Assembly (NCBI GenBank): GCA_036702865.1 | Contig: DATNQD010000063.1 | Coordinates: forward strand, 186,001 to 250,000 | Direction: 5' to 3' | From: Trichocoleus sp. | GTDB lineage: Bacteria; Cyanobacteriota; Cyanobacteriia; Elainellales; Elainellaceae | Length of the DNA stretch: 64,000 nt | Shown here: piece after piece, positions 1-64,000 of the stretch | How the letters are laid out: the number at the start of each line of letters is the position of its first letter | Position numbering within the stretch: the first letter of the stretch is position 1 | Made by a program: the position numbers and the translations under genes | The notes under the pieces: model-generated | Seen by the model: the letters and a program-made list of their open reading frames with translations, nothing else | Told to the model about the DNA's origin: nothing | The model's database searches: none

Positions 1-2
1 CT

Positions 3-179
3 CCCGGCAATAATGCAGCGATCGGTGGCTTGAAAGTGACGACTGAAAATGGCTGGTTTGCGGCTCGTCCTTCGGGTACTGAGAATGTCTACAAACTCTA
101 TGCTGAAAGTCTCAAGAGTCAGGAGCATTTGAATTTGATTCTGCAAGAGGCAGAGCAGATTGTAAGTGATGCGTTGTAG
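3..179 (+). CDS. pgm: Phosphoglucomutase, C-terminal fragment (cut by window start)
   Basis: The open frame entering from the left edge encodes the last 58 residues of an alpha-D-phosphohexomutase. The phosphate-binding motif RPSGTE is present, followed by NVYKLYAES, the usual end of glucose-specific phosphoglucomutases that interconvert glucose-1-phosphate and glucose-6-phosphate in glycogen and sugar-nucleotide metabolism. The preceding [14 protein letters not shown] also fits that family rather than phosphoglucosamine mutase. The catalytic serine and metal-binding loop lie outside the window. The stop is TAG at 177-179. Confidence 0.85.
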
Positions 180-418
180 GGAATTGGTAATCGGTAATGA
201 CTAATCGTTAATCGGTAATTGAACGGCAGGTTTAGAGCTTGATTACTGTTGTTTTAAACACAGTGCGATCGGCTTTAGCCTGTCTTTTGCTATCAGCTTG
301 GACGCTGACTTGACTGCTGTATGGTGAAGTGTCTGTAGAATGCAGATCATTGCCTGGTGTTGCTGCCTAGCCCCAATCTGGGAAAGCTACAGCATAGGTA
401 TTAGCATGAGGCTGTTTA

Positions 419-1036
419 ATGAAACCTTCTCAGTGCAAAGGGCAACTGATAACCTGGAAGGATGATAGAGGATTTGGTTTCATTAAACCGGATGATGGAA
501 GCAAAGAAATCTTCTTACATATCAGCGCTTTGCGGGGAGCAGGCCGCCGTCCAAAGGTCGGTGATATTATCTTCTACGAGCCAGTTTCTGAACCGAATGG
601 GAAGGTACGTGCTGCAAAAGCATCAATTCAAGGCGTTGTCTCCCAATCTTCAACTCAAGGTGTTGTTTGCCGATCTTCAACTTTGCCAGCAAAGCAGAAA
701 CCCAAAGAACAAGACTTACTGAAAACCACTGTCAGCCTCGGTGGGGCTATTGTTGGACTTTTCATCGTGCTTTCCGCAGGAATGTCTAGATTCAACCGTC
801 TTCCTGCTTCAGTGACATTATCTTCTCCGATTGCATCGTCTCCTCCCGCAGTATCCATTCCAGGCGTAAACTGTATTATCAAAGGCAATATTTCAATCAG
901 TACAGGTAACAGGCTCTATCACCTTCCGGGAATGGAAGATTATGAATCAACTGTGATTGATCCAATAAAGGGAGAGCGGTGGTTTTGTACACAGTCAGAG
1001 GCGATCGCGAGTGGTTGGCGTAGAGCACCGAAATAG
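419..1036 (+). CDS. Cold-shock-domain / membrane / sunset-domain protein
   Basis: A 205-residue protein of three parts. Residues about 5-70 form a cold-shock-like OB fold (GFGFIKPDDG is the RNP1-like segment and FLHISAL the RNP2-like segment), expected to bind single-stranded nucleic acid. Residues 104-121 are hydrophobic and read as one membrane helix. Residues about 150-203 (NCIIKGNIS, TGNRLYHLPG, GERWFC, AIASGWRRA) match the small 'sunset' domain seen in ExoI-like and thermonuclease-like secreted proteins. The linker carries a duplicated GVV-x-x-SST unit from a 27-bp tandem repeat. It stands alone downstream of pgm. If the helix spans the membrane, the cold-shock domain would be cytoplasmic and the sunset domain outside; this is inference. 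Function unknown. Confidence 0.82.
   Translation: MKPSQCKGQLITWKDDRGFGFIKPDDGSKEIFLHISALRGAGRRPKVGDIIFYEPVSEPNGKVRAAKASIQGVVSQSSTQGVVCRSSTLPAKQKPKEQDLLKTTVSLGGAIVGLFIVLSAGMSRFNRLPASVTLSSPIASSPPAVSIPGVNCIIKGNISISTGNRLYHLPGMEDYESTVIDPIKGERWFCTQSEAIASGWRRAPK
629..682 (+). repeat. 27-bp tandem duplication inside the cold-shock/sunset gene
   Basis: Two adjacent 27-bp units (629-655 and 656-682) match at 23 of 27 positions. They encode QGVVSQSST and QGVVCRSST in the linker between the cold-shock domain and the membrane helix. The length is a multiple of three, so the frame is kept. Confidence 0.8.
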
Positions 1037-1048
1037 CCGTATCCACTT

Positions 1049-1894
1049 CTATTCTCCCAAGACATCTCGATTCTTAGTTTTGACACGCTGATAGAGTTCT
1101 TCCATTGTTTCAATAAAAGAATGATCTTCCTGCCAAAATGGAGGTCGATCGCCCTGTTTTTTCACTAAAATTGCCGAAACTTCAATCGCAGTTACAGGTT
1201 CGATCGCTTGTGGCAGTCGCTTTTCTCCCAACCAAAAATCTCGCATTTGAGTGTTTTTATCTAAAGCGATCGTTTCAGGTTTCGTGTAGTAAGAATTGGC
1301 TGATTTTGGTTCTGTCGCTTCTGTTAGTAGTTCGGCGGAAAGTGCCATCCCCAGCGGCGATTTTGCGAGTTCCTTATGCAGCTCTTCTTTGGGCAGTCCG
1401 CGCAGTTCAAATAACAAGAAAGGGTCGCGATCGAGTTCAGTTGCAACGCGGTAGTAAATGGCAGCAATATGTTTGCAGGGATTGCTCCAATCAGGGCAGG
1501 AACATTCTGTTTTGAAGTCAGATTCGTCGCGCGGCAAAAGATGAAGCCCGAGGGTTTGAAATGCATCTTCAATGTTGTCTGGCATTTCATTCAGCAATAG
1601 CTTAGAAATAAATCCAGCTTTGGAGGCAATGTAGGCAATTGCGGCTGCCCATTTTGCTTTACTAATTGGTTGAATTTCGATCGTTGTTGCGTAGAGCGGT
1701 TCTTTATAAACGCCATAATAAGGATTGACTGATCCCCTTATTCTTGCAGTGACGATTCCATCTTTAATCTCAAAAGACCTGATGCGATTGCTATTTGCAT
1801 AAGAACGTCCTCGACTGAGACGGCCGGAATCTGTAAACTGCTCCAGTGCAGCAATAAACTTTTGACCCCACCAAGTTTTGCTAAATTGTGACAT
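1049..1894 (-). CDS. SWIM zinc-finger domain protein
   Basis: A 281-residue protein with a SWIM zinc finger at C131, C133, C140 and H142 (CSCPDWSNPCKH). It starts MSQFSKTWWGQKFI, typical of the bacterial SWIM proteins encoded beside SNF2 helicases. SWIM fingers are predicted to bind DNA or protein. The upstream SNF2 helicase gene ends 4 bp before this start on the same strand, so the two are almost certainly co-transcribed and may form a complex. The C-terminal part (about 150-281) has no recognised domain. Whether the pair serves repair, transcription recycling or defence cannot be read from sequence. Confidence 0.88.
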   Translation of the reverse strand: MSQFSKTWWGQKFIAALEQFTDSGRLSRGRSYANSNRIRSFEIKDGIVTARIRGSVNPYYGVYKEPLYATTIEIQPISKAKWAAAIAYIASKAGFISKLLLNEMPDNIEDAFQTLGLHLLPRDESDFKTECSCPDWSNPCKHIAAIYYRVATELDRDPFLLFELRGLPKEELHKELAKSPLGMALSAELLTEATEPKSANSYYTKPETIALDKNTQMRDFWLGEKRLPQAIEPVTAIEVSAILVKKQGDRPPFWQEDHSFIETMEELYQRVKTKNRDVLGE

Positions 1895-1898
1895 GGCT

Positions 1899-4800
1899 TT
1901 ACTCCAAAAGGGCAGTTCGGTTTAATGCAATGAGTTTCTTAAAAGCTTCATTATCGAGTTCGGTCAACCAGGCTTCATCAGAACCAACAATTGATCCTGC
2001 TAGTTTTTTCTTGTCTTCAATCATTTGATCAATGCGTTCTTCTAGTGTGCCGATCGCCACAAATTTATGCACAAAGACATTCCGCTTTTGTCCAATCCGA
2101 AATGCCCGATCGGTTGCTTGATCTTCTACAGCCGGATTCCACCAGCGATCAAAGTGAAACACATGGTTAGCTTTGGTGAGCGTAATTCCAACTCCTCCTG
2201 CTTTCAGCGATAGCACAAAGATAGAAGGCTCTGTTTCTGGATCTTGAAATTCGCTGATCATCTGCTCTCGTTTTGGGCGAGTTGTGCCACCGTGTAAATA
2301 ATAGGTGTTGTAGTGCAGCGTATGTTTGAGATAGCGTTCTAAAGCTTCCCCAATCTCGGTGAATTGCGTAAAAATCAGCAGGCTTTCTCCCTCTTCCATC
2401 ACTTCTGTCACCATCTCCGTAAGACGCTCCAATTTGTGAGAGCGATCGGGTGTGAAGTCGCTTTCGTCCTGTAAAAATTGACGTGGATGATTACAAATTT
2501 GCTTGAGTTTGGTCAGTGTTGCCAGGATTAATCCTTTGCGCTGGATTCCTTCAACCGTTTGCAATTGATGTTCTACATCTTTCACGACTGCTTCATATAG
2601 AGAAGCTTGCTCTTTGGTGAGATTACAGTAGAGTTTTTGCTCAACTTTGTCCGGCAAATCTTTGATGATCGATTGATCAGTTTTTACTCGGCGCAGAATG
2701 AATGGCTCTACCAATTTTTTCAGCGTTGCCGAACTGATCGGATCATTGTTTTTTTGGATGGGCACTTCAAACGACTGGCGAAACTGAGTTTCCTTCCCCA
2801 AATAGCCTGGATTGAGAAAGTTAAAAATAGACCAGAGATCGAGTAATCGATTTTCGATCGGCGTTCCAGTCAAGGCCAGCCGATAATTTGCTTCTAGTTT
2901 GAGAATTGCTTTGGTCTGTGCTGCCTTCGGATTTTTGATGTTTTGCGCTTCATCCAAAACAATGCGCTGCCAGTTAATTGTCTCCAACAACTTCAAATCT
3001 TTTCGCGCCAGCGTAAATGAGGTAATCACCACATCGCATTGATTACAAGCACCTTTAAAGTCCTGATCAAACTGTGATCGATCGCCACCATGATGCACCA
3101 TTGCCTTAAGTTGAGGTGCAAACTTCTCGATTTCTTTTTGCCAGTTTCCCACAACCGAAGTCGGGGCAATCAGCAGGGTTGGCGGAATCTGCTTCACCTT
3201 TTGTTTTTTCGCTTGTTCTCGCTCCTGCACCAGCCGCGCAATCACCTGTACTGTTTTGCCCAGACCCATGTCATCAGCAAGACAGCCATTCAGCCCCAGG
3301 CTCTCCAGATAATGTAGCCAGGATACACCTCGCTTCTGATATTCCCGCAGCTTGCCCTGTAAGCCTTTGGGGTCAGCGATCGGTTCCAGACGGCTCTTAT
3401 CGTTTAATTTAGTCAACATTTCTGACAGCAGTTGATCCCGGGCAAAATCGATCTCCAGGTCATCTCCTTCATTGGCTGCCAGCTTCATAAAGTCGAGCAA
3501 TCCCATTTCGGGCTGTTCTTTTTGCTGCTTGCGCCAGAATTCGAGCATTTGCCGCATTTTGTCTTGATCGAGTTCAATCCACTGTCCGCGAAACTGAACG
3601 AGTGGCGTTTTTGCATTGACAAGCTGCTGCCACTCCCGCTCACTAATTTTCTGGTCACCGATCGCCAGCTCAAACTTGTATCCCACCAGTGTCTCAAACG
3701 AAAAATAGCTTTTAGACTTGTCGTTGCCAGAGAGTTGCCGTCCCTGTGCTTTGAGGCGAACCTTGGCACGTTGCCGTCCTTGCGGTGTCCACCAGGCTGG
3801 CACAATTACCTTATAGCCTGCGGCTTCCAGTACCCAGGCAGCTTCCTTTAAAAAATCGAATGCATCATCAACTGCGAGATGAATGCCGATCGGCTGATCC
3901 GTCTGAAGCCCTTGCCATAGCTTTGGATAAACTCTTGCGGCATAGCCCAGATTCAAAAGTAAATGCTGCTCAAAATCTTCGCCAAACTGGGCTTCTAGCT
4001 GCTGTTGCTGGGTCGGGCGCAGTCGCCAATAATCACCGAGGGAAATGCGGAGCGAGGGATCTTGCTTAGAGGCAATCTGAAAAAGCACCTGCCATGCTTC
4101 TTCCGGTTTTGCAGGTGACTCAAGCTGAAAACAAAGGTGAAACGGGGTTGCGGTTTGGGTGCGGCTGATTCGATCGCGCCAGCGATGCCACTGCTGATAA
4201 AGTTCTAGCCGACTTGGGCTTTTTTCTGTCCAGGGAATGTAGTGTTCGTTTGGGTGCAGGCAGGCATGGAGCAGCGTATCAGCAATTTTTTTATCAAACG
4301 CCTGGCTCGACTGTGTATGAGTCACAATATCGGTCAGCAAACATTCTGAGAAATGTCGTAATAGCTTTGCCTTGTCGTAAAGCTCCGATCGCTCACCTGG
4401 AGCCGCAAATCCGGCAACACAAGCCAGGGGCATATAGTCTATAAATCGATCGATGTCAGACTCATATTGCTCTGAAATAATCTCCCAGCCTGGATAGATT
4501 TCAAATGTCGCTGTAGGCTTCTCTGTCTTCTTTGCTGTTTTTTTTGTCGTTTGTTTAACGTTCGCTGTTTTTCGAGTCTTTTTCGTAGCAGGCGGCATTA
4601 AATCTCGATAATGCAGTGCTGGAATATATTGATCTTTGAGGATGACTTGCTTAAATGATTGAGTGTAGTGATACCAAAACAGCAAGTCTGAGCCTAACTG
4701 CACTTCTGCTAGATTGTGCAGCGCAATAAAATGTAAATCGTTTAGCAGTTTAATCACATTGCTAACGCGACCCCCATTCAATGCGCCTGTCTTCGCGAAT

Positions 4801-5156
4801 GTAAAAGCTGGGCAACAGTCAATCTGCCAATATTTCCATTCAAAGCTCTCTGGCGGCTCTTCTTCAAGATATCGGCTCAATTCCAGCGAAGGAAGCGGCA
4901 AATTGTTGGCAGTGGGTAACAAGAAATGGCGAGGCACGATCGCCGCCTTTAAGCTCTCTGGTGAATAGGCTTTGATGCCCAGTTCTTGCACCAAAAAAGT
5001 GACGAGATCGGCTATGAGTAGTTGACGCGGATGAATCGATTGAGCAGGCTTGCGATATTTTTTGAGAACCGTTGTCTCAACCCACAAATAAAACGATCCA
5101 CCCTGAAGAAATTCCGTTCCTGTGTCAGGAATCCATGAGCCATGCAAAATTTTCAT
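1899..5156 (-). CDS. SNF2-family DEAD/DEAH helicase (HepA-like)
   Basis: A 1085-residue Swi2/Snf2-type ATPase. The N-terminal ~590 residues form the 'SNF2 helicase-associated' region of bacterial homologues, with a lysine/threonine-rich stretch at about 192-213. Helicase motifs follow in order: motif I DDMGLGKT near residue 630, LLIAPTSVVGNW (Ia), LDEAQNIKN (II) near 735, LTGTPIENRL (III), then the second RecA domain with LIFTQFTEIGE (IV), LSLKAGGVGITLTKA (V) and DRAFRIGQ (VI). All key residues are intact. Such enzymes translocate on double-stranded DNA and remodel protein-DNA complexes. It is the first gene of a two-gene unit with the SWIM protein. Family assignment is firm; the cellular role is not. 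Confidence 0.95.
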   Translation of the reverse strand: MKILHGSWIPDTGTEFLQGGSFYLWVETTVLKKYRKPAQSIHPRQLLIADLVTFLVQELGIKAYSPESLKAAIVPRHFLLPTANNLPLPSLELSRYLEEEPPESFEWKYWQIDCCPAFTFAKTGALNGGRVSNVIKLLNDLHFIALHNLAEVQLGSDLLFWYHYTQSFKQVILKDQYIPALHYRDLMPPATKKTRKTANVKQTTKKTAKKTEKPTATFEIYPGWEIISEQYESDIDRFIDYMPLACVAGFAAPGERSELYDKAKLLRHFSECLLTDIVTHTQSSQAFDKKIADTLLHACLHPNEHYIPWTEKSPSRLELYQQWHRWRDRISRTQTATPFHLCFQLESPAKPEEAWQVLFQIASKQDPSLRISLGDYWRLRPTQQQQLEAQFGEDFEQHLLLNLGYAARVYPKLWQGLQTDQPIGIHLAVDDAFDFLKEAAWVLEAAGYKVIVPAWWTPQGRQRAKVRLKAQGRQLSGNDKSKSYFSFETLVGYKFELAIGDQKISEREWQQLVNAKTPLVQFRGQWIELDQDKMRQMLEFWRKQQKEQPEMGLLDFMKLAANEGDDLEIDFARDQLLSEMLTKLNDKSRLEPIADPKGLQGKLREYQKRGVSWLHYLESLGLNGCLADDMGLGKTVQVIARLVQEREQAKKQKVKQIPPTLLIAPTSVVGNWQKEIEKFAPQLKAMVHHGGDRSQFDQDFKGACNQCDVVITSFTLARKDLKLLETINWQRIVLDEAQNIKNPKAAQTKAILKLEANYRLALTGTPIENRLLDLWSIFNFLNPGYLGKETQFRQSFEVPIQKNNDPISSATLKKLVEPFILRRVKTDQSIIKDLPDKVEQKLYCNLTKEQASLYEAVVKDVEHQLQTVEGIQRKGLILATLTKLKQICNHPRQFLQDESDFTPDRSHKLERLTEMVTEVMEEGESLLIFTQFTEIGEALERYLKHTLHYNTYYLHGGTTRPKREQMISEFQDPETEPSIFVLSLKAGGVGITLTKANHVFHFDRWWNPAVEDQATDRAFRIGQKRNVFVHKFVAIGTLEERIDQMIEDKKKLAGSIVGSDEAWLTELDNEAFKKLIALNRTALLE

Positions 5157-5245
5157 GGAGTGCCACCAATGAAGACCCTTGCTATGAACTGTATCAGAAG
5201 CAGATTAGGTCAGAGTAGCACTCTCATACAAAAAGAAATTTTGAA

Positions 5246-5440
5246 TTAAGCGATTTTATAGCCAGCAGCCGTAATTAATTGCCGAATGGTAGCTTCTGAA
5301 GCTTTTGCTTCAACCATGATCATTTTTTGTTCTAAATCGATATCAACTCTGGCATCAGGTTCAGAAGTCAAAATCGTTTCTTTGATATACTTTGCTGCCT
5401 CAGAGCTATCCATGGTTGGGACTTTAAGTTCAAGTGCCAT
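5246..5440 (-). CDS. HMA-fold small protein without the CxxC metal site
   Basis: A 64-residue protein with the length and beta-alpha-beta-beta-alpha-beta pattern of heavy-metal-associated (Atx1-like) domains. Typical elements are LKVPTMDSSEAAKYI, a VDIDLEQKMIMVE strand pair, and a C-terminal AAGYKIA. The loop that normally holds CxxC reads MDSSEAA, so the two metal-binding cysteines are absent. It may bind metal another way or act as a protein-binding module. It lies 89 bp upstream of the SNF2 gene on the same strand. Confidence 0.7.
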   Translation of the reverse strand: MALELKVPTMDSSEAAKYIKETILTSEPDARVDIDLEQKMIMVEAKASEATIRQLITAAGYKIA

Positions 5441-5533
5441 CGTTTTTCCAGGTTTACAACATTAATGCTGTTTACCCTATCCGAGGTAGCCAATTAAACT
5501 CTTCTGTTAAAGGAAGGATTTTTCTCCTCTCCC

Positions 5534-6052
5534 CTAACTCATTCCCAATGACTCCGCCTCTACTCCTGCCGATCGAGACATGCTGACCGTCAATACTGAG
5601 CAAGGCGCATGATGCATCACAAAGTTACTGACGCTGCCAAAAAATAGTTCACTCAAGCCTTTTCGTCCGTGTCGTCCCAGCATAATTAAATCTGCTTGCC
5701 AGTGCTCTGCCAGTAAGCAGACTGCCCGACCCGGATCACCCATTGGTTGCGTAGATTCTGTTTTTACACCTGCCTCGATCGCCTCTTTCGTCCAGGTTTG
5801 CAGTAAATCGTTCCCGTTGCGCTCAACCATGTCCCACTCTTGCCGGAAGGTTTCCATTGCTTCGGTGTAACCTCCCGGATAAATGCCATCTGTTCCCGGA
5901 AACACTGGATTCGGATATCCCGGATTAAACGGAGAAATTACATGCACCAGCATCATTTGGGCATCTAGCTTTTTTGCCAACTCGATCGCCTGCTCAAACG
6001 CCTGCCGGCTCACATCTGACCGATCGATCGCCACCAGAATTTTCTGAAACAT
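5534..6052 (-). CDS. Universal stress protein (UspA family)
   Basis: A 172-residue single USP domain. It begins FQKILVAIDRSDVS, the usual first strand and nucleotide-contacting Asp, and near the end carries LGRHGRKG followed nine residues later by GSVS, matching the ATP-binding G-2x-G-9x-G(S/T) motif. ATP-binding USP proteins are cytoplasmic stress-response factors. A proline/glycine-rich insertion (about 46-62) separates the first strand and helix from the rest and is common in cyanobacterial members. It is transcribed alone, divergent from the small secreted protein at 6228. Confidence 0.93.
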   Translation of the reverse strand: MFQKILVAIDRSDVSRQAFEQAIELAKKLDAQMMLVHVISPFNPGYPNPVFPGTDGIYPGGYTEAMETFRQEWDMVERNGNDLLQTWTKEAIEAGVKTESTQPMGDPGRAVCLLAEHWQADLIMLGRHGRKGLSELFFGSVSNFVMHHAPCSVLTVSMSRSAGVEAESLGMS

Positions 6053-6227
6053 GATGCTGACCTCTTGCCGATATCCGCCATCCTATCAAAACGCTCTGCT
6101 CAACGCGAGTTTCAGGCATTCAGCAAGTCCCCAATCAAGTCCTCAATCAAGAGAGATATTTCCGTTGAGAGAAGACATCAGCCTGGGCAAATCGTAGGAT
6201 GCCTTCTAGTTTTAATTGGAGAGAACG

Positions 6228-6563
6228 ATGAAGCGGCTTTTATCAACCACGATCGCTCTTTTGCTGACGGTATGGGTTTGGGTAACAGGTTCACTTATCT
6301 TGCCGCATTTTGCTTCAGATGCGCTGGCGGCTCCTCAACAAGAAGAAAGGCTCGATCGTGCCTATGAAGAGTTTGGACAGGGTGCCGGACTTCAAGAAGA
6401 AATCTTTCAGGAGCGAGTTCAGCAAGGCGAAAACCCAGAAGATCTTCCCAAGCCCTACAAGCGCATCAAAAATTTTGAAGGCAAAGAAGTTCCTCCAACC
6501 AGCCTGCTAGAAAAAACAGTGAGCAAAGCGCAAGATCTGGTTGAAAAAGTGACTGGCAAATAA
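6228..6563 (+). CDS. Small predicted secreted protein, unknown function
   Basis: A 111-residue protein from the ATG at 6228, chosen because a purine-rich GGAGAG sits at 6218-6223; an in-frame TTG at 6216 is less likely. The N-terminus is a clear signal peptide (basic MKRLL, hydrophobic core, and a DALAAP segment resembling an AxA cleavage site). The mature part is charged, acidic/glutamine rich and probably helical, ending in SKAQDLVEKVTGK. No domain is recognised. It converges with the LapA-like gene. Confidence 0.68.
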   Translation: MKRLLSTTIALLLTVWVWVTGSLILPHFASDALAAPQQEERLDRAYEEFGQGAGLQEEIFQERVQQGENPEDLPKPYKRIKNFEGKEVPPTSLLEKTVSKAQDLVEKVTGK

Positions 6564-6644
6564 AAAATTAGCTCGAACTTCAAAGTTCCTAAAGCTCGCG
6601 GATTGAGGGAGCGGCAATGCAGAATGTTTGCTCCCAAATTTGCC

Positions 6645-6848
6645 TCAACGTGCCTGCAAGATTGGCAGAATGAATGCCATGCCAACCATCCCCAACGCCA
6701 CACTAAAAGCCAGCACTAAACCGACTGGAATTTGGATCGACTGAAACCCCAGAAAAAAGAAGATGACGGGTGTTGCGTTTTGAATTGCCACGATCGCAAT
6801 CAGGCAAACCCAAAAGGCAGTGATGAGGGGAATGAAGAGTTTATTCAT
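6645..6848 (-). CDS. LapA-domain (DUF1049-like) small membrane protein
   Basis: A 67-residue protein with two hydrophobic segments separated by a short loop and the motif VAIQNATPVIFFFLGFQSIQIP, the hallmark of the LapA/DUF1049 family (IQN...V...F). The family includes E. coli LapA, linked to lipopolysaccharide assembly; cyanobacterial members are uncharacterised inner-membrane proteins. The ATG at 6848 gives the expected family start; the longer frame upstream overlaps the end of the neighbouring lipoprotein gene. It is the last gene of the likely rsmI-lipoprotein-lapA unit, 26 bp after its neighbour. Confidence 0.72.
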   Translation of the reverse strand: MNKLFIPLITAFWVCLIAIVAIQNATPVIFFFLGFQSIQIPVGLVLAFSVALGMVGMAFILPILQAR

Positions 6849-6874
6849 GGGGTAAGAGATCGAGAGAACGGCAA

Positions 6875-7621
6875 TTATGGCTGAGAAGCAGCGCAGGCAT
6901 CTGCCAGGCAAACCACCAAAACTGACTTAATTGTGGCATCTGGGCGGAACTGTTGAGTTTCGTTGTATTCGCTGGTGGGCGAGGGATAGATGCCTGCGGG
7001 TTGCTGACTGCCGTTTCCGGTGGCAAAGGAAATGTTTGAGGCGGGTTGACGCTCAAAGCGGACATACTCCCGCGATTCATTTTGGGTATTGTATGCCAGC
7101 GTTGCTTTACCGTATGCCTTTGCGGCATCTGCGATCGAAGTTCCGGCTCCGACTCCTTCACTGGTGCGAAACTTAGGATTTTCAGTCAGGATGCCTTGAA
7201 CAATGTCATTATCGCTAAAAGGCTGATTCGCTAAATAGAGAATGTAGTACTGTATCTCACCCGCTTTGCTCACCGCAATTGCATCAAAATCGACAATAAA
7301 GGGTGATTTAACGGTAAACGTAACCTCATTACCCAGGATTTGCTTTAGTTGAGCGAAGGTGATGCCCAGTTGAGCCGCACCAATGCCTTTAGCCGAGATG
7401 ACGGTGTTCTCAGCTGCGTTCGCTTCAGGCGTAACGGGGGCAGGGCTATTTCCCGGTGCAGTCGATGGTGTTGCAGAACCGCTTGCCGCAGGGGTCGCTG
7501 AGGATTGGGTATCAACCTGAGCAGAGCGATTGCAGCTCGGTAGCAGAAGGGCAGCACTGAGAAGGAGTGTCAGGGCAGGAATTCGCATCTTATTTCTGGC
7601 GGAAGATAGCGGTACAGGCAT
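6875..7621 (-). CDS. Predicted lipoprotein, unknown function
   Basis: An envelope lipoprotein of about 248 residues from the ATG at 7621, or 237 from the ATG at 7588; the second places the basic n-region MRIPALTLLLS directly at the start and may be the true one. LLLPSC fits a signal-peptidase II lipobox. A Ser/Ala/Pro/Thr-rich linker follows, then a globular region beginning VISAKGIGAAQLGITFAQLKQILG, a segment style common in small cyanobacterial periplasmic proteins. No catalytic motif is seen. It begins 32 bp after the rsmI stop on the same strand. Confidence 0.72.
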   Translation of the reverse strand: MPVPLSSARNKMRIPALTLLLSAALLLPSCNRSAQVDTQSSATPAASGSATPSTAPGNSPAPVTPEANAAENTVISAKGIGAAQLGITFAQLKQILGNEVTFTVKSPFIVDFDAIAVSKAGEIQYYILYLANQPFSDNDIVQGILTENPKFRTSEGVGAGTSIADAAKAYGKATLAYNTQNESREYVRFERQPASNISFATGNGSQQPAGIYPSPTSEYNETQQFRPDATIKSVLVVCLADACAASQP

Positions 7622-7653
7622 AATTTCAGACCGATGATCGGTTGGTTCCTTGG

Positions 7654-8535
7654 CTAATGGCGATAGTCTGGTTCGGTCATTTCGTCTTCTAAACGATCGG
7701 GCAAAGAGAGGGCAAGTTGATAAAGCTGGCGACGGGAAAGCGGTGTTTGGTTGGCAAGCTGACGGCTGGCTTGAGAACGAGAAAGCCCTTGTTGGAGGAG
7801 ATGCTGAAGTTCGGCTTTGAGAGCAGCTTCTGACAGGATCGGTGCTGCAGTTTGACAACCTGCAATCACCAGCGTAAATTCTCCTTGCGGTTCATGGGTT
7901 TGATAGTGCGTTTCTGCTGCCTCAACGGTGCCTCGCCAAAATTGCTCATGGAGTTTGGTCAGCTCGCGCGCCAGCACGATCGATCGATCGCCACCCAAAA
8001 TTTGCTTCAGGTCTTGCAGGGTTTGCAGCAGCCGATGCGGAGCTTCATAAAAGACGATTGTACGCGGCTCAGATTGCAAAGCTTCCAGACGAGCTTGCCG
8101 CTCCTGTCCTTTGGTTGGTAAAAATCCTTCAAAGATAAAGCGATCGGTAGGTAACCCTGCGGCACTGAGACCAGTGATCACTGCACAGGCTCCCGGAATC
8201 GGCACGGTTGGAATCCCCTCACTCGCACAAGCTTTAACCAGCTCATAGCCTGGATCAGAAATGCCTGGCATCCCAGCATCCGAAACCAGAGCGATCGAAT
8301 TGCCTTGCTGCAGCCGATCGAGCAGTTCTGGTAGGCGGCTCTGGCGGTTGTGATCGTGATAGCTGATCTGCGGTGTGGTGATTTGAAAGTGATGCAGCAG
8401 TTTTCCCGTGTGGCGCGTATCTTCAGCCGCAATCCGATCGACTTTCCGTAAAACTTCGATCGCCCGGAAGGTCATATCTTCCAGGTTGCCAATCGGCGTG
8501 CCGACAATGTAAAGGGTTCCAGGCTGAATGTCCAT
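7654..8535 (-). CDS. rsmI: 16S rRNA (cytidine(1402)-2'-O)-methyltransferase
   Basis: A 293-residue tetrapyrrole-methylase-fold protein of the RsmI/YraL family, which 2'-O-methylates C1402 in the ribosomal P-site using S-adenosylmethionine. Diagnostic segments are LYIVGTPIGNLEDMTFRA at the N-terminus, AAEDTRHTGKLL, LVSDAGMPGISDPGYELV (the SAM-binding region), and the C-terminal ARELTKLHEQFWRGT. Length matches the family. It is first in a leftward unit with the lipoprotein and LapA-like genes. Confidence 0.96.
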   Translation of the reverse strand: MDIQPGTLYIVGTPIGNLEDMTFRAIEVLRKVDRIAAEDTRHTGKLLHHFQITTPQISYHDHNRQSRLPELLDRLQQGNSIALVSDAGMPGISDPGYELVKACASEGIPTVPIPGACAVITGLSAAGLPTDRFIFEGFLPTKGQERQARLEALQSEPRTIVFYEAPHRLLQTLQDLKQILGGDRSIVLARELTKLHEQFWRGTVEAAETHYQTHEPQGEFTLVIAGCQTAAPILSEAALKAELQHLLQQGLSRSQASRQLANQTPLSRRQLYQLALSLPDRLEDEMTEPDYRH

Positions 8536-8693
8536 ATCTGCATCTTATAGCAGCTGATAGGGGTTCGGGGACAGGGAGCCAGAAGCAAATCGTTTGTCTA
8601 GTTCAGCATTTTGCTCGATCGCGTGGTCTGAACCTGAGTGACGATCACCACAGAGCTGCCTCGTTAAGGCATTGCTTCTCTCCGTGATTCTAA

Positions 8694-8709
8694 CGTGATA
8701 AAAATCACA
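8694..8709 (+). promoter_or_regulatory. CRP/SyCRP1-like operator
   Basis: CGTGA-TAAAAA-TCACA matches the CRP consensus TGTGA-N6-TCACA at 9 of 10 positions. An extra CGTGAT half-site sits 11 bp upstream (8683-8688). A possible -10 hexamer TATAAA is at 8737-8742, which would place the operator centre about 47 bp before a transcription start near 8749. Cyanobacteria have cAMP receptor proteins (SyCRP1) that use this consensus. Control of the downstream sugar transferase is inference. Confidence 0.5.
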
Positions 8710-8883
8710 AAAGCTGGCGATACTGAAATAGATAAGTATAAAAAACAACATCCTAGACAGAGAAATACGGTGCTTTGTTCCAGAGCTTCTCAGCTTATTG
8801 AAGTCTCCGTGAAGACTGAACTTAATTGATTAGTTCCTTAAAGCCGCTGTCCATACTCATTGACGTAAGGCAGTGTGAATTAG

Positions 8884-8899
8884 TTTGTCGAGTGACAAA
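8884..8899. promoter_or_regulatory. Perfect 6-bp inverted repeat in the sugar transferase leader
   Basis: TTTGTC-GAGT-GACAAA is a perfect inverted repeat 57 bp upstream of the sugar transferase ATG. It could be an operator or a small hairpin in the leader RNA. There is no T-run after it, so it is not an intrinsic terminator. Confidence 0.35.
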
Positions 8900-8955
8900 T
8901 AGCTGAGCGTCGCCTTACTGTCTCGCCAAGATGACTTCCTCCGTTGCATCCCTCC

Positions 8956-9645
8956 ATGATCAGCACACCTAAAACATCTTCTTCGGTATTATCTACCCCT
9001 CTAGCTTTTCCGTTTCAGGTTCACACATCATCCTATGTTCATCCTGCGGCTATCAGTCCAACGAAACGGCTAATTGATATTGGGGGGGCGCTGGTTGGTT
9101 TACTGCTCACGGCGCTCCTATTTCTGCCGATCGCGCTTGCTATCTACATCAGTGATCCGGGTCCGATTCTCTACAGCCAGGTTCGCTGTGGCTTCCGAGG
9201 ACAGCAGTTCCGCATCTGGAAATTTCGCTCCATGGTCGTTAATGCAGAGCATCTGAAGCATCAGGTGCAAAACCAGGCAAAAGGGCATATCTTCAAGAAC
9301 GATCGCGATCCACGCATTACCAGAGCCGGTCACTTTCTCCGCCGCACTAGCCTGGACGAACTGCCGCAGTTCTGGAATGTTCTGATGGGGGAGATGAGCT
9401 TGGTTGGAACGCGCCCCCCTACACCTGATGAGGTTAGCCACTATACACGGCGGCATTGGAAAAGACTCGAAGTCAAACCCGGTATTACTGGAGAATGGCA
9501 AGCCAACGGTCGCTCTACTGTCTCCAGTTTCGAGAAGATTGTGGCAATGGATCTGCGCTATCAGAAACGATGGTCGATCGCCTACGATCTAAAACTTATT
9601 CTTAAAACGGTTTATGTTGTTCTCTGCCGCAAAGGGGCTTGTTGA
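8956..9645 (+). CDS. Undecaprenyl-phosphate sugar phosphotransferase (bacterial sugar transferase family)
   Basis: About 229 residues from the ATG at 8956; an in-frame TTG lies at 8944. It initiates exopolysaccharide or glycan repeat synthesis by moving a sugar-1-phosphate onto undecaprenyl phosphate at the inner membrane. Seen are the leading [12 protein letters not shown], one re-entrant hydrophobic segment, FRIWKFRSM, the conserved [26 protein letters not shown] block with the catalytic Asp-Glu, and [10 protein letters not shown]. It lacks the extra N-terminal helices of WbaP/WcaJ, so it is the short monotopic type. It is followed by a strong terminator, implying a single-gene unit. The sugar substrate cannot be inferred. 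Confidence 0.93.
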
Positions 9646-9709
9646 GTCGGGAGCGGGGAACAGGTGATGGGTAATTGGTAAAACGAAGCTCAAATATTAA
9701 CTGTGAATC

Positions 9710-9737
9710 GGGTAGGCATCTGGCTTACCCTTTTTTT
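9710..9737 (+). terminator. Intrinsic terminator after the sugar transferase
   Basis: An 8-bp stem (9710-9717 pairing with 9723-9730, one G-T pair) with a 5-nt loop is followed directly by seven T residues (9731-9737). It lies 65 bp after the sugar transferase stop and is the clearest intrinsic terminator in the window. Confidence 0.85.
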
Positions 9738-9866
9738 GTGCAAGAACGATCGCAACTGCTCAAAGCCCAGCCGAATCGCAGGATTTAGGAAGCGAGATCA
9801 TGTACAACCTGAAGCCAGTAGACTTGTATCTACCCTGCATTACGCCCATTTCACTCCCCATTCCCC

Positions 9867-10724
9867 ATGACCGCTCAAGGACTCTTCATCGGGCTAATTA
9901 CGCTGGACTTGCTTTACCTGACCCAGCATTTCCCCGATCGCAACCAAAAGATTGTGGCGCTGGATTATGAAGTGGCGGCGGGTGGACCAGCAACAAATGC
10001 AGCAGTTACGTTTAGCTATCTGGGTGGTGCTGCAACACTGATGGGGGTTTTGGGAGCGCATCCAATTCGAGAGTTGATTCTGGCAGATGTGCAGCAATGG
10101 GGCGTGACGATCGCTGATCTGCACCCGGAGCGTCCTGATCCGCCGCCGACTTCTTCGATTTTGGTGACAGAGGCAACCGGAGAACGGGCAGTAATTTCAC
10201 TGAATGCAGTAAAGTCTCAAGTTGCGGCTGATGCGATCGCAAATCAGGCATTGAGCGGTATAGAAATTGTGTTGATCGACGGACATCAAATAACAGTGGG
10301 GCAGACGATCGCCCGTCAAGCCAAAGCAAAGCAAATTCCGGTGGTGATTGATGGTGGCAGTTGGAAACCGGGTTTTGAGAGAATTTTGTCTGAGGTGGAT
10401 TACGCCATTTGTTCTGCGAACTTTCAGCCGCCAGGCTGTGAAACGATCGATTCGGTGTTTGCTTACCTGGAAAGCTTACAGATTCCGCATATTGCCATCA
10501 CTCAGGGCGAGCAGCCCATTCTGTATCGGAGCCAGGGCAAGTCAGGCGAGATGGCAGTTCCCGTGATTCAGCCGGTTGATACGCTGGGAGCAGGCGACAT
10601 CTTTCATGGCGCATTTTGTCATTTCATTCTGCATTCTGAGTTTACAGAGGCGCTGGCTCAAGCCGCCAATATTGCCGCTCAGGCTTGTCAGCAGTTTGGG
10701 ACAAGAGCCTGGATGAAGCGCTAG
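9867..10724 (+). CDS. PfkB-family carbohydrate kinase
   Basis: A 285-residue ribokinase-like kinase. It shows the sugar-binding N-terminal motif AGGPATNAAVTFSYLGG and the C-terminal PfkB signature DTLGAGDIFHGAFCHF, whose Asp is the catalytic base and whose GAGD makes the anion hole. Substrate is not predictable; ribokinase-like and fructokinase-like assignments are equally possible. It is 75 bp upstream of the CysQ-like phosphatase gene on the same strand, and the two may be co-transcribed. Confidence 0.9.
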   Translation: MTAQGLFIGLITLDLLYLTQHFPDRNQKIVALDYEVAAGGPATNAAVTFSYLGGAATLMGVLGAHPIRELILADVQQWGVTIADLHPERPDPPPTSSILVTEATGERAVISLNAVKSQVAADAIANQALSGIEIVLIDGHQITVGQTIARQAKAKQIPVVIDGGSWKPGFERILSEVDYAICSANFQPPGCETIDSVFAYLESLQIPHIAITQGEQPILYRSQGKSGEMAVPVIQPVDTLGAGDIFHGAFCHFILHSEFTEALAQAANIAAQACQQFGTRAWMKR

Positions 10725-10799
10725 GGCGGAGACAGTTGTACCTTTATAATGAGGCGGATTAAGGGCAATTTCCGATCGAGTGATAGAGGAGCGTGAAGC

Positions 10800-11690
10800 A
10801 TGCAACCAGCAACAGGACAGACTTTAGAGGAGATGCTGTCGATCGTTCGATCGCTGGGATGGGGAGCCGCAAAAATTCTCCGCTCCTATTACCGGGGAGA
10901 ACCCGCTCAAGATGGAACTGCTCGATCGCTCGATATTCAAAACAAAAAAGATGGTCCAGTGACGGCGGCAGATTTGGCAGTGAATCAGTATGTCTTGAGC
11001 CATTTGGAGGCAGCTTTTGGGACAGAAGCTTTTGGCTATCTCAGCGAGGAAACCTATAAAGCAAAAGCATCCCCTGAAGCGTTACCGCATGAATGGGTCT
11101 GGATTCTCGATCCATTGGACGGAACCAGAGATTTTATTGACCAAACAGGCGAATATGCCTTTCATCTGGCGCTGACTTATCAGGGGCGTCCGGTGCTGTC
11201 AATTGTTGCTTGCCCTGAACTGGAGAGGCTCTACTCCGCGACACTCGGCGGCGGTGCATTTGTGGAAACCCCTGATGGAACTCGCCAGCGGTTACAGGTT
11301 TCAGATTGCAATCAACTCGAAGATCTGACAGTTGTGGTCAGTCGAACTCATCGGGATGGGCGATTTAATCATCTGCTCCAGCAATTGTCCTGCCAGAATC
11401 AGCTTGCGGTTGGGAGTGTGGGCGGCAAAATTGCGGCGATCGTTGATCAGCGTGCCGATGTCTATATTTCTCTCTCTGGAAAGTCTGCTCCAAAAGATTG
11501 GGACATGGCGGCTCCGGAACTCATCCTGACTGAAGCAGGTGGCAAATTCACTCATGCTGATGGCTCGCCACTGCGCTACAACCAGGGTGATGTAAACCAG
11601 TGGGGTTGTTTGATTGCCAGCAACGGAACCTGCCATGAAAAGCTTTGTTCAGACGCAACAGAAACATTAGCAGCGATCGATCAAGGTTAA
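10800..11690 (+). CDS. cysQ: Inositol monophosphatase-family phosphatase, CysQ-like
   Basis: A 296-residue Mg-dependent, Li-sensitive phosphatase-fold protein. The metal-binding residues are present in SEETY, WILDPLDGTRDFI and the C-terminal DWDMAAPELILTEAGG. In cyanobacteria this form is usually annotated 3'(2'),5'-bisphosphate nucleotidase, which clears 3'-phosphoadenosine 5'-phosphate from sulfate assimilation; activity on inositol phosphate or fructose bisphosphate is not excluded. A TATAAT at 10745-10750 upstream lacks a convincing -35 element. Confidence 0.85.
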   Translation: MQPATGQTLEEMLSIVRSLGWGAAKILRSYYRGEPAQDGTARSLDIQNKKDGPVTAADLAVNQYVLSHLEAAFGTEAFGYLSEETYKAKASPEALPHEWVWILDPLDGTRDFIDQTGEYAFHLALTYQGRPVLSIVACPELERLYSATLGGGAFVETPDGTRQRLQVSDCNQLEDLTVVVSRTHRDGRFNHLLQQLSCQNQLAVGSVGGKIAAIVDQRADVYISLSGKSAPKDWDMAAPELILTEAGGKFTHADGSPLRYNQGDVNQWGCLIASNGTCHEKLCSDATETLAAIDQG

Positions 11691-11723
11691 CTTCAGGCGT
11701 CAATTCCACCCAGTGTTCTGCCC

Positions 11724-12485
11724 ATGATCCAACATCCCATTCGCATTAAAGTTATTAACGGCAACACCTACGAACCGATGACTCAGGGAATTGATGAGTC
11801 GGCTCAAGCGGCTCGGTTTCCTCAAACTGAAATTGTGACGACCCAGCCCAAAGCCGGACCCGAATCGATCGAGAGTTACTATGACGAATATTTGGCGATT
11901 CCCGGCATTCTGGAAGAAATTATTCAATCGGGCGATGAATATGATGCCTTTGTGATTGCTTGCTGGGGTGATCCGGGGGTGGAAGCGGCGCGGGAACTGA
12001 CCACAAAACCTGTGATTGGCATTGCTGAAGCCAGTATGTATGTCGCGAATATGGTGGCGGCTCGATGGGGTGTTGTCACGACGATGCACCGGGCACTCGA
12101 CATGATTGAGAAAACGATTCATCGGGCAGGGTTTGCTCATCGCTGCGTCTCGATCCGCACGACTGGGATTTCTGTCATTGAAACTGATACGGCTCGGCAG
12201 GAAACGATCGATGCTCTCGAAGCTGCCGGACGGCTGGCAATCATTGAAGACAAAGCAGAAGCGCTCTGTTTGGGCTGTGCTGGAATGAGCGGCTTAGACA
12301 AGGAACTGGAACAGCGATTAGGCATTCCGCTGATTGATGCAGTGGCGGCGGCAGTCAAAATGGCAGAGGCGATGGTTGGCTTACAGAAACAAACCAGTAA
12401 AGCCCTCACATACAAATTCCCAGAACCGAAGCGAATTAAGGGATTTCCCGATTATATGCAGTGGGGTAAGTCGCAGGGCGAGTAG
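11724..12485 (+). CDS. Aspartate/glutamate/hydantoin racemase family protein
   Basis: A 253-residue protein of the Asp/Glu racemase superfamily. The two catalytic cysteine contexts are visible: VIACWGDPGVEAARE in the first half and CLGCAGMSGLDKELEQRLGIPLIDAV in the second. The N-terminus IRIKVINGNTYEPM resembles hydantoin racemases. These enzymes invert stereochemistry without cofactors. Substrate is unknown, and no hydantoinase or carbamoylase gene is nearby. It begins 33 bp after the phosphatase stop and is probably co-transcribed. Confidence 0.85.
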   Translation: MIQHPIRIKVINGNTYEPMTQGIDESAQAARFPQTEIVTTQPKAGPESIESYYDEYLAIPGILEEIIQSGDEYDAFVIACWGDPGVEAARELTTKPVIGIAEASMYVANMVAARWGVVTTMHRALDMIEKTIHRAGFAHRCVSIRTTGISVIETDTARQETIDALEAAGRLAIIEDKAEALCLGCAGMSGLDKELEQRLGIPLIDAVAAAVKMAEAMVGLQKQTSKALTYKFPEPKRIKGFPDYMQWGKSQGE

Positions 12486-12522
12486 GGTGTGGCGAGAGGC
12501 GATCGGGTTTCAAGAATTTAAT

Positions 12523-13086
12523 CTACTCGAAATATAGATAATGCATTAGGTCGCTTGTGAGGCTGGCAGGAAGCTGGAGGCGCTGTTGTAGGTCAGCAAG
12601 ATTGCGATAGGCTCCTCGCTGCTGGCGATTTTGGACAATTGCCCTTGCCAGAAATAAATCCACTGCGGGGATACGGGTTAAGGCTTCGATCGAGGCTCGA
12701 TTCAGGTTGAGTCGTTGGATGGTGCCGAGGCTGTCAGCATCGTAGTAGCAGAATTGTAAGATCGGTTCCAGTGGACGCAGGCGAGGCAGGGGCAGGCTTA
12801 AAGCGGCGGCGATGTCTTCAATGCAGTGAAATTGAACACCAGACTGAGTGAGGGCTACGAGCGATCGAGCTTGATGGATGGAGAGTCCGGGAAGGCGTAG
12901 CCAGTCATCCACACCTGCCTGATTCACGTCAATTTTGATGCCTAGCTCTGCTGCTAAGCGAATTTCTTCCAGCGACTGAAACCGATAGTAGGGGTCGTTG
13001 AGCAGGCGCGATCGAAGCGGTTGGATCTGTGCTTTGAGGTCTAACCTCGGTCGAGCCGTTGCACCAAACCAGTCTTCAAATCCCAT
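12523..13086 (-). CDS. Helix-hairpin-helix (ComEA-like) protein
   Basis: A 187-residue protein with two tandem helix-hairpin-helix pairs: around 57-95 (VNQAGVDDWLRLPGLSIHQARSLV) and around 125-165 (LNLNRASIEALTRIPAVDLFLARAIV, then RGAYRNLADLQQRL). HhH pairs bind DNA backbones non-specifically, and the ComEA type acts in DNA uptake. There is no signal peptide or membrane anchor, so it is likely cytoplasmic, unlike true ComEA. Downstream of the TM2/SHOCT gene on the same strand (46 bp). Confidence 0.82.
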   Translation of the reverse strand: MGFEDWFGATARPRLDLKAQIQPLRSRLLNDPYYRFQSLEEIRLAAELGIKIDVNQAGVDDWLRLPGLSIHQARSLVALTQSGVQFHCIEDIAAALSLPLPRLRPLEPILQFCYYDADSLGTIQRLNLNRASIEALTRIPAVDLFLARAIVQNRQQRGAYRNLADLQQRLQLPASLTSDLMHYLYFE

Positions 13087-13132
13087 CTGTCTGTTCCTTA
13101 TCCCTGCTGTGCTAATTTCCCTGCTGTGCTAA

Positions 13133-13588
13133 TTATTGAATGCGATCGAGCAACTGTCGCCGCTTTTGTTCAAACTCGTACTCTGAAATTAATCCATCCT
13201 GACGGAGCGTCTCAAGCTGGCGTAAAGCATCCGCGATCGTACTGACCTGGCTTAAGTCGGGTGCAGGCGTGAGGGAACTGGATGATGTACTACTGGATAA
13301 TGTACTACTATGTGTACTACTAAATGATGTGCCACTGAAAGTTTGGGCTGGATTGAAGCTGAACTGAAAACTGGGATTAAAAGGCTCTGTCGTTTGAAAT
13401 AAGTACCATAAAGCTTCAGCCGCACAAGCAACATGCACGATGCGGTTATCAAGGCAGGACAACAGCAAATAAAGTATTCCCCAACCTCTTTGTCCCAAAT
13501 AAAACTTGTGCCAGCCTGCAAGCGGTAGAAAAATTCCTGCGCCTGCTAACAGGACAGCAATTCTGCGATCTTTGGGCTTCGATAACAT
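13133..13588 (-). CDS. TM2 domain plus SHOCT domain membrane protein
   Basis: A 151-residue protein. Residues about 8-60 form a TM2 domain: two hydrophobic helices around GWHKFYLGQRGWGILYL. Residues about 80-110 are a Ser/Thr-rich linker. The last ~34 residues (IADALRQLETLRQDGLISEYEFEQKRRQLL) are a SHOCT motif, a short oligomerisation module. The linker DNA contains three GTACTACT repeats. Function unknown; such proteins are predicted membrane organisers. Confidence 0.82.
   Translation of the reverse strand: MLSKPKDRRIAVLLAGAGIFLPLAGWHKFYLGQRGWGILYLLLSCLDNRIVHVACAAEALWYLFQTTEPFNPSFQFSFNPAQTFSGTSFSSTHSSTLSSSTSSSSLTPAPDLSQVSTIADALRQLETLRQDGLISEYEFEQKRRQLLDRIQ
13287..13321. repeat. Three GTACTACT repeats in the Ser/Thr-rich linker
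   Basis: GTACTACT occurs at 13287-13294, 13302-13309 and 13314-13321, with 15- and 12-bp periods. Both periods are multiples of three, so copy-number changes keep the frame of the TM2/SHOCT gene. Confidence 0.8.
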
Positions 13589-13978
13589 ACGGGAGACAGC
13601 AGTTTTGAGACGATGTAGAACTGACGCAATGACCCTACCTTAAATCCGATCGGTAAATTCCGGAAAATTCTTCGATCTTTATAAAGTTTTATCCTAAAGA
13701 TACGGTGAATTTCTGGATTTGAACCGTCCCTCCTGAAGAGTGGAGCGGTAGACTACGTACATTATCCGTTAGGCTCGGTTCACCTCAGGTTACTAGGGAG
13801 CCAGGTCGAAACGCTTTGCACTATCTAAAACGGTCTAGTTGATCTCAGGTTCTTGACCAGTCATGGTTAAGAGAGCCTGGTGTAGATGCAGTTTTATGTG
13901 GCTTGCGGAGCGTAGCCTATTTTTTGATGCTTCTCCTTCCCTGACGCACCGCATCTTTAATTTTGTTCCAGAGAGCCA
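13589..13978. other. 390-bp intergenic region with a 60-bp-spaced direct repeat
   Basis: Divergent region between the TM2/SHOCT gene and the J-domain gene. CTCAGGTT occurs at 13784-13791 and 13844-13851, exactly 60 bp apart, each inside a looser similarity (GG-t-c-GTT-xx-CTCAGGTT). No RNA gene or clear promoter is recognised. Confidence 0.45.
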
Positions 13979-14908
13979 ATGCCCATGCTACAGATCTTCT
14001 CCCCAGAATGGCTGTCTCAGTTATCCGATCCTTACGCTGTCCTGGGGTTGTCTGTTGCAGCAGACGATCGCCGTGTTCTCAAGCGATATCGCGCGATCGC
14101 CAAACAGCTTCACCCAGATAGCCAGGTGATGGCGGATGCAGAAAATAAAGAACTGGCAGTCCAAATTTTTAGCCGTCTGGTCAACCCTGCATACCAGAAA
14201 GTCAAGCAAGAAAAGGGCAGAGCCGATGTCATGGCAACGCTGCGGTTTCGGGTGCGCCGGATCAACCGAGATGAGCCCCTCCGCGCCTATAACGACCCTG
14301 CTGCTCAATTGCTAAAAATGCCTGTTCATCAAGTGGAGTTGTTCTATGAGCAAGCAATCACAGAATTGGCAGAGAAGCAGTTTCAGTCGCTTGACCAGTT
14401 TGAGACGCTGACTCAGCAACTCAACGAGCTAAATCTGGTTTACCTGCACCTAAAAATGGGTGAACCGATGATTCGGGAACGGCGGACTGGAGTTGTAGCG
14501 GCATCTGAGGCGCGTCCGACTCAGTTTACCCCTAGCCCCAGCGAAGAAACTCAGACCAAGATTGACTATGCTCAACGCCACTATCAGCGGGCACAAGAAT
14601 ATGCCAGAAAAGGCAACTGGGCTCAGGTTGTAGCAGAACTGAGAGATGCGATTCGGCTGGAAGCAACCCGCAGTGAATATCACTCGCTCTTGGCAAAAGC
14701 CTACCTCGCCCAAAATTTGATGGGAATGGCGAAAGTTCATTTTCGGCAAGCCCTGAAGCTTAATCCTCAAGATCCGCTTGCCCGAATCTACGCGCCCAAA
14801 TTTCAACTTAACCCAGATGCGCCTGATCATACGTTGAGCGATCGCAGCACCGGGCAACCTGCGAAACCTCCCAGCCGTCTTCTGAATCTCTTTGGTCGCA
14901 AGCGTTAG
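13979..14908 (+). CDS. J-domain (DnaJ-like) and TPR protein
   Basis: A 309-residue protein. Residues about 17-60 resemble a J domain (DPYAVLGLSVAADDRRVLKRYRAIAKQLHPDSQ) with the HPD tripeptide that stimulates Hsp70 ATPase. About 190-270 contain two tetratricopeptide-like repeats (AQRHYQRAQEYARKGNWAQVVAELRDAI; AKAYLAQNLMGMAKVHFRQALKLNPQDP), a protein-interaction scaffold. There is no Gly/Phe or zinc-finger region, so it is a specialised (type III) J protein, probably recruiting Hsp70 to a client. It is upstream of pyrB with an 80-bp gap. Confidence 0.85.
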   Translation: MPMLQIFSPEWLSQLSDPYAVLGLSVAADDRRVLKRYRAIAKQLHPDSQVMADAENKELAVQIFSRLVNPAYQKVKQEKGRADVMATLRFRVRRINRDEPLRAYNDPAAQLLKMPVHQVELFYEQAITELAEKQFQSLDQFETLTQQLNELNLVYLHLKMGEPMIRERRTGVVAASEARPTQFTPSPSEETQTKIDYAQRHYQRAQEYARKGNWAQVVAELRDAIRLEATRSEYHSLLAKAYLAQNLMGMAKVHFRQALKLNPQDPLARIYAPKFQLNPDAPDHTLSDRSTGQPAKPPSRLLNLFGRKR

Positions 14909-14988
14909 ATTGTTACCTCTACGGTCTCTGTCCCGCGCCATCCTGAGCATGAAGTACAATTTCTAAGATCCGCTTAGGGAAACGTTGA

Positions 14989-15984
14989 ATGGCTACTGCG
15001 TGGACTCGTCGCCACATTCTCTCTCTGGCTGACTTTCAGCCTGCTGAGTATGACGTCGTATTACAAACGGCTGCTAGTTTTCAGGAAGTTCTATCTCGCC
15101 GCACCAAAAAAGTCCCCGCACTTCAGGGGCAGGTGGTCGCTAATCTATTTTTTGAGTCATCTACCCGAACGCGCAGCAGTTTTGAGCTGGCTGCCAAACG
15201 CCTCTCCGCTGATACCTTAAACTTTGCGCCCGGAACCTCCTCCATGACGAAGGGAGAAACCATCCTGGATACTGCAAAGACTTATTTGGCAATGGGCGCT
15301 GACATCATGGTCATTCGGCATCGGGAAGCCGGAGTGCCTCTGGCGATCGCCAATGAAATGGATCGGCTGCAAACTCGCGTTGGCGTCTTTAATGCTGGAG
15401 ATGGACAGCACGAACACCCATCCCAAGCGCTGCTCGATCTCTTCACGCTTTGCACCTTGATTGATCCAGAGAAGCCCCACTCATCGCTTCTGGCGGGCAA
15501 AAAGATTGCCATTGTTGGTGACATTCTGCATTCACGGGTGGCACGATCGAACCTTTGGAGCCTGACCGCGAGTGGGGCAGAAGTGCATCTTGCCGGACCA
15601 CCCACCCTACTCCCCAAACTGTTTGCTGATTTCACGACCACCCAAGATTCATTGCCCAGAAACCTCTTCCTGCACTGGTCTTTAGACCCTGCTTTAGAGA
15701 ACGCTGATTTTGTGATGACGCTGCGGCTTCAGCGAGAGCGCATGACTCAGCATTTGTTGCCAAGTTTGCGAGAGTATCATCAGCAGTTTGGCATCACGCA
15801 CGATCGCTTGAGAATCTGTCAACCCCATGTCCGAGTGCTGCATCCGGGACCAGTGAACCGGGGAGTCGAAATTAGTTCTGAGTTGATGGATGACCCTCAG
15901 TTCAGCCTGATTTCGCAGCAGGTAACCAGCGGGGTTTCGGTCAGGATGGCGCTACTGTACCTGATGGCGGGGGGTAAGACCTGA
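14989..15984 (+). CDS. pyrB: Aspartate carbamoyltransferase, catalytic chain
   Basis: A 331-residue enzyme catalysing carbamoyl phosphate plus aspartate to N-carbamoylaspartate in pyrimidine synthesis. Family motifs are complete: the carbamoyl-phosphate site [13 protein letters not shown], the loop around [22 protein letters not shown], and the C-terminal [11 protein letters not shown]. No regulatory pyrI follows, as usual in cyanobacteria. The last 33 bp overlap the convergent YdcF-family gene. Confidence 0.97.
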
Positions 15985-16734
15985 GAATATTTGCTCGTTG
16001 GGGTCAAGACTGCGGCGGAAAAAGCGCCCTTTCAGCCCATAGCTCATTAAGCCAAAATATTCGCGCACCAGCAGAAAAGCTTCTTTCCGTTCGGCGAGTT
16101 GAGACGGTAGTGGGTTGAGATGAGGAATCACCTCAAAACCAAGACTGCGGTAAGTCAAAAACGATCGCAGCATATGGGGCGGATCAGTCACTAAAAGAAT
16201 CCGTTTGACGCCTCTCGGTTGGAGTAATGCAGCCGTAAACTGAGCATTTTCCTCGGTCGTACGGGAGCAGGGTTCTCCATCGATCGCCTGAGGTGGAATT
16301 CCGGATTGCTTGAGCGAGTCAACAATTTCGATCGCATCTCCCGAACCACTCGCAAAAATGAAGGGTGCTCGTTTTGCTTGCCACAACTGCGACGCAATCT
16401 GAACCCGCTCTTGCCGCAACTCTGAACCTCGCCCTAAAACGACGATCGCATCGGTTTTGGTTCCGGGGTCTTCAGGCAAAAAGCGAGTGAGGATTTGATT
16501 ACCTGGAGCAAGGGCGATCGGAGAACCAACCAGCAGATAAACCAATAGAAGTAACAGTCCTGATCCGCTGATCAGTCCCTTATAGCGGAGCGGACGCAGC
16601 AGCCAGGGCAAGAAAATTAGGATAAGAAGCGGTGGCAAAATGAGATGAGGGCTGACCAGGAGGTCAAAGATTGTCCAGGTGAAAAAAGTCCAGCGACCTG
16701 TCGCATCATTCGGACAAACAGAAGGATCAATCAT
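15952..16734 (-). CDS. YdcF/ElyC-family (DUF218) membrane protein
   Basis: A 260-residue protein with two N-terminal membrane helices (about 20-75) followed by a DUF218 domain: [13 protein letters not shown], the [13 protein letters not shown] segment, and [26 protein letters not shown]. ElyC/YdcF proteins act in envelope and peptidoglycan-precursor homeostasis; the exact reaction is unsettled. The gene converges on pyrB and overlaps its 3' end by 33 bp. Confidence 0.9.
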
Positions 16735-16871
16735 GACGATCGAGCAATTTCAGAAATAGGATGATTCACAGGCTCCGTTAAACAAACGCTTAAACTCTAT
16801 GCTGGAGTGGTATGCCTAGTTTACTGAGAACCGCCGCTACTCTGTTGTGACACAGCGAAATTCCCCAAGCC

Positions 16872-17369
16872 ATGAACCCGATCGCACTTCCCTCAACTTC
16901 GCAGCGCTTTCCCACTTATGCAGGCGATCACCTCACGATTACTTTTGCGCCTCTATCCTTAACTGAGATTTATGAACAAGCAGATGATCCGGCAAATGGA
17001 GCAATTGTCGTGATGAGCGGCATGGTTCGCAATCAGACGGATGGCATCCCTGTTGTGGCACTGGAATATCAGGCGTATGAGCCGATGGCGATCGAGGTGT
17101 TCAAGCAAATTGCCCATCAAATCCGCCAGACCTGGGCAGATGTAACCCATGTTGTGATTCATCATCGCATCGGAAAACTGGCGATCGGTGAAATCAGTGT
17201 TTTAGTCGCAGTAGGTTGTCCTCACCGAACAGAGGCATTTGAGGCTTGCAAGTATGCGATCGACACGCTGAAACATAACGCGCCGATCTGGAAAAAAGAA
17301 CATTGGAAAGACGGCTCAACCAGTTGGGTGAGCATTGGTGCTTGTGAACAACCTGGACAGGATTGCTGA
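16872..17369 (+). CDS. moaE: Molybdopterin synthase catalytic subunit
   Basis: A 165-residue MoaE that, with thiocarboxylated MoaD, adds dithiolene sulfur to precursor Z. Seen: VVMSGMVRNQTDG, VALEYQAYEPMA, HHRIGKLAIGEISVLVAVGCPHRTEAFEAC and the catalytic lysine region IWKKEHWKDG. No moaD or other molybdenum cofactor gene is adjacent. The N-terminal ~20 residues extend beyond the usual start; an internal start is possible. Confidence 0.95.
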   Translation: MNPIALPSTSQRFPTYAGDHLTITFAPLSLTEIYEQADDPANGAIVVMSGMVRNQTDGIPVVALEYQAYEPMAIEVFKQIAHQIRQTWADVTHVVIHHRIGKLAIGEISVLVAVGCPHRTEAFEACKYAIDTLKHNAPIWKKEHWKDGSTSWVSIGACEQPGQDC

Positions 17370-17442
17370 AATTCTTGAAATTGACACCTGGGAGCAATCA
17401 GGATTCTTGAATAGGTAGCAAAGGCTCGATCATGGATATTAG

Positions 17443-17739
17443 CTAAGGAATATCGTCCTGAATTACGCCCCAAATTTCCTCAACTTCGACGCGATCGTAC
17501 TGATGAGTAAGGATGTCTCGCATTCCGGCAATTTCTCGCCAGGGGACTCCTGGATGCTGATTACGGAAGTCAGCAGATAACCGCTTAACAGCTTCTCCAA
17601 TCACAACAATTTGATAGAGAATAGCGGATTGCTTCTCTAAATTTGCCGCCAGTTCTATCTTTTCTAAGCCTTGGGCAAATTCCAAGATAAGTTGAGCAGA
17701 TCTGGCAATGTCGAGTGATGAAGCGCTATCTCGCGACAT
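17443..17739 (-). CDS. hepT: HepT-like HEPN toxin (DUF86)
   Basis: A 98-residue HEPN-domain protein. The RNase motif R-x4-H-x-Y is present as R74, H79, Y81 in RDILTHQY. In studied HepT/MntA pairs HepT is the ribonuclease toxin and MntA inactivates it by adding AMP to the tyrosine of this motif. All three residues are intact, so the toxin is probably functional. The start overlaps the end of the upstream MntA gene by 14 bp, the usual arrangement for coupled translation. Confidence 0.9.
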   Translation of the reverse strand: MSRDSASSLDIARSAQLILEFAQGLEKIELAANLEKQSAILYQIVVIGEAVKRLSADFRNQHPGVPWREIAGMRDILTHQYDRVEVEEIWGVIQDDIP

Positions 17740-18043
17740 AAATTACCTGAGCCGTTCCCAAGATTTCATTGCGCCGAATCCAGTTATGACTCGTTTCAAT
17801 GGCGGATTTGCTAACCAGATCTACTTCACGCCCCAGCAGGTCTTCCAACTCATATTTCATCTTTGCCAACGTCATTAACCCACGTTTTGCGTCCGGGGCA
17901 GAGGTAATCAGAATATCAATATCACTATCGGGGCGGAAATCATCTCGAAGGACAGAACCAAACAGGGCTAGCTCACTCACCTTCCAGCGTTGGCAAAATT
18001 CAGCAAGTTGGTCTTCAGGAAGTTGAACGTTGAGCGTAAGCAT
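17726..18043 (-). CDS. mntA: MntA-like minimal nucleotidyltransferase antitoxin
   Basis: A 105-residue minimal nucleotidyltransferase. The G-S-x10-D-x-D motif is present (GS at 29-30, D41, D43 in GSVLRDDFRPDSDIDIL), holding the metal-binding aspartates; EVDLVS further on supplies the third carboxylate. It is first of the two-gene operon with HepT and would neutralise it by AMP transfer. The known family chemistry is established; activity of this pair is inferred. Confidence 0.9.
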   Translation of the reverse strand: MLTLNVQLPEDQLAEFCQRWKVSELALFGSVLRDDFRPDSDIDILITSAPDAKRGLMTLAKMKYELEDLLGREVDLVSKSAIETSHNWIRRNEILGTAQVIYVAR

Positions 18044-18160
18044 GATTTAACCTCCCGAATCAGCAGATGATTCAGCCATTCTGTCTTTATTCTACGCCTT
18101 GACCCGAATTGCTATGGCAAGAGGCTATAACAGGGTCAGCAGAAAGCATGGTGAGAGAAT

Positions 18161-18388
18161 ATGGCGCGAGATGAAGCTTATCAGGAAGCAGAACGGCGAA
18201 TTGAAGCAGCTTGTCAGGAGGGAGCTACAGAACTTGATCTCAGCGGAGTGAGATTAACGGAATTGCCAGAGGCGATCGCTCCAGGGCAAAGTATAAGCGC
18301 ATTTTGCGCTAACATTAGCGATAACGTTCAGGCAAGCTGCCTATTGATAGGAGCGTGTTCTGCGAATTATGATCAGCGGTATCTTTGA
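18161..18388 (+). pseudogene. Truncated start of a leucine-rich-repeat protein gene
   Basis: The first ~40 codons (18161 to about 18280) encode MARDEAYQEAERRIEAA, then GATELDLSGVRLTELPEAI, which is how many cyanobacterial LRR and Roc-COR-like proteins begin (a charged helix followed by the first LxLxxxxLTxLPe repeat). The remainder (GQSISAFCANISD...) no longer resembles repeats, and the frame closes after 75 codons, overlapping the next gene's start by 20 bp. Read as a decayed 5' remnant of a large gene. A small hairpin (AGCGCA-TTT-TGCGCT, 18296-18310) sits just after the break. Confidence 0.6.
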
Positions 18389-19349
18389 GAATTGTATTGG
18401 TTCCGAGCAAGCACAGCCTACGCTTCAGTATTGGGCTGAGTTAGGATATCGAGAAATTCAACGAGGGCAGTTGTCGGCGGAAGCGGCTCAAGCGCTCTAT
18501 GGGCATGCCTCTAACCTGACATCCATCCGCTTGCAAAATGGCAACTCAGCCGATCATGGCTTGGTTCGCGTCATGGTTTGGGAGCAACCTCGCAATGCAG
18601 GTCTACAAAAATCTCATCCGTTTGCAATCGGCAGTCGCTGGTTTGCTTCTTTAGTACAAGATATTTATGCCGTTGCTGATGCCTTCAACGACGACAACAC
18701 TAATGGCGGCGATTGGATTGTCACTGAACCGATTCGAGGGATCGAATTTATTGGTCAACCAGGCACCAACTTCTACCAGCGATTTACGGGTGTGCGCGAG
18801 TTTTTTGTGATTGGATCAGAAACGCGACAAGCTTTCTTTCAGCGCTACAACTATACTCGTCCGGGTTATGGCGTGATTGACCCAGCGTCTCCGCTAGGCG
18901 TCAGTGAGGGAACCCACTCCAGCATTGTCACAGCTGATCATGATACCGCTGCATTTTATACCGATGTCTTTGGTCTAGTTCCTGCAAACAATACCCGGAA
19001 GCGATCGGGCTATCAAAATCCTGCAACTCGGCAAATTTTGATGTTAGAAGAAGGCGAGGAGTTTCTTTTATCCTCATTCATGTCACCCAAAACGGATGTA
19101 GGCGTTTTACAAGTCTACACGCCGCTATACTCGACTCCTGACAAGCGTGAGTTTGCTCAACCTGGGGTCTTGGGGGCATGTCTTTTCACCTATCAGGTTG
19201 AAGATGTTCAAGCATTTCACGATCGCGTCAGTCGTAGCAATGCCCGATCCGTGACACCGATTCTATTGAATGAGTTTAATGAACGCTCTTTTGGTTTAGT
19301 TGCGCCTGATGAAATGACCTGGGTGATTATTGGACAAGAAATTGGATAA
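18369..19349 (+). CDS. VOC (glyoxalase/dioxygenase) superfamily protein, two-domain
   Basis: A 326-residue protein made of two vicinal-oxygen-chelate-like halves. The second half is clear (SSIVTADHDTAAFYTDVFGLVP, later VLGACLFTYQVEDVQAFHDRV). Such proteins include extradiol dioxygenases, glyoxalases and fosfomycin-resistance enzymes; the metal ligands cannot be assigned confidently. It starts a rightward group with an NTF2-like protein and, after a gene on the other strand, an aldehyde dehydrogenase, suggesting small-molecule catabolism. Confidence 0.75.
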   Translation: MISGIFENCIGSEQAQPTLQYWAELGYREIQRGQLSAEAAQALYGHASNLTSIRLQNGNSADHGLVRVMVWEQPRNAGLQKSHPFAIGSRWFASLVQDIYAVADAFNDDNTNGGDWIVTEPIRGIEFIGQPGTNFYQRFTGVREFFVIGSETRQAFFQRYNYTRPGYGVIDPASPLGVSEGTHSSIVTADHDTAAFYTDVFGLVPANNTRKRSGYQNPATRQILMLEEGEEFLLSSFMSPKTDVGVLQVYTPLYSTPDKREFAQPGVLGACLFTYQVEDVQAFHDRVSRSNARSVTPILLNEFNERSFGLVAPDEMTWVIIGQEIG

Positions 19350-19421
19350 GAAATTGGATAAAAATCATGTTGGCTCTAGCCTCTATCATCATGGGGTGAT
19401 AGTTTAAAACACCCTCTAGTT

Positions 19422-19817
19422 ATGACTACAGAATCAGCCAAGACATTAGTGATTGCTCGACAAGCTTTTGCCCATTTTGAACATGGACTTGCGACCGGAG
19501 ACTGGCAAGCTTTCTTCGATATGCTCACGGATGATTTTTCATTCTGGTTTCCGCTGGGTCAGTTTCGCGGATTAAATGTTGGAAAAGCACGCGCGATCGA
19601 GTTTCTCCACTATGTTTCCGAAGTCTATAGCGAAGGGTTAACATTGACGCTCGATCGGATCACCAGCAACGAAACAACTGTCGTTTTTGAGTTCCGCGAT
19701 GAAGGACTCATGTGGGGAAAACCTTACAAAAACCGAGTCGCTGTTTCTTTTGATGTCCGTGACGATAAAATTTGCGGATACCGAGAGTATTTAGGCAGTG
19801 ATGGTCAATCGAATTAA
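19422..19817 (+). CDS. SnoaL/NTF2-like domain protein
   Basis: A 131-residue single-domain protein of the NTF2-like/SnoaL fold: a helical start (ARQAFAHFEHGLATGDWQAFFDMLTDDFSFWFP), then beta-strands ending VSFDVRDDKICGYREYLGS. The pattern matches ketosteroid-isomerase-like proteins, which act as isomerases, cyclases or small-ligand binders. Gap to the VOC gene is 72 bp. Substrate unknown. Confidence 0.8.
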   Translation: MTTESAKTLVIARQAFAHFEHGLATGDWQAFFDMLTDDFSFWFPLGQFRGLNVGKARAIEFLHYVSEVYSEGLTLTLDRITSNETTVVFEFRDEGLMWGKPYKNRVAVSFDVRDDKICGYREYLGSDGQSN

Positions 19818-19868
19818 TCCAGCGATTAATTTAACTGCGTTTAACTGGGTTTAACTGTCAATTTTGAG

Positions 19869-20684
19869 TTAAATTTCCTCTGGTTGTGGTAAGGGAAAAG
19901 TCTCTCCCGCTAAGTAAGCATCAAAGTACTTTTGAAAATACACCCACGAAGTCATATCTTCTCCTTCCAGGTAAGATTGGGGTGCATTTTTATAGAGCGG
20001 TACGCGAGTATTAATCTCATCCCTCAGTAGCTCTGGCAACTCAGTAAAACCATTCACCTTGCGACCATAAGCACTGTAGACGAGCTGACCCGGACGATCG
20101 CCCATTTTCATCCAAGGAACCCACGGACCGATTCGATCCCAGGAAAGCTGTAATTTAGAAACTGAGAGAATTTCAGGATTAAATAGGTCTTCAGTCGGAA
20201 CGGTTAGTTTAAACAGTTCGGCTGCCTGATAGGTTGGATTGGGACTGTAATCAGCAAATTTTGGCTCTGTAGCGAGAGGATTGGGGTAAGTCATAAATAT
20301 GTCAAACACGAAGGTTGCACTATCTCGATCGACTCTTGCAGGAAATTTGCCTTTAAAGTGACCCTGCACCGGGTTGTTGGCAACATGCATAACTGTCAGT
20401 AATTCTTCCGTCCAGGGGTTTTCCCATTGCCGCAAAAGTTCACCCGTTTCTGGGTGGAGATAGTAAGTCAATTCTCTGGAGGTAAAATCCCAACCCCCTT
20501 CTTCGGTGGGAATACATCTGCTAACACTCACGCCCACCATCTTAAAGAGGCAATTTCTCTTTGCACCGGGAACGAAAGCATAAATTGCCCCTGTCCAAGT
20601 CAAGAAGGTTGATTGGTTTGAATCGAGGGATGAGCGCGTTTTAACCCAGTACTGGGCATCCAAATCTTGAATTTCAGTAGTCAT
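19869..20684 (-). CDS. DUF1838 family protein
   Basis: A 271-residue protein resembling DUF1838: FLTWTGAIYAFVPGAKRNCLFKMVG, then LTYYLHPETGELLRQWENPWT, WDRIGPWVPWMKMGDRPGQLVYSAYGRKV, and a C-terminal PLYKNAP-x-YL. There is no signal peptide. The family occurs beside oxidoreductases in bacteria and fungi with no proven activity. It is on the opposite strand inside the VOC/NTF2/aldehyde-dehydrogenase group. Confidence 0.8.
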   Translation of the reverse strand: MTTEIQDLDAQYWVKTRSSLDSNQSTFLTWTGAIYAFVPGAKRNCLFKMVGVSVSRCIPTEEGGWDFTSRELTYYLHPETGELLRQWENPWTEELLTVMHVANNPVQGHFKGKFPARVDRDSATFVFDIFMTYPNPLATEPKFADYSPNPTYQAAELFKLTVPTEDLFNPEILSVSKLQLSWDRIGPWVPWMKMGDRPGQLVYSAYGRKVNGFTELPELLRDEINTRVPLYKNAPQSYLEGEDMTSWVYFQKYFDAYLAGETFPLPQPEEI

Positions 20685-20727
20685 CTATAGATTTTTTGCT
20701 ATTTCACTAAACGAAGACCTTTCAATA

Positions 20728-20940
20728 ATGAGCATACCTGAAGACTTTTTGTCGCTTCGTCGTCGTCCTGGATTGACCAATTTGCTGGCTCGACAACGAT
20801 TTGAACTGTATGCTGAAAGCTACCGTCAGGCTCAGTTTTATCCCGCTAATACCATGCTGAATGGCGCAGTCGATCGCAAACACTTCATGCAAACCCAGCA
20901 GCAGACGATCGAACATTTAGCTGATTCAGACATGATTTAG
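20728..20940 (+). CDS. 70-residue orphan protein, possibly the tail of a larger enzyme
   Basis: A short protein (MSIPEDFLSLRRRPGLTNLL, then ARQRFELYAESYRQAQFYPA and NTMLNGAVDRKHFM) with an ATG 43 bp from the divergent DUF1838 start. Composition is protein-like, and the compact RQRFELYAESYR/QTQQQTIEHLAD pattern looks helical. It is not recognised. It could be a stand-alone small protein or the C-terminal remnant of a larger oxidoreductase-type gene. It precedes the aldehyde dehydrogenase by 52 bp. Confidence 0.5.
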   Translation: MSIPEDFLSLRRRPGLTNLLARQRFELYAESYRQAQFYPANTMLNGAVDRKHFMQTQQQTIEHLADSDMI

Positions 20941-20992
20941 GACAGAGTGATGACGGGCTGCACAGTCGCCAATCATTGGGAGTCATGACGCC

Positions 20993-22408
20993 ATGAATAT
21001 ATCGATCGGTGTTCGCAATCCCCGCACAGGTAAGGTCGATTACTGGATCACACCGCCCGCGATCGGCGACTTGGCGGAGCAGTGTAATCATTTACGCAAA
21101 GCTCAAATTGGCTGGCAGCAGGCAGGCTTACAGGCACGAATTGAGACATTACAGCAGTGGAAGCAGGCTGTTCAAGCACAGCGAGATGAGTTGATTCAAG
21201 TATTGGTCGCAGATACAGGGCGGCTGGATGTCTCAGTGTTGGAAGTGGATTCATTTTTAGGCAGCCTCGATCGCTGGTGTCGCCTTGCCCCAGAACTGTT
21301 GCAGAGAGAAACACGAAACACCGCCATTCCCTTTATTCGCATCCAGCAAACCGCTGTTCCCTACTCGCTGGTGGGCGTGATTAGCCCCTGGAATTTTCCG
21401 CTCTTGCTCTCGACGATCGACACGATTCCCGCTCTGCTAGCAGGTTGTGCTGTGGTGGTGAAGCCAAGTGAAATTGCGCCTCGATTTGTGGAGCCACTTA
21501 TGGAAACGATCGCATCTGTCCCTGCACTCCAGGCGGTGTTAGCTTATGTTGCAGGAGCCGGAGAAACGGGGGCTAATTTAATTGAACAGGTGGATTTGAT
21601 TTGCTTTACGGGCAGTGTGGCAACAGGTCGGAAGGTGGCTGCTGCTGCTGCTGCACAATTTATTCCGGCATTCTTAGAGTTAGGCGGAAAAGATCCTGCC
21701 ATTGTTTTAGAATCTGCTGATTTAGAGTTAGCCACCTCAGCGATTTTGTGGGGGTCGGTGGTCAACACTGGACAATCCTGTTTATCGATCGAGCGAATTT
21801 ATGTGGCAGATTCAATCTTTGAACGGTTTGTAGAACAATTAGTCACCAAAGCTAAAGCGCTCAAACTTGCCTACCCTACCGTTGAAGATGGGCAGATTGG
21901 TCCCATTATTGCCGAACGACAGGCAGCCATGATTGCCGATCATCTACAGGATGCCATCGCAAAGGGCGCGATCGTTCACTGCGGCGGCAAAGTTGAACCA
22001 TTAGCAGGCGGGTTCTGGTGCCGTCCGACGGTTCTCACCAACGTGAACCATTCTATGAAGGTGATGGCAGAAGAAACGTTTGCACCCATCATGCCAGTGA
22101 TGCCCTTTTCCACGATCGAAGAAGCCATTGATTTAGCCAATGACACCATTTATGGGCTGAGTGCCGCTGTCTTTGCAGGGTCAGAAACCGAGGCAATCGC
22201 GATCGCAGAACAGATTAATGCAGGGGCAATTAGCATCAATGATGCTGCCCTGACTGCCATCATGCATGAAGGTGAGAAAAATGCCTTTAAGTTCTCAGGC
22301 ATGGGTGGTTCTCGCATGGGTGCGGGGGCACTGAAGCGGTTTATGCGGAAAAAAGCATTGCTGATCAAGACAGAGGCGATCGCAGCCCCCTGGTGGTTTC
22401 AATCCTAA
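20993..22408 (+). CDS. NAD(P)-dependent aldehyde dehydrogenase family protein
   Basis: A 471-residue aldehyde dehydrogenase oxidising an aldehyde to an acid. Seen: the cofactor/transition region GVISPWNFPLLLSTIDTIPALLAGCAVVVKPSE, FTGSVATGRKV, the general-base glutamate in LELGGKDPAIVLE (about residue 228), and the catalytic cysteine in NTGQSCLSIERIYV (about 262). Both catalytic residues are intact. The C-terminal segment resembles class-3-like or coniferyl aldehyde dehydrogenases. Substrate is unknown; neighbours (VOC, NTF2-like, DUF1838) suggest breakdown of an aromatic or terpenoid compound (inference). Confidence 0.93.
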   Translation: MNISIGVRNPRTGKVDYWITPPAIGDLAEQCNHLRKAQIGWQQAGLQARIETLQQWKQAVQAQRDELIQVLVADTGRLDVSVLEVDSFLGSLDRWCRLAPELLQRETRNTAIPFIRIQQTAVPYSLVGVISPWNFPLLLSTIDTIPALLAGCAVVVKPSEIAPRFVEPLMETIASVPALQAVLAYVAGAGETGANLIEQVDLICFTGSVATGRKVAAAAAAQFIPAFLELGGKDPAIVLESADLELATSAILWGSVVNTGQSCLSIERIYVADSIFERFVEQLVTKAKALKLAYPTVEDGQIGPIIAERQAAMIADHLQDAIAKGAIVHCGGKVEPLAGGFWCRPTVLTNVNHSMKVMAEETFAPIMPVMPFSTIEEAIDLANDTIYGLSAAVFAGSETEAIAIAEQINAGAISINDAALTAIMHEGEKNAFKFSGMGGSRMGAGALKRFMRKKALLIKTEAIAAPWWFQS

Positions 22409-22496
22409 AACTTATAGGTTAAATCTTGTGACCAACTGATTCCCGCGACCCAATTTAGAGATATCCAGTGATCAATTCTGCCTGGGAGACACAGCA

Positions 22497-22667
22497 ATGT
22501 CTAATATTCGAGAAGAAATGCCGGTTCTCGCCCGCCATGAAGGGGAATGGTTTGGCAGCTATATCCTGATCGCCGTGGAAGTTGATGCCGCGCGGATCAC
22601 TCATAAGCTGCTGCGATCGCTTAAGAACACTGATGTTCACGTCATCGCAACTGATGAGGGAAGCTGA
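22497..22667 (+). pseudogene. Short frame, likely truncated gene start next to tRNA-His
   Basis: A 56-residue frame beginning MSNIREEMPVLARHEGEWFG. The first ~22 residues look like the start of a lipocalin-like/DUF3598-type family ('MPxLARHEGxWxGxY', from memory). The rest (LIAVEVDAARITHKLL...) does not continue the resemblance and stops early. It ends 27 bp before the 3' end of tRNA-His, which points to truncation by a past recombination event. Family identification is tentative, and a genuine small gene is not excluded. Confidence 0.35.
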
Positions 22668-22694
22668 GATCTCGATTAAATTATGATATAAAAG

Positions 22695-22768
22695 GGCGAA
22701 CGAGGGGACTTGAACCCCCGGATGGCGGTACCACAAACCGCTGCCTTAACCACTTGGCTACGCTCGCC
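22695..22768 (-). tRNA. trnH: tRNA-His (GTG anticodon)
   Basis: On the minus strand a full cloverleaf folds: acceptor GCGAGCG/CGTTCGC (one G-T pair), anticodon stem GCGGT/ACCGC with loop TTGTGGT giving anticodon GTG, and a T arm with loop TTCAAGT. The extra G at position -1 (opposite C73) typical of tRNA-His is encoded at 22768. CCA is not encoded; the 3' end is followed by CTTTT on the minus strand. Confidence 0.96.
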
Positions 22769-22779
22769 ATGCGTCTCTT

Positions 22780-22788
22780 AGTATAGCA
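22780..22788 (-). promoter_or_regulatory. Extended -10 promoter element of tRNA-His
   Basis: On the minus strand TGCTATACT lies about 12 bp before the tRNA start: a TATACT -10 with the TG extension. No good -35 hexamer is visible, which is acceptable for extended -10 promoters. Confidence 0.5.
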
Positions 22789-23030
22789 GTTTCCATTAGA
22801 AATCAGCTAGAGGGAGAAGCAAAAAAATTGGCTGGCTATTTACGGAATCGCTGAGCGATCGACTGTAGTATCCTATCCATTCCGATCACAATACTTGAGC
22901 AATCCAGTAATGTGGATGATTGGACGATGAGTCAGGCGAAACTTTAGTGACTGTTGGAGCGAACGATTTACTACGATTCTGCGTCTAGAGATACCAGTGT
23001 TTTGTCGAGCGAAAGTATTGGGCAGGCAGT

Positions 23031-23432
23031 ATGAAAAACTTGAAAGGCTTCTATCTACTGGGCGCTGTAGTCGCAGGAACTGGCATTGCTCTAGCGCTCA
23101 ACAACCCCGGAGCGTCTGCCTACAACGAATACGCAACGCAGCGGCTGAGCGAGTACTTGCAAGCAGACCTTTGTCCTCAGGCAGGCAGTTTCCTCAAAGG
23201 GTCTTGTCAGTCTTTGATTCAAGATAATCAAAAAGCAATTGGTACGATCGTGGCGAAGAATACGCGCCGTGAGGACTATCTGTTGTGGAGTGTCTATAAA
23301 ACTGATCTGGCGATCGACTCCATGCTGCCATCGCTGCTCAAAGATGTCCTTCAGGAATCGCTTCCGGCTTACCATGCAGAAACGATCGGCGTATTCAACA
23401 CGCTACATACCTACCAGCTGAAACGCCATTAA
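23031..23432 (+). CDS. DUF4359 family protein
   Basis: A 133-residue protein with an N-terminal hydrophobic segment (FYLLGAVVAGTGIALALNNPGASAY) and the cyanobacterial DUF4359 pattern: NP-x2-AY-x2-YA, LxxYLQADLC, then a hydrophobic-aromatic core (REDYLLWSVYKTDL) and a short C-terminus. The N-terminus is a signal peptide or anchor, so it is envelope-associated. Two cysteines (in DLCPQ and GSCQ) could form a disulfide. Function unknown. It overlaps the stop region of the convergent gene by 4 bp. Confidence 0.8.
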   Translation: MKNLKGFYLLGAVVAGTGIALALNNPGASAYNEYATQRLSEYLQADLCPQAGSFLKGSCQSLIQDNQKAIGTIVAKNTRREDYLLWSVYKTDLAIDSMLPSLLKDVLQESLPAYHAETIGVFNTLHTYQLKRH

Positions 23433-24133
23433 ACCGGTGAAATCTCAGCAGAAGGATGTCTCTGGAGAACGATAGCTTTTGAGCCGACGACTGGACTCCG
23501 AGCCAGCACCGTTCCCTCAGCGTCCTGAATTTCTAGTGCAGAAAACTTGAGCTGCTGCGATCGTTTAAGGAGTTCATTCGATAGCTGATCCTGAGCATCA
23601 GGTGCGAGTTGATACCAGGCATGCGCCAGTTTAACAGTGAGGCGACTGCGGCTGAGGCTAGGCTGAACAGTTTGAACGAGCGCTTCGCCATAAGGTTCTG
23701 CAACCTGCGTCAAACGCTCCTGAATTTTTGCCAGCCGATCGGGGGCAATGGTCGGGGGTGGGGCGGGTTGAATTTCAGTGGTTGGGGCTATGACTGGATC
23801 AGGAACCTCAGCGATCGAAGGAGATTGAGCCGAAAAGGCATTGGGGAGCCACAAGAAGATCGCCAGAATGCTTGCAGTAATGGCTGTGAGAATGGGCTTA
23901 GAGAGGCGAGTATTCCAGGGGTCAGGCAGACGTTTTTGTACTTGCGGCAGCACCCAATTCCACCATTTGTCCCAGAGCCATTGTCCGAGTTGACGAAGTT
24001 GCCCAATGATTAGCACGATGATAGGCTGCACAATTCCCCAAAGTTGCCCCACCATTCGCGTGAATGCTCCTAGCTTTGATGGAGCAGGGGAGGGGGAAGC
24101 AGGGGACTTGGGAGGGGAAGGCTCCTGGGTCAT
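23429..24133 (-). CDS. Cyanobacterial membrane protein of unknown function
   Basis: A 234-residue protein. It has a proline/serine-rich N-terminus, an amphipathic stretch with many tryptophans (QLGQWLWDKWWNWVLP), one strong membrane helix around 85-105 (ILTAITASILAIFLWLP), a proline-rich linker and a charged C-terminal domain (RLAKIQERLTQVAEPYGEALVQ...). No known domain. Predicted topology is a single-pass or peripheral anchor with a periplasmic C-terminus. It is divergent from panB. Confidence 0.75.
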   Translation of the reverse strand: MTQEPSPPKSPASPSPAPSKLGAFTRMVGQLWGIVQPIIVLIIGQLRQLGQWLWDKWWNWVLPQVQKRLPDPWNTRLSKPILTAITASILAIFLWLPNAFSAQSPSIAEVPDPVIAPTTEIQPAPPPTIAPDRLAKIQERLTQVAEPYGEALVQTVQPSLSRSRLTVKLAHAWYQLAPDAQDQLSNELLKRSQQLKFSALEIQDAEGTVLARSPVVGSKAIVLQRHPSAEISPV

Positions 24134-24324
24134 AACATTCTCCTGAAAAGTCAGTCACAGATACTTGCCAACCAATTTTGTTAGCCAAAAATGGCAGAAC
24201 GATCGCCGCAATTCGAGCGGCAATGTCAAATCTTCCTGATAATGGTAGGAGAAATTCTGCCACATGCAGGATCGTTCCTTTGGTTTGCTTATCAATCATT
24301 ACATTTATCTTATGGCGTTCACCT

Positions 24325-25128
24325 ATGGCAGTTACGACACAGCAATTGATCCGATATAAACAGCAGGGAAAGCGGATTGTTGCCCTGACTGCCTGGGACT
24401 ATTTGATTGCTCAGGTTTTAGATCAGTCAGGCGTAGACTTGATTTTAGTGGGCGATTCGCTGGCAATGGTGGCATTAGGCTATGAGACGACCCTGCCCAT
24501 TACACTGGACGAAATTTTGCACCATGCGAAAGCGGTTCGTCGCGGCGTTAAAAATGCGCTGATAGTGGTGGATTTGCCCTTTCTCACCTACCAGGAAAGC
24601 CAAGCACAGGCAATGCAATCGGCAGGTCGGGTACTCAAAGAAACTGGAGCACAAGCTGTAAAGCTGGAAGGGGGCTACCCCGCTATCGTAGAGACGATCG
24701 CCCGATTAGTGCAGGCAGGCATCCCGGTTATGGGTCATGTTGGACTCACGCCTCAATCAGTGCATCAGTTTGGTGGCTTCCGCAAGCAGGGCAAATCTCC
24801 TAAAGAAGCAGAGCGAATCTTAGCAGAAGCGATCGCCCTTCAAGAAGCTGGAGCCTTCTCAATCATCCTGGAACATATTCCCGCTGACCTGGCTGCCCAG
24901 ATTACTGAGAAACTTACGATTCCTACGATCGGTATTGGTGCAGGCGTCCATTGTGATGGGCAGGTACTCGTCACCGCCGATCTGCTAGGCCTATCCGACT
25001 GGCAACCCCCCTTCGCCAAGGCATATACCAACTTGCGCGAGTCGATCGCTCAGGCAGCGCAGCAATATAGCCAGGAGGTGCGGCAGCAGGAGTTTCCTGG
25101 GCAGGAGTCAGGGAAAACAGCAAACTGA
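24325..25128 (+). CDS. panB: 3-methyl-2-oxobutanoate hydroxymethyltransferase
   Basis: A 267-residue ketopantoate hydroxymethyltransferase, first committed step of pantothenate/CoA synthesis. Motifs: [30 protein letters not shown] with the Mg-binding Asp, [28 protein letters not shown], and the late [14 protein letters not shown]. The ATG at 24325 gives the family start; the frame runs further upstream but that part has no similarity. Confidence 0.96.
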
Positions 25129-25150
25129 GAGGCTATTCCTCATGTTCTAT

Positions 25151-26164
25151 CTAAAACTGCTTTAAGAAGCGCAAATCACTCGCGTACAAACGGCGGATGT
25201 CGTCAATTTGGTGGAGCACCATGGCAAAGCGCTCGACTCCGAATCCAGCCGCGAATCCGGTGTAAATTTCGGGATCATAGCCAACAGACTTGAGAACGTT
25301 GGGATCGACCATGCCGCAACCCAGAACTTCCAGCCAGCGACCGCGCCACTGCACATCAACTTCGGCTGAAGGTTCGGTGAAGGGAAAGAAGCTGGGACGG
25401 AAGCGAATTGGGATATCACCAAACATCGATTCGAGGAAAGTTTTGATGGTGCCCCGTAGATCCGTAAAGGTCAGCCCTTCATCGATCGCTAAAATTTCAA
25501 TTTGATGGAAAACGGCAGCATGAGTGGCATCGACCGTATCACGACGGTAGCAGCGTCCAGGGGCAGCAATGCGGATGGGTGGCTCATGGTTTTCCATGTA
25601 GCGGATCTGCACCGAAGAGGTATGCGTCCGCATGAGGTTGCCATCGGGCAGATAGAAGGTGTCCTGCATATCCCGCGCTGGGTGGTCAGCAGGGGTATTG
25701 AGTGCCTCAAAGTTATAATAGTCGGTTTCCATCTCTGGACCTTGTGCCACTGTGTAGCCCAAACCAACAAAAACTTCCAGTGCCCGATCGATCGTGCTGG
25801 TCAGTGGGTGGGAATGACCTTGAGGACGATAGACCCCCGGCATCGTGACATCGATCGCTTCTGCTTCCAAACGGGCATTAATCTCAGCCGCTTGCAGCGC
25901 CGCTTTCTTTTGCTCCAGGTCTGACTGGACTGCTTCCTTCACTTCATTTGCCAGCGACCCAATGCGCGGACGTTCTGTCGCATCGAGCTTGCCCATCGCT
26001 CCCAACACCTGGGAAAGGCTACCTTTTTTGCCGAGATATTTGATCCGCAGTTGCTCCAAATCATCCAGGCTCGAAACAGAGGCGATCGATTGCTGGGCTT
26101 CCTGCCGCAGGGCTGCGAGTTGAGTTGCCAGATCGCCAGACGGTTGAGACATAGTAGTGGTCAT
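25151..26164 (-). CDS. pheS: Phenylalanyl-tRNA synthetase, alpha subunit
   Basis: A 337-residue class II synthetase subunit that charges tRNA-Phe together with PheT. Seen: an N-terminal coiled-coil region, then motif 2 ([20 protein letters not shown]), [31 protein letters not shown] and motif 3 ([21 protein letters not shown]). Length and order match. pheT is not adjacent, as usual in cyanobacteria. Confidence 0.97.
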
Positions 26165-26656
26165 TCGTGAAGGTCAAGATGAGTACAGTCGGCGCTAGCC
26201 AACATTGCCGCGCACTCTACTACTAGTTTACGAGCTTAAGGAATTTTCATGAAATGCCCGGTGAGATGTTGAGCAGGCATTAGTGAAGATGAAGGGCGCT
26301 GGGAGCAATCAGCAAAAACAACAAAAAATTAGAGGCTTTACCCCACCCGACGCTCCCAAGGGCATGGCAAAACCTCCTGCATCATTATCTGGTTACAAGG
26401 GTAAAAGAGACAAGCCGATTGGGGTTAAGTATGGTTAAGCCATCGCCAATGTCATGAAATCCAAAGGATAGGTGCGATCGTTCCTGGAGTCTGCTAACTT
26501 TAGTAGATTGTATTGATATCGCTATCAGTGGTCAGTTCAGATCGATTTGCGATTTGCCGTCAGCTTAAAATTGTCAGTTTCGACTAAACTCTGAATTTGA
26601 CGCTCGATCGCGGTTTCCTGGCTGCTGATTGCGCTTAAGGCAGGGGTTGAGGCGAT
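26165..26656. other. 492-bp divergent intergenic region (pheS / lysC)
   Basis: No open frame or RNA gene recognised. A TGATA-TCGC-TATCA inverted repeat at 26514-26527 lies about 130 bp before lysC, and TGGGAGC/GCTCCCA form a long-range pair (26300-26306 with 26352-26358). No lysine riboswitch signature was found. Confidence 0.4.
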
Positions 26657-28474
26657 ATGGCACTAATTGTTCAAAAATACGGTGGGACTTCAGTTGGAAC
26701 GGTTGAGCGGATTCAGGCAGTGGCTCAACGGGTGTTGCAGACGGTGAAGTCGGGGAATGGTGTGGTCGTGGTTGTCTCGGCAATGGGCAAGACGACGGAT
26801 GGGCTGGTGAAGCTGGCGCATGAAATTTCTGCCAGCCCAAATCGGCGCGAGATGGATATGCTGCTGTCTACTGGGGAACAGGTGACGATCGCCTTGCTCA
26901 GTATGGCACTGCAAGAGATTGGGCAACCAGCGATTTCCCTGACTGGGGCACAAGTGGGTATTGTGACCGAAGCAGAACATACCCGCGCCCGGATTTTGAG
27001 GATTGAAACCGAGCGCCTGGAACGCAATTTACAAGAAGGCAAAGTCGTTGTTGTTGCAGGCTTTCAGGGGATTTCGAGTCTGCCAGATTTAGAGATTACA
27101 ACTCTGGGGCGCGGCGGTTCTGATACTTCTGCGGTTGCTCTGGCGGCAGCATTGAGAGCCGATTGCTGCGAAATTTATACGGATGTTCCGGGGATTCTGA
27201 CAACCGATCCGCGCATTGTGCCCGACGCTCAACTGATGGCAGAAATCACTTCAGATGAGATGCTGGAGCTTGCCAGTTTAGGCGCAAAAGTGCTGCATCC
27301 TCGCTCAGTTGAAATTGCCCGAAACTATGGCGTAACGTTAGTGGTGCGATCGAGCTGGAGCGATCATCCCGGCACGAAAGTTGTCTCCCCAGTACGGCAG
27401 CCCCGTCCCCTGGAAGGATTAGAACTGGCACAGGCTGTTGATGCAGTCGAGTTTGATACAGATCAGGCAAAAATTGCCATGCTGCGAGTGCCCGATCGCC
27501 CCGGTGTTGCAGCAAGATTGTTTGGTGAAATCGCCCAGCAAAATCTGGATGTTGACTTGATTATTCAGTCGATCCACGAGGGGAATACCAATGATATTGC
27601 CTTCACCGTGACCAAAAATTCTCTGAATCGAGCTGAGGCAGTTGCAGCGGCGATCGCGCCTGCTTTGCGGAACTATAACGATCCCACGACGGGAGAAGCT
27701 GAGGTGTTGGTCGAGCGCCAAATGGCAAAAGTCAGCATTGCTGGAGCCGGAATGATTGGTCGTCCGGGGGTGGCAGCGCAGATGTTCCGCACTCTGGCAA
27801 ACGCAGGCGTCAACATTCAAATGATCTCGACTTCAGAGGTGAAAGTGAGCTGTGCGATCGGTGCGGCAGACTGTGATCGCGCCATTGCTGCCCTCTGTGA
27901 AGCGTTCAAGGTAAACAACTCGCCAGTGAAAAATCACCTGGTATCCAATAGCTCTACCTCTGATACTCCACCTGTCCGGGGGGCGGCGCTTGATATCAAG
28001 CAGGCTCGGTTGGCAATTCGTCATGTGCCCGATCGCCCTGGCATGGCAGCCCGGATCTTTACCCTGCTGGCAGACCGCAATATTAGCGTCGATATGATTA
28101 TTCAGTCGCAGCGATGTCGCTTACTCGATGGCACAGCCACCCGCGATATTGCCTTCACCGTGGCACAAACCGATGCAGATGACGCTCAAGCCGCTCTCAG
28201 GCAGGCTGCTGCCGAACTCGGATATGGCGAAATTATGGTGGATCGATCGATCGCCAAGGTCAGCATTGTCGGCACGGGCATGGTGGGCAAACCGGGTGTT
28301 GCTGCCAAAATGTTTGATGCGTTGTCAAAAGAGAAAATCAACATCCAAATGATTGCCACATCCGAGATCAAAATTAGCTGTGTGGTATCTGAAGAGGACG
28401 GCGTTCGGGCATTACAAGCGGTTCATGCTGCATTCAGCCTGTCGGGTACTGAGAAAATCGTCGTTCCGGCATAG
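26657..28474 (+). CDS. lysC: Aspartate kinase with four ACT domains
   Basis: A 605-residue aspartokinase, first step of the aspartate family (Lys, Thr, Met). The kinase domain (about 1-245) starts [11 protein letters not shown] and contains [16 protein letters not shown] and the TTDPR loop. The C-terminal half holds two pairs of ACT domains (about 265-420 and 445-600), joined by a linker near 430-440; repeated motifs are [30 protein letters not shown] and NIQMI(S/A)TSE. Four ACT domains, instead of the usual two, is the established cyanobacterial form and gives feedback control by lysine and threonine. Confidence 0.97.
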
Positions 28475-28529
28475 CAGCTAGTAGAGCGTAGGAATTGAGT
28501 GGTAAGGCTGCTTCGTTAAGTTGGCAAAG

Positions 28530-28560
28530 TCCCCCTTATCTGAAGAGAGATTTAGGGGGA
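28530..28560. repeat. Intergenic inverted repeat, TCCCCCT/AGGGGGA type
   Basis: TCCCCCT (28530-28536) and AGGGGGA (28554-28560) form a 7-bp stem around a 17-nt centre, flanked by CAAAGTCCC and GATTTAGGGGG. The same words recur around 31438-31470, suggesting a small dispersed cyanobacterial intergenic repeat. Confidence 0.55.
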
Positions 28561-28677
28561 TCTAAACCATGAAACGTTGACCAGAAACCTTTCAAGCCAG
28601 TTGCTAAGCCCGATCTACGACAAACGCCTAAAAGCTCCAAACAGGTGAGCCTCCTGTTGGTTGATTCGGCTGTTTTT

Positions 28678-29136
28678 CTAAGCTGCCGTCATGCCGTAAA
28701 CTTCTTCGGCAACTCGCTTTAAACGGCGTAACTGTGCCTGCATATCTTGTTTTGTCCAGTCAAAGGCAAACCGCTTGAACCCATACTGCACGATCGCATT
28801 GGGGATCGAAAATTCAAAGCGATTGAGCAAACTTGTTCCCTTTTCGCTCGGTTGACATTCCCACCGATCGCGCCCTCTAAAAAAGCCTCGGAATTCCCAA
28901 ACAATTAACCCCGGCTCTCGCTCCACAACCGTACTTCTCAGGGTGGGCTGAATTAGCGGCACCTGAATGAGAAAGCGACTCTGACTGCCAAGCTCGGTAC
29001 TCCACTCCCCGATCGGTTCACAGCGCAAAGCTGGATTAAGCCACCGATGCATCAGCGTCAGGTCAGTCAGGCATTGCTCGACCGCAGTTGCACTGGCACC
29101 AATTTGAATTGACTGTTCAAAAACTTGCAGCGTCAT
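28678..29136 (-). CDS. SRPBCC (START/Bet v1-like) domain protein
   Basis: A 152-residue single-domain protein. The N-terminus (FEQSIQIGASATAVEQCLTDLTLMHRWLNPALRCEPIGEWS) and central strands (GLIVWEFRGFFRGRDRWECQP), with a long C-terminal helix, match SRPBCC hydrophobic-ligand-binding folds of the polyketide-cyclase type. Ligand unknown. The gene is monocistronic. Confidence 0.8.
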   Translation of the reverse strand: MTLQVFEQSIQIGASATAVEQCLTDLTLMHRWLNPALRCEPIGEWSTELGSQSRFLIQVPLIQPTLRSTVVEREPGLIVWEFRGFFRGRDRWECQPSEKGTSLLNRFEFSIPNAIVQYGFKRFAFDWTKQDMQAQLRRLKRVAEEVYGMTAA

Positions 29137-29656
29137 TCAGATAATCGTAGTGTAAATGATTATGTCAAAATCGACTTTTATCACTCCTATTGTAGTCGAA
29201 GCGACAAGTTAAGAATTCGGGCGAGTTTAGCAGAGTTAGTTACACCCTGTTGAGATCAGTCATTAAAGGTAAGGAATATCAGCGAAATTGTGAAAAATGG
29301 AGCTAAGGAAAACTGAGTCTTTGAGATCAGTCGTGCATTCTCCTGGATCGTCTTTTGCTTGGGGCGACGCTTGAAAACTTGTCCCCTGTCCTTTGTTCTC
29401 CGCCCCCTGATCCCTGAACCACGCCCCCTTGTGAGCCTTATTTCTTCATTAAGAGAGATGCAGTTACCGTGAAAGCGACATAGGCTATCGGTAATTTCGT
29501 TTAAGCGAGAGTTTTATAGGTGCGCCTATTTTTGATAGCGCGATCGACTAGAATTCTCATCACTGTGAACTGAAATTGTTTAGTCTCTAATTTTAATTTT
29601 CTATAAGCAGAATATTCTGTTTAACTAACCCTCCCAGATTGATTAGTGCATCAGTT
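29137..29656. other. 520-bp intergenic region with palindromes
   Basis: No gene of over 60 codons is supported. It contains two short palindromes at its right end: ATAGG-TGCG-CCTAT (29516-29529) and the perfect CAGAATATTCTG (29608-29619), the latter 37 bp before the next ATG. Confidence 0.4.
29608..29619. promoter_or_regulatory. Perfect 12-bp palindrome before the membrane channel gene
   Basis: CAGAATATTCTG is a perfect palindrome located 37 bp upstream of the ATG at 29657. It could be an operator; no matching regulator is known to me. It does not fit the cyanobacterial NtcA or LexA consensus exactly. Confidence 0.3.
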
Positions 29657-31366
29657 ATGAACTATAGTCACCCCGTTCCATTACAGCCGTGGCACGACCC
29701 TCTGAGTTCGCTGCAGTGGCTGGCTCAAGCAAATCCAATTACAACTGGTACGGCGGCAGCATCAAATTGGTTACAAGACATTGTTGCGTATCTGCCTCGG
29801 TTGATCATTGCAATTGCTGTCCTCATCATTGGCTGGATTATTGCCCTCATTGTTGCTGCTGCGGTTCAAGGGTTACTTAAGCGGACTAACCTGGACAATC
29901 GCTTGGCTCAGTCGATCACTGGACAACGAGGTGGAGAACTGCCTCGAGTTGAAAAGTGGATCTCAGCGGCTGTGTTCTGGCTGATCATGCTCTTTGCGAT
30001 CGTGGCATTTTTAAATGCGCTTCAGCTTCCAGCAGTGTCCGCACCGCTCAATAGTTTCCTGGAGCAGATCTTCCTTTATTTGCCGCGTGTGGGTGGAGCA
30101 GCGCTGTTGCTGCTTGTGGCATGGCTCGTTGCAACCCTGGCAAAACTGGTCGTAACTCGCGGTTTATCGCGCTTTAATTTAGACGATCGCCTCGCTGAAC
30201 ATACAACGGACCCCGACAGCCCACAGACAGGTAGCCCTTTCCTGCTCAATGAGACGTTAGGAAATGCGCTCTACTGGTTTGTGCTGCTGTTCTTCCTGCC
30301 GCTGATTTTGGATGTTCTGCAACTCCAGGGTCCGCTTCAGCCCGTTCAGAATCTGCTTGATCAAATTCTTTCTGCCCTGCCACGCATCCTGACTGCGGTC
30401 ATTATTGGGGCTGTTGGTTGGCTGATCGCCCGGATTGTGCGCGGCATCGTCACTAATCTGCTGACGGCAGTGGGGACAAACCAAATTGGCGCTAGAGTTG
30501 GGCTAACCCAGTCCTCCGGGACACTCTCGCTGTCTGCTCTGCTCGGCACGATCGTCTATGTGCTGGTGCTAATTCCGACTGCAATTGCTGCCCTCAATGC
30601 CCTTCAGATTGAAGCGATCTCTGCACCTGCTGTGCGGATGCTAGAGCAAATTCTGACGGCACTACCGCTTATTTTTACAGCGGGTCTAATCCTTGCCATC
30701 TTCTACGTTATCGGTCGATTCGTTGCCGATCTCGTTGCCAGCATTCTGACAAGCGTTGGTTTCAACAATGTCTTTAACTGGTTAGGCATTCGTTCTGCAC
30801 CTGTGCGAACCACAACACCGCCCCCTCCTGCTCCAGGTACAGTCGCTCCAGGTACAGTCCCACCGCCGCCTCCAGGCAGACCTGCCACAGGACAACGCAC
30901 CGTTGTTCAAGCTGCGGCTACCAGCCGTACCCCTTCTGAAATTGCTGGCATTATTGTCTTAGTTGGCATCATGCTCTTAGGAGCCGTTGCTGCCACAGAG
31001 GTGCTGGGCTTTGCTTCCTTGACGGCGATCGTCTATGGCATCTTGGGGATCTCGGCGCAGGTGCTGATTGGTCTAATCGTGTTTGCGGTGGGTCTCTACT
31101 TAGCGAATCTGGCGTTTAGCCTGATCAACGATTCGGGAGGTCGTCAGACGCGAATTCTGGCGCAGACTGCACGGGTGGCGATCATTGCGCTAGTTTCAGC
31201 GATGGCACTTCAGCAAATGGGAATTGCCAGCAGCATTGTGAATCTGGCGTTTGGTTTGCTCGTCGGAGCCATTGCCGTTGCGATCGCCCTGGCGTTTGGT
31301 TTGGGTGGTCGGGATGTTGCAGCAGAACAACTGCGAACCTGGCTCTCTTCCTTCCGAGAGCGGTAA
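29657..31366 (+). CDS. Multi-helix membrane protein, mechanosensitive-channel (TM-helix repeat) type
   Basis: About 569 residues from the ATG at 29657; an in-frame TTG lies at 29639. It has repeated units of the 'conserved TM helix' kind found in MscS-related and CmpX-like proteins: LPRLIIAIAVLIIGWII, LPRVGGAALLLLVAWLV, LPRILTAVIIGAVGWLI and LPLIFTAGLILAIFYVI, each followed by a helix and a short amphipathic segment. A proline-rich loop (about 385-420) then separates a second group of helices that ends AFGLGGRDVAAEQL. No MscS beta domain is visible, so it is best called a channel-like membrane protein of unknown gating. Confidence 0.82.
   Translation: MNYSHPVPLQPWHDPLSSLQWLAQANPITTGTAAASNWLQDIVAYLPRLIIAIAVLIIGWIIALIVAAAVQGLLKRTNLDNRLAQSITGQRGGELPRVEKWISAAVFWLIMLFAIVAFLNALQLPAVSAPLNSFLEQIFLYLPRVGGAALLLLVAWLVATLAKLVVTRGLSRFNLDDRLAEHTTDPDSPQTGSPFLLNETLGNALYWFVLLFFLPLILDVLQLQGPLQPVQNLLDQILSALPRILTAVIIGAVGWLIARIVRGIVTNLLTAVGTNQIGARVGLTQSSGTLSLSALLGTIVYVLVLIPTAIAALNALQIEAISAPAVRMLEQILTALPLIFTAGLILAIFYVIGRFVADLVASILTSVGFNNVFNWLGIRSAPVRTTTPPPPAPGTVAPGTVPPPPPGRPATGQRTVVQAAATSRTPSEIAGIIVLVGIMLLGAVAATEVLGFASLTAIVYGILGISAQVLIGLIVFAVGLYLANLAFSLINDSGGRQTRILAQTARVAIIALVSAMALQQMGIASSIVNLAFGLLVGAIAVAIALAFGLGGRDVAAEQLRTWLSSFRER
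30830..30859 (+). repeat. 15-bp exact tandem duplication in the proline-rich loop
   Basis: GCTCCAGGTACAGTC occurs twice in tandem (30830-30844 and 30845-30859), encoding APGTV twice. The frame is kept. Confidence 0.85.
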
Positions 31367-31397
31367 TCACTGAGGCGTTGCTGAATGCGAGTATGAT

Positions 31398-31472
31398 TTG
31401 CCCTCCTAGCCCCCAACTTTTAGCGAGTAAAAGAATTCAAAGTCCCTCAGAATTGGGGGATTTGGGGGGCAA
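31398..31472. repeat. Intergenic hairpin repeat between convergent genes
   Basis: A 19-nt arm (31398-31416) and a 20-nt arm (31453-31472) pair imperfectly (C-rich against G-rich, ends TTGCCC/GGGCAA), with a 36-nt centre. The right half shares CAAAGTCCC and GATTT-GGGGG with the repeat at 28.53 kb. Placed between two convergent gene ends, it could terminate both transcripts. Confidence 0.55.
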
Positions 31473-31580
31473 GTTGCCTTGGCATCACTCAGGCAGCATT
31501 CATCCTTCAATTCAGCAACGCTATCGACCATATCGTATGAGCTGCCCTCACTCTGGTCTTCAAATTTGCGACTCCAACGG

Positions 31581-32600
31581 CTAAAGCTTGTCAGTTTGAC
31601 CGCACTCCAAACAACTCCTCATTCCAATAAACTCCTGCACCCTTGCCCAAACCCGATCGCGCAATTGTGGGTCATTCGCCTCAAACCATTCGATCGATCG
31701 ATCTGCACGAAACCAGGTACGCTGCTGTTTGGCAAATTGGCGAGTATGCAGCACAATCTGTGATTCCGCCTCGCTGAGAGAGACTTCACCCTTCAAGTAT
31801 TGCTTGATTTCTTGGTAGCCCAGTGTGTTGAGCAGCGGTAAATCTGCGCCATGTTTCTCACATAATCCCTTCACTTCATCCACAAATCCATCTGCGATCA
31901 TTTGCGTCGTGCGCCATGTGATTCGATCCGTCAAAGTATCCCAATCTGCATCGAGTCCAATTTGCAAAATCGGATAGTTTGGTGGGCGCTCTCCCTGCTG
32001 CTGCGACATCGGACGACCCGTGACATAAAATACCTCCAAAGCGCGTAGGGTTCGCACCTGATCATTGGGGTGAATTCGCGAAGATGATTCTGGATCGACC
32101 TGCTGCAAAAAGCCATAGCATTGCACCTGCCCCAAAGCCTGAAGCTGCGATCGGAGTTCTTTTTGTGGCGCAACTTTGGGGATCAGGAGCCCATGAACGA
32201 TCGATTTAATATAGAGTCCCGTCCCTCCAACCAGCAAGGGGATTGGCGCTCGAACTCTGCCTGCTTCAAACCTACCAACCCTCTCTATATCCTTTACATC
32301 ATGAAACTGATGAATCAACGCCTGTGCCTGGCTCTGATAGTCTGCTAATGTGAGCGTTTCAGTTGGATCACAAATGTCGATTAGAAAATGGGGAACATGC
32401 TGCTGTTCTGCGATCGTGGGCTTGGCAGTGCCAATATTAAAATCCCGATAAACCTGCCGCGAATCAGCGCTGAGAATGACCCCCGGAAGCCGTTTTGCCA
32501 GGTCGATCGCCAATCCCGACTTTCCAGTTGCAGTTGCCCCACAAATAACGATTAGAATAGGAACAGCAGGGTTTAGTACAGATGTATCTATTTCGCGCAT
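31581..32600 (-). CDS. miaA: tRNA dimethylallyltransferase
   Basis: A 339-residue enzyme from the ATG at 32600 that adds a dimethylallyl group to A37 of tRNAs reading UNN codons. Seen: P-loop CGATATGKSGLAIDLAKRL, SADSRQVYRDFNIGTAKP, LLVGGTGLYIKSIVHGL, NTLGYQEIKQYL and TRQFAKQQRTWFR. It is longer than the usual ~300 residues because of an extra ~18-residue segment after HQFHDVKD (32246-32300) and a C-terminal CLECGQTDKL tail. Confidence 0.95.
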   Translation of the reverse strand: MREIDTSVLNPAVPILIVICGATATGKSGLAIDLAKRLPGVILSADSRQVYRDFNIGTAKPTIAEQQHVPHFLIDICDPTETLTLADYQSQAQALIHQFHDVKDIERVGRFEAGRVRAPIPLLVGGTGLYIKSIVHGLLIPKVAPQKELRSQLQALGQVQCYGFLQQVDPESSSRIHPNDQVRTLRALEVFYVTGRPMSQQQGERPPNYPILQIGLDADWDTLTDRITWRTTQMIADGFVDEVKGLCEKHGADLPLLNTLGYQEIKQYLKGEVSLSEAESQIVLHTRQFAKQQRTWFRADRSIEWFEANDPQLRDRVWARVQEFIGMRSCLECGQTDKL

Positions 32601-32731
32601 CTTCAATTCGTTCTCTATTTTCAATTCGCCTAAAGCGACATCTGTAAAGAGGGAACTGATCCATCCCCCCATTGAATTTCATCTCAAAGCCATGCAAAAC
32701 CGTCTGAAACCCTTTTGTGCTAAAATTTTAG

Positions 32732-34729
<1,998 letters not shown>

Positions 34730-34759
34730 TTTCGGTCAGCAATAGCAGAATAGTTCTGA

Positions 34760-34781
34760 AGCCCTCCGATTTTGGGGGGCT
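34760..34781 (+). terminator. GC-rich hairpin after gyrB
   Basis: AGCCCTCC (34760-34767) pairs with GGGGGGCT (34774-34781; one T-G pair) around a 6-nt loop, 31 bp after the gyrB stop. The stem is strong, but no T-run follows directly, so it may be an intergenic repeat of the C/G-rich type rather than a classical terminator. Confidence 0.45.
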
Positions 34782-34875
34782 AACTGCTTTCTATGGGGTT
34801 TTAACCTGTATCACCCGTTCAGCAGGCTCGATCGCGTTGCGGTTTCTGGCTGCCGGGATGCAATTTCTCGACTGC

Positions 34876-35937
34876 CTATCCCTGCGATCGCAAATCCACA
34901 GCTTCTGATTTCAAATCTCGCTCCATCAAGGCTACAACTGCTTGCTGTGGAGTGATTTGACCATTCAGCAACAAATACACCTGATACGACACCGGAACGG
35001 CAATCTGCTCGCGATCGGCAAGATCGATCAGGACGTTAGTTGTACTCACGCCTTCAGCCGTACTTTTTAAGTCTCTCAAGATTTGCTCTAAAGATTTGCC
35101 TTTTGCTAGCCCATACCCGACTCGATAGTTACGGCTCAGAGCACTGGTGCAAGTTGCCAGCAAATCGCCTAAGCCTGCTAATCCAAAAAACGTTTCGGGT
35201 CTGGCTCCTAAATGTGTCCCAATGCGAATAATTTCTGCCAGCGCTCGAGTGATCAGTGCCGATCGCGCATTTGTGCCTAAATCCAGCCCATCACAAACCC
35301 CGGCAGCAATGGCAATCACATTCTTCAACGTTCCGCCTAGCTCTGTTCCTAAAGGGTCACTGTTGGTATAGACCCGGAATCGATCGGATGAAAGAACAGT
35401 TTGCACTCGCTGGGCAGCGGCTTCGGTATGGCTGGCAGCAACTGTTGCTGCAGGTAGACCCTGCTTAATTTCTTCAGAGAGATTGGGACCCGAAAGAACG
35501 ACGATCGGCTGCTGCGGAAATGCCTGATGCCAGAGTTGGGCTGGAGTCTGGCGTGTTGCAGGATCAAGCCCCTTGGTTGCCGTGACAAAAATCGTTTGTG
35601 CCGGAATCGAAATTGCTTCTAAACGAGCGATCGTTTCTGGTACGCCTTTCATCGATATGGCAGACAAAACGATTTCTGCATCGGAAACAGCATCCGCTAA
35701 GCTTAATTCTCCACTTCGTGACCACAGCCTGGCTCGATGCCCTGCCTGCCGAACCAGCGTTGCTAAAGCCGACCCCCAAACGCCTGCCCCCAGCACAGTA
35801 ACCGTTGCCTGCTGAACCTGAATTGATGGTAATAAATCGATCGCCTCCACTTCAGCCTCAATCCCTATAGAACAAACGACGTAATTCTTGATCCTTTTCT
35901 GCCTGCTGCCCGTTTCCTGATCCCCAATCTCTATCAC
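34876..35937 (-). CDS. gpsA: Glycerol-3-phosphate dehydrogenase [NAD(P)+]
   Basis: Reduces dihydroxyacetone phosphate to sn-glycerol-3-phosphate, the backbone for phospholipids. Seen: VTVLGAGVWGSALATLV (dinucleotide fold), FVTATKGLD, VVLSGPNLSEEI, the catalytic-lysine region GGTLKNVIAIAAGVCDGLDLGTNARSALI, and GLAGLGDLLATC. The ATG at 35937 gives 353 residues with about 40 extra N-terminal ones; the true start may be a later GTG/TTG. It supplies substrate to the plsX/plsC pathway encoded at the right end. Confidence 0.95.
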   Translation of the reverse strand: MIEIGDQETGSRQKRIKNYVVCSIGIEAEVEAIDLLPSIQVQQATVTVLGAGVWGSALATLVRQAGHRARLWSRSGELSLADAVSDAEIVLSAISMKGVPETIARLEAISIPAQTIFVTATKGLDPATRQTPAQLWHQAFPQQPIVVLSGPNLSEEIKQGLPAATVAASHTEAAAQRVQTVLSSDRFRVYTNSDPLGTELGGTLKNVIAIAAGVCDGLDLGTNARSALITRALAEIIRIGTHLGARPETFFGLAGLGDLLATCTSALSRNYRVGYGLAKGKSLEQILRDLKSTAEGVSTTNVLIDLADREQIAVPVSYQVYLLLNGQITPQQAVVALMERDLKSEAVDLRSQG

Positions 35938-36049
35938 CCGAGATATGAGTAACTCTCAGTAAAGATATAAGACATTTCTAAGCTCAATCGGATATTTTTG
36001 TAGCATTAAATACAGAATGTTTTTTGATATCAGGCATGGGGGCAGAAGT

Positions 36050-36289
36050 ATGATTCCCAAAATTGAACGATCGCTCATTTCATCTCGCTTGACGCCACAG
36101 CCATCTCAGCAGGCGGGTTTAGCCCCCTCCGTTTGGGTGAATTTAGCTGCACTACCTCATGCGTTCAGCCACTCGGAAGCGCTCTTGCTCTGCCAACAAT
36201 CAGAGGATGAATGGCTGGCTTGGGTTCCCGATTATGGCGAGACAGTATTACACATCAGCGAGTTTTATCTGCCATTTGACCGAAATTGA
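36050..36289 (+). CDS. Small conserved-looking protein, unknown function
   Basis: 79 residues from the ATG at 36050; an upstream in-frame ATG at 36017 adds 11. Protein-like composition with a hydrophobic-aromatic C-terminus (VWVNLAALP, ALLLCQQSEDEWLAWVPDYGE, then HISEFYLPF). No domain is recognised. It is convergent with the next small gene (6-bp gap). Confidence 0.6.
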   Translation: MIPKIERSLISSRLTPQPSQQAGLAPSVWVNLAALPHAFSHSEALLLCQQSEDEWLAWVPDYGETVLHISEFYLPFDRN

Positions 36290-36295
36290 GCCGCA

Positions 36296-36463
36296 TCAAA
36301 CCCCGATCGCCAAACTTATCATGACTGGCAAGCTTGACAGATCGATCGGCGCTGGAACCATCTCACCTCGAAAATCTAAAAGCTGGACGAGCAGTAAATA
36401 AGCAATGCTTAGAATAACAGCGATTGCGCCCGTAATCACGGCAATAAGCTTCGATCGATCCAT
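36296..36463 (-). CDS. Small single-helix membrane protein
   Basis: A 55-residue protein (MDRSKLIAVITGAIAVILS, then IAYLLLVQLLDFRGEMVPAP) with one long hydrophobic helix and a conserved-looking LLDFRGEM/PAP segment, a pattern shared by small cyanobacterial membrane proteins. An alternative start at 36478 adds five residues. Function unknown. Confidence 0.6.
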   Translation of the reverse strand: MDRSKLIAVITGAIAVILSIAYLLLVQLLDFRGEMVPAPIDLSSLPVMISLAIGV

Positions 36464-36575
36464 TGCTTTTATATCCAACTGACTCTAAACGTTTCTTGAC
36501 CTAACCATGCTCTAGACTGACACAAAAATGGGCAGAATAGAGGCAACCTTCAGAGACAGATAATCGCAGAAACCG

Positions 36576-37556
36576 ATGAATGTTGCTTCCCAGTCGCAAC
36601 CCATATCCCTGGCAATCGAGCGGCCTACCGTCATCGAAACGAATCGGCTGAAGAAGGTCTATCGGGCTGGGTTTTGGATGAACCAGAAGATCGTGACGCT
36701 TCAGGACTGCAACCTTCAAGTCTTCCAGGGCGAAACGTTTGGATTGTTAGGTCAAAACGGAGCCGGAAAAACAACGCTGCTTAAAACACTCTTGGGCATT
36801 ATTCGACCTAGTGGTGGTTCTGGAACACTGTTAGGGAAGCCGCTGGGCGATCGGACGGTGAAACAGCAGGTCGGCTATTTGCCCGAAAACCCCTACTTCT
36901 ACGACTATCTGACCGGATGGGAATTTTTGGAATACGCAGCAAACCTGTTTCAGATTTCTCCTGATCTGCGCCGGAAGCGTATCCCTGAACTGCTCGATCT
37001 GGTTGGTTTAGCTCAGTCTTCTGCCCGCAAAAAGCAACTCCGCCAATATTCCAAGGGGATGTTACAGCGGATTGGCATGGCGCAAGCTCTGATTAATGAC
37101 CCAGAAGTTGTGTTTCTGGACGAGCCAATGTCAGGGCTTGATCCACTTGGGCGCTATCAGATCCGTGAGATCATTGTTTCGCTCAAGTCGCAGGGCAAAA
37201 CGATCTTTTTCAATAGCCACGTTCTATCAGATGTCGAGAAAATCTGCGATCGGGTGGCAATTCTGGCAAGAGGTGAGCTGCTCTGCGTTGGCTCTCTGCA
37301 AGAGCTTCTGGGTACAGCCGATCTCTATCAAGTCAGAGTGCGCGGCGGCAATCCTGACATTCTGCGACAGTGGCTCCCAGATGTTGAGCCGATCGAAGGC
37401 TACTGGCAGGGACATTTGCGCGGCGACCCGCAAGACTTTCTTGCCAGCCTCGATCTAATGGACGCTCAACTGGTCGGTATGAACTTAGCCCGTCCTTCGC
37501 TAGAAGAATTCTTTGTGCAGCAGCTTCGGAAACGCGGCATCTATACCAGCCAGTAA
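36576..37556 (+). CDS. ABC transporter ATP-binding protein (ABC-2 type)
   Basis: A 326-residue ATPase subunit. Seen: Walker A GQNGAGKTT, Q-loop GYLPENPYFYDYLTG, signature YSKGMLQRIGMAQAL (a KGM variant of LSGGQ, common in the ABC-2 group), Walker B VVFLDEPMSGLDP and switch His in NSHVLSD. The C-terminal ~80 residues are the extra domain seen in ABC-2 exporters. No permease gene is adjacent, so its membrane partner is encoded elsewhere. Confidence 0.92.
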   Translation: MNVASQSQPISLAIERPTVIETNRLKKVYRAGFWMNQKIVTLQDCNLQVFQGETFGLLGQNGAGKTTLLKTLLGIIRPSGGSGTLLGKPLGDRTVKQQVGYLPENPYFYDYLTGWEFLEYAANLFQISPDLRRKRIPELLDLVGLAQSSARKKQLRQYSKGMLQRIGMAQALINDPEVVFLDEPMSGLDPLGRYQIREIIVSLKSQGKTIFFNSHVLSDVEKICDRVAILARGELLCVGSLQELLGTADLYQVRVRGGNPDILRQWLPDVEPIEGYWQGHLRGDPQDFLASLDLMDAQLVGMNLARPSLEEFFVQQLRKRGIYTSQ

Positions 37557-37626
37557 TTGAGCAGAGTGGCTGTAGCGATAGATACAATAAGTACAACACC
37601 TCTGTTTCAGGTTCGGTTCCTCATTT

Positions 37627-38517
37627 ATGACTGCGACCACCTCTGTATGGCAACATCGCTTCGTTGAAACCAACAACATTCGTCTCCATTACGTCACTCA
37701 GGGAGAAGGGGATCTGGTGATTCTGCTGCATGGCTTCCCTGAATTCTGGTACTCCTGGCGGCATCAAATTCCGGCTCTGGCGCGTCACTTTAAGGTCGTT
37801 GTGCCTGATTTGCGCGGCTGTAATGACTCAGATAAACCTCAGACTGGATATGACCTCGATACCCTCAGCGCTGATATTCAGGGCTTAATTGAAAACCTGG
37901 GCTACCTGAAAGCGCACATTGTCGGACATGACTGGGGCGGGACGATCGCCTGGCACTTTGCCCACCAGTTCCCCAACCTGACTCAGCGGCTTGCCGTATT
38001 AAATGCACCGCATCCACAGCGACTTTTGCTGGAAATGGTCAGCAATATGGATCAACTGCGGCGTAGCTGGTATCTTCTTGCCCTCCAGGTGCCTACCCTC
38101 CCAGAATGGCTAATTCGGCAAAACCTGAAGCCCATCCTTAAAAATCTGTTTCAGGAGCAGGCAGTTCGGAAAAGCGCATTCACGACGAAAGACACTGAAA
38201 TTTATCAGGCAGCGCTGGAGAAACCGGGTGCTTTAGCAGCAGTGCTGAATCACTATCGGCAGTTATTCTCGCCCCAAATTTGGATGAACCAGCTCAGCCG
38301 CGCAACTACACCAATTTCAGCCCCAACTCTAGTACTGTGGGGCGAAGAGGATTTTCTGTTTAGCCAAAAACTGACCGAAGGCATTGAGCGCTGGGTAACG
38401 GCTCCGCTGAAGCTGAAATTTCTGCCCCAGTGCGGTCATTGGATTCAGCAAGAAGCCCCGCAAACCGTTAACCGAGAACTGCTGGACTTCCTGCGTGAGG
38501 GCGAACCCAAAGACTAG
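37627..38517 (+). CDS. Alpha/beta hydrolase, epoxide-hydrolase-like
   Basis: A 296-residue alpha/beta hydrolase. Seen: oxyanion-hole motif LLHGFPEFWYSWR, nucleophile elbow GHDWGG (the Asp is the nucleophile, as in epoxide hydrolases and haloalkane dehalogenases), a cap region, LVLWGEEDFLF (acid) and the catalytic His in CGHWIQQEAP. Epoxide hydrolysis is likely; dehalogenation is not excluded. Its TAG stop overlaps the TAG of the convergent gene in a shared CTAG. Confidence 0.92.
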   Translation: MTATTSVWQHRFVETNNIRLHYVTQGEGDLVILLHGFPEFWYSWRHQIPALARHFKVVVPDLRGCNDSDKPQTGYDLDTLSADIQGLIENLGYLKAHIVGHDWGGTIAWHFAHQFPNLTQRLAVLNAPHPQRLLLEMVSNMDQLRRSWYLLALQVPTLPEWLIRQNLKPILKNLFQEQAVRKSAFTTKDTEIYQAALEKPGALAAVLNHYRQLFSPQIWMNQLSRATTPISAPTLVLWGEEDFLFSQKLTEGIERWVTAPLKLKFLPQCGHWIQQEAPQTVNRELLDFLREGEPKD

Positions 38518-39317
38518 CGATCGAGTGCAATGTTGCTGAAGTCAACCACTGTGTCGGGGAGAAGTTTGTTGAACGATCGCTCCTCGACTCCAGTCCGGGC
38601 TTCACGCTTGCTAAGGAAATAGTAGCCGTTTACTTCTGTGTAAGCATCGCGGACATCATCTCGCTCTAACACTTCTCCAGTCGCAGCATCACGGAAGATG
38701 ACCTGAAACCGAGTTGGCAAATAGCCTTTGGGAGTCTGCATTGAGTCGATCGTATTGACTTCGACTTTGAAATCACCCAGGGTACGATTGACCTGCTGAA
38801 TCTGTTGATCCTTCACTTTGTAGGACGAACTCGACTCATCCCCAATTTCTTCAATCTTCACTGCGCCTGTGGCATCAACCCCCATCTGCTCAAACTGGCT
38901 GTGCCGATGCAGTTGCTCAAACGGTACAGACCTCAAGTGGGTTGCGCTCATTTGCAGTTGCGCCGCAATGAGTTGCCGAATCTCGTCCTCACCTACGTTT
39001 TCTACAGTGACTGCAAAATCAGGCAGCAAATGAATCTTGCCCTGATGGATTACGTCTCCGTCTCGTACTCGTACTTCAGCCGCATAGCCGGGAAACTCTT
39101 CGTCCCAGGTATAGCGATTAGCGTAAGCAGCCCGAAAAATTGCTTCAGCCGTATCACTGGCTTGAGGATCACTGGTCTGAGGAGTCACTGTGCCTGTTTG
39201 AGCAATCAGCGGCACTGCCTCCGCATATTTCACTCCAAAACCCAGACAACCAGTCAGAACCAGAACCAGGCTCAAACTCCAGACCCAAAACTGTCGCTGA
39301 ATAAATTGCAGCATCAT
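38514..39317 (-). CDS. DUF3386 family predicted lipoprotein
   Basis: A 267-residue protein with a signal peptide ending LVLTGC (lipobox). The mature part has the DUF3386 pattern: AEAIFRAAYANRYTWDEEFPGYAAEVRVRDGD, repeated beta-hairpins, and a C-terminal YFLSKREARTGVEERSFNK. Cyanobacterial proteins of this family are envelope-localised with unknown function. Confidence 0.85.
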   Translation of the reverse strand: MMLQFIQRQFWVWSLSLVLVLTGCLGFGVKYAEAVPLIAQTGTVTPQTSDPQASDTAEAIFRAAYANRYTWDEEFPGYAAEVRVRDGDVIHQGKIHLLPDFAVTVENVGEDEIRQLIAAQLQMSATHLRSVPFEQLHRHSQFEQMGVDATGAVKIEEIGDESSSSYKVKDQQIQQVNRTLGDFKVEVNTIDSMQTPKGYLPTRFQVIFRDAATGEVLERDDVRDAYTEVNGYYFLSKREARTGVEERSFNKLLPDTVVDFSNIALDR

Positions 39318-39469
39318 CGCAATCGAAACAAATGATTCGTTCCTAGCTAATCTAACTCAATCTCTAGACCTCGGCACTCTTGAGCAAAAGGAAACACAGA
39401 AGGGGCTAGAGTAATAGGCAATTGATGTTTACCCGCTTCCTAACCCCTCCTGCGACTCCCCGCCGCCTT

Positions 39470-41107
39470 CTAGACCGACGTTGCAGGAACTCGTTCTTCA
39501 AGCACTAGTTTTGATCGCTTCACCAGTTCAGGGACGGCGATCGGGTAGTTTCCGGTGAAGCAGGCTGAACAGAAGCTTTCGGTATCTTCTCCTGTAGCCT
39601 GAAGCATTCCTTCCCAACTGAGGTAAGCCAGCGTATCAACGCCAATTTGTGCCCGGATTTCTTCAACAGACTTGGTTGCTGCAATCAGCTGATCCTGGCT
39701 GTCAGTGTCGATGCCGTAGAAGCAGGGATGTGTCACTGGGGGAGAGGAAATCCGCATGTGAACTTCGGTGGCGCCAGCGTCGCGCAAAGCTTTAACGATT
39801 TTGCGGCTAGTCGTGCCTCGGACGATCGAATCATCCACAATAATGACTCGTTTGCCTTGCAGCACATCACGCAATGGGTTCAGCTTCATCCGAATCCCAG
39901 ACTCTCGCATCGTTTGAGTGGGCTGAATAAAGGTTCGACCGACATAGCGGTTTTTGATCAAGCCTTCTGCATAAGACACCCCAGACTGCTGCGAGAAGCC
40001 GATCGCCGCCGGAATTCCAGAATCGGGAACGCCCATGACAATATCGGCATCCACGTTAGATTCGATCGCTAACTGCCGTCCGATCCGCATCCGGTAGCTG
40101 TAGAGACTCTCCTCATTCATGATGCTATCTGGACGAGCAAAGTAAATCATCTCGAAGATACAGAGCTTTCGCTTGGGCTGCGGCGTCCACTGAATGGAGG
40201 TCATGCCTTCTTCGGTGATCCAGACTAATTCGCCTGCCTGCACATCACGCAAATACTCTGCCCCAATAATATCTAGACCGCAGGTTTCGGAGGCAAGTAC
40301 ATATCTTGGATTCTCTGAATTGGCGGTTTCGAGCCTCCCAATCACCAGGGGACGAATGCCGTTCGGGTCGCGTGCGCCAATGACGCCTTGCGGTGTGGCA
40401 ATGGTCAAACTGAATGCGCCCTGACAGCGGTGGAAAGCAGCAATTGCACCTTGAATCCAATCCCCTGCTGCATTCACCTCTTCTGCCATCGCATGGGCAA
40501 TCATCTCAGAATCAGTGGTGGTGATCAGTTGTGTCTCAGTTTTTAGCAGTGCTTCGCGCAGTACTTCTGTGTTGACCAGATTGCCATTATGCGCCAGTGC
40601 CAGCGTTCCTAACTGGGTTTCAACCACAGCAGGTTGAGCATTGACCACCCGACTCGAACCCGTTGTTGAGTAGCGAGTATGCCCAACTGCCAAATAGCCC
40701 GGTAGCGTTTTCAGAGTCTGTTCGCTAAACACCTGCGAAACCAGCCCCATCTCTTTATGCATGTGCATTTGCTGACCATCAAACGTTGCAATGCCAGCCG
40801 ATTCTTGTCCACGATGCTGGAGAGCAAACAGCCCAAAATACGTGAGCTTCGCGACATCCTCACCGGGGGCATAAATGCCAAAAACACCACAGGCTTCTTC
40901 TGGTTTGTCTGATCGTTCCGGTTCCAAATGGGCAGTTTCCAGAGTGATCGCATCGACAGAAGGCTGCTCGGCAAAGTCGTGATCCGCAGGGTTTGGCATC
41001 ATGGGAACGTCTGATTCCTCCATCAGTGAACGGGTCGATCGCAATTGGTGAATTCCAACAGGCAGAAGTGGCAGAGAGAATGGCAATTCGAGACGGCTGC
41101 ACGACAA
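39470..41107 (-). CDS. purF: Amidophosphoribosyltransferase
   Basis: Catalyses the first committed purine step (PRPP plus glutamine to phosphoribosylamine). The catalytic cysteine appears in EACGVFGIYA; the segment before it is a propeptide removed in mature enzymes. Glutaminase residues HNGNLVN and SDSEM-type surroundings are present, and the PRPP motif is DDSIVRGTTSRK. The maximal frame gives 545 residues with 72 before the Cys; starts at about 41023 or 41002 (leader of 44 or 37) are more likely. It lies 154 bp downstream of purL on the same strand. Confidence 0.97.
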   Translation of the reverse strand: MSCSRLELPFSLPLLPVGIHQLRSTRSLMEESDVPMMPNPADHDFAEQPSVDAITLETAHLEPERSDKPEEACGVFGIYAPGEDVAKLTYFGLFALQHRGQESAGIATFDGQQMHMHKEMGLVSQVFSEQTLKTLPGYLAVGHTRYSTTGSSRVVNAQPAVVETQLGTLALAHNGNLVNTEVLREALLKTETQLITTTDSEMIAHAMAEEVNAAGDWIQGAIAAFHRCQGAFSLTIATPQGVIGARDPNGIRPLVIGRLETANSENPRYVLASETCGLDIIGAEYLRDVQAGELVWITEEGMTSIQWTPQPKRKLCIFEMIYFARPDSIMNEESLYSYRMRIGRQLAIESNVDADIVMGVPDSGIPAAIGFSQQSGVSYAEGLIKNRYVGRTFIQPTQTMRESGIRMKLNPLRDVLQGKRVIIVDDSIVRGTTSRKIVKALRDAGATEVHMRISSPPVTHPCFYGIDTDSQDQLIAATKSVEEIRAQIGVDTLAYLSWEGMLQATGEDTESFCSACFTGNYPIAVPELVKRSKLVLEERVPATSV

Positions 41108-41261
41108 GGTGCAGAATTCGTTAACGGTTTCTTAACAACCCCCTTAACACTAGCGTAATGATCGATCGTCTTGCTAGAGGATAAGTGGGATGTTTTCCAA
41201 ACCGGAGATTGGGTGATTTCCAGACTAGCGCTGAAAGTACAGCCGCTTGATCACTTTGCCC

Positions 41262-43613
41262 TTAGTCCAGCTCTAGCCGTCGCTCGATTGCATTGAGCCA
41301 TCGATCGCTTATTTGTTCAAGCGTGACATTGATTAACTCCAGGTTATCGGCAGTGGAAATTTGCAGATTTTCCGTTGAGTTCACCTCACCGAGTCGCTGC
41401 CAATTCGAGCTGAGATGCTGCTGCAGATAGGATTCCCAGGCTGCTGCATTTTCTGAAGAAACCGAGACCAAAATTCTGGCTCCTCCCTCGGCAAACAAGA
41501 TTGTATCCCAACGACCCTGAGCGGCAGGGAGTTGAACAGTCGCACCGAGACTTCCGGCAATACAAGCCTCTGCCAGAGCCACCGTTAATCCACCTTCAGC
41601 ACAGTCATGCGCCGATCGCACCCAGCCCTGCTGAATTCCGGTTCGGCAAACGAGCTGCACCCTTTTCTCTAAATCAAAATCAACAATTGGAGGAACTCCG
41701 GCGATCGTCTGGTGTAGGGTTGCAAGATACTCGGAGCCACCCAGCGTTGTTGCGCCCGGAGTCGCAGATGTTGGCACACCCAGCAGATAAACCACATCCC
41801 CTTCGGTCTGCCAAGCCTGACCACAAATCTTGCTCAAATCCGCCACTAAACCGATCATCCCAACGACCGGAGTGGGATAGATGGATTGGGGGACACCTTC
41901 CGCGTCCAGCGTTTCGTTATAAAGCGAGACATTGCCGCCTGTAACGGGCGTACTAAACTCGCTACAAGCTTCTGAGAGTCCCCGACAAGCTTCTGCAAGC
42001 TGCCAGTAGCCGATCGGCTTCTCTGGGCTACCAAAGTTGAGGTTATCTGTCACGGCAAGCGGTTCTGCCCCTACACAGCTCAAGTTACGAGCCGCTTCTG
42101 CAACTGCCATTTTTGCACCTTCATAGGGATGCAGATAAACATAGCGGGGATTGCAGTCCACGGTTGCGGCAACGCCTTTTGAGAAAGATGAAGGCGCGTC
42201 TGCGGTTTGGAGTTGAGGACGGAGACGGACGATCGCTGCATCTGCACCACCTGGCAGCAGGACAGTATTGTTTTGCACCTGATGGTCATATTGGCGATAG
42301 ACCCAACGCTTTGAGGCGATCGTTGGCACATCTAGCAAGGTAAGCAGCACTTCGTTCCAGGTAAGACTTTTGCCTTGAATGTCAATTCCTTGAGTGGTGC
42401 AGGCAGGCAGTTCAGATTCATTCCATGCCCAAGCTTTTTGAGCATAGTCTGGTGGCGTTTCTAGCAGTTCCCGATGATAGATCGGGGTGTTGTCTGCCAG
42501 AGCCGTTGCCGGGATTTCAGCAGCCGGTTTTCCTTGAAAGAGAATACGAACGATCGGTTCTTCGATCACCGTTCCGGCAACCACTGCCTGAAGCCCCCAT
42601 CGCTGGAAGATGTCGATTAGCTCTTGTTCGCGTCCTTTATGAGCAACGAACAGCATCCGCTCTTGTGATTCCGACAAAAGATATTCATAGGGAATCATGC
42701 CTGTCTCGCGTACAGGAATTTTGTCTAAGTCAAGCTCAATCCCCACGCCACCTTTTGCTGCCATTTCAGAAGTTGAGCAGGTGATTCCAGCAGCTCCCAT
42801 ATCTTGCGCGGCAACCACGGCTCCGGTCTTGAAAGCTTCCAGGCAAGCTTCAATCAAGGATTTTTCTAGGAAAGGATCACCCACCTGTACCGCAGGGCGA
42901 TCGTCGATTGATTCGTCACTAAGTTCAGCACTGGCAAAACTAGCTCCACCCATGCCATCGCGTCCGGTGGTTGAACCCACATACAAGACCGGATTGCCAA
43001 TGCCATTTGCACCAGATTTGACGATCTCTGGTGTTTCCATTAAGCCGATCGCCATTGCATTCACCAGCGGATTGCCAGAATAGGCAGGATCAAAATAAAC
43101 CTCACCGCCCACTGTAGGCACGCCAACACAGTTCCCATAGTGACTGATTCCGGCAACGACGCCGCTGAAGAGTCGGCGATTTCGGGCATCTTCTAGGTCG
43201 CCAAACCGAAGTGAATTTAAAACAGCGATCGGGCGTGCCCCCATTGTAAAAATGTCACGCAAAATGCCACCGACTCCGGTTGCGGCTCCTTGAAATGGCT
43301 CAACAGCGGAAGGATGGTTGTGAGACTCGATCTTAAATGCCAGCCGAATTCCATCCCCCATATCCACCACACCCGCATTCTCACCCGGACCGACCAGAAT
43401 CCGATCGCCCTCTGTGGGGAACTGCTTCAGTAGCGGACGCGAGTTTTTATAGCAGCAGTGCTCCGACCACATAACGCCAAACATCCCCAGCTCTGCTTTG
43501 TTGGGGTGTCGCCCTAGCCTATGAACGATTTCGGCATACTCGTCTGGTTTAATGCCTTCTGATGTAATTTCTGCCAGCGAAAAGGGCGCATTGGCAAGGG
43601 TCGGATCGGACAT
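41262..43613 (-). CDS. purL: Phosphoribosylformylglycinamidine synthase, large subunit
   Basis: A 783-residue PurL of the small (three-component) type, converting FGAR to FGAM with ATP and ammonia from PurQ. Seen: the N-terminal [49 protein letters not shown], the repeat half ([28 protein letters not shown]) and [16 protein letters not shown]. Length is typical. purQ and purS are not adjacent. First gene of a leftward purL-purF unit. Confidence 0.97.
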
Positions 43614-43723
43614 GGGAAGCCTCGGATTGACAAATCAAGCGGAAGAACAAGCTTTATTGTATCGGCTCCGTTGATTGCCAGGGCAAGGAATTCCCTTAAA
43701 CAAAAGGACAGGCAGGCGATCGG

Positions 43724-43981
43724 CTACTGCAAGTCGAGATTGTGATCCAGCGTCAGCAGTTGGGGTTGTTCGTTGCGCTGAATCAGCTTCCTCAAGAAAT
43801 AAAGGGCATATTCTAGTGAGAAATGACGCGGCTTCCCTTCATAAACAATCTGATATTCGTTGGCTGATTCTCCGTTGCCGTAGCCTGAGATTAAATGCCG
43901 ATGAAATGCTTCTTCAGCCAGCCTTTCAATCTCATTTTTGAGTGTTGCTTTATTGTTATGGGTTGTGCTGGAATTCATCAT
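43724..43981 (-). CDS. Small conserved-looking protein, unknown function
   Basis: An 85-residue protein (LKNEIERLAEEAFHRHLISGYG, EYQIVYEGKPRHFSLEYALYFLRKLIQR). Amphipathic helices and balanced codon use suggest a real gene, with no domain recognised. It is upstream of purL on the same strand with a 110-bp gap. Confidence 0.6.
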   Translation of the reverse strand: MMNSSTTHNNKATLKNEIERLAEEAFHRHLISGYGNGESANEYQIVYEGKPRHFSLEYALYFLRKLIQRNEQPQLLTLDHNLDLQ

Positions 43982-44486
43982 TCTTGCTTTCCTATAAACT
44001 GAGACAACTACTTTTTAATTTGAGCTTTTAAACGATTCTTCTGTTATAGAACCTTGACCTATAAATTTAAACCTTCATAGGGGTTATGCCGATCGGCGGG
44101 TATGTGCGATCGGTTTGGAACAGTTGTTTGGAGAGCAGATGAAATTATGTTAAATTTGCTCCTCAGAATCCTTGTTTTGCTGCGGTGTTTGCACAAGTTT
44201 TTGTATTGAGGTTGTGCATTGTCTTACCCCTTAAATTCCCCAATTCTAGAGAGCTTTGAATCTTGAAATCATTTATTTCGTAGAACAAAATGTTTGTGGG
44301 ACGAAATATTTACCCTGATTTGGACAGGTGGAGCCACTCATCCCACAAAAGACTCCAGAGATTTTGGGAGATCAATTAGATTAGATGCGATAGGCAAGTC
44401 AGGATGCTCATAACTTTGCCAGCGTTGGGGGTAGCAACCTCGAATGAGATCTGCCTATTTTTGGGGTAACAAATTTGCCAGACCGA
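43982..44486. other. 505-bp intergenic region
   Basis: No gene is supported. The region is AT-rich; TTTGTGGGA (44293-44301) and TCCCACAAA (44341-44349) form a 9-bp inverted repeat with a 39-nt centre. It separates the small gene at 43.7 kb from the end of hisB. Confidence 0.4.
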
Positions 44487-45125
44487 TTAAATCACTCCCT
44501 TCGAGCTAGGAATAACATTTGCCCGACGCGGATCAACCTCGATCGCCATCCGTACTGCTCTGGCAAAGGCTTTAAAGGTTGCCTCAATAATGTGATGCGA
44601 GTTAATGCCATCGAGTTGGCGAATATGCAGCGTCATTTGCGAGTGATTAACTACTGCAACAAAAAATTCGCGTACTAGTTGTGTATCGTAAGTTCCGACC
44701 CGTTCTGTAGGGATTTGCAAGCCATAGCTAAGATGTGGACGACCAGAAAAATCAAGCGATACCTGGACAAGCGCCTCGTCTAGGGGTGCAATGAAATGAC
44801 CGAAGCGAACAATCCCTTTTCGATCGCTCAATGCCTTGTGAAGTGCTTGACCCAGCGTGATCCCCACGTCTTCATTCGTGTGGTGATCATCAATTTCAAT
44901 ATCGCCAGTTGCTTGAATGTCCAGATCAACCAGTCCATGCGACGAAATTTGATGCAGCATGTGATCGAGAAATGGAACTCCAGTCTTGACGTTGCACTGC
45001 CCTGAGCCATCCAAATTGAGGCTAACCTGCACATCTGTTTCACCCGTGACGCGCCGTACAGTAGCCGTCCGAGCCGGAAATTCCAGATCCAAAGAAGCGG
45101 GAGCGATCGAATTACGAGTCTGCAT
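44487..45125 (-). CDS. hisB: Imidazoleglycerol-phosphate dehydratase
   Basis: A 212-residue histidine-biosynthesis enzyme using a di-manganese site. Seen: [30 protein letters not shown], the mid-part [11 protein letters not shown], and [20 protein letters not shown], whose His/Glu residues are the metal ligands. Monofunctional form, as usual in cyanobacteria. Confidence 0.97.
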
Positions 45126-45355
45126 GAACCACCTGAGCCATCAACAATCGTGTTTTAACCATTATGTCGCGATGTCGCGTCTGGTTTCATTGCTGAAGCG
45201 GTGTTTTGGTGTCGCGTCTCTGATCACAAAAAATAATCTAGACTGGCTGTGAAAGCCATCAAAAAAGCAATAATTGGGAACAATAGCCTGAATAAACGAA
45301 ACAAATCAGGGTGCTTGAATCAGACGAATTGTGTAATTCAAGCAACTTTACGTCA

Positions 45356-46612
45356 ATGAGTACTGACAATTTCTATGCAGCACTGCCAGCGATCGATAAC
45401 TTTCTAGCTGCAACCAACTTTCAAAACTTCGCACCTGTGCCAGACGATTGGTACATTGTCATCACGGATATTGTCAATTCGACTCAGGCAATTGAGCAAG
45501 GCAAGTATAAAGAAGTTAATTTTTTAGGGGCTTGCTCCATTACGGCTGTTTTGAATGCCGCAGACAAGCTCGAAATCCCTTATATCTTTGGGGGAGATGG
45601 CGCATCAATCCTCATTCCGCCAATCCTTTGGGTTCAAACCAGGCAGGTCTTGTTAGCAACCCGACGCTTAGCCAGGACTCAGTTTCATTTGGATCTCCGA
45701 GTTGGCATCGTTCCTGTCTCGGTTGTTGCTGCAGCCAACCATGAAGTTAGAGTTGCCAAATGCCAAATTTCAGCAAACTATCATCAAGCATTTTTTTCAG
45801 GTGGCGGTATTGATTTTGCAACTAATTTAATTAAAAATCCACAGACTTCTTCTCTCTATCAAATGGATGCAGAAAATATTGATAGAAATTTTGATAAAGC
45901 TGATTTCTCTGGTTTGGAATGCCGCTGGCAAGCGATTCCGAGTCTCTATGGAGAAACGGTCAGCTTACTGATTTTGGCAATGGCTCATCAGGCTGAAGCA
46001 AATACAGCAATTTATCGAGAAGCGATCGAGAAAATTCGAGCAATTTATGGTGAAGATGAAGACTGGCATCCAGTTGTTGAACGCAATCTCAAACTTACTT
46101 TCAAAACAAAAGAATTACTCGCTGAAACTAAAATTCGAGCAAAATCAAGCGGCTGGTTTGACCAACAGCGCTACTTGCTGCAAATCAAACTGGAAAACGT
46201 CCTAGGCTCAATGTTCATGCGGTTTAAACCTACGATCGGACAAATGAACTGGGGACTCTACAAAAAAATTGTAATTGCAGCCACCGACTATAAAAAATTT
46301 GACGGAACACTACGCTTTATCATCTCAGGAACCGCACCCCAACGAGAAGAATTAACAGACTACTTAGAAGAACGATATCAGCAAGGCAAGCTGGTCTATG
46401 GGCTTCATGTGTCCGATCGTGCCCTCATGACCTGTTTAGTGTTTGAGCGGCATGGAAACCAGGTGCATTTTGTCGATGGCGCAGATGGCGGCTATACTCT
46501 CGCTGCCAAAGTCCTCAAAGCAAAAATGAAGCGCAAAGCGATCAATTGGAAAACCTATCTCAAACTGGCAAAGCTTCGCCCATTTCCCTCACCTGAAAGG
46601 CTCCAAAAATAA
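45356..46612 (+). CDS. DUF3095 family protein (cyclase-like)
   Basis: 418 residues from the ATG at 45356. The N-terminal half resembles DUF3095, related in fold to adenylate/guanylate cyclases: WYIVITDIVNSTQAIEQGKYKEVN and IFGGDGASILIPP parallel the metal-binding aspartates of class III cyclases (DIVNST, GGDG). No PAS or HAMP sensor domain is attached. A cyclic-nucleotide or nucleotide-handling role is possible but unproven. The gene is divergent from hisB. Confidence 0.85.
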   Translation: MSTDNFYAALPAIDNFLAATNFQNFAPVPDDWYIVITDIVNSTQAIEQGKYKEVNFLGACSITAVLNAADKLEIPYIFGGDGASILIPPILWVQTRQVLLATRRLARTQFHLDLRVGIVPVSVVAAANHEVRVAKCQISANYHQAFFSGGGIDFATNLIKNPQTSSLYQMDAENIDRNFDKADFSGLECRWQAIPSLYGETVSLLILAMAHQAEANTAIYREAIEKIRAIYGEDEDWHPVVERNLKLTFKTKELLAETKIRAKSSGWFDQQRYLLQIKLENVLGSMFMRFKPTIGQMNWGLYKKIVIAATDYKKFDGTLRFIISGTAPQREELTDYLEERYQQGKLVYGLHVSDRALMTCLVFERHGNQVHFVDGADGGYTLAAKVLKAKMKRKAINWKTYLKLAKLRPFPSPERLQK

Positions 46613-46701
46613 CATCCTTGCCTGAATTTGCAGCCTGATTTCTGCCTCTGGCTACTTACTACAGAACCGTGAGTATTGCAGGTCTCCCTCCTTATAGTCC
46701 T

Positions 46702-46707
46702 TATAAT
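46702..46707 (+). promoter_or_regulatory. Possible -10 element before prfC
   Basis: A consensus TATAAT lies 26 bp before the prfC ATG. A TTGCAG 20 bp upstream is spaced wider than ideal for a -35, so only the -10 is suggested. Confidence 0.3.
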
Positions 46708-46733
46708 GGAATTTGGGTTTACAGAGCTTCACG

Positions 46734-48380
46734 ATGTCCACAGAACTTCAGCCAGAACTTCAACTTCAAACAGAATTAGCAGCAGCCGTCGAAAAACGCC
46801 GAAACTTCGCCATCATCTCTCACCCTGATGCCGGGAAAACAACCCTCACTGAAAAGCTTCTGTTGTACGGGGGTGCAATTCATGAGGCGGGTGCAGTTAA
46901 AGCAAGACGGGCACAGCGTCATGCCACTTCCGATTGGATGGCAATGGAGCAACAGCGGGGAATTTCGATTACCTCCACCGTGCTGCAATTTCAATATGAA
47001 GGTTGCTGGATCAATCTGCTGGATACGCCCGGACACCAAGATTTCAGTGAAGACACATATCGTACTTTGGCAGCAGCAGACAATGCCGTGATGCTGGAAG
47101 ACGCAGCTAAAGGTCTGGAACCCCAAACGCGCAAATTGTTTGAAGTTTGTCGGATGCGCGGTATTCCCATCTTCACCTTTTTCAACAAGCTCGATCGCCC
47201 CGGCCGTGACCCATTTGAACTAATGGACGAAATCGAGAAGGAGCTGGGTTTGCAGACTTATGCCGTGAACTGGCCAATCGGGATGGGCGATCGGTTTAAG
47301 GGCGTGTTTGATCGGCGAGAGAAAAAGATTCACCTGTTTGAGCGATCGGCGCATGGGAGCCGTGAGGCAGTCGATACGATCGTTGAGTTGGGTGATCCTC
47401 GGATTGCAGAACTGTTGGAACCGGATCTGTACTACAAACTCAAAGAAGATCTCGAAATGCTGGATATGGCAGGAACCGAGTTTGACCTGGAAGCAGTTCA
47501 TGCAGGACAACTCACCCCGGTTTTCTTTGGTAGTGCCATGACCAACTTCGGCGTTGAGCCGTTCCTCGATGCTTTCCTCGACTATGCGCTGAAGCCTGCT
47601 CCGCGTCGCAGTACTTTGGGCGAAGTGCAACCTACTGATCCAGAGTTTTCGGGCTTTGTCTTCAAGCTGCAAGCCAACATGGACCCAAGACATCGCGATC
47701 GGATTGCGTTTGTTCGTGTTTGCTCTGGCAAATTTGAGAAAGATATGGTGGTAAGCCATGCACGATCGGGCAAAACCGTTCGGCTATCGCACCCTCAAAA
47801 ACTGTTTGGGCAGGATCGAGAATCACTGGCAGAAGCATATCCAGGGGATGTGATTGGACTGAATAACCCTGGTGTATTTGCGATCGGCGACACGATTTAC
47901 AGCGGTCAACGGCTGGAGTTTGATGGCATTCCGATGTTCTCACCTGAACTCTTTGCTTACCTGAAGAACCCTAACCCCTCAAAGTTCAAGCAGTTTCGCA
48001 AGGGCGTTAATGAGTTGCGCGAAGAGGGAGCCGTGCAGATCATGTATTCAGTTGATGAGGCAAAGCGCGATCCCATCCTTGCTGCTGTTGGGCAACTTCA
48101 GTTTGAGGTCGTTCAGTTCCGCCTCCAAAATGAATATGGCGTTGAGACGTTGCTCGAACCCTTGCCTTTCAGCGTCGCCCGGTGGGTTGAAGCGGGTTGG
48201 GAAGTTTTGAATCAGGTTGGTCGTCTGTTTAATACTGCGACGATTAAGGACAGTTGGGGGCGTCCGGTACTGCTGTTCCGCAACGAATGGAACTGCCAGC
48301 AGGTAGAAGGCGAACATCCTGAACTGAAGCTGAGAAAAGTTGCGCCTGTTGTCTCTGGACAAGAGCCAGAAGCAATCTAG
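46734..48380 (+). CDS. prfC: Peptide chain release factor 3
   Basis: A 548-residue translational GTPase that recycles RF1/RF2 from terminated ribosomes. Seen: G1 [21 protein letters not shown], switch I/II regions [11 protein letters not shown] and [15 protein letters not shown]4 [18 protein letters not shown], and C-terminal RF3-specific regions ([37 protein letters not shown]). Start at the ATG 46734; an earlier TTG in frame at 46713 is unlikely. Confidence 0.97.
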
Positions 48381-48497
48381 GTATGACCCTTGAACTTTTT
48401 ACCCCAACCTTCTTCGATCTGCCATAAGCCTTTGGCTAGATTTTCAACTGAAGAAGAACTCTTGTAGCGTTATAAAGCACTCTTTTTGAAACGCACT

Positions 48498-49085
48498 ATG
48501 CCTTTTGAGCCATCTGGCAACCTGGAAATGCTTGCATTGAGCCAGAGCGATGCAGATCTATTCCGGGCGTTGAAGGCAGGTCAAATTTCTGCTTTAGGGA
48601 CGCTCTACGATCGCCATGCTGCCCTTGTGTATGGTTTGGCACTCAAAGTGCTGGGTGTGTCTCCCGAAGCAGAAGACCTGACTCAAGATATTTTTTTGAA
48701 TCTCGCCAATTCTTCTTTTGATCCAAATCGCGGCTCCTTAAGAACGTTTTTGGCAATTCTGACTCGCTCACGGGCAATCGATCGAATTCGATCGCGCAGT
48801 TCAGCAGCATCAGTTTTGCAACGGATCACGGTTAGTCCCAGTGAAGCGATTGACCCGAATTCACCAGTTGAACATGTCTTTCAGGCGGAACAATCTGCGG
48901 AAGTTCGGGCAGCCCTTGCCCAATTGTCTGATAACCAACAGCAAATTCTCAAGATGGCTTATTACGATGGTCTTAGCCAATCTGAAATCGCCACTCAGTT
49001 AGCCCTGCCGTTAGGAACTGTGAAAGCTAGAGCCAGACGTGGGCTACTGAAATTAAGAGAAACACTTGCAAACTATCTCCAATAA
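48498..49085 (+). CDS. ECF-type RNA polymerase sigma factor
   Basis: A 195-residue sigma-70-family ECF factor from the ATG at 48498. Region 2 shows LYDRHAALVYGLALKVLG, AEDLTQDIFLNLAN and TRSRAIDRIRSR (DNA melting and -10 recognition); region 4 is QQILKMAYYDGLSQSEIATQLALPLGTVKARARRGLLKLR, a helix-turn-helix for -35 recognition. It is followed after 83 bp by an RskA-like anti-sigma gene, the usual pairing. Target promoters unknown. Confidence 0.93.
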   Translation: MPFEPSGNLEMLALSQSDADLFRALKAGQISALGTLYDRHAALVYGLALKVLGVSPEAEDLTQDIFLNLANSSFDPNRGSLRTFLAILTRSRAIDRIRSRSSAASVLQRITVSPSEAIDPNSPVEHVFQAEQSAEVRAALAQLSDNQQQILKMAYYDGLSQSEIATQLALPLGTVKARARRGLLKLRETLANYLQ

Positions 49086-49168
49086 GATGCTTTCAAGTTC
49101 GATCGCCAGCAGTTCAGACAACCCTTAACTCCATCCTTAACTCCATTGTGAAACCTGTGGCTTAAGTA

Positions 49169-49948
49169 ATGCCTTCAGAACCACCTTCAGAACCACCTTC
49201 CGAAATGCCTCTACAATCGCAGCTACTGATAGCAGGGTACATCTTGGGTGATCTTGACCCAGAGGAAGCCGCAGAATTGGAGCAGCTTTTGAGTCATAAT
49301 TCGGCAATGACAGCCGAAGCTGAACAAATGCAAAAGGCGCTCGAACTTGCCTATGGCGTTTCAGAAGTTCGCCCTCCTGACCATTTGCGATCGATGATTC
49401 TCAATGCGGCTCAGCCTCAATCTGCCGCTCGTCCTGCCGTCACGCCGAGAGTGAACCAAAATCTGGTCACCCGGAGGAGCTGGTGGAATCGATCGATCGC
49501 TGCCGCTGCTGCAATGGTGATTTTGGCACTCGGCATCAACAACTATCGCCTCTGGCAAACCCTTCAAGCCAGCCGCACGCCTCAACCGCTACAGCCTGTA
49601 ACCTATTCGCTACAGAGCACCGGAGCCAATGCCGCAACTGCTGCCGTCCAGGTAAACCCTAATACCCTGGAAGCGGAGCTAACGGTGCAAAATTTGTCGC
49701 CGCTGCCCCCCGGAAAAACTTATGCTTTGTGGACTATCTTAAAGAAAAATGCTCCCTTCACGGCTGATGCGAAAGGGGCTGTGCTCACAGAAGCCTTTAA
49801 TGTCGATGATCGAGGCACCGTTTCCCGTACGATCGCTGTTCCTGATATCTATCGTGCTCAAGAGTGGATCGCCAGAGTTGCAGTGACAGTCGAAGACGCA
49901 AACGCACCCCAGAAACATCAGGGCAAACCCATTCTGATCACTCAATGA
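49169..49948 (+). CDS. RskA-like anti-sigma factor
   Basis: A 259-residue membrane anti-sigma protein. The N-terminal ~85 residues (LLIAGYILGDLDPEEAAELEQLLSHN) form the sigma-binding region typical of anti-sigma-K proteins (no zinc HxxxCxxC motif). A single membrane helix follows (about 110-126, WWNRSIAAAAAMVILALGIN), and the C-terminus has the RskA domain (NLSPLPPGKTYALWTIL, later EEDAN-like strands). It probably holds the upstream ECF sigma factor at the membrane. A short P-S-E-P repeat begins the protein. Confidence 0.9.
   Translation: MPSEPPSEPPSEMPLQSQLLIAGYILGDLDPEEAAELEQLLSHNSAMTAEAEQMQKALELAYGVSEVRPPDHLRSMILNAAQPQSAARPAVTPRVNQNLVTRRSWWNRSIAAAAAMVILALGINNYRLWQTLQASRTPQPLQPVTYSLQSTGANAATAAVQVNPNTLEAELTVQNLSPLPPGKTYALWTILKKNAPFTADAKGAVLTEAFNVDDRGTVSRTIAVPDIYRAQEWIARVAVTVEDANAPQKHQGKPILITQ
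49172..49207 (+). repeat. 12-bp tandem repeat at the anti-sigma gene start
   Basis: CCTTCAGAACCA is repeated twice exactly (49172-49183 and 49184-49195) with a diverged third copy (49196-49207), encoding PSEPPSEPPSEM. Slippage here would add or remove four residues at a time while keeping frame. The ATG at 49208-like positions inside the repeat leaves the exact start uncertain. Confidence 0.7.
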
Positions 49949-50033
49949 GTCTGATTGCTCCTCGCTAATATTCTGGGATGAGGCGTTTTAGGATAAAAGG
50001 AGCGTGGCGCCATGTCAAACATCTGCCAGACTC

Positions 50034-52946
50034 ATGATTTTGATTCAGGTTTTGCTCATTCTCATCGCTTGTCTTATTCTGGGCGGACTGCCGCTGATTC
50101 AGTGGATTACCTGGGGTTTAACGGGGCATCGGCTCGATCGCCTTGGCACAAAGAATATTAGCGTCTCTGCTGCCTTCTACCATGGGGGCAAACTGGCTGG
50201 AATTCTGGCGGTTTGCTCGGAGGCGTTCAAGGGTATTGCTGCTGTGCTGCTGATGCGGCATTTTTTTCCTCATCAACCTGCACTAGAGGTTACGGCGTTA
50301 ATTGCGCTGGTGATTGGGCGCTTCTGGTTTGGTAAAGGAGCAGGCACAACGAATGTAACCTGGGGCTTTATCGTTCACGATCCGATTACCTCTGGTTTAG
50401 TCTTTCTGACGAGCGGGATTAGCTTTACCCTGTTTCGAGAACGTAAAACGGGCAAGCTGGCGGTGCTGGCGCTCCTGCTGCTCATAACAATTCTGCGACA
50501 TTCCCAAAATCAGGGGCGAATTGTTGCAACCGCTCTCCTCTGTTTGCTCATTGCCTGGATTTATCAACAGATTCCAGATGATTTAGAGTTATCTCCAGAT
50601 GATGCTCAACGAGATTCTCAGCCCATGTTTCGTTTTTTTCGCGGCGATCGTGCCCTCCTCTCGCTCGATCAATCTCTCAAAGTCGAACAGGTTGGACAAA
50701 AAGCCGCCACGCTATCGCAGCTTAAACGCTGGGGCTATCCGGTGCCGATGGGTTGGGTGCTGCCCCCCGGTGATGATCCGGCTCCCTTAATTGAATCGCT
50801 GTCTCCCAGTCCAGAGCATCCTTTGATTGTGCGCTCCTCTGCCATTGGTGAAGACTCCGAAACGGCATCTGCTGCCGGACAGTATGAGTCGATCGCCCAT
50901 CTCACCAGTCAGCCTGCCTTAGAGCAAGCGGTTTTGCGCTGTCAGGCATCCTACAATTTACCGATCGCCATGCAATATCGAGCCGACCGGGGCATTGCCG
51001 AAACGGGCATGGCAGTTTTGGTTCAAGCTCAGGTTCAGGGAGTGTTTTCTGGGGTTGCCTTCAGCCGCGATCCGATCGCTCGTCAGGGTGAATCTGTGGT
51101 AATTGAAGCCCTTCCGGGCGGTGCATCGCGGGTCGTATCAGGACAGGTGACGCCAGAACGATATCGGGTCTGGTTGCAGGACAGGGATTTTGGCTCAGTG
51201 CAGATGGATGATCCGCAAAGCTGGGTTCTGCCGGATGACTTGAAGCTGGACATGAGCGGCGAAGGGGATGTGCCGCCCCGGTTGATTCAACAGGTTGCTT
51301 ATTTAGCAAGGCATCTAGAAACTCGCTATCACGGCATCCCTCAAGATATTGAGTGGAGCTATGACGGGCAGCAGCTCTGGCTGTTGCAATCCCGCCCCAT
51401 CACAACACTCTTGCCAATCTGGACGCGCAAAATTGCGGCAGAAGTGATTCCGGGCTTCATTCGTCCGCTCACCTGGTCAATTAATCAACCTCTGACCTGT
51501 GGCGTTTGGGGCGATTTGTTTACGTTGGTATTGGGCGATCGAGCTGAAGGGCTAGACTTCAACGAAACTGCAACCTTACACAACTCTGCGGCTTACTTTA
51601 ATGCCTCCCTGTTGGGGCAAACCTTTCGCCGCATGGGGCTACCTGCCGAAAGCCTGGAATTTTTGACCCGTGGCGCAAAATTTAGCAAACCGCCGCTCCG
51701 TTCGACTGTCCAAAACCTCCCCGGACTGTTGCGCTTGCTGCAACGAGAACTGCGCCTCGAAACCGACTTCAACAGAGATGCCCAACAGTTCTTCCATCCC
51801 AGCTTAGCCAAACTGACCCACGAATCCCCCAATCGTCTCTCTCCGGAAGCCCTGCTCGATCGAATTCACCATCTCCTCGATCTGCTGCGTCGCGCCACTT
51901 ATTACAGCATTCTTGCCCCCCTCAGTGCAGCTCTGCGGCAATCTCTCGCAAAGGTCAATCCAGCCAATCTGGATAATAGCCAAACTCCCGAAGTCGCATC
52001 GCTTCGATCGCTTCAAGCTTTAGCCGCTCGTACCCGTCATCTGGCGATTTCTAGCAATCATGCTAGTAGTGAAGCACTCCTCGAAGCTCTGCAATCAACC
52101 CCGGAGGGTCAAACCATTTTGCAGGAATTCGATCGCCTGCTCGAGCAATATGGTTATCTCAGTGAAGTTGGTACAGACATTGCCATCCCCACCTGGAGGG
52201 AAGAACCGCGTCCGGTGTGGGAATTGTTTGCGGGGTTCGTTATGAATCCTGTGGCAGGGCAAGCAGGGGAGATACAGGGGCAGAGGAGTGTAAAAAAAGG
52301 AGGAGTACAGCGGCGAGTTGATTTGAAAGGCAGAGTCACAGCGGTTTATAGTCGGCTGCTGGCAGAACTGCGGTGGAGTTTTGTGGCGTTAGAGCAGCAA
52401 TGGATAGCGTCAGGATTGTTGCGCCAGTCAGGAGACATTTTCTTTCTAACGTTTGCAGAAATTGAACGATCGATCCAGACTCAACCCCCTTCGTTCGATC
52501 GTCGCATCGCGGAGCGTCAAACCCAGCTAGAGTGCGATCGCTCAGTCACGCCGCCCCTGCTTGTGTATGGCAACGATCCGCCGCAACTCCTGAACTTTGA
52601 CCAATGGAGCGATCGACCTGCATCCCAGCAGCTTCAGGGAATTGGCGGTAGTGCGGGACGGGCTGAAGGGAAAATTCTGGTGTTAACGGATTGGCGCAAT
52701 GTGCCGGAAATCGATCGATCAATTATTCTGGTTGTGCCTTATACCGATTCAGGCTGGGCACCTCTGCTTGCCAGGGCGGGTGGCTTAATTGCCGAAACTG
52801 GAGGGCAGCTTTCTCATGGGGCGATCGTGGCGAGAGAGTACGGTATTCCGGCTGTAATGGATATTACCCACGCCACACAGCGGTTTCGCAATGGGCAACA
52901 AGTCCGAATCGATGGACAGCAAGGACTTGTCGAGCTTTTGGAGTAG
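50034..52946 (+). CDS. Fusion: PlsY-like membrane domain plus PEP-utilising (PPDK/RPH-like) phosphotransferase
   Basis: About 970 residues from the ATG at 50034 (an in-frame GTG at 50004 gives 980). Residues ~1-190 are membrane helices with degenerate PlsY-like motifs (GTKNISVSAAFYHGGKLAG, GKGAGTTNVTWG, LRHSQNQGR), the fold of acyl-phosphate:glycerol-3-phosphate acyltransferases. From ~205 an ATP-grasp domain like PPDK_N follows (LIVRSSAIGEDSETASAAGQY near 265, IEWSYDGQQLWLLQSRPI). A long central region has no clear domain. The end is the PEP-utiliser swivelling domain with the phospho-His in GGQLSHGAIVARE (about 927). There is no PEP/pyruvate TIM barrel, as in rifampin phosphotransferase. 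The sigma/anti-sigma genes precede it on the same strand. Activity of either half is inferred. Confidence 0.85.
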   Translation: MILIQVLLILIACLILGGLPLIQWITWGLTGHRLDRLGTKNISVSAAFYHGGKLAGILAVCSEAFKGIAAVLLMRHFFPHQPALEVTALIALVIGRFWFGKGAGTTNVTWGFIVHDPITSGLVFLTSGISFTLFRERKTGKLAVLALLLLITILRHSQNQGRIVATALLCLLIAWIYQQIPDDLELSPDDAQRDSQPMFRFFRGDRALLSLDQSLKVEQVGQKAATLSQLKRWGYPVPMGWVLPPGDDPAPLIESLSPSPEHPLIVRSSAIGEDSETASAAGQYESIAHLTSQPALEQAVLRCQASYNLPIAMQYRADRGIAETGMAVLVQAQVQGVFSGVAFSRDPIARQGESVVIEALPGGASRVVSGQVTPERYRVWLQDRDFGSVQMDDPQSWVLPDDLKLDMSGEGDVPPRLIQQVAYLARHLETRYHGIPQDIEWSYDGQQLWLLQSRPITTLLPIWTRKIAAEVIPGFIRPLTWSINQPLTCGVWGDLFTLVLGDRAEGLDFNETATLHNSAAYFNASLLGQTFRRMGLPAESLEFLTRGAKFSKPPLRSTVQNLPGLLRLLQRELRLETDFNRDAQQFFHPSLAKLTHESPNRLSPEALLDRIHHLLDLLRRATYYSILAPLSAALRQSLAKVNPANLDNSQTPEVASLRSLQALAARTRHLAISSNHASSEALLEALQSTPEGQTILQEFDRLLEQYGYLSEVGTDIAIPTWREEPRPVWELFAGFVMNPVAGQAGEIQGQRSVKKGGVQRRVDLKGRVTAVYSRLLAELRWSFVALEQQWIASGLLRQSGDIFFLTFAEIERSIQTQPPSFDRRIAERQTQLECDRSVTPPLLVYGNDPPQLLNFDQWSDRPASQQLQGIGGSAGRAEGKILVLTDWRNVPEIDRSIILVVPYTDSGWAPLLARAGGLIAETGGQLSHGAIVAREYGIPAVMDITHATQRFRNGQQVRIDGQQGLVELLE

Positions 52947-53079
52947 CACATCTGCCAATTGAAATAATCTTTTAAGCCAAAAGTAACACTTCATTGCAAA
53001 TTGCAAGGACTGATTACCGCAATATGTTACGTTCAATATCGTTGACTTATGACCGAGTTCTTAAGAGAGGCAGGACACC

Positions 53080-53280
53080 TTGGTTACGAACTTCAAGTCG
53101 GTTTCCAGCACTACGATTCGTGAAGACTTTAGCGAATATGTCGCTCACCTCCAGCTTCACATGGCTTTACAAGCAAGGAACCTTGTTCCAACGCTGACTC
53201 ATACAGAAGATAGCCGCGAGCAATTACTCCACCAAACGCAAGCGGAATTTGAAAAGTTTGTTTCGCGCCAGAGCCATTAG
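53080..53280 (+). CDS. Possible small protein, unknown
   Basis: A 66-residue frame with a TTG start preceded by GAGAGG. Sequence (TTIREDFSEYVAHLQLHMAL, HTEDSREQLLHQTQAEFEKF) looks helical and protein-like, but start and reality are uncertain. Confidence 0.4.
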   Translation: MVTNFKSVSSTTIREDFSEYVAHLQLHMALQARNLVPTLTHTEDSREQLLHQTQAEFEKFVSRQSH

Positions 53281-53455
53281 GGACGCGATCGATAATAAGA
53301 TCAATTTAAGTTCAACCTTGGAGTCGGGGCTTTGCTGCTCTGGCTCTTTTGTTTCGAAAATCGGCCTTACGAGTCGATGGGTGGCAGGTTTAAGGGGCTA
53401 GGAGTCAAGTGATTCACTACCCATCCTTTCCCCTTCCCCTCCGTTCTTCAATTTC

Positions 53456-53821
53456 TTAAGCGATGCTGGCAACTGGAGCTGGCTCATACAAATACTCAAA
53501 CCAGTTTCCATCTGGGTCGCGTCCATAGAAAGAAGCAGTTCCATCTCGATGCTCATGGATTTCTGTGAGATGAACCCCTTCTGCTTTGAGCCGATCGTAT
53601 TCCGTTTCAACCTCAGCACGATCGTCAAAAATAAACCCAAAGTGCGGGCCTGCCTGCTTATATTGGGGGCTGAGTAATGCGAGTCCGTCTTCTCCTGCTT
53701 TGAGATAAGCCCAGTCAGCGTCTTTCCAGACCAGATCCATCCCTAGTTCTTGGTAGAACGTGGCAGCCCGTTCGAGGTTTTCAACACAGATAGCAACGTG
53801 ACCGATGCGCTTTAGTTTCAT
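53456..53821 (-). CDS. VOC (glyoxalase/bleomycin-resistance) family protein
   Basis: 121 residues from the ATG at 53821, where the domain begins (MKLKRIGHVAICVENLERAA). Typical VOC strands and helices: TFYQELGMDLVWKDADWAYLKAGEDGLALLSP, then GTASFYGRDPDGNWFEYLYEP, with a His and Glu at usual metal-ligand positions (H9-like in GHVAI; E in FEYLYEP). Enzyme activity or substrate unknown. Confidence 0.88.
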   Translation of the reverse strand: MKLKRIGHVAICVENLERAATFYQELGMDLVWKDADWAYLKAGEDGLALLSPQYKQAGPHFGFIFDDRAEVETEYDRLKAEGVHLTEIHEHRDGTASFYGRDPDGNWFEYLYEPAPVASIA

Positions 53822-54029
53822 AGCTCTTGAACCCACCTGAATCTTACTAATCATCTCATCCTCATTGTAAAACAGGGATTTTGGGGTCAATGGATGAGTC
53901 ATTTTTTTGAGCAAGCGATCGGGTAAGCAATTGGGTAGGGGGCTGGGCAGGTCTGTATCAAATTCAACGATTCATCGGGTCGAGATTCACGTTAATCTGA
54001 GGAACAGAAGCAATCTTGTGATAGAACCT

Positions 54030-54491
54030 ATGATTCGTGCTAAAAGCGCTTTTTTAATGGGAAGGCGAGCTGTGATGGCGACGATCGTCGCTTGTTTGTT
54101 CTGGATCAGTAGCACTGTAGTTGCGCCTGCGGCATTTGCCCTCATCCAAATTAAATTGAGCGATGTCACCTATCACGAATGTCCGGCAGATCTAGCTGAA
54201 GGAGCGATTACGTCGGGTGGAACAAGTATGCGTGCAAGTTGCTATATCGTAACGGGCAAGGCGCAAAACACGTCTGGTAAGGCGATTCACAACGCAGATA
54301 TTTTTGGTCGCATCTATGACGCTAACGACAATCCAGTGATGCAGAATCGGACGCGCATCGGCTCGATCGAGGAAGTTCCAGTCGGCACAAGCACTTTTGA
54401 ATTTCGGATTTCTGTTCCGGCGAATCAGCCTACCCCTCTGAAATTAAAGCAGTTTAAGGCAACTGGGTTTGCAGGAACTGTGCGCCGCTAG
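54030..54491 (+). CDS. Predicted secreted protein, unknown function
   Basis: About 153 residues from the ATG at 54030; later ATGs at 54057 and 54075 are possible. A signal peptide is present (ATIVACLFWISSTVVAPAAFA). The mature part (LIQIKLSDVTYHECPADLAEG, ASCYIVTGKAQNTSGKAIHNADIFGRIYDANDNPV, FRISVPANQP) is beta-rich and resembles extracytoplasmic FxLYD-type beta-sandwich domains. Two cysteines could pair. No catalytic motif. Confidence 0.72.
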   Translation: MIRAKSAFLMGRRAVMATIVACLFWISSTVVAPAAFALIQIKLSDVTYHECPADLAEGAITSGGTSMRASCYIVTGKAQNTSGKAIHNADIFGRIYDANDNPVMQNRTRIGSIEEVPVGTSTFEFRISVPANQPTPLKLKQFKATGFAGTVRR

Positions 54492-54602
54492 TCGTTTAGC
54501 TTACTCCTAAGTTGTTTATCGATCGTGTGACGCGCTTTCGATTAGCCACTACAATGAGCCTGCAAATGCTAATAGCACTTTTGTACTCGCCACCGTGCAA
54601 CG

Positions 54603-55364
54603 ATGTCCCCAAGTACTACTGAACGTCCGTCAAGCCCCCCATCCCGACATTCTACTTCTACGTCTCAGGCTTCCGGTTCTGAGCGATCGGTTGCTCCCAT
54701 CGTGGTGCAGCTTGATCAGGTCACAAAGCTCTACTCCAATGGCTGTCAGGCGCTTGCAGAGGTCAATCTCCAAATCCACAAAGGTGATTTCCTGTTCGTG
54801 ACCGGACCTTCAGGCTCAGGCAAGTCTACATTTCTCAAGCTGCTTTACGGCGAGGAGCGTCCGACCCAGGGCGAAATTGTGGTGAACAATATGCGTCTTG
54901 CTGGTTTGCGGGGAAATGACCTCTCAAAGCTGCGGCGACAAGTGGGCGTAGTGTTTCAAGACTATAAGTTGATTCCGCGCCGTACCGTTGCTGAGAATGT
55001 GGCATTTGTGCTGTGGGCGCAAGGTTTTACACGCAAAGAAATTCATCGCCGCCTTCTGCCAACGTTGAAGATGGTGGGCTTGCAAGAGAAGGCAGACTGT
55101 TTTCCTGATCAGCTTTCGGGCGGAGAGCAGCAGCGTGTCAGCATTGCCAGAGCCATTGTCGGTACTCCCCCCATTCTGCTAGCAGACGAACCAACCGGGA
55201 ATCTTGACCCTGACAACTCCTGGCAGGTAATTAAAATCCTCAAAAAACTAAATTCCGTTGGTGTAACGGTGGTTGTGACGACCCACGATGAACAGCTTGT
55301 GCGGCTATCGAATCATCCGGTCGTGCAAATCCGAAACGGTCGGCTCTACCGAACCAGGCTCTAA
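54603..55364 (+). CDS. ftsE: Cell-division ATP-binding protein FtsE
   Basis: A 253-residue ABC ATPase of the FtsE class that, with FtsX, regulates peptidoglycan hydrolysis at division. Seen: Walker A GPSGSGKSTFLKLLYGEERP, Q-loop VVFQDYKLIPRRTVAENVAF, signature LSGGEQQRVSIARA, Walker B ILLADEPTGNLDPDNS and TTHDEQLV. An N-terminal Ser/Pro/Thr-rich tail of ~36 residues precedes the domain. No ftsX is adjacent. The last 60 bp overlap the convergent gene. Confidence 0.92.
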   Translation: MSPSTTERPSSPPSRHSTSTSQASGSERSVAPIVVQLDQVTKLYSNGCQALAEVNLQIHKGDFLFVTGPSGSGKSTFLKLLYGEERPTQGEIVVNNMRLAGLRGNDLSKLRRQVGVVFQDYKLIPRRTVAENVAFVLWAQGFTRKEIHRRLLPTLKMVGLQEKADCFPDQLSGGEQQRVSIARAIVGTPPILLADEPTGNLDPDNSWQVIKILKKLNSVGVTVVVTTHDEQLVRLSNHPVVQIRNGRLYRTRL

Positions 55365-55829
55365 GTTTGGCTTCAGGTCGTTTTTGTTGAGGCTGCTGTC
55401 TGCTGAATCAGACCTTCCCTTTAGCAGTCGATCGCGGATCTGAGACAGTTGAGCGTGAGAATCAACAGGCGATCGTGGCGGAGGTAATTCGGTATCGGGC
55501 CAGAGGGGCATATCAAAACAAGGGCAATCAGCACTGTCTCGTACCCCCAACGTCAACATTGGCACAGGCATAGAGCAACGGGCACAGGCAGCAACATCCC
55601 AATTCTGTGAAAGCAATTGCTCGATCGTCTGAATGGTTCCCTCTAAATAGCAATCCTGCCATTCCCCGCTGATAATGCGCTGCCAGTATGTTTCAAACTC
55701 AGAGCTGTATCGATCGCCCTGAATCACAGGTTGAGGCAGCACCTTAAGCTGACCTTGCTTCACAACGAGTCGCTTACCCAACTGAAACCAGTAGGCGAGG
55801 TATTGTTTGACTTGGGCTGGGGATGCCAT
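55305..55829 (-). CDS. Cyanobacterial protein of unknown function
   Basis: A 174-residue protein starting MASPAQVKQYLAYWFQLGKRLVV with a cysteine pair motif in ACARCSMPVPMLTLG and DCPCFDMPLWP (possible metal site) and a hydrophilic, charged tail. The tail lies antisense over the ftsE 3' end (60 bp). No domain recognised. Confidence 0.72.
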   Translation of the reverse strand: MASPAQVKQYLAYWFQLGKRLVVKQGQLKVLPQPVIQGDRYSSEFETYWQRIISGEWQDCYLEGTIQTIEQLLSQNWDVAACARCSMPVPMLTLGVRDSADCPCFDMPLWPDTELPPPRSPVDSHAQLSQIRDRLLKGRSDSADSSLNKNDLKPNLEPGSVEPTVSDLHDRMIR

Positions 55830-56003
55830 AGTTTTGGGTTGAAGTGGACGAACAGTGATTTACTGACTCAATTTAATAATCAAATTCAATAAGTAGAAGT
55901 AAATACTTTCTCCATCCTATCGAGTGCCATGCCCCTTCATGAACCGAGGATCTAGAGCAAAGATTAAGCTTGCGCAAAAGGAAAGTCGCAACCGACAAAA
56001 GGC

Positions 56004-56555
56004 TTAGCTTTCAATTTGCTGTCCCAGTTGGCTTAAATTGAGGGCATACCCGCCTGTCACCAGATAAACTGCATCAGCGATCGTTCCAATGCGACGCGTC
56101 AGGTTTCCTAACCGATCCCGGAAGAGCCGTCCAATCGGATAAGCAGGTACCACACCCCAACCCGTTTCTTCTGCCACAAAAATAATCTGCGCCTGGGTTT
56201 GATGGAGGCTTTCCATCAGTTCAGTGAGGGTGATTTGCCAGGTGTCATCCTCTTGCTCAAGCACATTTGCTAGCCAGGTTCCCAGAGAGTCAATCAGCAG
56301 ACATTCAGAATCCGATGCAGCAAGAATGGTGGCAGAGAGGGCGATCGGGACAGCCAGCGTTTTCCAGTTTGAAGGACGACGACGTTGATGTTGAGCAATC
56401 CGGGCTTGCCATTCCAGGTCACTAGGATCGGTTTGAGCTGTGGCAACGTAAACGACCGATCGAGCCGATCGCATTGCCAGTGTTTCAGCCCATTCACTTT
56501 TACCAGAGCGGGCAGGTCCGGTTACTAGCACAATTGGTCTGACAGAGGATTTCAC
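56004..56555 (-). CDS. cobU: Adenosylcobinamide kinase / adenosylcobinamide-phosphate guanylyltransferase
   Basis: About 183 residues from a GTG at 56555, which gives the usual CobU length (an ATG at 56648 would add 31). Seen: P-loop VTGPARSGKSEWAETLA, VYVATAQTDPSD, LLIDSLGTWLANVLE, IIFVAEETGWGVVPAYPIGRLFRDRLG and a C-terminal VYLVTGGYALNL. It activates cobinamide in late cobalamin assembly. No other cob genes adjacent. Confidence 0.93.
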   Translation of the reverse strand: MKSSVRPIVLVTGPARSGKSEWAETLAMRSARSVVYVATAQTDPSDLEWQARIAQHQRRRPSNWKTLAVPIALSATILAASDSECLLIDSLGTWLANVLEQEDDTWQITLTELMESLHQTQAQIIFVAEETGWGVVPAYPIGRLFRDRLGNLTRRIGTIADAVYLVTGGYALNLSQLGQQIES

Positions 56556-56685
56556 AAAAGATGTCGTCCTGAAGCGAAATAGTGGTCTTACCCCATTGAA
56601 CCAGTTAGAATAGCCAAAACTTGGGATAAAACAGGCGGCTCTACCCATTCTTCTTGACTCTCTGCTCCTGCTAAGGACGGCAGCT

Positions 56686-57456
56686 ATGAAACCTGGAAAA
56701 CCCGAATTGAAACGGATTGAGGCAACGCTCGATCAACTGAATTTGCTGCCTGATACTGGCGCAACAAGCAACACGGAAGGAGCGGTTCCCTCAGAGCCAG
56801 GAAAACCAAAGGCGACCGATCGTCCTCCTGCTCAAGCAGTGCAATCCTTTCCGCTGCCGCAGCCTAAAAAAACTGTGACAACTGTACAACCTTTTCCTGT
56901 GCAGGAAGACAGCCCCTCAACGCCGCTGCCAAAATTTAAGACTCCTAGTTTCAGCAGCCATCGTCATGCTGTGAATCCAAATCTGGCAGTTACTTTGCTG
57001 CATCAAATTGAGGCGATCGTTGTCCAGTGGCAACTCGAACTCGAACAGGTTGCCCTGCAAATTCATGCCCTCTATTTGGAAGGTCCGATTGTAGATGGTT
57101 GGCTCGAATCACAGCCCTATGATGCTTACCAGCCGATCCAATCCACTGGCTCCTCCAAACTGCGCCATGCTGAAATTGAGCATTTAATGGAATACGTCGA
57201 AGCGATCTGCAACACTCCGCATCCTCCCTTCACTGACAATCAACCGCGCACCGGATATCGCCTTTGTGGGCTAGATGCCGACGGGCAACTCTGGTCACGT
57301 GCCTGCCCCCCTCAGCAGGTTCCCTATGTCAGTCTGGCAATTGCTCGCTATCAAAAACTCCGCATTCTCTTAGGCAAAAAACAGTCTCTTGAAACTCGCC
57401 TCAATCAACTCATTCAGAACTTGACGATGGTACAGGGGCGGATGCAGGAAGAGTGA
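56686..57456 (+). CDS. Cyanobacterial protein of unknown function
   Basis: A 256-residue protein with a proline/lysine-rich N-terminal half and a C-terminal helical domain (NLAVTLLHQIEAIVVQWQLELEQVALQIHALYLEG, later CPPQQVPYVSLAIARYQKLRILLGKKQSLETRLNQLIQNL). The C-terminus likely forms a coiled coil. Looks cytoplasmic. No known domain. Confidence 0.7.
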   Translation: MKPGKPELKRIEATLDQLNLLPDTGATSNTEGAVPSEPGKPKATDRPPAQAVQSFPLPQPKKTVTTVQPFPVQEDSPSTPLPKFKTPSFSSHRHAVNPNLAVTLLHQIEAIVVQWQLELEQVALQIHALYLEGPIVDGWLESQPYDAYQPIQSTGSSKLRHAEIEHLMEYVEAICNTPHPPFTDNQPRTGYRLCGLDADGQLWSRACPPQQVPYVSLAIARYQKLRILLGKKQSLETRLNQLIQNLTMVQGRMQEE

Positions 57457-57547
57457 GGCAGAGAACAGAGAAGGGTGGCAAAAAGATATCAGTCTCTGTA
57501 ACCTAACCTCTACCACCGCTCTACTATCCCTTCTCTTTATCCCCTCC

Positions 57548-57952
57548 CTACAAATTTGTTGAAATTGCCTGCACTGGACAAGTTGGAATACATTGTTCGC
57601 AGACAACGCAGCGCGATCGGGTGAAGGTGAGCTTGAAAGTTTGAGGATCGAGGCTGAGGGCTTCAGTGGGGCAGACTCCGGTGCATAAGCCGCAGTGGAC
57701 ACAGAGGTCTTCGTCGATGACGATCTCGCGACTGGCGAGAGAAATGCCGATATCTTGAGAGCGCATCCAGTCGATCGCGGCATCGAGTTGGTCAATGTCT
57801 CCGGAAAGTTCGACGACGAGTGTGCCGATTTGGTTCGGGGTGACCTGTGCTCGGATGATGTTGGCAGCGACGTTGAAGTCTTTAGCGAGACGGTAAGTGA
57901 CGGGCATGTGAACCGATCGCTTGGGAAAGGTTAGCGTTACTCGTTTTTTCAC
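57548..57952 (-). CDS. NIL domain plus 2x[4Fe-4S] ferredoxin
   Basis: A 134-residue protein: an N-terminal NIL domain (about 2-72), a fold also found in MetN-type transporters, and a C-terminal ferredoxin domain with two CxxCxxCxxxCP clusters (C84, C87, C90, C94 and C115, C118, C121, C125). Cyanobacterial NIL-ferredoxins are small electron carriers of unknown partner. Complete cysteine sets. Confidence 0.93.
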   Translation of the reverse strand: MKKRVTLTFPKRSVHMPVTYRLAKDFNVAANIIRAQVTPNQIGTLVVELSGDIDQLDAAIDWMRSQDIGISLASREIVIDEDLCVHCGLCTGVCPTEALSLDPQTFKLTFTRSRCVVCEQCIPTCPVQAISTNL

Positions 57953-58084
57953 GGCGTTATCTTTGTTGCAAATGAGGATAAGTCATCGTGTAAGCCTGTT
58001 TTGGATCGGGAAAGCGCAGATTCTTGAAGGGCATATTACAGTGGATCGTAGAATCATCCAGACGTTTCACTCTATTCTCAAGCT

Positions 58085-58666
58085 ATGACTGCAAATTCAT
58101 CGAATCCTACTCCTCAGTCTAATCTGCTCTCCCGAATTCGGAATTTGATCATTGTTCTGGTGGCAATCATCCTCAGTACATCGATCTTTCTGGGGCTGCG
58201 GTTTGGGAGTGATACGGGGACATTGGCAGCAATGGCAGAAACTGCAACGCCGATCGAAACGGCACTCACCAATGGTAAGCCAACTCTGATGGAGTTCTAT
58301 GCAGACTGGTGTACGTCCTGTCAGGCGATGGCGAAGGATATGAGTGACTTAAGACAGACATTCGGCGATCGCGTTAATTTTGTGATGCTGAATGTAGACA
58401 ATACAAAGTGGCTGCCAGAAATGCTGTACTATCGCGTCGATGGCATTCCCCACTTTGTGTTTCTCGACCCTCAGGGCGAATCGATCGCCAGTACGATCGG
58501 CGAACAGCCTCGTCCAGTCATGGCAGCAAATTTAGAAGCATTGGCAAGTGGTGACTCACTGCCCTACTTACAAACGAAAGGACGGATTTCTGAAGTTGAA
58601 TCTCCGACTGCTCCGAGTAAGAGCGCTGATCCCCGTAGTCACGGCAGCCAAGTTGTCACTCAGTAG
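58085..58666 (+). CDS. txlA: Membrane-anchored thioredoxin, TxlA/HCF164-like
   Basis: A 193-residue protein with an N-terminal membrane anchor (about 20-36, IRNLIIVLVAIILSTS) and a thioredoxin domain with active-site WCTSC (C76, C79) in ADWCTSCQAMA, followed by the cis-Pro region VDGIPHFVFLDPQGE. The CTSC variant is typical of the thylakoid HCF164/TxlA group, which supplies reducing power for cytochrome biogenesis. Confidence 0.92.
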   Translation: MTANSSNPTPQSNLLSRIRNLIIVLVAIILSTSIFLGLRFGSDTGTLAAMAETATPIETALTNGKPTLMEFYADWCTSCQAMAKDMSDLRQTFGDRVNFVMLNVDNTKWLPEMLYYRVDGIPHFVFLDPQGESIASTIGEQPRPVMAANLEALASGDSLPYLQTKGRISEVESPTAPSKSADPRSHGSQVVTQ

Positions 58667-58672
58667 AACAAG

Positions 58673-59308
58673 CTATCGCCCCAGATCATGCATCGCATGA
58701 ATCACTTTGACACATTGCTGCGTTACAGTTTCCAACTCTTCGCGCTTTCCTGACAGCGGTGGCGTGATGGCTTCCCCAATCCGAACAGTTACTGGAACCC
58801 GATGTGGCACCCGCTCACCTTTGCGAATAATTGCCTGAGTGCCCCATAAGCTCAACGGAAGCAGTGGAACCTGCGCTTTTGCTGCCAGCATGGCTGCCCC
58901 TAACTTGGGTGATGGAATCCGGGCATCGGGGGTGCGAGTTCCTTCCAAAAACACACCGACTGCCCAACCTGCCTCAAGTTGCGCTAGTGCTGCCCGAATG
59001 GCGCTGCGATCGGCTGAACCCCGCTTGACTGGATAAGCTCCATACAGCGTGATTGCCTGCTTTAGCACTGGAACCCGAAATAGCTCCTCTTTTGCCATAT
59101 AAGAAACCGGACGACGTACCGCAGCAGAAACGATCGGCGGATCAAAGTCACTGGCATGATTTGCCACAACAATTAGTGGGCCTTTGCGAGGCACATTTTC
59201 TGCCCCATAAACTCGTCCCCCAAAATAGCCACGCAGCATCGGAGCCACGACCGACCACTTGAACAGATGGTAGAGGACGAGACTAATTGCGGGTTCTCGC
59301 TGGCGCAT
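58673..59308 (-). CDS. plsC: 1-acyl-sn-glycerol-3-phosphate acyltransferase
   Basis: A 211-residue LPLAT-family acyltransferase. Seen: the NHx4D catalytic motif (ANHASDFDPP), the FLEGTRTPDARI motif (EGTR) for glycerol-phosphate binding, and PLLPLSLWGTQAI. It makes phosphatidic acid from lysophosphatidic acid. It is the last gene of the rpaB/plsX-fabH-fabD-plsC group, 40 bp after fabD, so supply and use of acyl groups are co-ordinated. Confidence 0.95.
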   Translation of the reverse strand: MRQREPAISLVLYHLFKWSVVAPMLRGYFGGRVYGAENVPRKGPLIVVANHASDFDPPIVSAAVRRPVSYMAKEELFRVPVLKQAITLYGAYPVKRGSADRSAIRAALAQLEAGWAVGVFLEGTRTPDARIPSPKLGAAMLAAKAQVPLLPLSLWGTQAIIRKGERVPHRVPVTVRIGEAITPPLSGKREELETVTQQCVKVIHAMHDLGR

Positions 59309-59348
59309 GAGCAGGGTTAGAGTAAATGGCTAAAGGATCAAAGCAGTT

Positions 59349-60230
59349 CTAAGCAGGCAATTCTGCCAAACCGCTAACGTTGACAAGCTCGACTCCGGGA
59401 CAGGTGCGCTTAAGCAGACCCGTTAACACCTTACCAGGACCCACTTCGATCGCTCGTTCCACCCCTGCTGTCGGCAAAGCCAGCGAAATTTCTCGCCAGC
59501 GCACTGAACCTGTCATCTGACGCATCAGCCGATCTTTCAGCACAGTCGCATCTGTGGAGGGAGTGGGTTCGACGTTAGAGAGAACTGGCACTTGAGCCGT
59601 CTGAAAATCGATCGTCTCTAGAACCTTGCCAAACTCTGCAGCGGCATCTGCCATTAGAGGCGAATGAAAGGCACCGCTTACGTTCAGCTTTACGGCTCGC
59701 TTCGCCTTGACCTTTGCCAAAATTGTCTCGATCGCTTCCGGTGTGCCCGAAATGACGACCTGTGCCTCGCTGTTATCATTTGCCAGCACTGCGCTTGGTG
59801 TTTGGCGAATCTGTTCATCAAGTTGAGCGCGATCGAACCCAATTAAAGCTGCCATGCTACCGTCAGAAGCACTGCTCATCAGCTCTGCTCGTCGCTTGAC
59901 TAACCGCAAACCCGACTCAAAGTCAAATACGCTTGCGGCATAAAGGGCGCTATATTCGCCCAGGCTATGCCCCGCAACAAGATCCGGCTGCTGCCCCCGA
60001 TCGCGCAACAAATCAGCCAGGATTGCCTCAATCGTATAAAGACAGGGCTGCGTGTAGAGGGTGTTCGATACCTTGTCGTCTTCGCTCTGACAAATTTCTA
60101 GAACCGACCAACCGAGGATCTGGTCTGCCTGAGCAAATCGCGCTGCTGCTGCCGGAACCTCCCGCAGATCAACTCCCATCCCGATCGCCTGCGAACCCTG
60201 TCCCGGAAACACCCATGCTGTCTTAGTCAT
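59349..60230 (-). CDS. fabD: Malonyl-CoA:ACP transacylase
   Basis: A 293-residue enzyme loading malonyl groups onto ACP for fatty-acid synthesis. Seen: the nucleophile serine in GHSLGEYSAL (S89), FPGQGSQAIGMG at the N-terminus, AFHSPLMADAA with the catalytic His, and a C-terminal VGPGKVLTGL. It is 58 bp downstream of fabH and in the same unit. Confidence 0.97.
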   Translation of the reverse strand: MTKTAWVFPGQGSQAIGMGVDLREVPAAAARFAQADQILGWSVLEICQSEDDKVSNTLYTQPCLYTIEAILADLLRDRGQQPDLVAGHSLGEYSALYAASVFDFESGLRLVKRRAELMSSASDGSMAALIGFDRAQLDEQIRQTPSAVLANDNSEAQVVISGTPEAIETILAKVKAKRAVKLNVSGAFHSPLMADAAAEFGKVLETIDFQTAQVPVLSNVEPTPSTDATVLKDRLMRQMTGSVRWREISLALPTAGVERAIEVGPGKVLTGLLKRTCPGVELVNVSGLAELPA

Positions 60231-60288
60231 TGATCGCTTTTGCTTTAATTCAGTAATTCATTAAAAATAGGCATCTGGGCTGAGAAAG

Positions 60289-61302
60289 CTACTTGCCCCA
60301 CTGAAAAATCGTCGCGCCCCAGGTCAAACCTGCCCCAAAACCAGAAGCCGCAATCACATCACCCGACTTGACTTTTCCTTCGCGCACCGCTTCATCCAGG
60401 GCGATCGGAATTGATGCAGCCGAGGTATTGCCATATCGTGCCATATTGCTGATCACCTTGTGATCGGGGATAGACAGACGATGAGCCACCGCATCCAAAA
60501 TTCGCTGATTTGCCTGATGCAGCAGTAGCCAGTCCACCTGTTCAACCGTCATACTGGCGCGGAAGAGGGCTTTCTCGATCACCTCTGGCACTTTCTTCAC
60601 GGCAAAACGATAAACCTCTTGACCATTCATTTGAATGGGTTGAAAGGCTCCCTGCCCGACTGAAATATCGTCAACCAGTTCTTTTGATTGAGCTTTATAT
60701 GCCAAAGTCAGGCAGCTATTTTGTGTGCCATCGCTGCGAAGCTCAAACCCGAGGAACCGATCGTTTGAGCCAGCCTGCATCACGACTGCCCCTGCTCCAT
60801 CTCCAAACAGGACACAAGTCCGGCGATCGGTCCAGTCTACCCAGCGAGACAGCACGTCACCACCAATCAGCAGAACGGTTTGATAAGCTCCGGTGCGAAT
60901 AAACTGGGCAGCCGTGACCATGCCAAAGACAAACCCAGAACAGGCAGCCGTCAGATCAAATGCAGCGGCTCTGGAAGCACCTAACTCTGCTTGAATTTGG
61001 CTGGCACTGCCAAAGAGATCATCTGGCGTTGAGGTTGCCAGGATGATTAAATCCACATCCATTGGCGTGATGCCTGCCATCTCTAGCGCGTTTTGAGCTG
61101 CCTGAGCTGCGATCGATTTGAGCGAGCTAGAGGGAGCCGCCAAATGTCGTTGCCGAATCCCGGTGCGAGAAGCAATCCACTCATCAGAAGTTTCCACAAA
61201 CCGACTCAGAGCTTCGTTGTCCAGACATTCCTCTGGTACAGCAGAACCGCTTCCCGTAAAGGTCACGCCAATTCCCGCACTGCTTCCTGATTGTTGTGCC
61301 AT
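60289..61302 (-). CDS. fabH: 3-oxoacyl-ACP synthase III (FabH)
   Basis: A 337-residue condensing enzyme starting each fatty-acid chain from acetyl-CoA and malonyl-ACP. Catalytic triad: Cys121 (DLTAACSGFVFG), His (LLHQANQRILDAV) and Asn (NMARYGNTSAASI). Its ATG overlaps the plsX TAA stop by one base (TAATG), indicating translational coupling. Confidence 0.98.
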   Translation of the reverse strand: MAQQSGSSAGIGVTFTGSGSAVPEECLDNEALSRFVETSDEWIASRTGIRQRHLAAPSSSLKSIAAQAAQNALEMAGITPMDVDLIILATSTPDDLFGSASQIQAELGASRAAAFDLTAACSGFVFGMVTAAQFIRTGAYQTVLLIGGDVLSRWVDWTDRRTCVLFGDGAGAVVMQAGSNDRFLGFELRSDGTQNSCLTLAYKAQSKELVDDISVGQGAFQPIQMNGQEVYRFAVKKVPEVIEKALFRASMTVEQVDWLLLHQANQRILDAVAHRLSIPDHKVISNMARYGNTSAASIPIALDEAVREGKVKSGDVIAASGFGAGLTWGATIFQWGK

Positions 61303-62336
61303 TATTCTCCGTCTGTAGCGGTCGTCTGGATTTTTTGATATTGGGACTGGATGCGATCGAGGACGCGGTTATCCACTGCCTCTTTTGCCAACCGAATGGC
61401 ATTAAAGATCGAAGGAGCCTGAGAACTTCCGTGACTGATAATGCAAACGCCATCTACACCCAGCAGCAACCCGCCACCATGTTCAGCATGATCAACTCGC
61501 TGCTTGATTCGCCGCAGGTTGGGCTTGAGCAAGAGTGAACCTAATCGACCGCGCCAACCGCGAGGTAACTCTTCCCGCAGGATTTGTAGCAGCACTTCTC
61601 CGACTGCCTCTGCGAATTTCAGCACCACATTGCCGACAAAGCCATCACACACAATCACATCAAAGTTCCCCGACAGGACATCGCGCCCTTCGGCATTGCC
61701 AATGAAGGAGATGTTGCGGTTTTCTTCGAGCAGTTGATAGGTACGCAGCGCCAGCTCATTGCCCTTGGAAGACTCTTCGCCAATGTTGAGCAGCCCTACT
61801 TTTGGTGTATCTACTCCCAGGACAAACTGAGAATAGACAGAACCCATGACAGCAAATTGTTCCAAAAACTTTGGACGACAATCCACATTGGCACCCACGT
61901 CCAGAATTAGCACAGACTTACTGGCATCTACAGTCGGCAATACGGTGCCGATCGCCGGACGATCGATACCCTTCAAGCGACCCAGCCTGAGCAGAGCAGC
62001 AGCCATCGCTGCCCCAGAATGTCCTGCAGAGACAACGGCATCTGCCCGTCCCTGTTTCACCATGTCCATCGCCACGTTGATTGAGGCTTTTGGCTTGCGC
62101 CTGATGCCGCTGAGCGGCTCCTCATGCATTTCAATGATGCCCTCAGCCGGGACAACTTCTAACTGAAGCGAAGCGTTCTGTTGCTTCATTAGAGCTTCGA
62201 TTTGATGAGGATCGCCAACGAGGAGGATTTCTACCCCCAACTCTGCCTGCGCCCTCAAAGCTCCTGCAACAATTTCACCGGGAGCGTAATCTCCCCCCAT
62301 CGCGTCAACTGCGATTCGTGCCTGAGTCGATCCCAT
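61302..62336 (-). CDS. plsX: Phosphate acyltransferase PlsX
   Basis: A 344-residue enzyme making acyl-phosphate from acyl-ACP, the donor for PlsY. Seen: RIAVDAMGGDYAPGEIVAGAL, SAGHSGAAMAAALLRLGR, NIGEESSKGNEL and CDGFVGNVVLKFAEAVGE. Length matches. It is 82 bp downstream of rpaB and opens the fatty-acid/lipid unit. Confidence 0.97.
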   Translation of the reverse strand: MGSTQARIAVDAMGGDYAPGEIVAGALRAQAELGVEILLVGDPHQIEALMKQQNASLQLEVVPAEGIIEMHEEPLSGIRRKPKASINVAMDMVKQGRADAVVSAGHSGAAMAAALLRLGRLKGIDRPAIGTVLPTVDASKSVLILDVGANVDCRPKFLEQFAVMGSVYSQFVLGVDTPKVGLLNIGEESSKGNELALRTYQLLEENRNISFIGNAEGRDVLSGNFDVIVCDGFVGNVVLKFAEAVGEVLLQILREELPRGWRGRLGSLLLKPNLRRIKQRVDHAEHGGGLLLGVDGVCIISHGSSQAPSIFNAIRLAKEAVDNRVLDRIQSQYQKIQTTATDGE

Positions 62337-62418
62337 TGATCAAAGTTATAGAAACCTCACAAATTCTATCAGATGGATTCTCCTCAATTGCCTAGGGATT
62401 TGACGGAGAAAAATCGAA

Positions 62419-63162
62419 TTATTCAATTTCTCCAGGTGGAACGATCCGCTGGAACAAATAACCCGTTCCTCGAGCCGTCAAAATGAGTTCTGGATTGCTG
62501 GGGTCGTCTTCTAACTTGGCACGCAAGCGAGAGATATGGACATCGACCACGCGAGTATCCACATGGCGTTCTGGCGTATAGCCCCAAACCTCTTGCAGAA
62601 TCTCAGCCCGCGAAAAGGGTTCACCCGATCGCCCCACTAGAAGTTCCAGCAAGCTAAATTCCATTCCGGTGAGCCGAATTCGCTCATCCCCTTTGTAAAC
62701 CTGGCGTTTGTTGGTGTCGATGCGAATGGTGTTGATCTGAATGACGCCAGAACTGGGAATTCCTGAAGTGCCTGTTTTCTCGACGCGCCGCAGAACCGAT
62801 CGAATCCGGGCTTCGAGTTCTTTCGGCGAGAAAGGTTTAACGACATAGTCATCTGCGCCAAGCTCCAGTCCGGTAATCCGATCCGCAACATCACCGAGAG
62901 CCGTTAACATAATGATTGGTACATCTGATTCCTTACGGAGTTCTTGACAAACCCCATAGCCGTCCAACTTTGGCATCATCACATCCAGAACGACCAGGTC
63001 AGGATCAGCATTACGAAAGGTTTCGAGAGCCTCTTCTCCGTCAGCCGCAGTCACGACATCATAACCAATCATGGAAAGGCGAGTTTCCAAAATTCGTCGG
63101 ATGCTGGCTTCATCGTCTACGACTAGGATTTTTTCTTTATGATTTTCCAATTTACTTAACAC
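62419..63162 (-). CDS. rpaB: OmpR-family response regulator RpaB (Ycf27)
   Basis: A 247-residue response regulator. The receiver domain has the acidic pair D16/D17, phospho-acceptor Asp60 (LVVLDVMMPKLDGYG) and switch lysine in DDYVVKPFS; the effector is an OmpR-type winged helix (LTGMEFSLLELLVGRSGEPFSRAEILQEVWG, RVVDVHISRLRAKLE). RpaB, usually with the kinase NblS, controls high-light genes through HLR1 sites. It lies directly upstream of plsX on the same strand. Confidence 0.95.
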   Translation of the reverse strand: MLSKLENHKEKILVVDDEASIRRILETRLSMIGYDVVTAADGEEALETFRNADPDLVVLDVMMPKLDGYGVCQELRKESDVPIIMLTALGDVADRITGLELGADDYVVKPFSPKELEARIRSVLRRVEKTGTSGIPSSGVIQINTIRIDTNKRQVYKGDERIRLTGMEFSLLELLVGRSGEPFSRAEILQEVWGYTPERHVDTRVVDVHISRLRAKLEDDPSNPELILTARGTGYLFQRIVPPGEIE

Positions 63163-63341
63163 TCCTTGAAGCGTGTTTTAAACGTTAAATTTTTGTCACT
63201 TTATCATTAAGATATTAGCTCACTCAACCCACCCTACAACGCTGAATTTCTCATTACTTTTACATTTCAAATTTTCTTAAGAGTCGCTACATTCCCAACA
63301 ATTTCCTTTGTTACCTCAGCCCTGAAGCTTTGAATTGAAAA

Positions 63342-64000
63342 ATGCCTAAACAACGATCCATATACATTTGTAACGAATGTGGTGCAGAGTTCCCCCAATA
63401 TTTTGGTCGCTGCCCTGGTTGCGGGAATTGGAATTCGATGGTAGAGCAAATGGCAACTGCTGCTGCCTCAACAAGCCAAACTCGTACTGCAATTGCTACG
63501 ACAAGAAATGGCAATAAATCTCACACTGAAACTGCGCCTGCCCATGCTGTTTCTGCTTTAACCTTTAATCAAATTACCGATCATCCTCAAGCCCGTATTT
63601 TCTCTGGCTATGGAGAACTCGATCGCGTTTTAGGTGGCGGTATTGTTCCGGGTTCCCTCGTGTTGATTGGGGGAGATCCAGGGATTGGCAAATCAACTCT
63701 GCTGCTGCAAGTTGCCAACCGACTTTCACAACGGCATCGTATTCTTTATGTCTGTGCTGAAGAATCGGGACAGCAGGTAAAGCTTCGATCGCAGCGGCTC
63801 GGTGTTGGGCAGGAAGCGAATCCAGCAGGAAGCGACGCAGAGAAAGGAATCTCGGAGGGCGTGAATTCAGCCGCGAACCCGTCATCGGATGCTGATTTAT
63901 ACCTGCTGCCAGAAATTGAACTGGAGACGGTGATTCGAGAACTAGAGGCTTTGCGTCCGCAGGTGGCAGTGATTGATAGTATCCAGGCATTGTACTACCC
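63342..64000 (+). CDS. radA: DNA repair protein RadA, N-terminal part (cut by window end)
   Basis: The first 219 codons of RadA/Sms. The zinc finger CxxC...CxxC is C10, C13, C24, C27 (CNECGAEFPQYFGRCPGCGNW). The P-loop GGDPGIGKST starts near residue 109 and CAEESGQQVKLRSQRLG follows. Then an extra ~25-residue Gly/Ser/Asn-rich stretch (63805-63895) precedes LYLLPEIELETV and VIDSIQALYY. RadA promotes branch migration in recombination. It is divergent from rpaB. The rest lies beyond the window. Confidence 0.95.
   Translation, partial: MPKQRSIYICNECGAEFPQYFGRCPGCGNWNSMVEQMATAAASTSQTRTAIATTRNGNKSHTETAPAHAVSALTFNQITDHPQARIFSGYGELDRVLGGGIVPGSLVLIGGDPGIGKSTLLLQVANRLSQRHRILYVCAEESGQQVKLRSQRLGVGQEANPAGSDAEKGISEGVNSAANPSSDADLYLLPEIELETVIRELEALRPQVAVIDSIQALYY

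What the first reader, a model, noticed from the sequence alone, without database searches (positions are those of the whole stretch)
48498..52946. ECF sigma / anti-sigma pair directly upstream of a PlsY-phosphotransferase fusion enzyme
Seen: three same-strand genes with gaps of 83 and 85 bp (using the ATG at 50034). The third combines a PlsY-like membrane domain with an ATP-grasp plus swivelling phospho-His domain but no PEP/pyruvate barrel, like rifampin phosphotransferases. Known: an RskA partner usually controls the neighbouring ECF factor. Inference: a membrane-stress-responsive unit in which the enzyme modifies a lipid-like or small hydrophobic compound. This is the best candidate here for an undescribed system.
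Basis: partly seen in the sequence, partly recalled or inferred. Interest (0 to 1): 0.62.

Follow-up and report, generated by a model that had tools for sequence, protein, structure and literature searches.

The report
Cyanobacterial membrane-tethered dikinase; neighbours coincidental
The gene next to a stress-regulator pair makes a membrane-anchored relative of an antibiotic-phosphorylating enzyme that is widespread in cyanobacteria and appears undescribed, but the regulator genes were found beside it only in this strain, so the proposed three-gene unit is probably a coincidence.

Summary
The three genes are real and at the stated places. The proposed unit is not supported: of 82 other fusion genes with at least 1.3 kb upstream (67 with at least 4 kb), none has the sigma or anti-sigma gene beside it; one has a weak partial sigma match. 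The sigma/anti-sigma pair is conserved on its own, with a different downstream gene in each relative laid out. The third gene is the real finding: an intact ATP-grasp / rifampin-phosphotransferase-like substrate domain / phospho-His swivel enzyme fused to a PlsY fold. It occurs in 62 of 89 class-level genomes sampled and in 0 of 105 others of the phylum (hand count). The PlsY part keeps the fold, but Arg45, His92, His177 and Asn180 are replaced and a new signature is largely fixed. RPH's acceptor-site Arg-Glu appears to be lost. Best reading: a membrane-tethered ATP-dependent small-molecule dikinase, probably acting on a membrane-associated hydroxyl compound, with a repurposed PlsY module. The substrate is unknown. 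New variant of a known kind.

The parts
48498..49085 (+). ECF sigma-70 factor (NF009172/PRK12519 subfamily)
   Evidence: Pfam Sigma70_r2 E 1.5e-15, Sigma70_r4 E 1.2e-15; NF009172 261.7 bits against a cut-off of 222
49169..49948 (+). RskA-type anti-sigma factor, partner of the sigma gene
   Evidence: Pfam RskA_C E 3.5e-11; directly follows the sigma gene in 12 of the 13 relatives that I chose to lay out (14 loci; in G194 the two are on different contigs)
50034..52946 (+). Fusion enzyme, 970 aa: PlsY fold, ATP-grasp, RPH-like substrate domain, phospho-His swivel domain
50076..50564 (+). PlsY-fold membrane domain (residues 15-177), canonical substrate-binding residues mostly replaced
   Evidence: Pfam PF02660 E 2.6e-14; VIA Z 18.8 to 5xj7, 3.0 A over 180 residues; residue comparison
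50145..50189 (+). Family signature GT[GK]N-x-SVSAAFYHGG (residues 38-52) in place of PlsY motif 1
   Evidence: each position except 42 has its commonest residue in 42 to 53 of 54 distinct homologues
50652..51413 (+). ATP-grasp domain (about residues 207-460); R267, S269, R345, P347, E358, E440, R454 in 54 of 54
51417..52637 (+). Central substrate domain with the fold of the RPH rifampin-binding domain (residues 462-868 modelled)
   Evidence: model m2542690086de, pLDDT 89.2, pTM 0.89; Z 21.2 to 5hv2, 4.8 A over 339
52326..52331 (+). Lys765-Gly766, at the place of RPH's catalytic Arg-Glu if read without gaps
   Evidence: K 50 of 54, G 43 of 54; placed by my ungapped reading of the sequences; gapped alignments place it otherwise
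52629..52943 (+). Phospho-His swivel domain; catalytic His928 codon at 52815-52817
   Evidence: PEP-utilizers E 9.3e-22; His in 51 of 54, Gln in 3

Best explanation
The fusion gene encodes a membrane-tethered small-molecule dikinase of the rifampin-phosphotransferase (RPH) superfamily. ATP bound in the ATP-grasp domain phosphorylates His928 of the swivel domain (AMP and Pi leave), and the swivel domain then carries the phosphate to an acceptor held in the RPH-like central domain. The N-terminal domain is a PlsY fold that has lost most of the G3P pocket and been re-used, to hold the enzyme at the membrane and probably to present or receive an amphiphilic, membrane-partitioned acceptor such as an alcohol, quinol-like or lipid compound. 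It is a vertically inherited gene of the cyanobacterial class, without constant neighbours. The ECF sigma / RskA pair upstream is a separate conserved two-gene regulator that most likely lies next to it in this strain by rearrangement. Shown: domains, folds, kept ATP-grasp and His residues, spread, lack of conserved neighbours, replacement of PlsY residues. Inferred: the dikinase reaction (from homology) and membrane location (from the fold). Guess: the nature of the acceptor and the role of the PlsY fold.
For: Domains. Profile match to RPH chains in two stretches covering the ATP-grasp/central and swivel parts, E 4.6e-88. Full-length model pLDDT 89.9, pTM 0.78, best fold match RPH over 205-969. 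Central domain alone: six RPH entries at Z 16.8-21.2, best other fold Z 8.4. Seven ATP-grasp residues in 54 of 54, K223 in 52; swivel His in 51 of 54. PlsY fold Z 18.5-18.8, with changed pocket residues. Order not conserved: 0 of 82. Sigma/anti-sigma pair conserved alone. No neighbour family in more than 14 of 83 fusion loci. A canonical-scoring PlsY is present in 40 of 40 genomes, own included. Fusion and canonical PlsY distances agree in 16 genomes, Spearman 0.78, 0 of 1000 permutations as high. RPH mechanism: PMC4844700 passages.
Against: RPH's Arg666-Glu667, needed for transfer to rifampin (PMC4844700), seems not to be kept: Lys-Gly by ungapped reading; MAFFT and hhalign open gaps there, and hhalign against L174 sets it against Val762-Asp763. 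So the acceptor chemistry may differ. Three of 54 distinct aligned members have Gln for the swivel His, and two have Asp for K223, so some members may be inactive. There is no substrate evidence: no conserved neighbour gene.
Confidence: 0.6

Rival explanations
1. The three genes are one transcription unit in this strain, with the ECF factor driving the enzyme in response to membrane stress.
For: Same strand, gaps of 83 and 85 bases; no terminator-like site in the second gap on the + strand.
Against: Order absent at 82 of 82 other fusion genes with at least 1.3 kb upstream; the gene after the pair differs in each of 12 relatives; no shared upstream motif was visible by eye in the alignments of 11 sigma and 12 fusion upstream regions, own included.
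Confidence: 0.12
2. The PlsY fold is only a membrane anchor; the acceptor is a soluble small molecule bound in the central domain, as in RPH.
For: Central domain has the RPH substrate-domain fold and 57 of 330 columns with one residue in at least 52 of 55 rows (which counts one protein twice).
Against: The PlsY domain has its own near-invariant residues (N41, A46, A47, F48, G52, E63, R96, N107, W110, G111, each in 50 to 54 of 54) where a mere anchor would need none.
Confidence: 0.3
3. A bifunctional enzyme: working G3P acyltransferase plus dikinase.
For: PlsY fold and Pfam match; Ser35 to Thr keeps 17% activity in aaPlsY (PMC5700162); Lys or Arg at 101, near the Lys104 loop, in 46 of 54.
Against: Arg45 is Tyr in 48 of 54 and His92 is Arg in 54 of 54; motif 3 His177/Asn180 align with Tyr and Ile. 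In aaPlsY, alanine at Arg45, Asn180 or His177 costs over 90% of activity. A separate canonical PlsY exists in 40 of 40 genomes.
Confidence: 0.04
4. An ordinary PEP synthase, as some family names would suggest.
For: NCBIfam hits named phosphoenolpyruvate synthase.
Against: Those shown are far below their cut-offs (best 248.3 bits against 945); no PEP/pyruvate barrel family matched; His domain is C-terminal and the central domain is RPH-like.
Confidence: 0.02

Closest known systems
Rifampin phosphotransferase (RPH-Lm, PDB 5FBS/5HV1-3; PMC4844700)
   Same: Order ATP-grasp, substrate domain, C-terminal swivel His; folds match over residues 205-969.
   Different: N-terminal PlsY fold added; 18-24% identity in the fold alignments; catalytic Arg-Glu pair apparently not kept; conserved by descent in much of a class.
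PlsY acyl-phosphate:G3P acyltransferase (PDB 5XJ5-9; PMC5700162)
   Same: Fold, Z 18.5-18.8; GxxN of motif 1 and a [KR]GAG loop near motif 2.
   Different: Arg45, His92, His177, Asn180 replaced; fused to a kinase.
HpeHI two-component phenolic dikinase (PMC12167813, passages)
   Same: ATP-grasp part matches HpeI structure 9goj; the paper likens HpeH to the swivel and substrate domains of RPH.
   Different: Two separate proteins; no membrane domain is mentioned in the passages I read.
Cyanobacterial SigG-SapG ECF / anti-sigma operon (PMC2758279, passages)
   Same: ECF gene followed by its regulator gene.
   Different: Whether the window's pair is SigG-SapG was not tested.

Membership tests
RPH-type small-molecule dikinase superfamily | ATP-grasp, substrate domain and C-terminal phospho-His swivel domain in that order | tested here: met
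RPH-type small-molecule dikinase superfamily | Conserved swivel histidine | tested here: met
   His928 in the window protein; 51 of 54 distinct homologues, Gln in L107, L115, L116
RPH-type small-molecule dikinase superfamily | Catalytic Arg-Glu and Lys in the substrate domain (kept even in a far clade, PMC4844700) | tested here: inconclusive
   No alignment puts Arg-Glu opposite Arg-Glu: ungapped reading gives Lys765-Gly766, MAFFT and hhalign open gaps. No structure-based residue map was available.
RPH-type small-molecule dikinase superfamily | Forms AMP, Pi and a phosphorylated product | not testable with these tools
   needs enzymology
Rifampin phosphotransferase proper | NCBIfam RIF_Ptrans_rph score above cut-off | tested here: not met
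   221.8 bits against 999
PlsY G3P acyltransferase | PlsY fold | tested here: met
PlsY G3P acyltransferase | G3P-binding Ser35, Arg45, Lys104, Asn180, His177; acyl-phosphate-binding His92 | tested here: not met
   Thr 48 of 54; Tyr 48; Lys/Arg nearby 46, register unsure; Ile 33 or Met 9; Tyr 42; Arg 54. Ser142 and Thr41 equivalents: not examined and Ser, respectively.
PEP synthase | PEP/pyruvate-binding barrel | tested here: not met
   no Pfam match; central domain matches RPH
Conserved sigma / anti-sigma / enzyme operon | Gene order kept in relatives | tested here: not met
   0 of 82 others

The most novel reading that the evidence does not exclude
A class-wide cyanobacterial lipid kinase of a new kind: a PlsY fold stripped of its acyltransferase pocket but keeping a glycine-rich loop like the one that binds phosphate in PlsY serves as the lipid site of a phospho-His dikinase, which would phosphorylate a membrane lipid, prenol or fatty acid (in the boldest form, making acyl phosphate from free fatty acid and ATP for the separate true PlsY).
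Probability: 0.12. Interest if true: 0.75.

Novelty: new variant of a known kind. Interest (0 to 1): 0.42.

Why it matters
The RPH-type dikinases whose acceptors are named in the passages I read act on rifampin and phenols (PMC4844700, PMC12167813). Here one is tied to a remodelled lipid-enzyme fold and kept by descent in 62 of 89 class-level genomes sampled, with none seen in 105 other genomes of the phylum (hand count). That points to an unassigned membrane reaction that matters to many oxygenic cyanobacteria; a knockout with lipid and pigment profiling would test it directly. It also shows that adjacency to a sigma pair in one genome is weak evidence of a system.

Tried and rejected
Three-gene unit: rejected by the neighbour tests. 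Conserved neighbours as a clue to substrate: none; the most frequent family, in 14 of 83 loci, looks RDD-like by eye (recalled; some of the 83 loci are one contig held twice). Shared ECF promoter motif: alignments of 11 sigma and 12 fusion upstream regions showed none by eye; sigma-70 promoter-like sites were at shuffle level, 3 found against 3.2 expected. Plasmid copies of the whole enzyme: 0 of 315 matching records cover 80%. PHROGs gave only a swivel-domain match, PADLOC none. Rfam: no match in 44000-57000. Plain PEP synthase: far below cut-offs. phmmer of the PlsY part alone against the PDB found nothing, but the profile search did (5xj5, E 0.0017). Literature: searches (15 of 34 listed) showed no title or abstract about a PlsY-dikinase fusion; these were read as listings only. 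Whether the fusion exists outside the phylum was not tested: the one genome-collection scan used patterns for close relatives and gave 24 loci, all cyanobacterial by title.
Full report
Observation. The sigma gene (48498-49085), anti-sigma gene (49169-49948) and fusion gene (50034-52946) are present on the + strand with gaps of 83 and 85 bases. Pfam names Sigma70 regions 2 and 4, RskA_C, and for the third protein G3P_acyltransf, PPDK_N and PEP-utilizers. The sigma protein passes the cut-off of the NCBIfam subfamily NF009172.

Is it a unit? I compared the three genes with relatives. In the phylum sample and in named genome contigs the fusion gene is common. I collected 93 distinct fusion genes including the window's own and one paralogue. 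Of the 92 others, 82 have at least 1.3 kb of upstream DNA and 67 at least 4 kb; none has the sigma or anti-sigma gene in the DNA held. One (L127) has a weak partial sigma match, 32% over residues 117-194. Beside the nearest relative read with long flanks (72% identical, L039, 8 kb each side) none of the seven other window genes tested was found. The sigma/anti-sigma pair is itself well kept: I laid out 14 loci of 13 relatives picked from the better hits; in 12 the two genes are adjacent, and in one (G194) they lie on different contigs. The gene after the pair differs in each of the 12. Before the pair, a family of about 200-residue proteins recurs in 4 of the 12, but not in the window. The adjacency in the window is therefore best read as a local rearrangement. 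Co-transcription in this strain alone is still possible, as no terminator-like site was found in the 85-base gap on the + strand.

What the enzyme is. A profile of the fusion proteins finds RPH structures with E 4.6e-88. The full-length model (pLDDT 89.9, pTM 0.78) matches RPH over residues 205-969 (Z 35.6 to 5hv3, with an rmsd of 21 A over 651 residues, which I put down to different placing of the mobile domains) and PlsY over residues 3-204 (Z 18.8, 3.0 A over 180). The central region modelled alone (pLDDT 89.2, pTM 0.89) matches six RPH entries at Z 16.8-21.2, the best with 4.8 A over 339 residues, while the next fold has Z 8.4 (in Foldseek only RPH entries are below E 0.001). ATP-grasp residues R267, S269, R345, P347, E358, E440 and R454 are identical in 54 of 54 distinct proteins, and K223 in 52. 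The swivel His928 is kept in 51 of 54 and is Gln in L107, L115 and L116.

Two departures from the known families. First, the PlsY part. In Aquifex PlsY, G3P is held by Ser35, Arg45, Lys104, Asn180, Ser142 and His177, and acyl phosphate by His92, Thr41 and the Lys104-Ala107 loop (PMC5700162, passages). In the fusion family the aligned residues are Thr39 (48 of 54) for Ser35, Tyr49 (48 of 54) for Arg45, Arg96 (54 of 54) for His92, Ser45 for Thr41 (44 of 54), Tyr177 (42 of 54) and Ile180 (33) or Met (9) for His177 and Asn180, and a [KR]-G-A-G-T-T-N loop near Lys104 whose register is unsure. A new block GT[GK]N-x-SVSAAFYHGG is largely fixed. Loss of the old pocket together with a new fixed set argues for a changed role and not for decay. 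A PlsY of canonical score is found in 40 of 40 genomes, own included, so the fusion does not replace it. Second, the acceptor site. RPH needs Arg666-Glu667 for the second transfer step, and a far clade of its superfamily still keeps them with a Lys (PMC4844700, passages). Two RPH-like proteins of related cyanobacteria (L177, L178) show REYPK, and one in this genome (L174) has an Arg-Glu at about the like place. Reading without gaps back from the shared D-I-F-F-L-like block, the fusions have Lys765-Gly766 there (K in 50 of 54, G in 43). MAFFT and hhalign open gaps, and hhalign against L174 places Val762-Asp763 there. In none of these does an Arg-Glu of the window protein fall on it, but the exact counterpart is not settled.

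Spread. By hand count, 62 of 89 class-level genomes have a full or nearly full fusion (12 of 12 members of family f19 lack it), and 0 of the other 105 genomes of the phylum do; the matches listed for those begin at residue 198 or later, in a list that was cut. Distances of the fusion and of canonical PlsY agree in 16 genomes (Spearman 0.78, 0 of 1000 permutations as high), as expected of vertical descent. No neighbour family occurs in more than 14 of 83 fusion loci. Plasmid records hold no full copy (0 of 315 matching). One genome (G170) has a second, 591-aa copy lacking the central domain (L103), and G036 has a 409-aa remnant-like open frame (L142).

Mechanism. From RPH and HpeHI the likely course is ATP to phospho-His with release of AMP and Pi, a swing of the His domain, and transfer to an acceptor in the central domain. 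This is inferred from homology. Membrane attachment follows from the PlsY fold, which is integral to the membrane (PMC5700162). That the acceptor is amphiphilic is a guess that rests on the re-used lipid-enzyme fold. The acceptors named in those papers carry hydroxyl groups (rifampin, phenols).

Literature. Six searches listed no paper on a PlsY-dikinase fusion. Only open-licence papers are held, so this is not proof that none exists. PMC4844700, PMC5700162, PMC12167813 and PMC2758279 were seen as passages; PMC4844700's and PMC12167813's abstracts in part.

Verdict. Observation confirmed; the three-gene system is not supported; the enzyme is an apparently undescribed, widespread cyanobacterial variant of the RPH dikinase family with a repurposed PlsY fold.

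Noticed in passing
L103 (G170), 7332-9104, - strand: Second copy, 591 aa, with PlsY fold, ATP-grasp and His domain but without the central substrate domain.
   Followed up: partly
L115 and L116 (G058, G083); L107 (G091): Family members with Gln in place of the swivel His; L115 also lacks the first PlsY motif. Possibly inactive or re-purposed.
   Followed up: partly
L142 (G036): A 409-aa open frame with a PlsY-like helical part and a piece of ATP-grasp, without the signature motifs; looks like a remnant.
   Followed up: partly
L191 and L192 (G194): The sigma and anti-sigma homologues lie on different contigs, the one of 13 relatives laid out where the pair is split.
   Followed up: no
L186, L187, L188, L190, directly before the sigma gene: A family of about 200-residue proteins with a signal-peptide-like start (by eye) stands next to the sigma gene in 4 of 12 relatives, but not in the window; a possible third member of the sigma / anti-sigma unit.
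   Followed up: partly
window 45311-46612: DUF3095 protein (Pfam E 5.7e-139) directly before a release factor 3 gene; function unknown.
   Followed up: no
L174 (G000:C76): A separate RPH-like protein of 865 aa in the same genome, without the PlsY part.
   Followed up: partly
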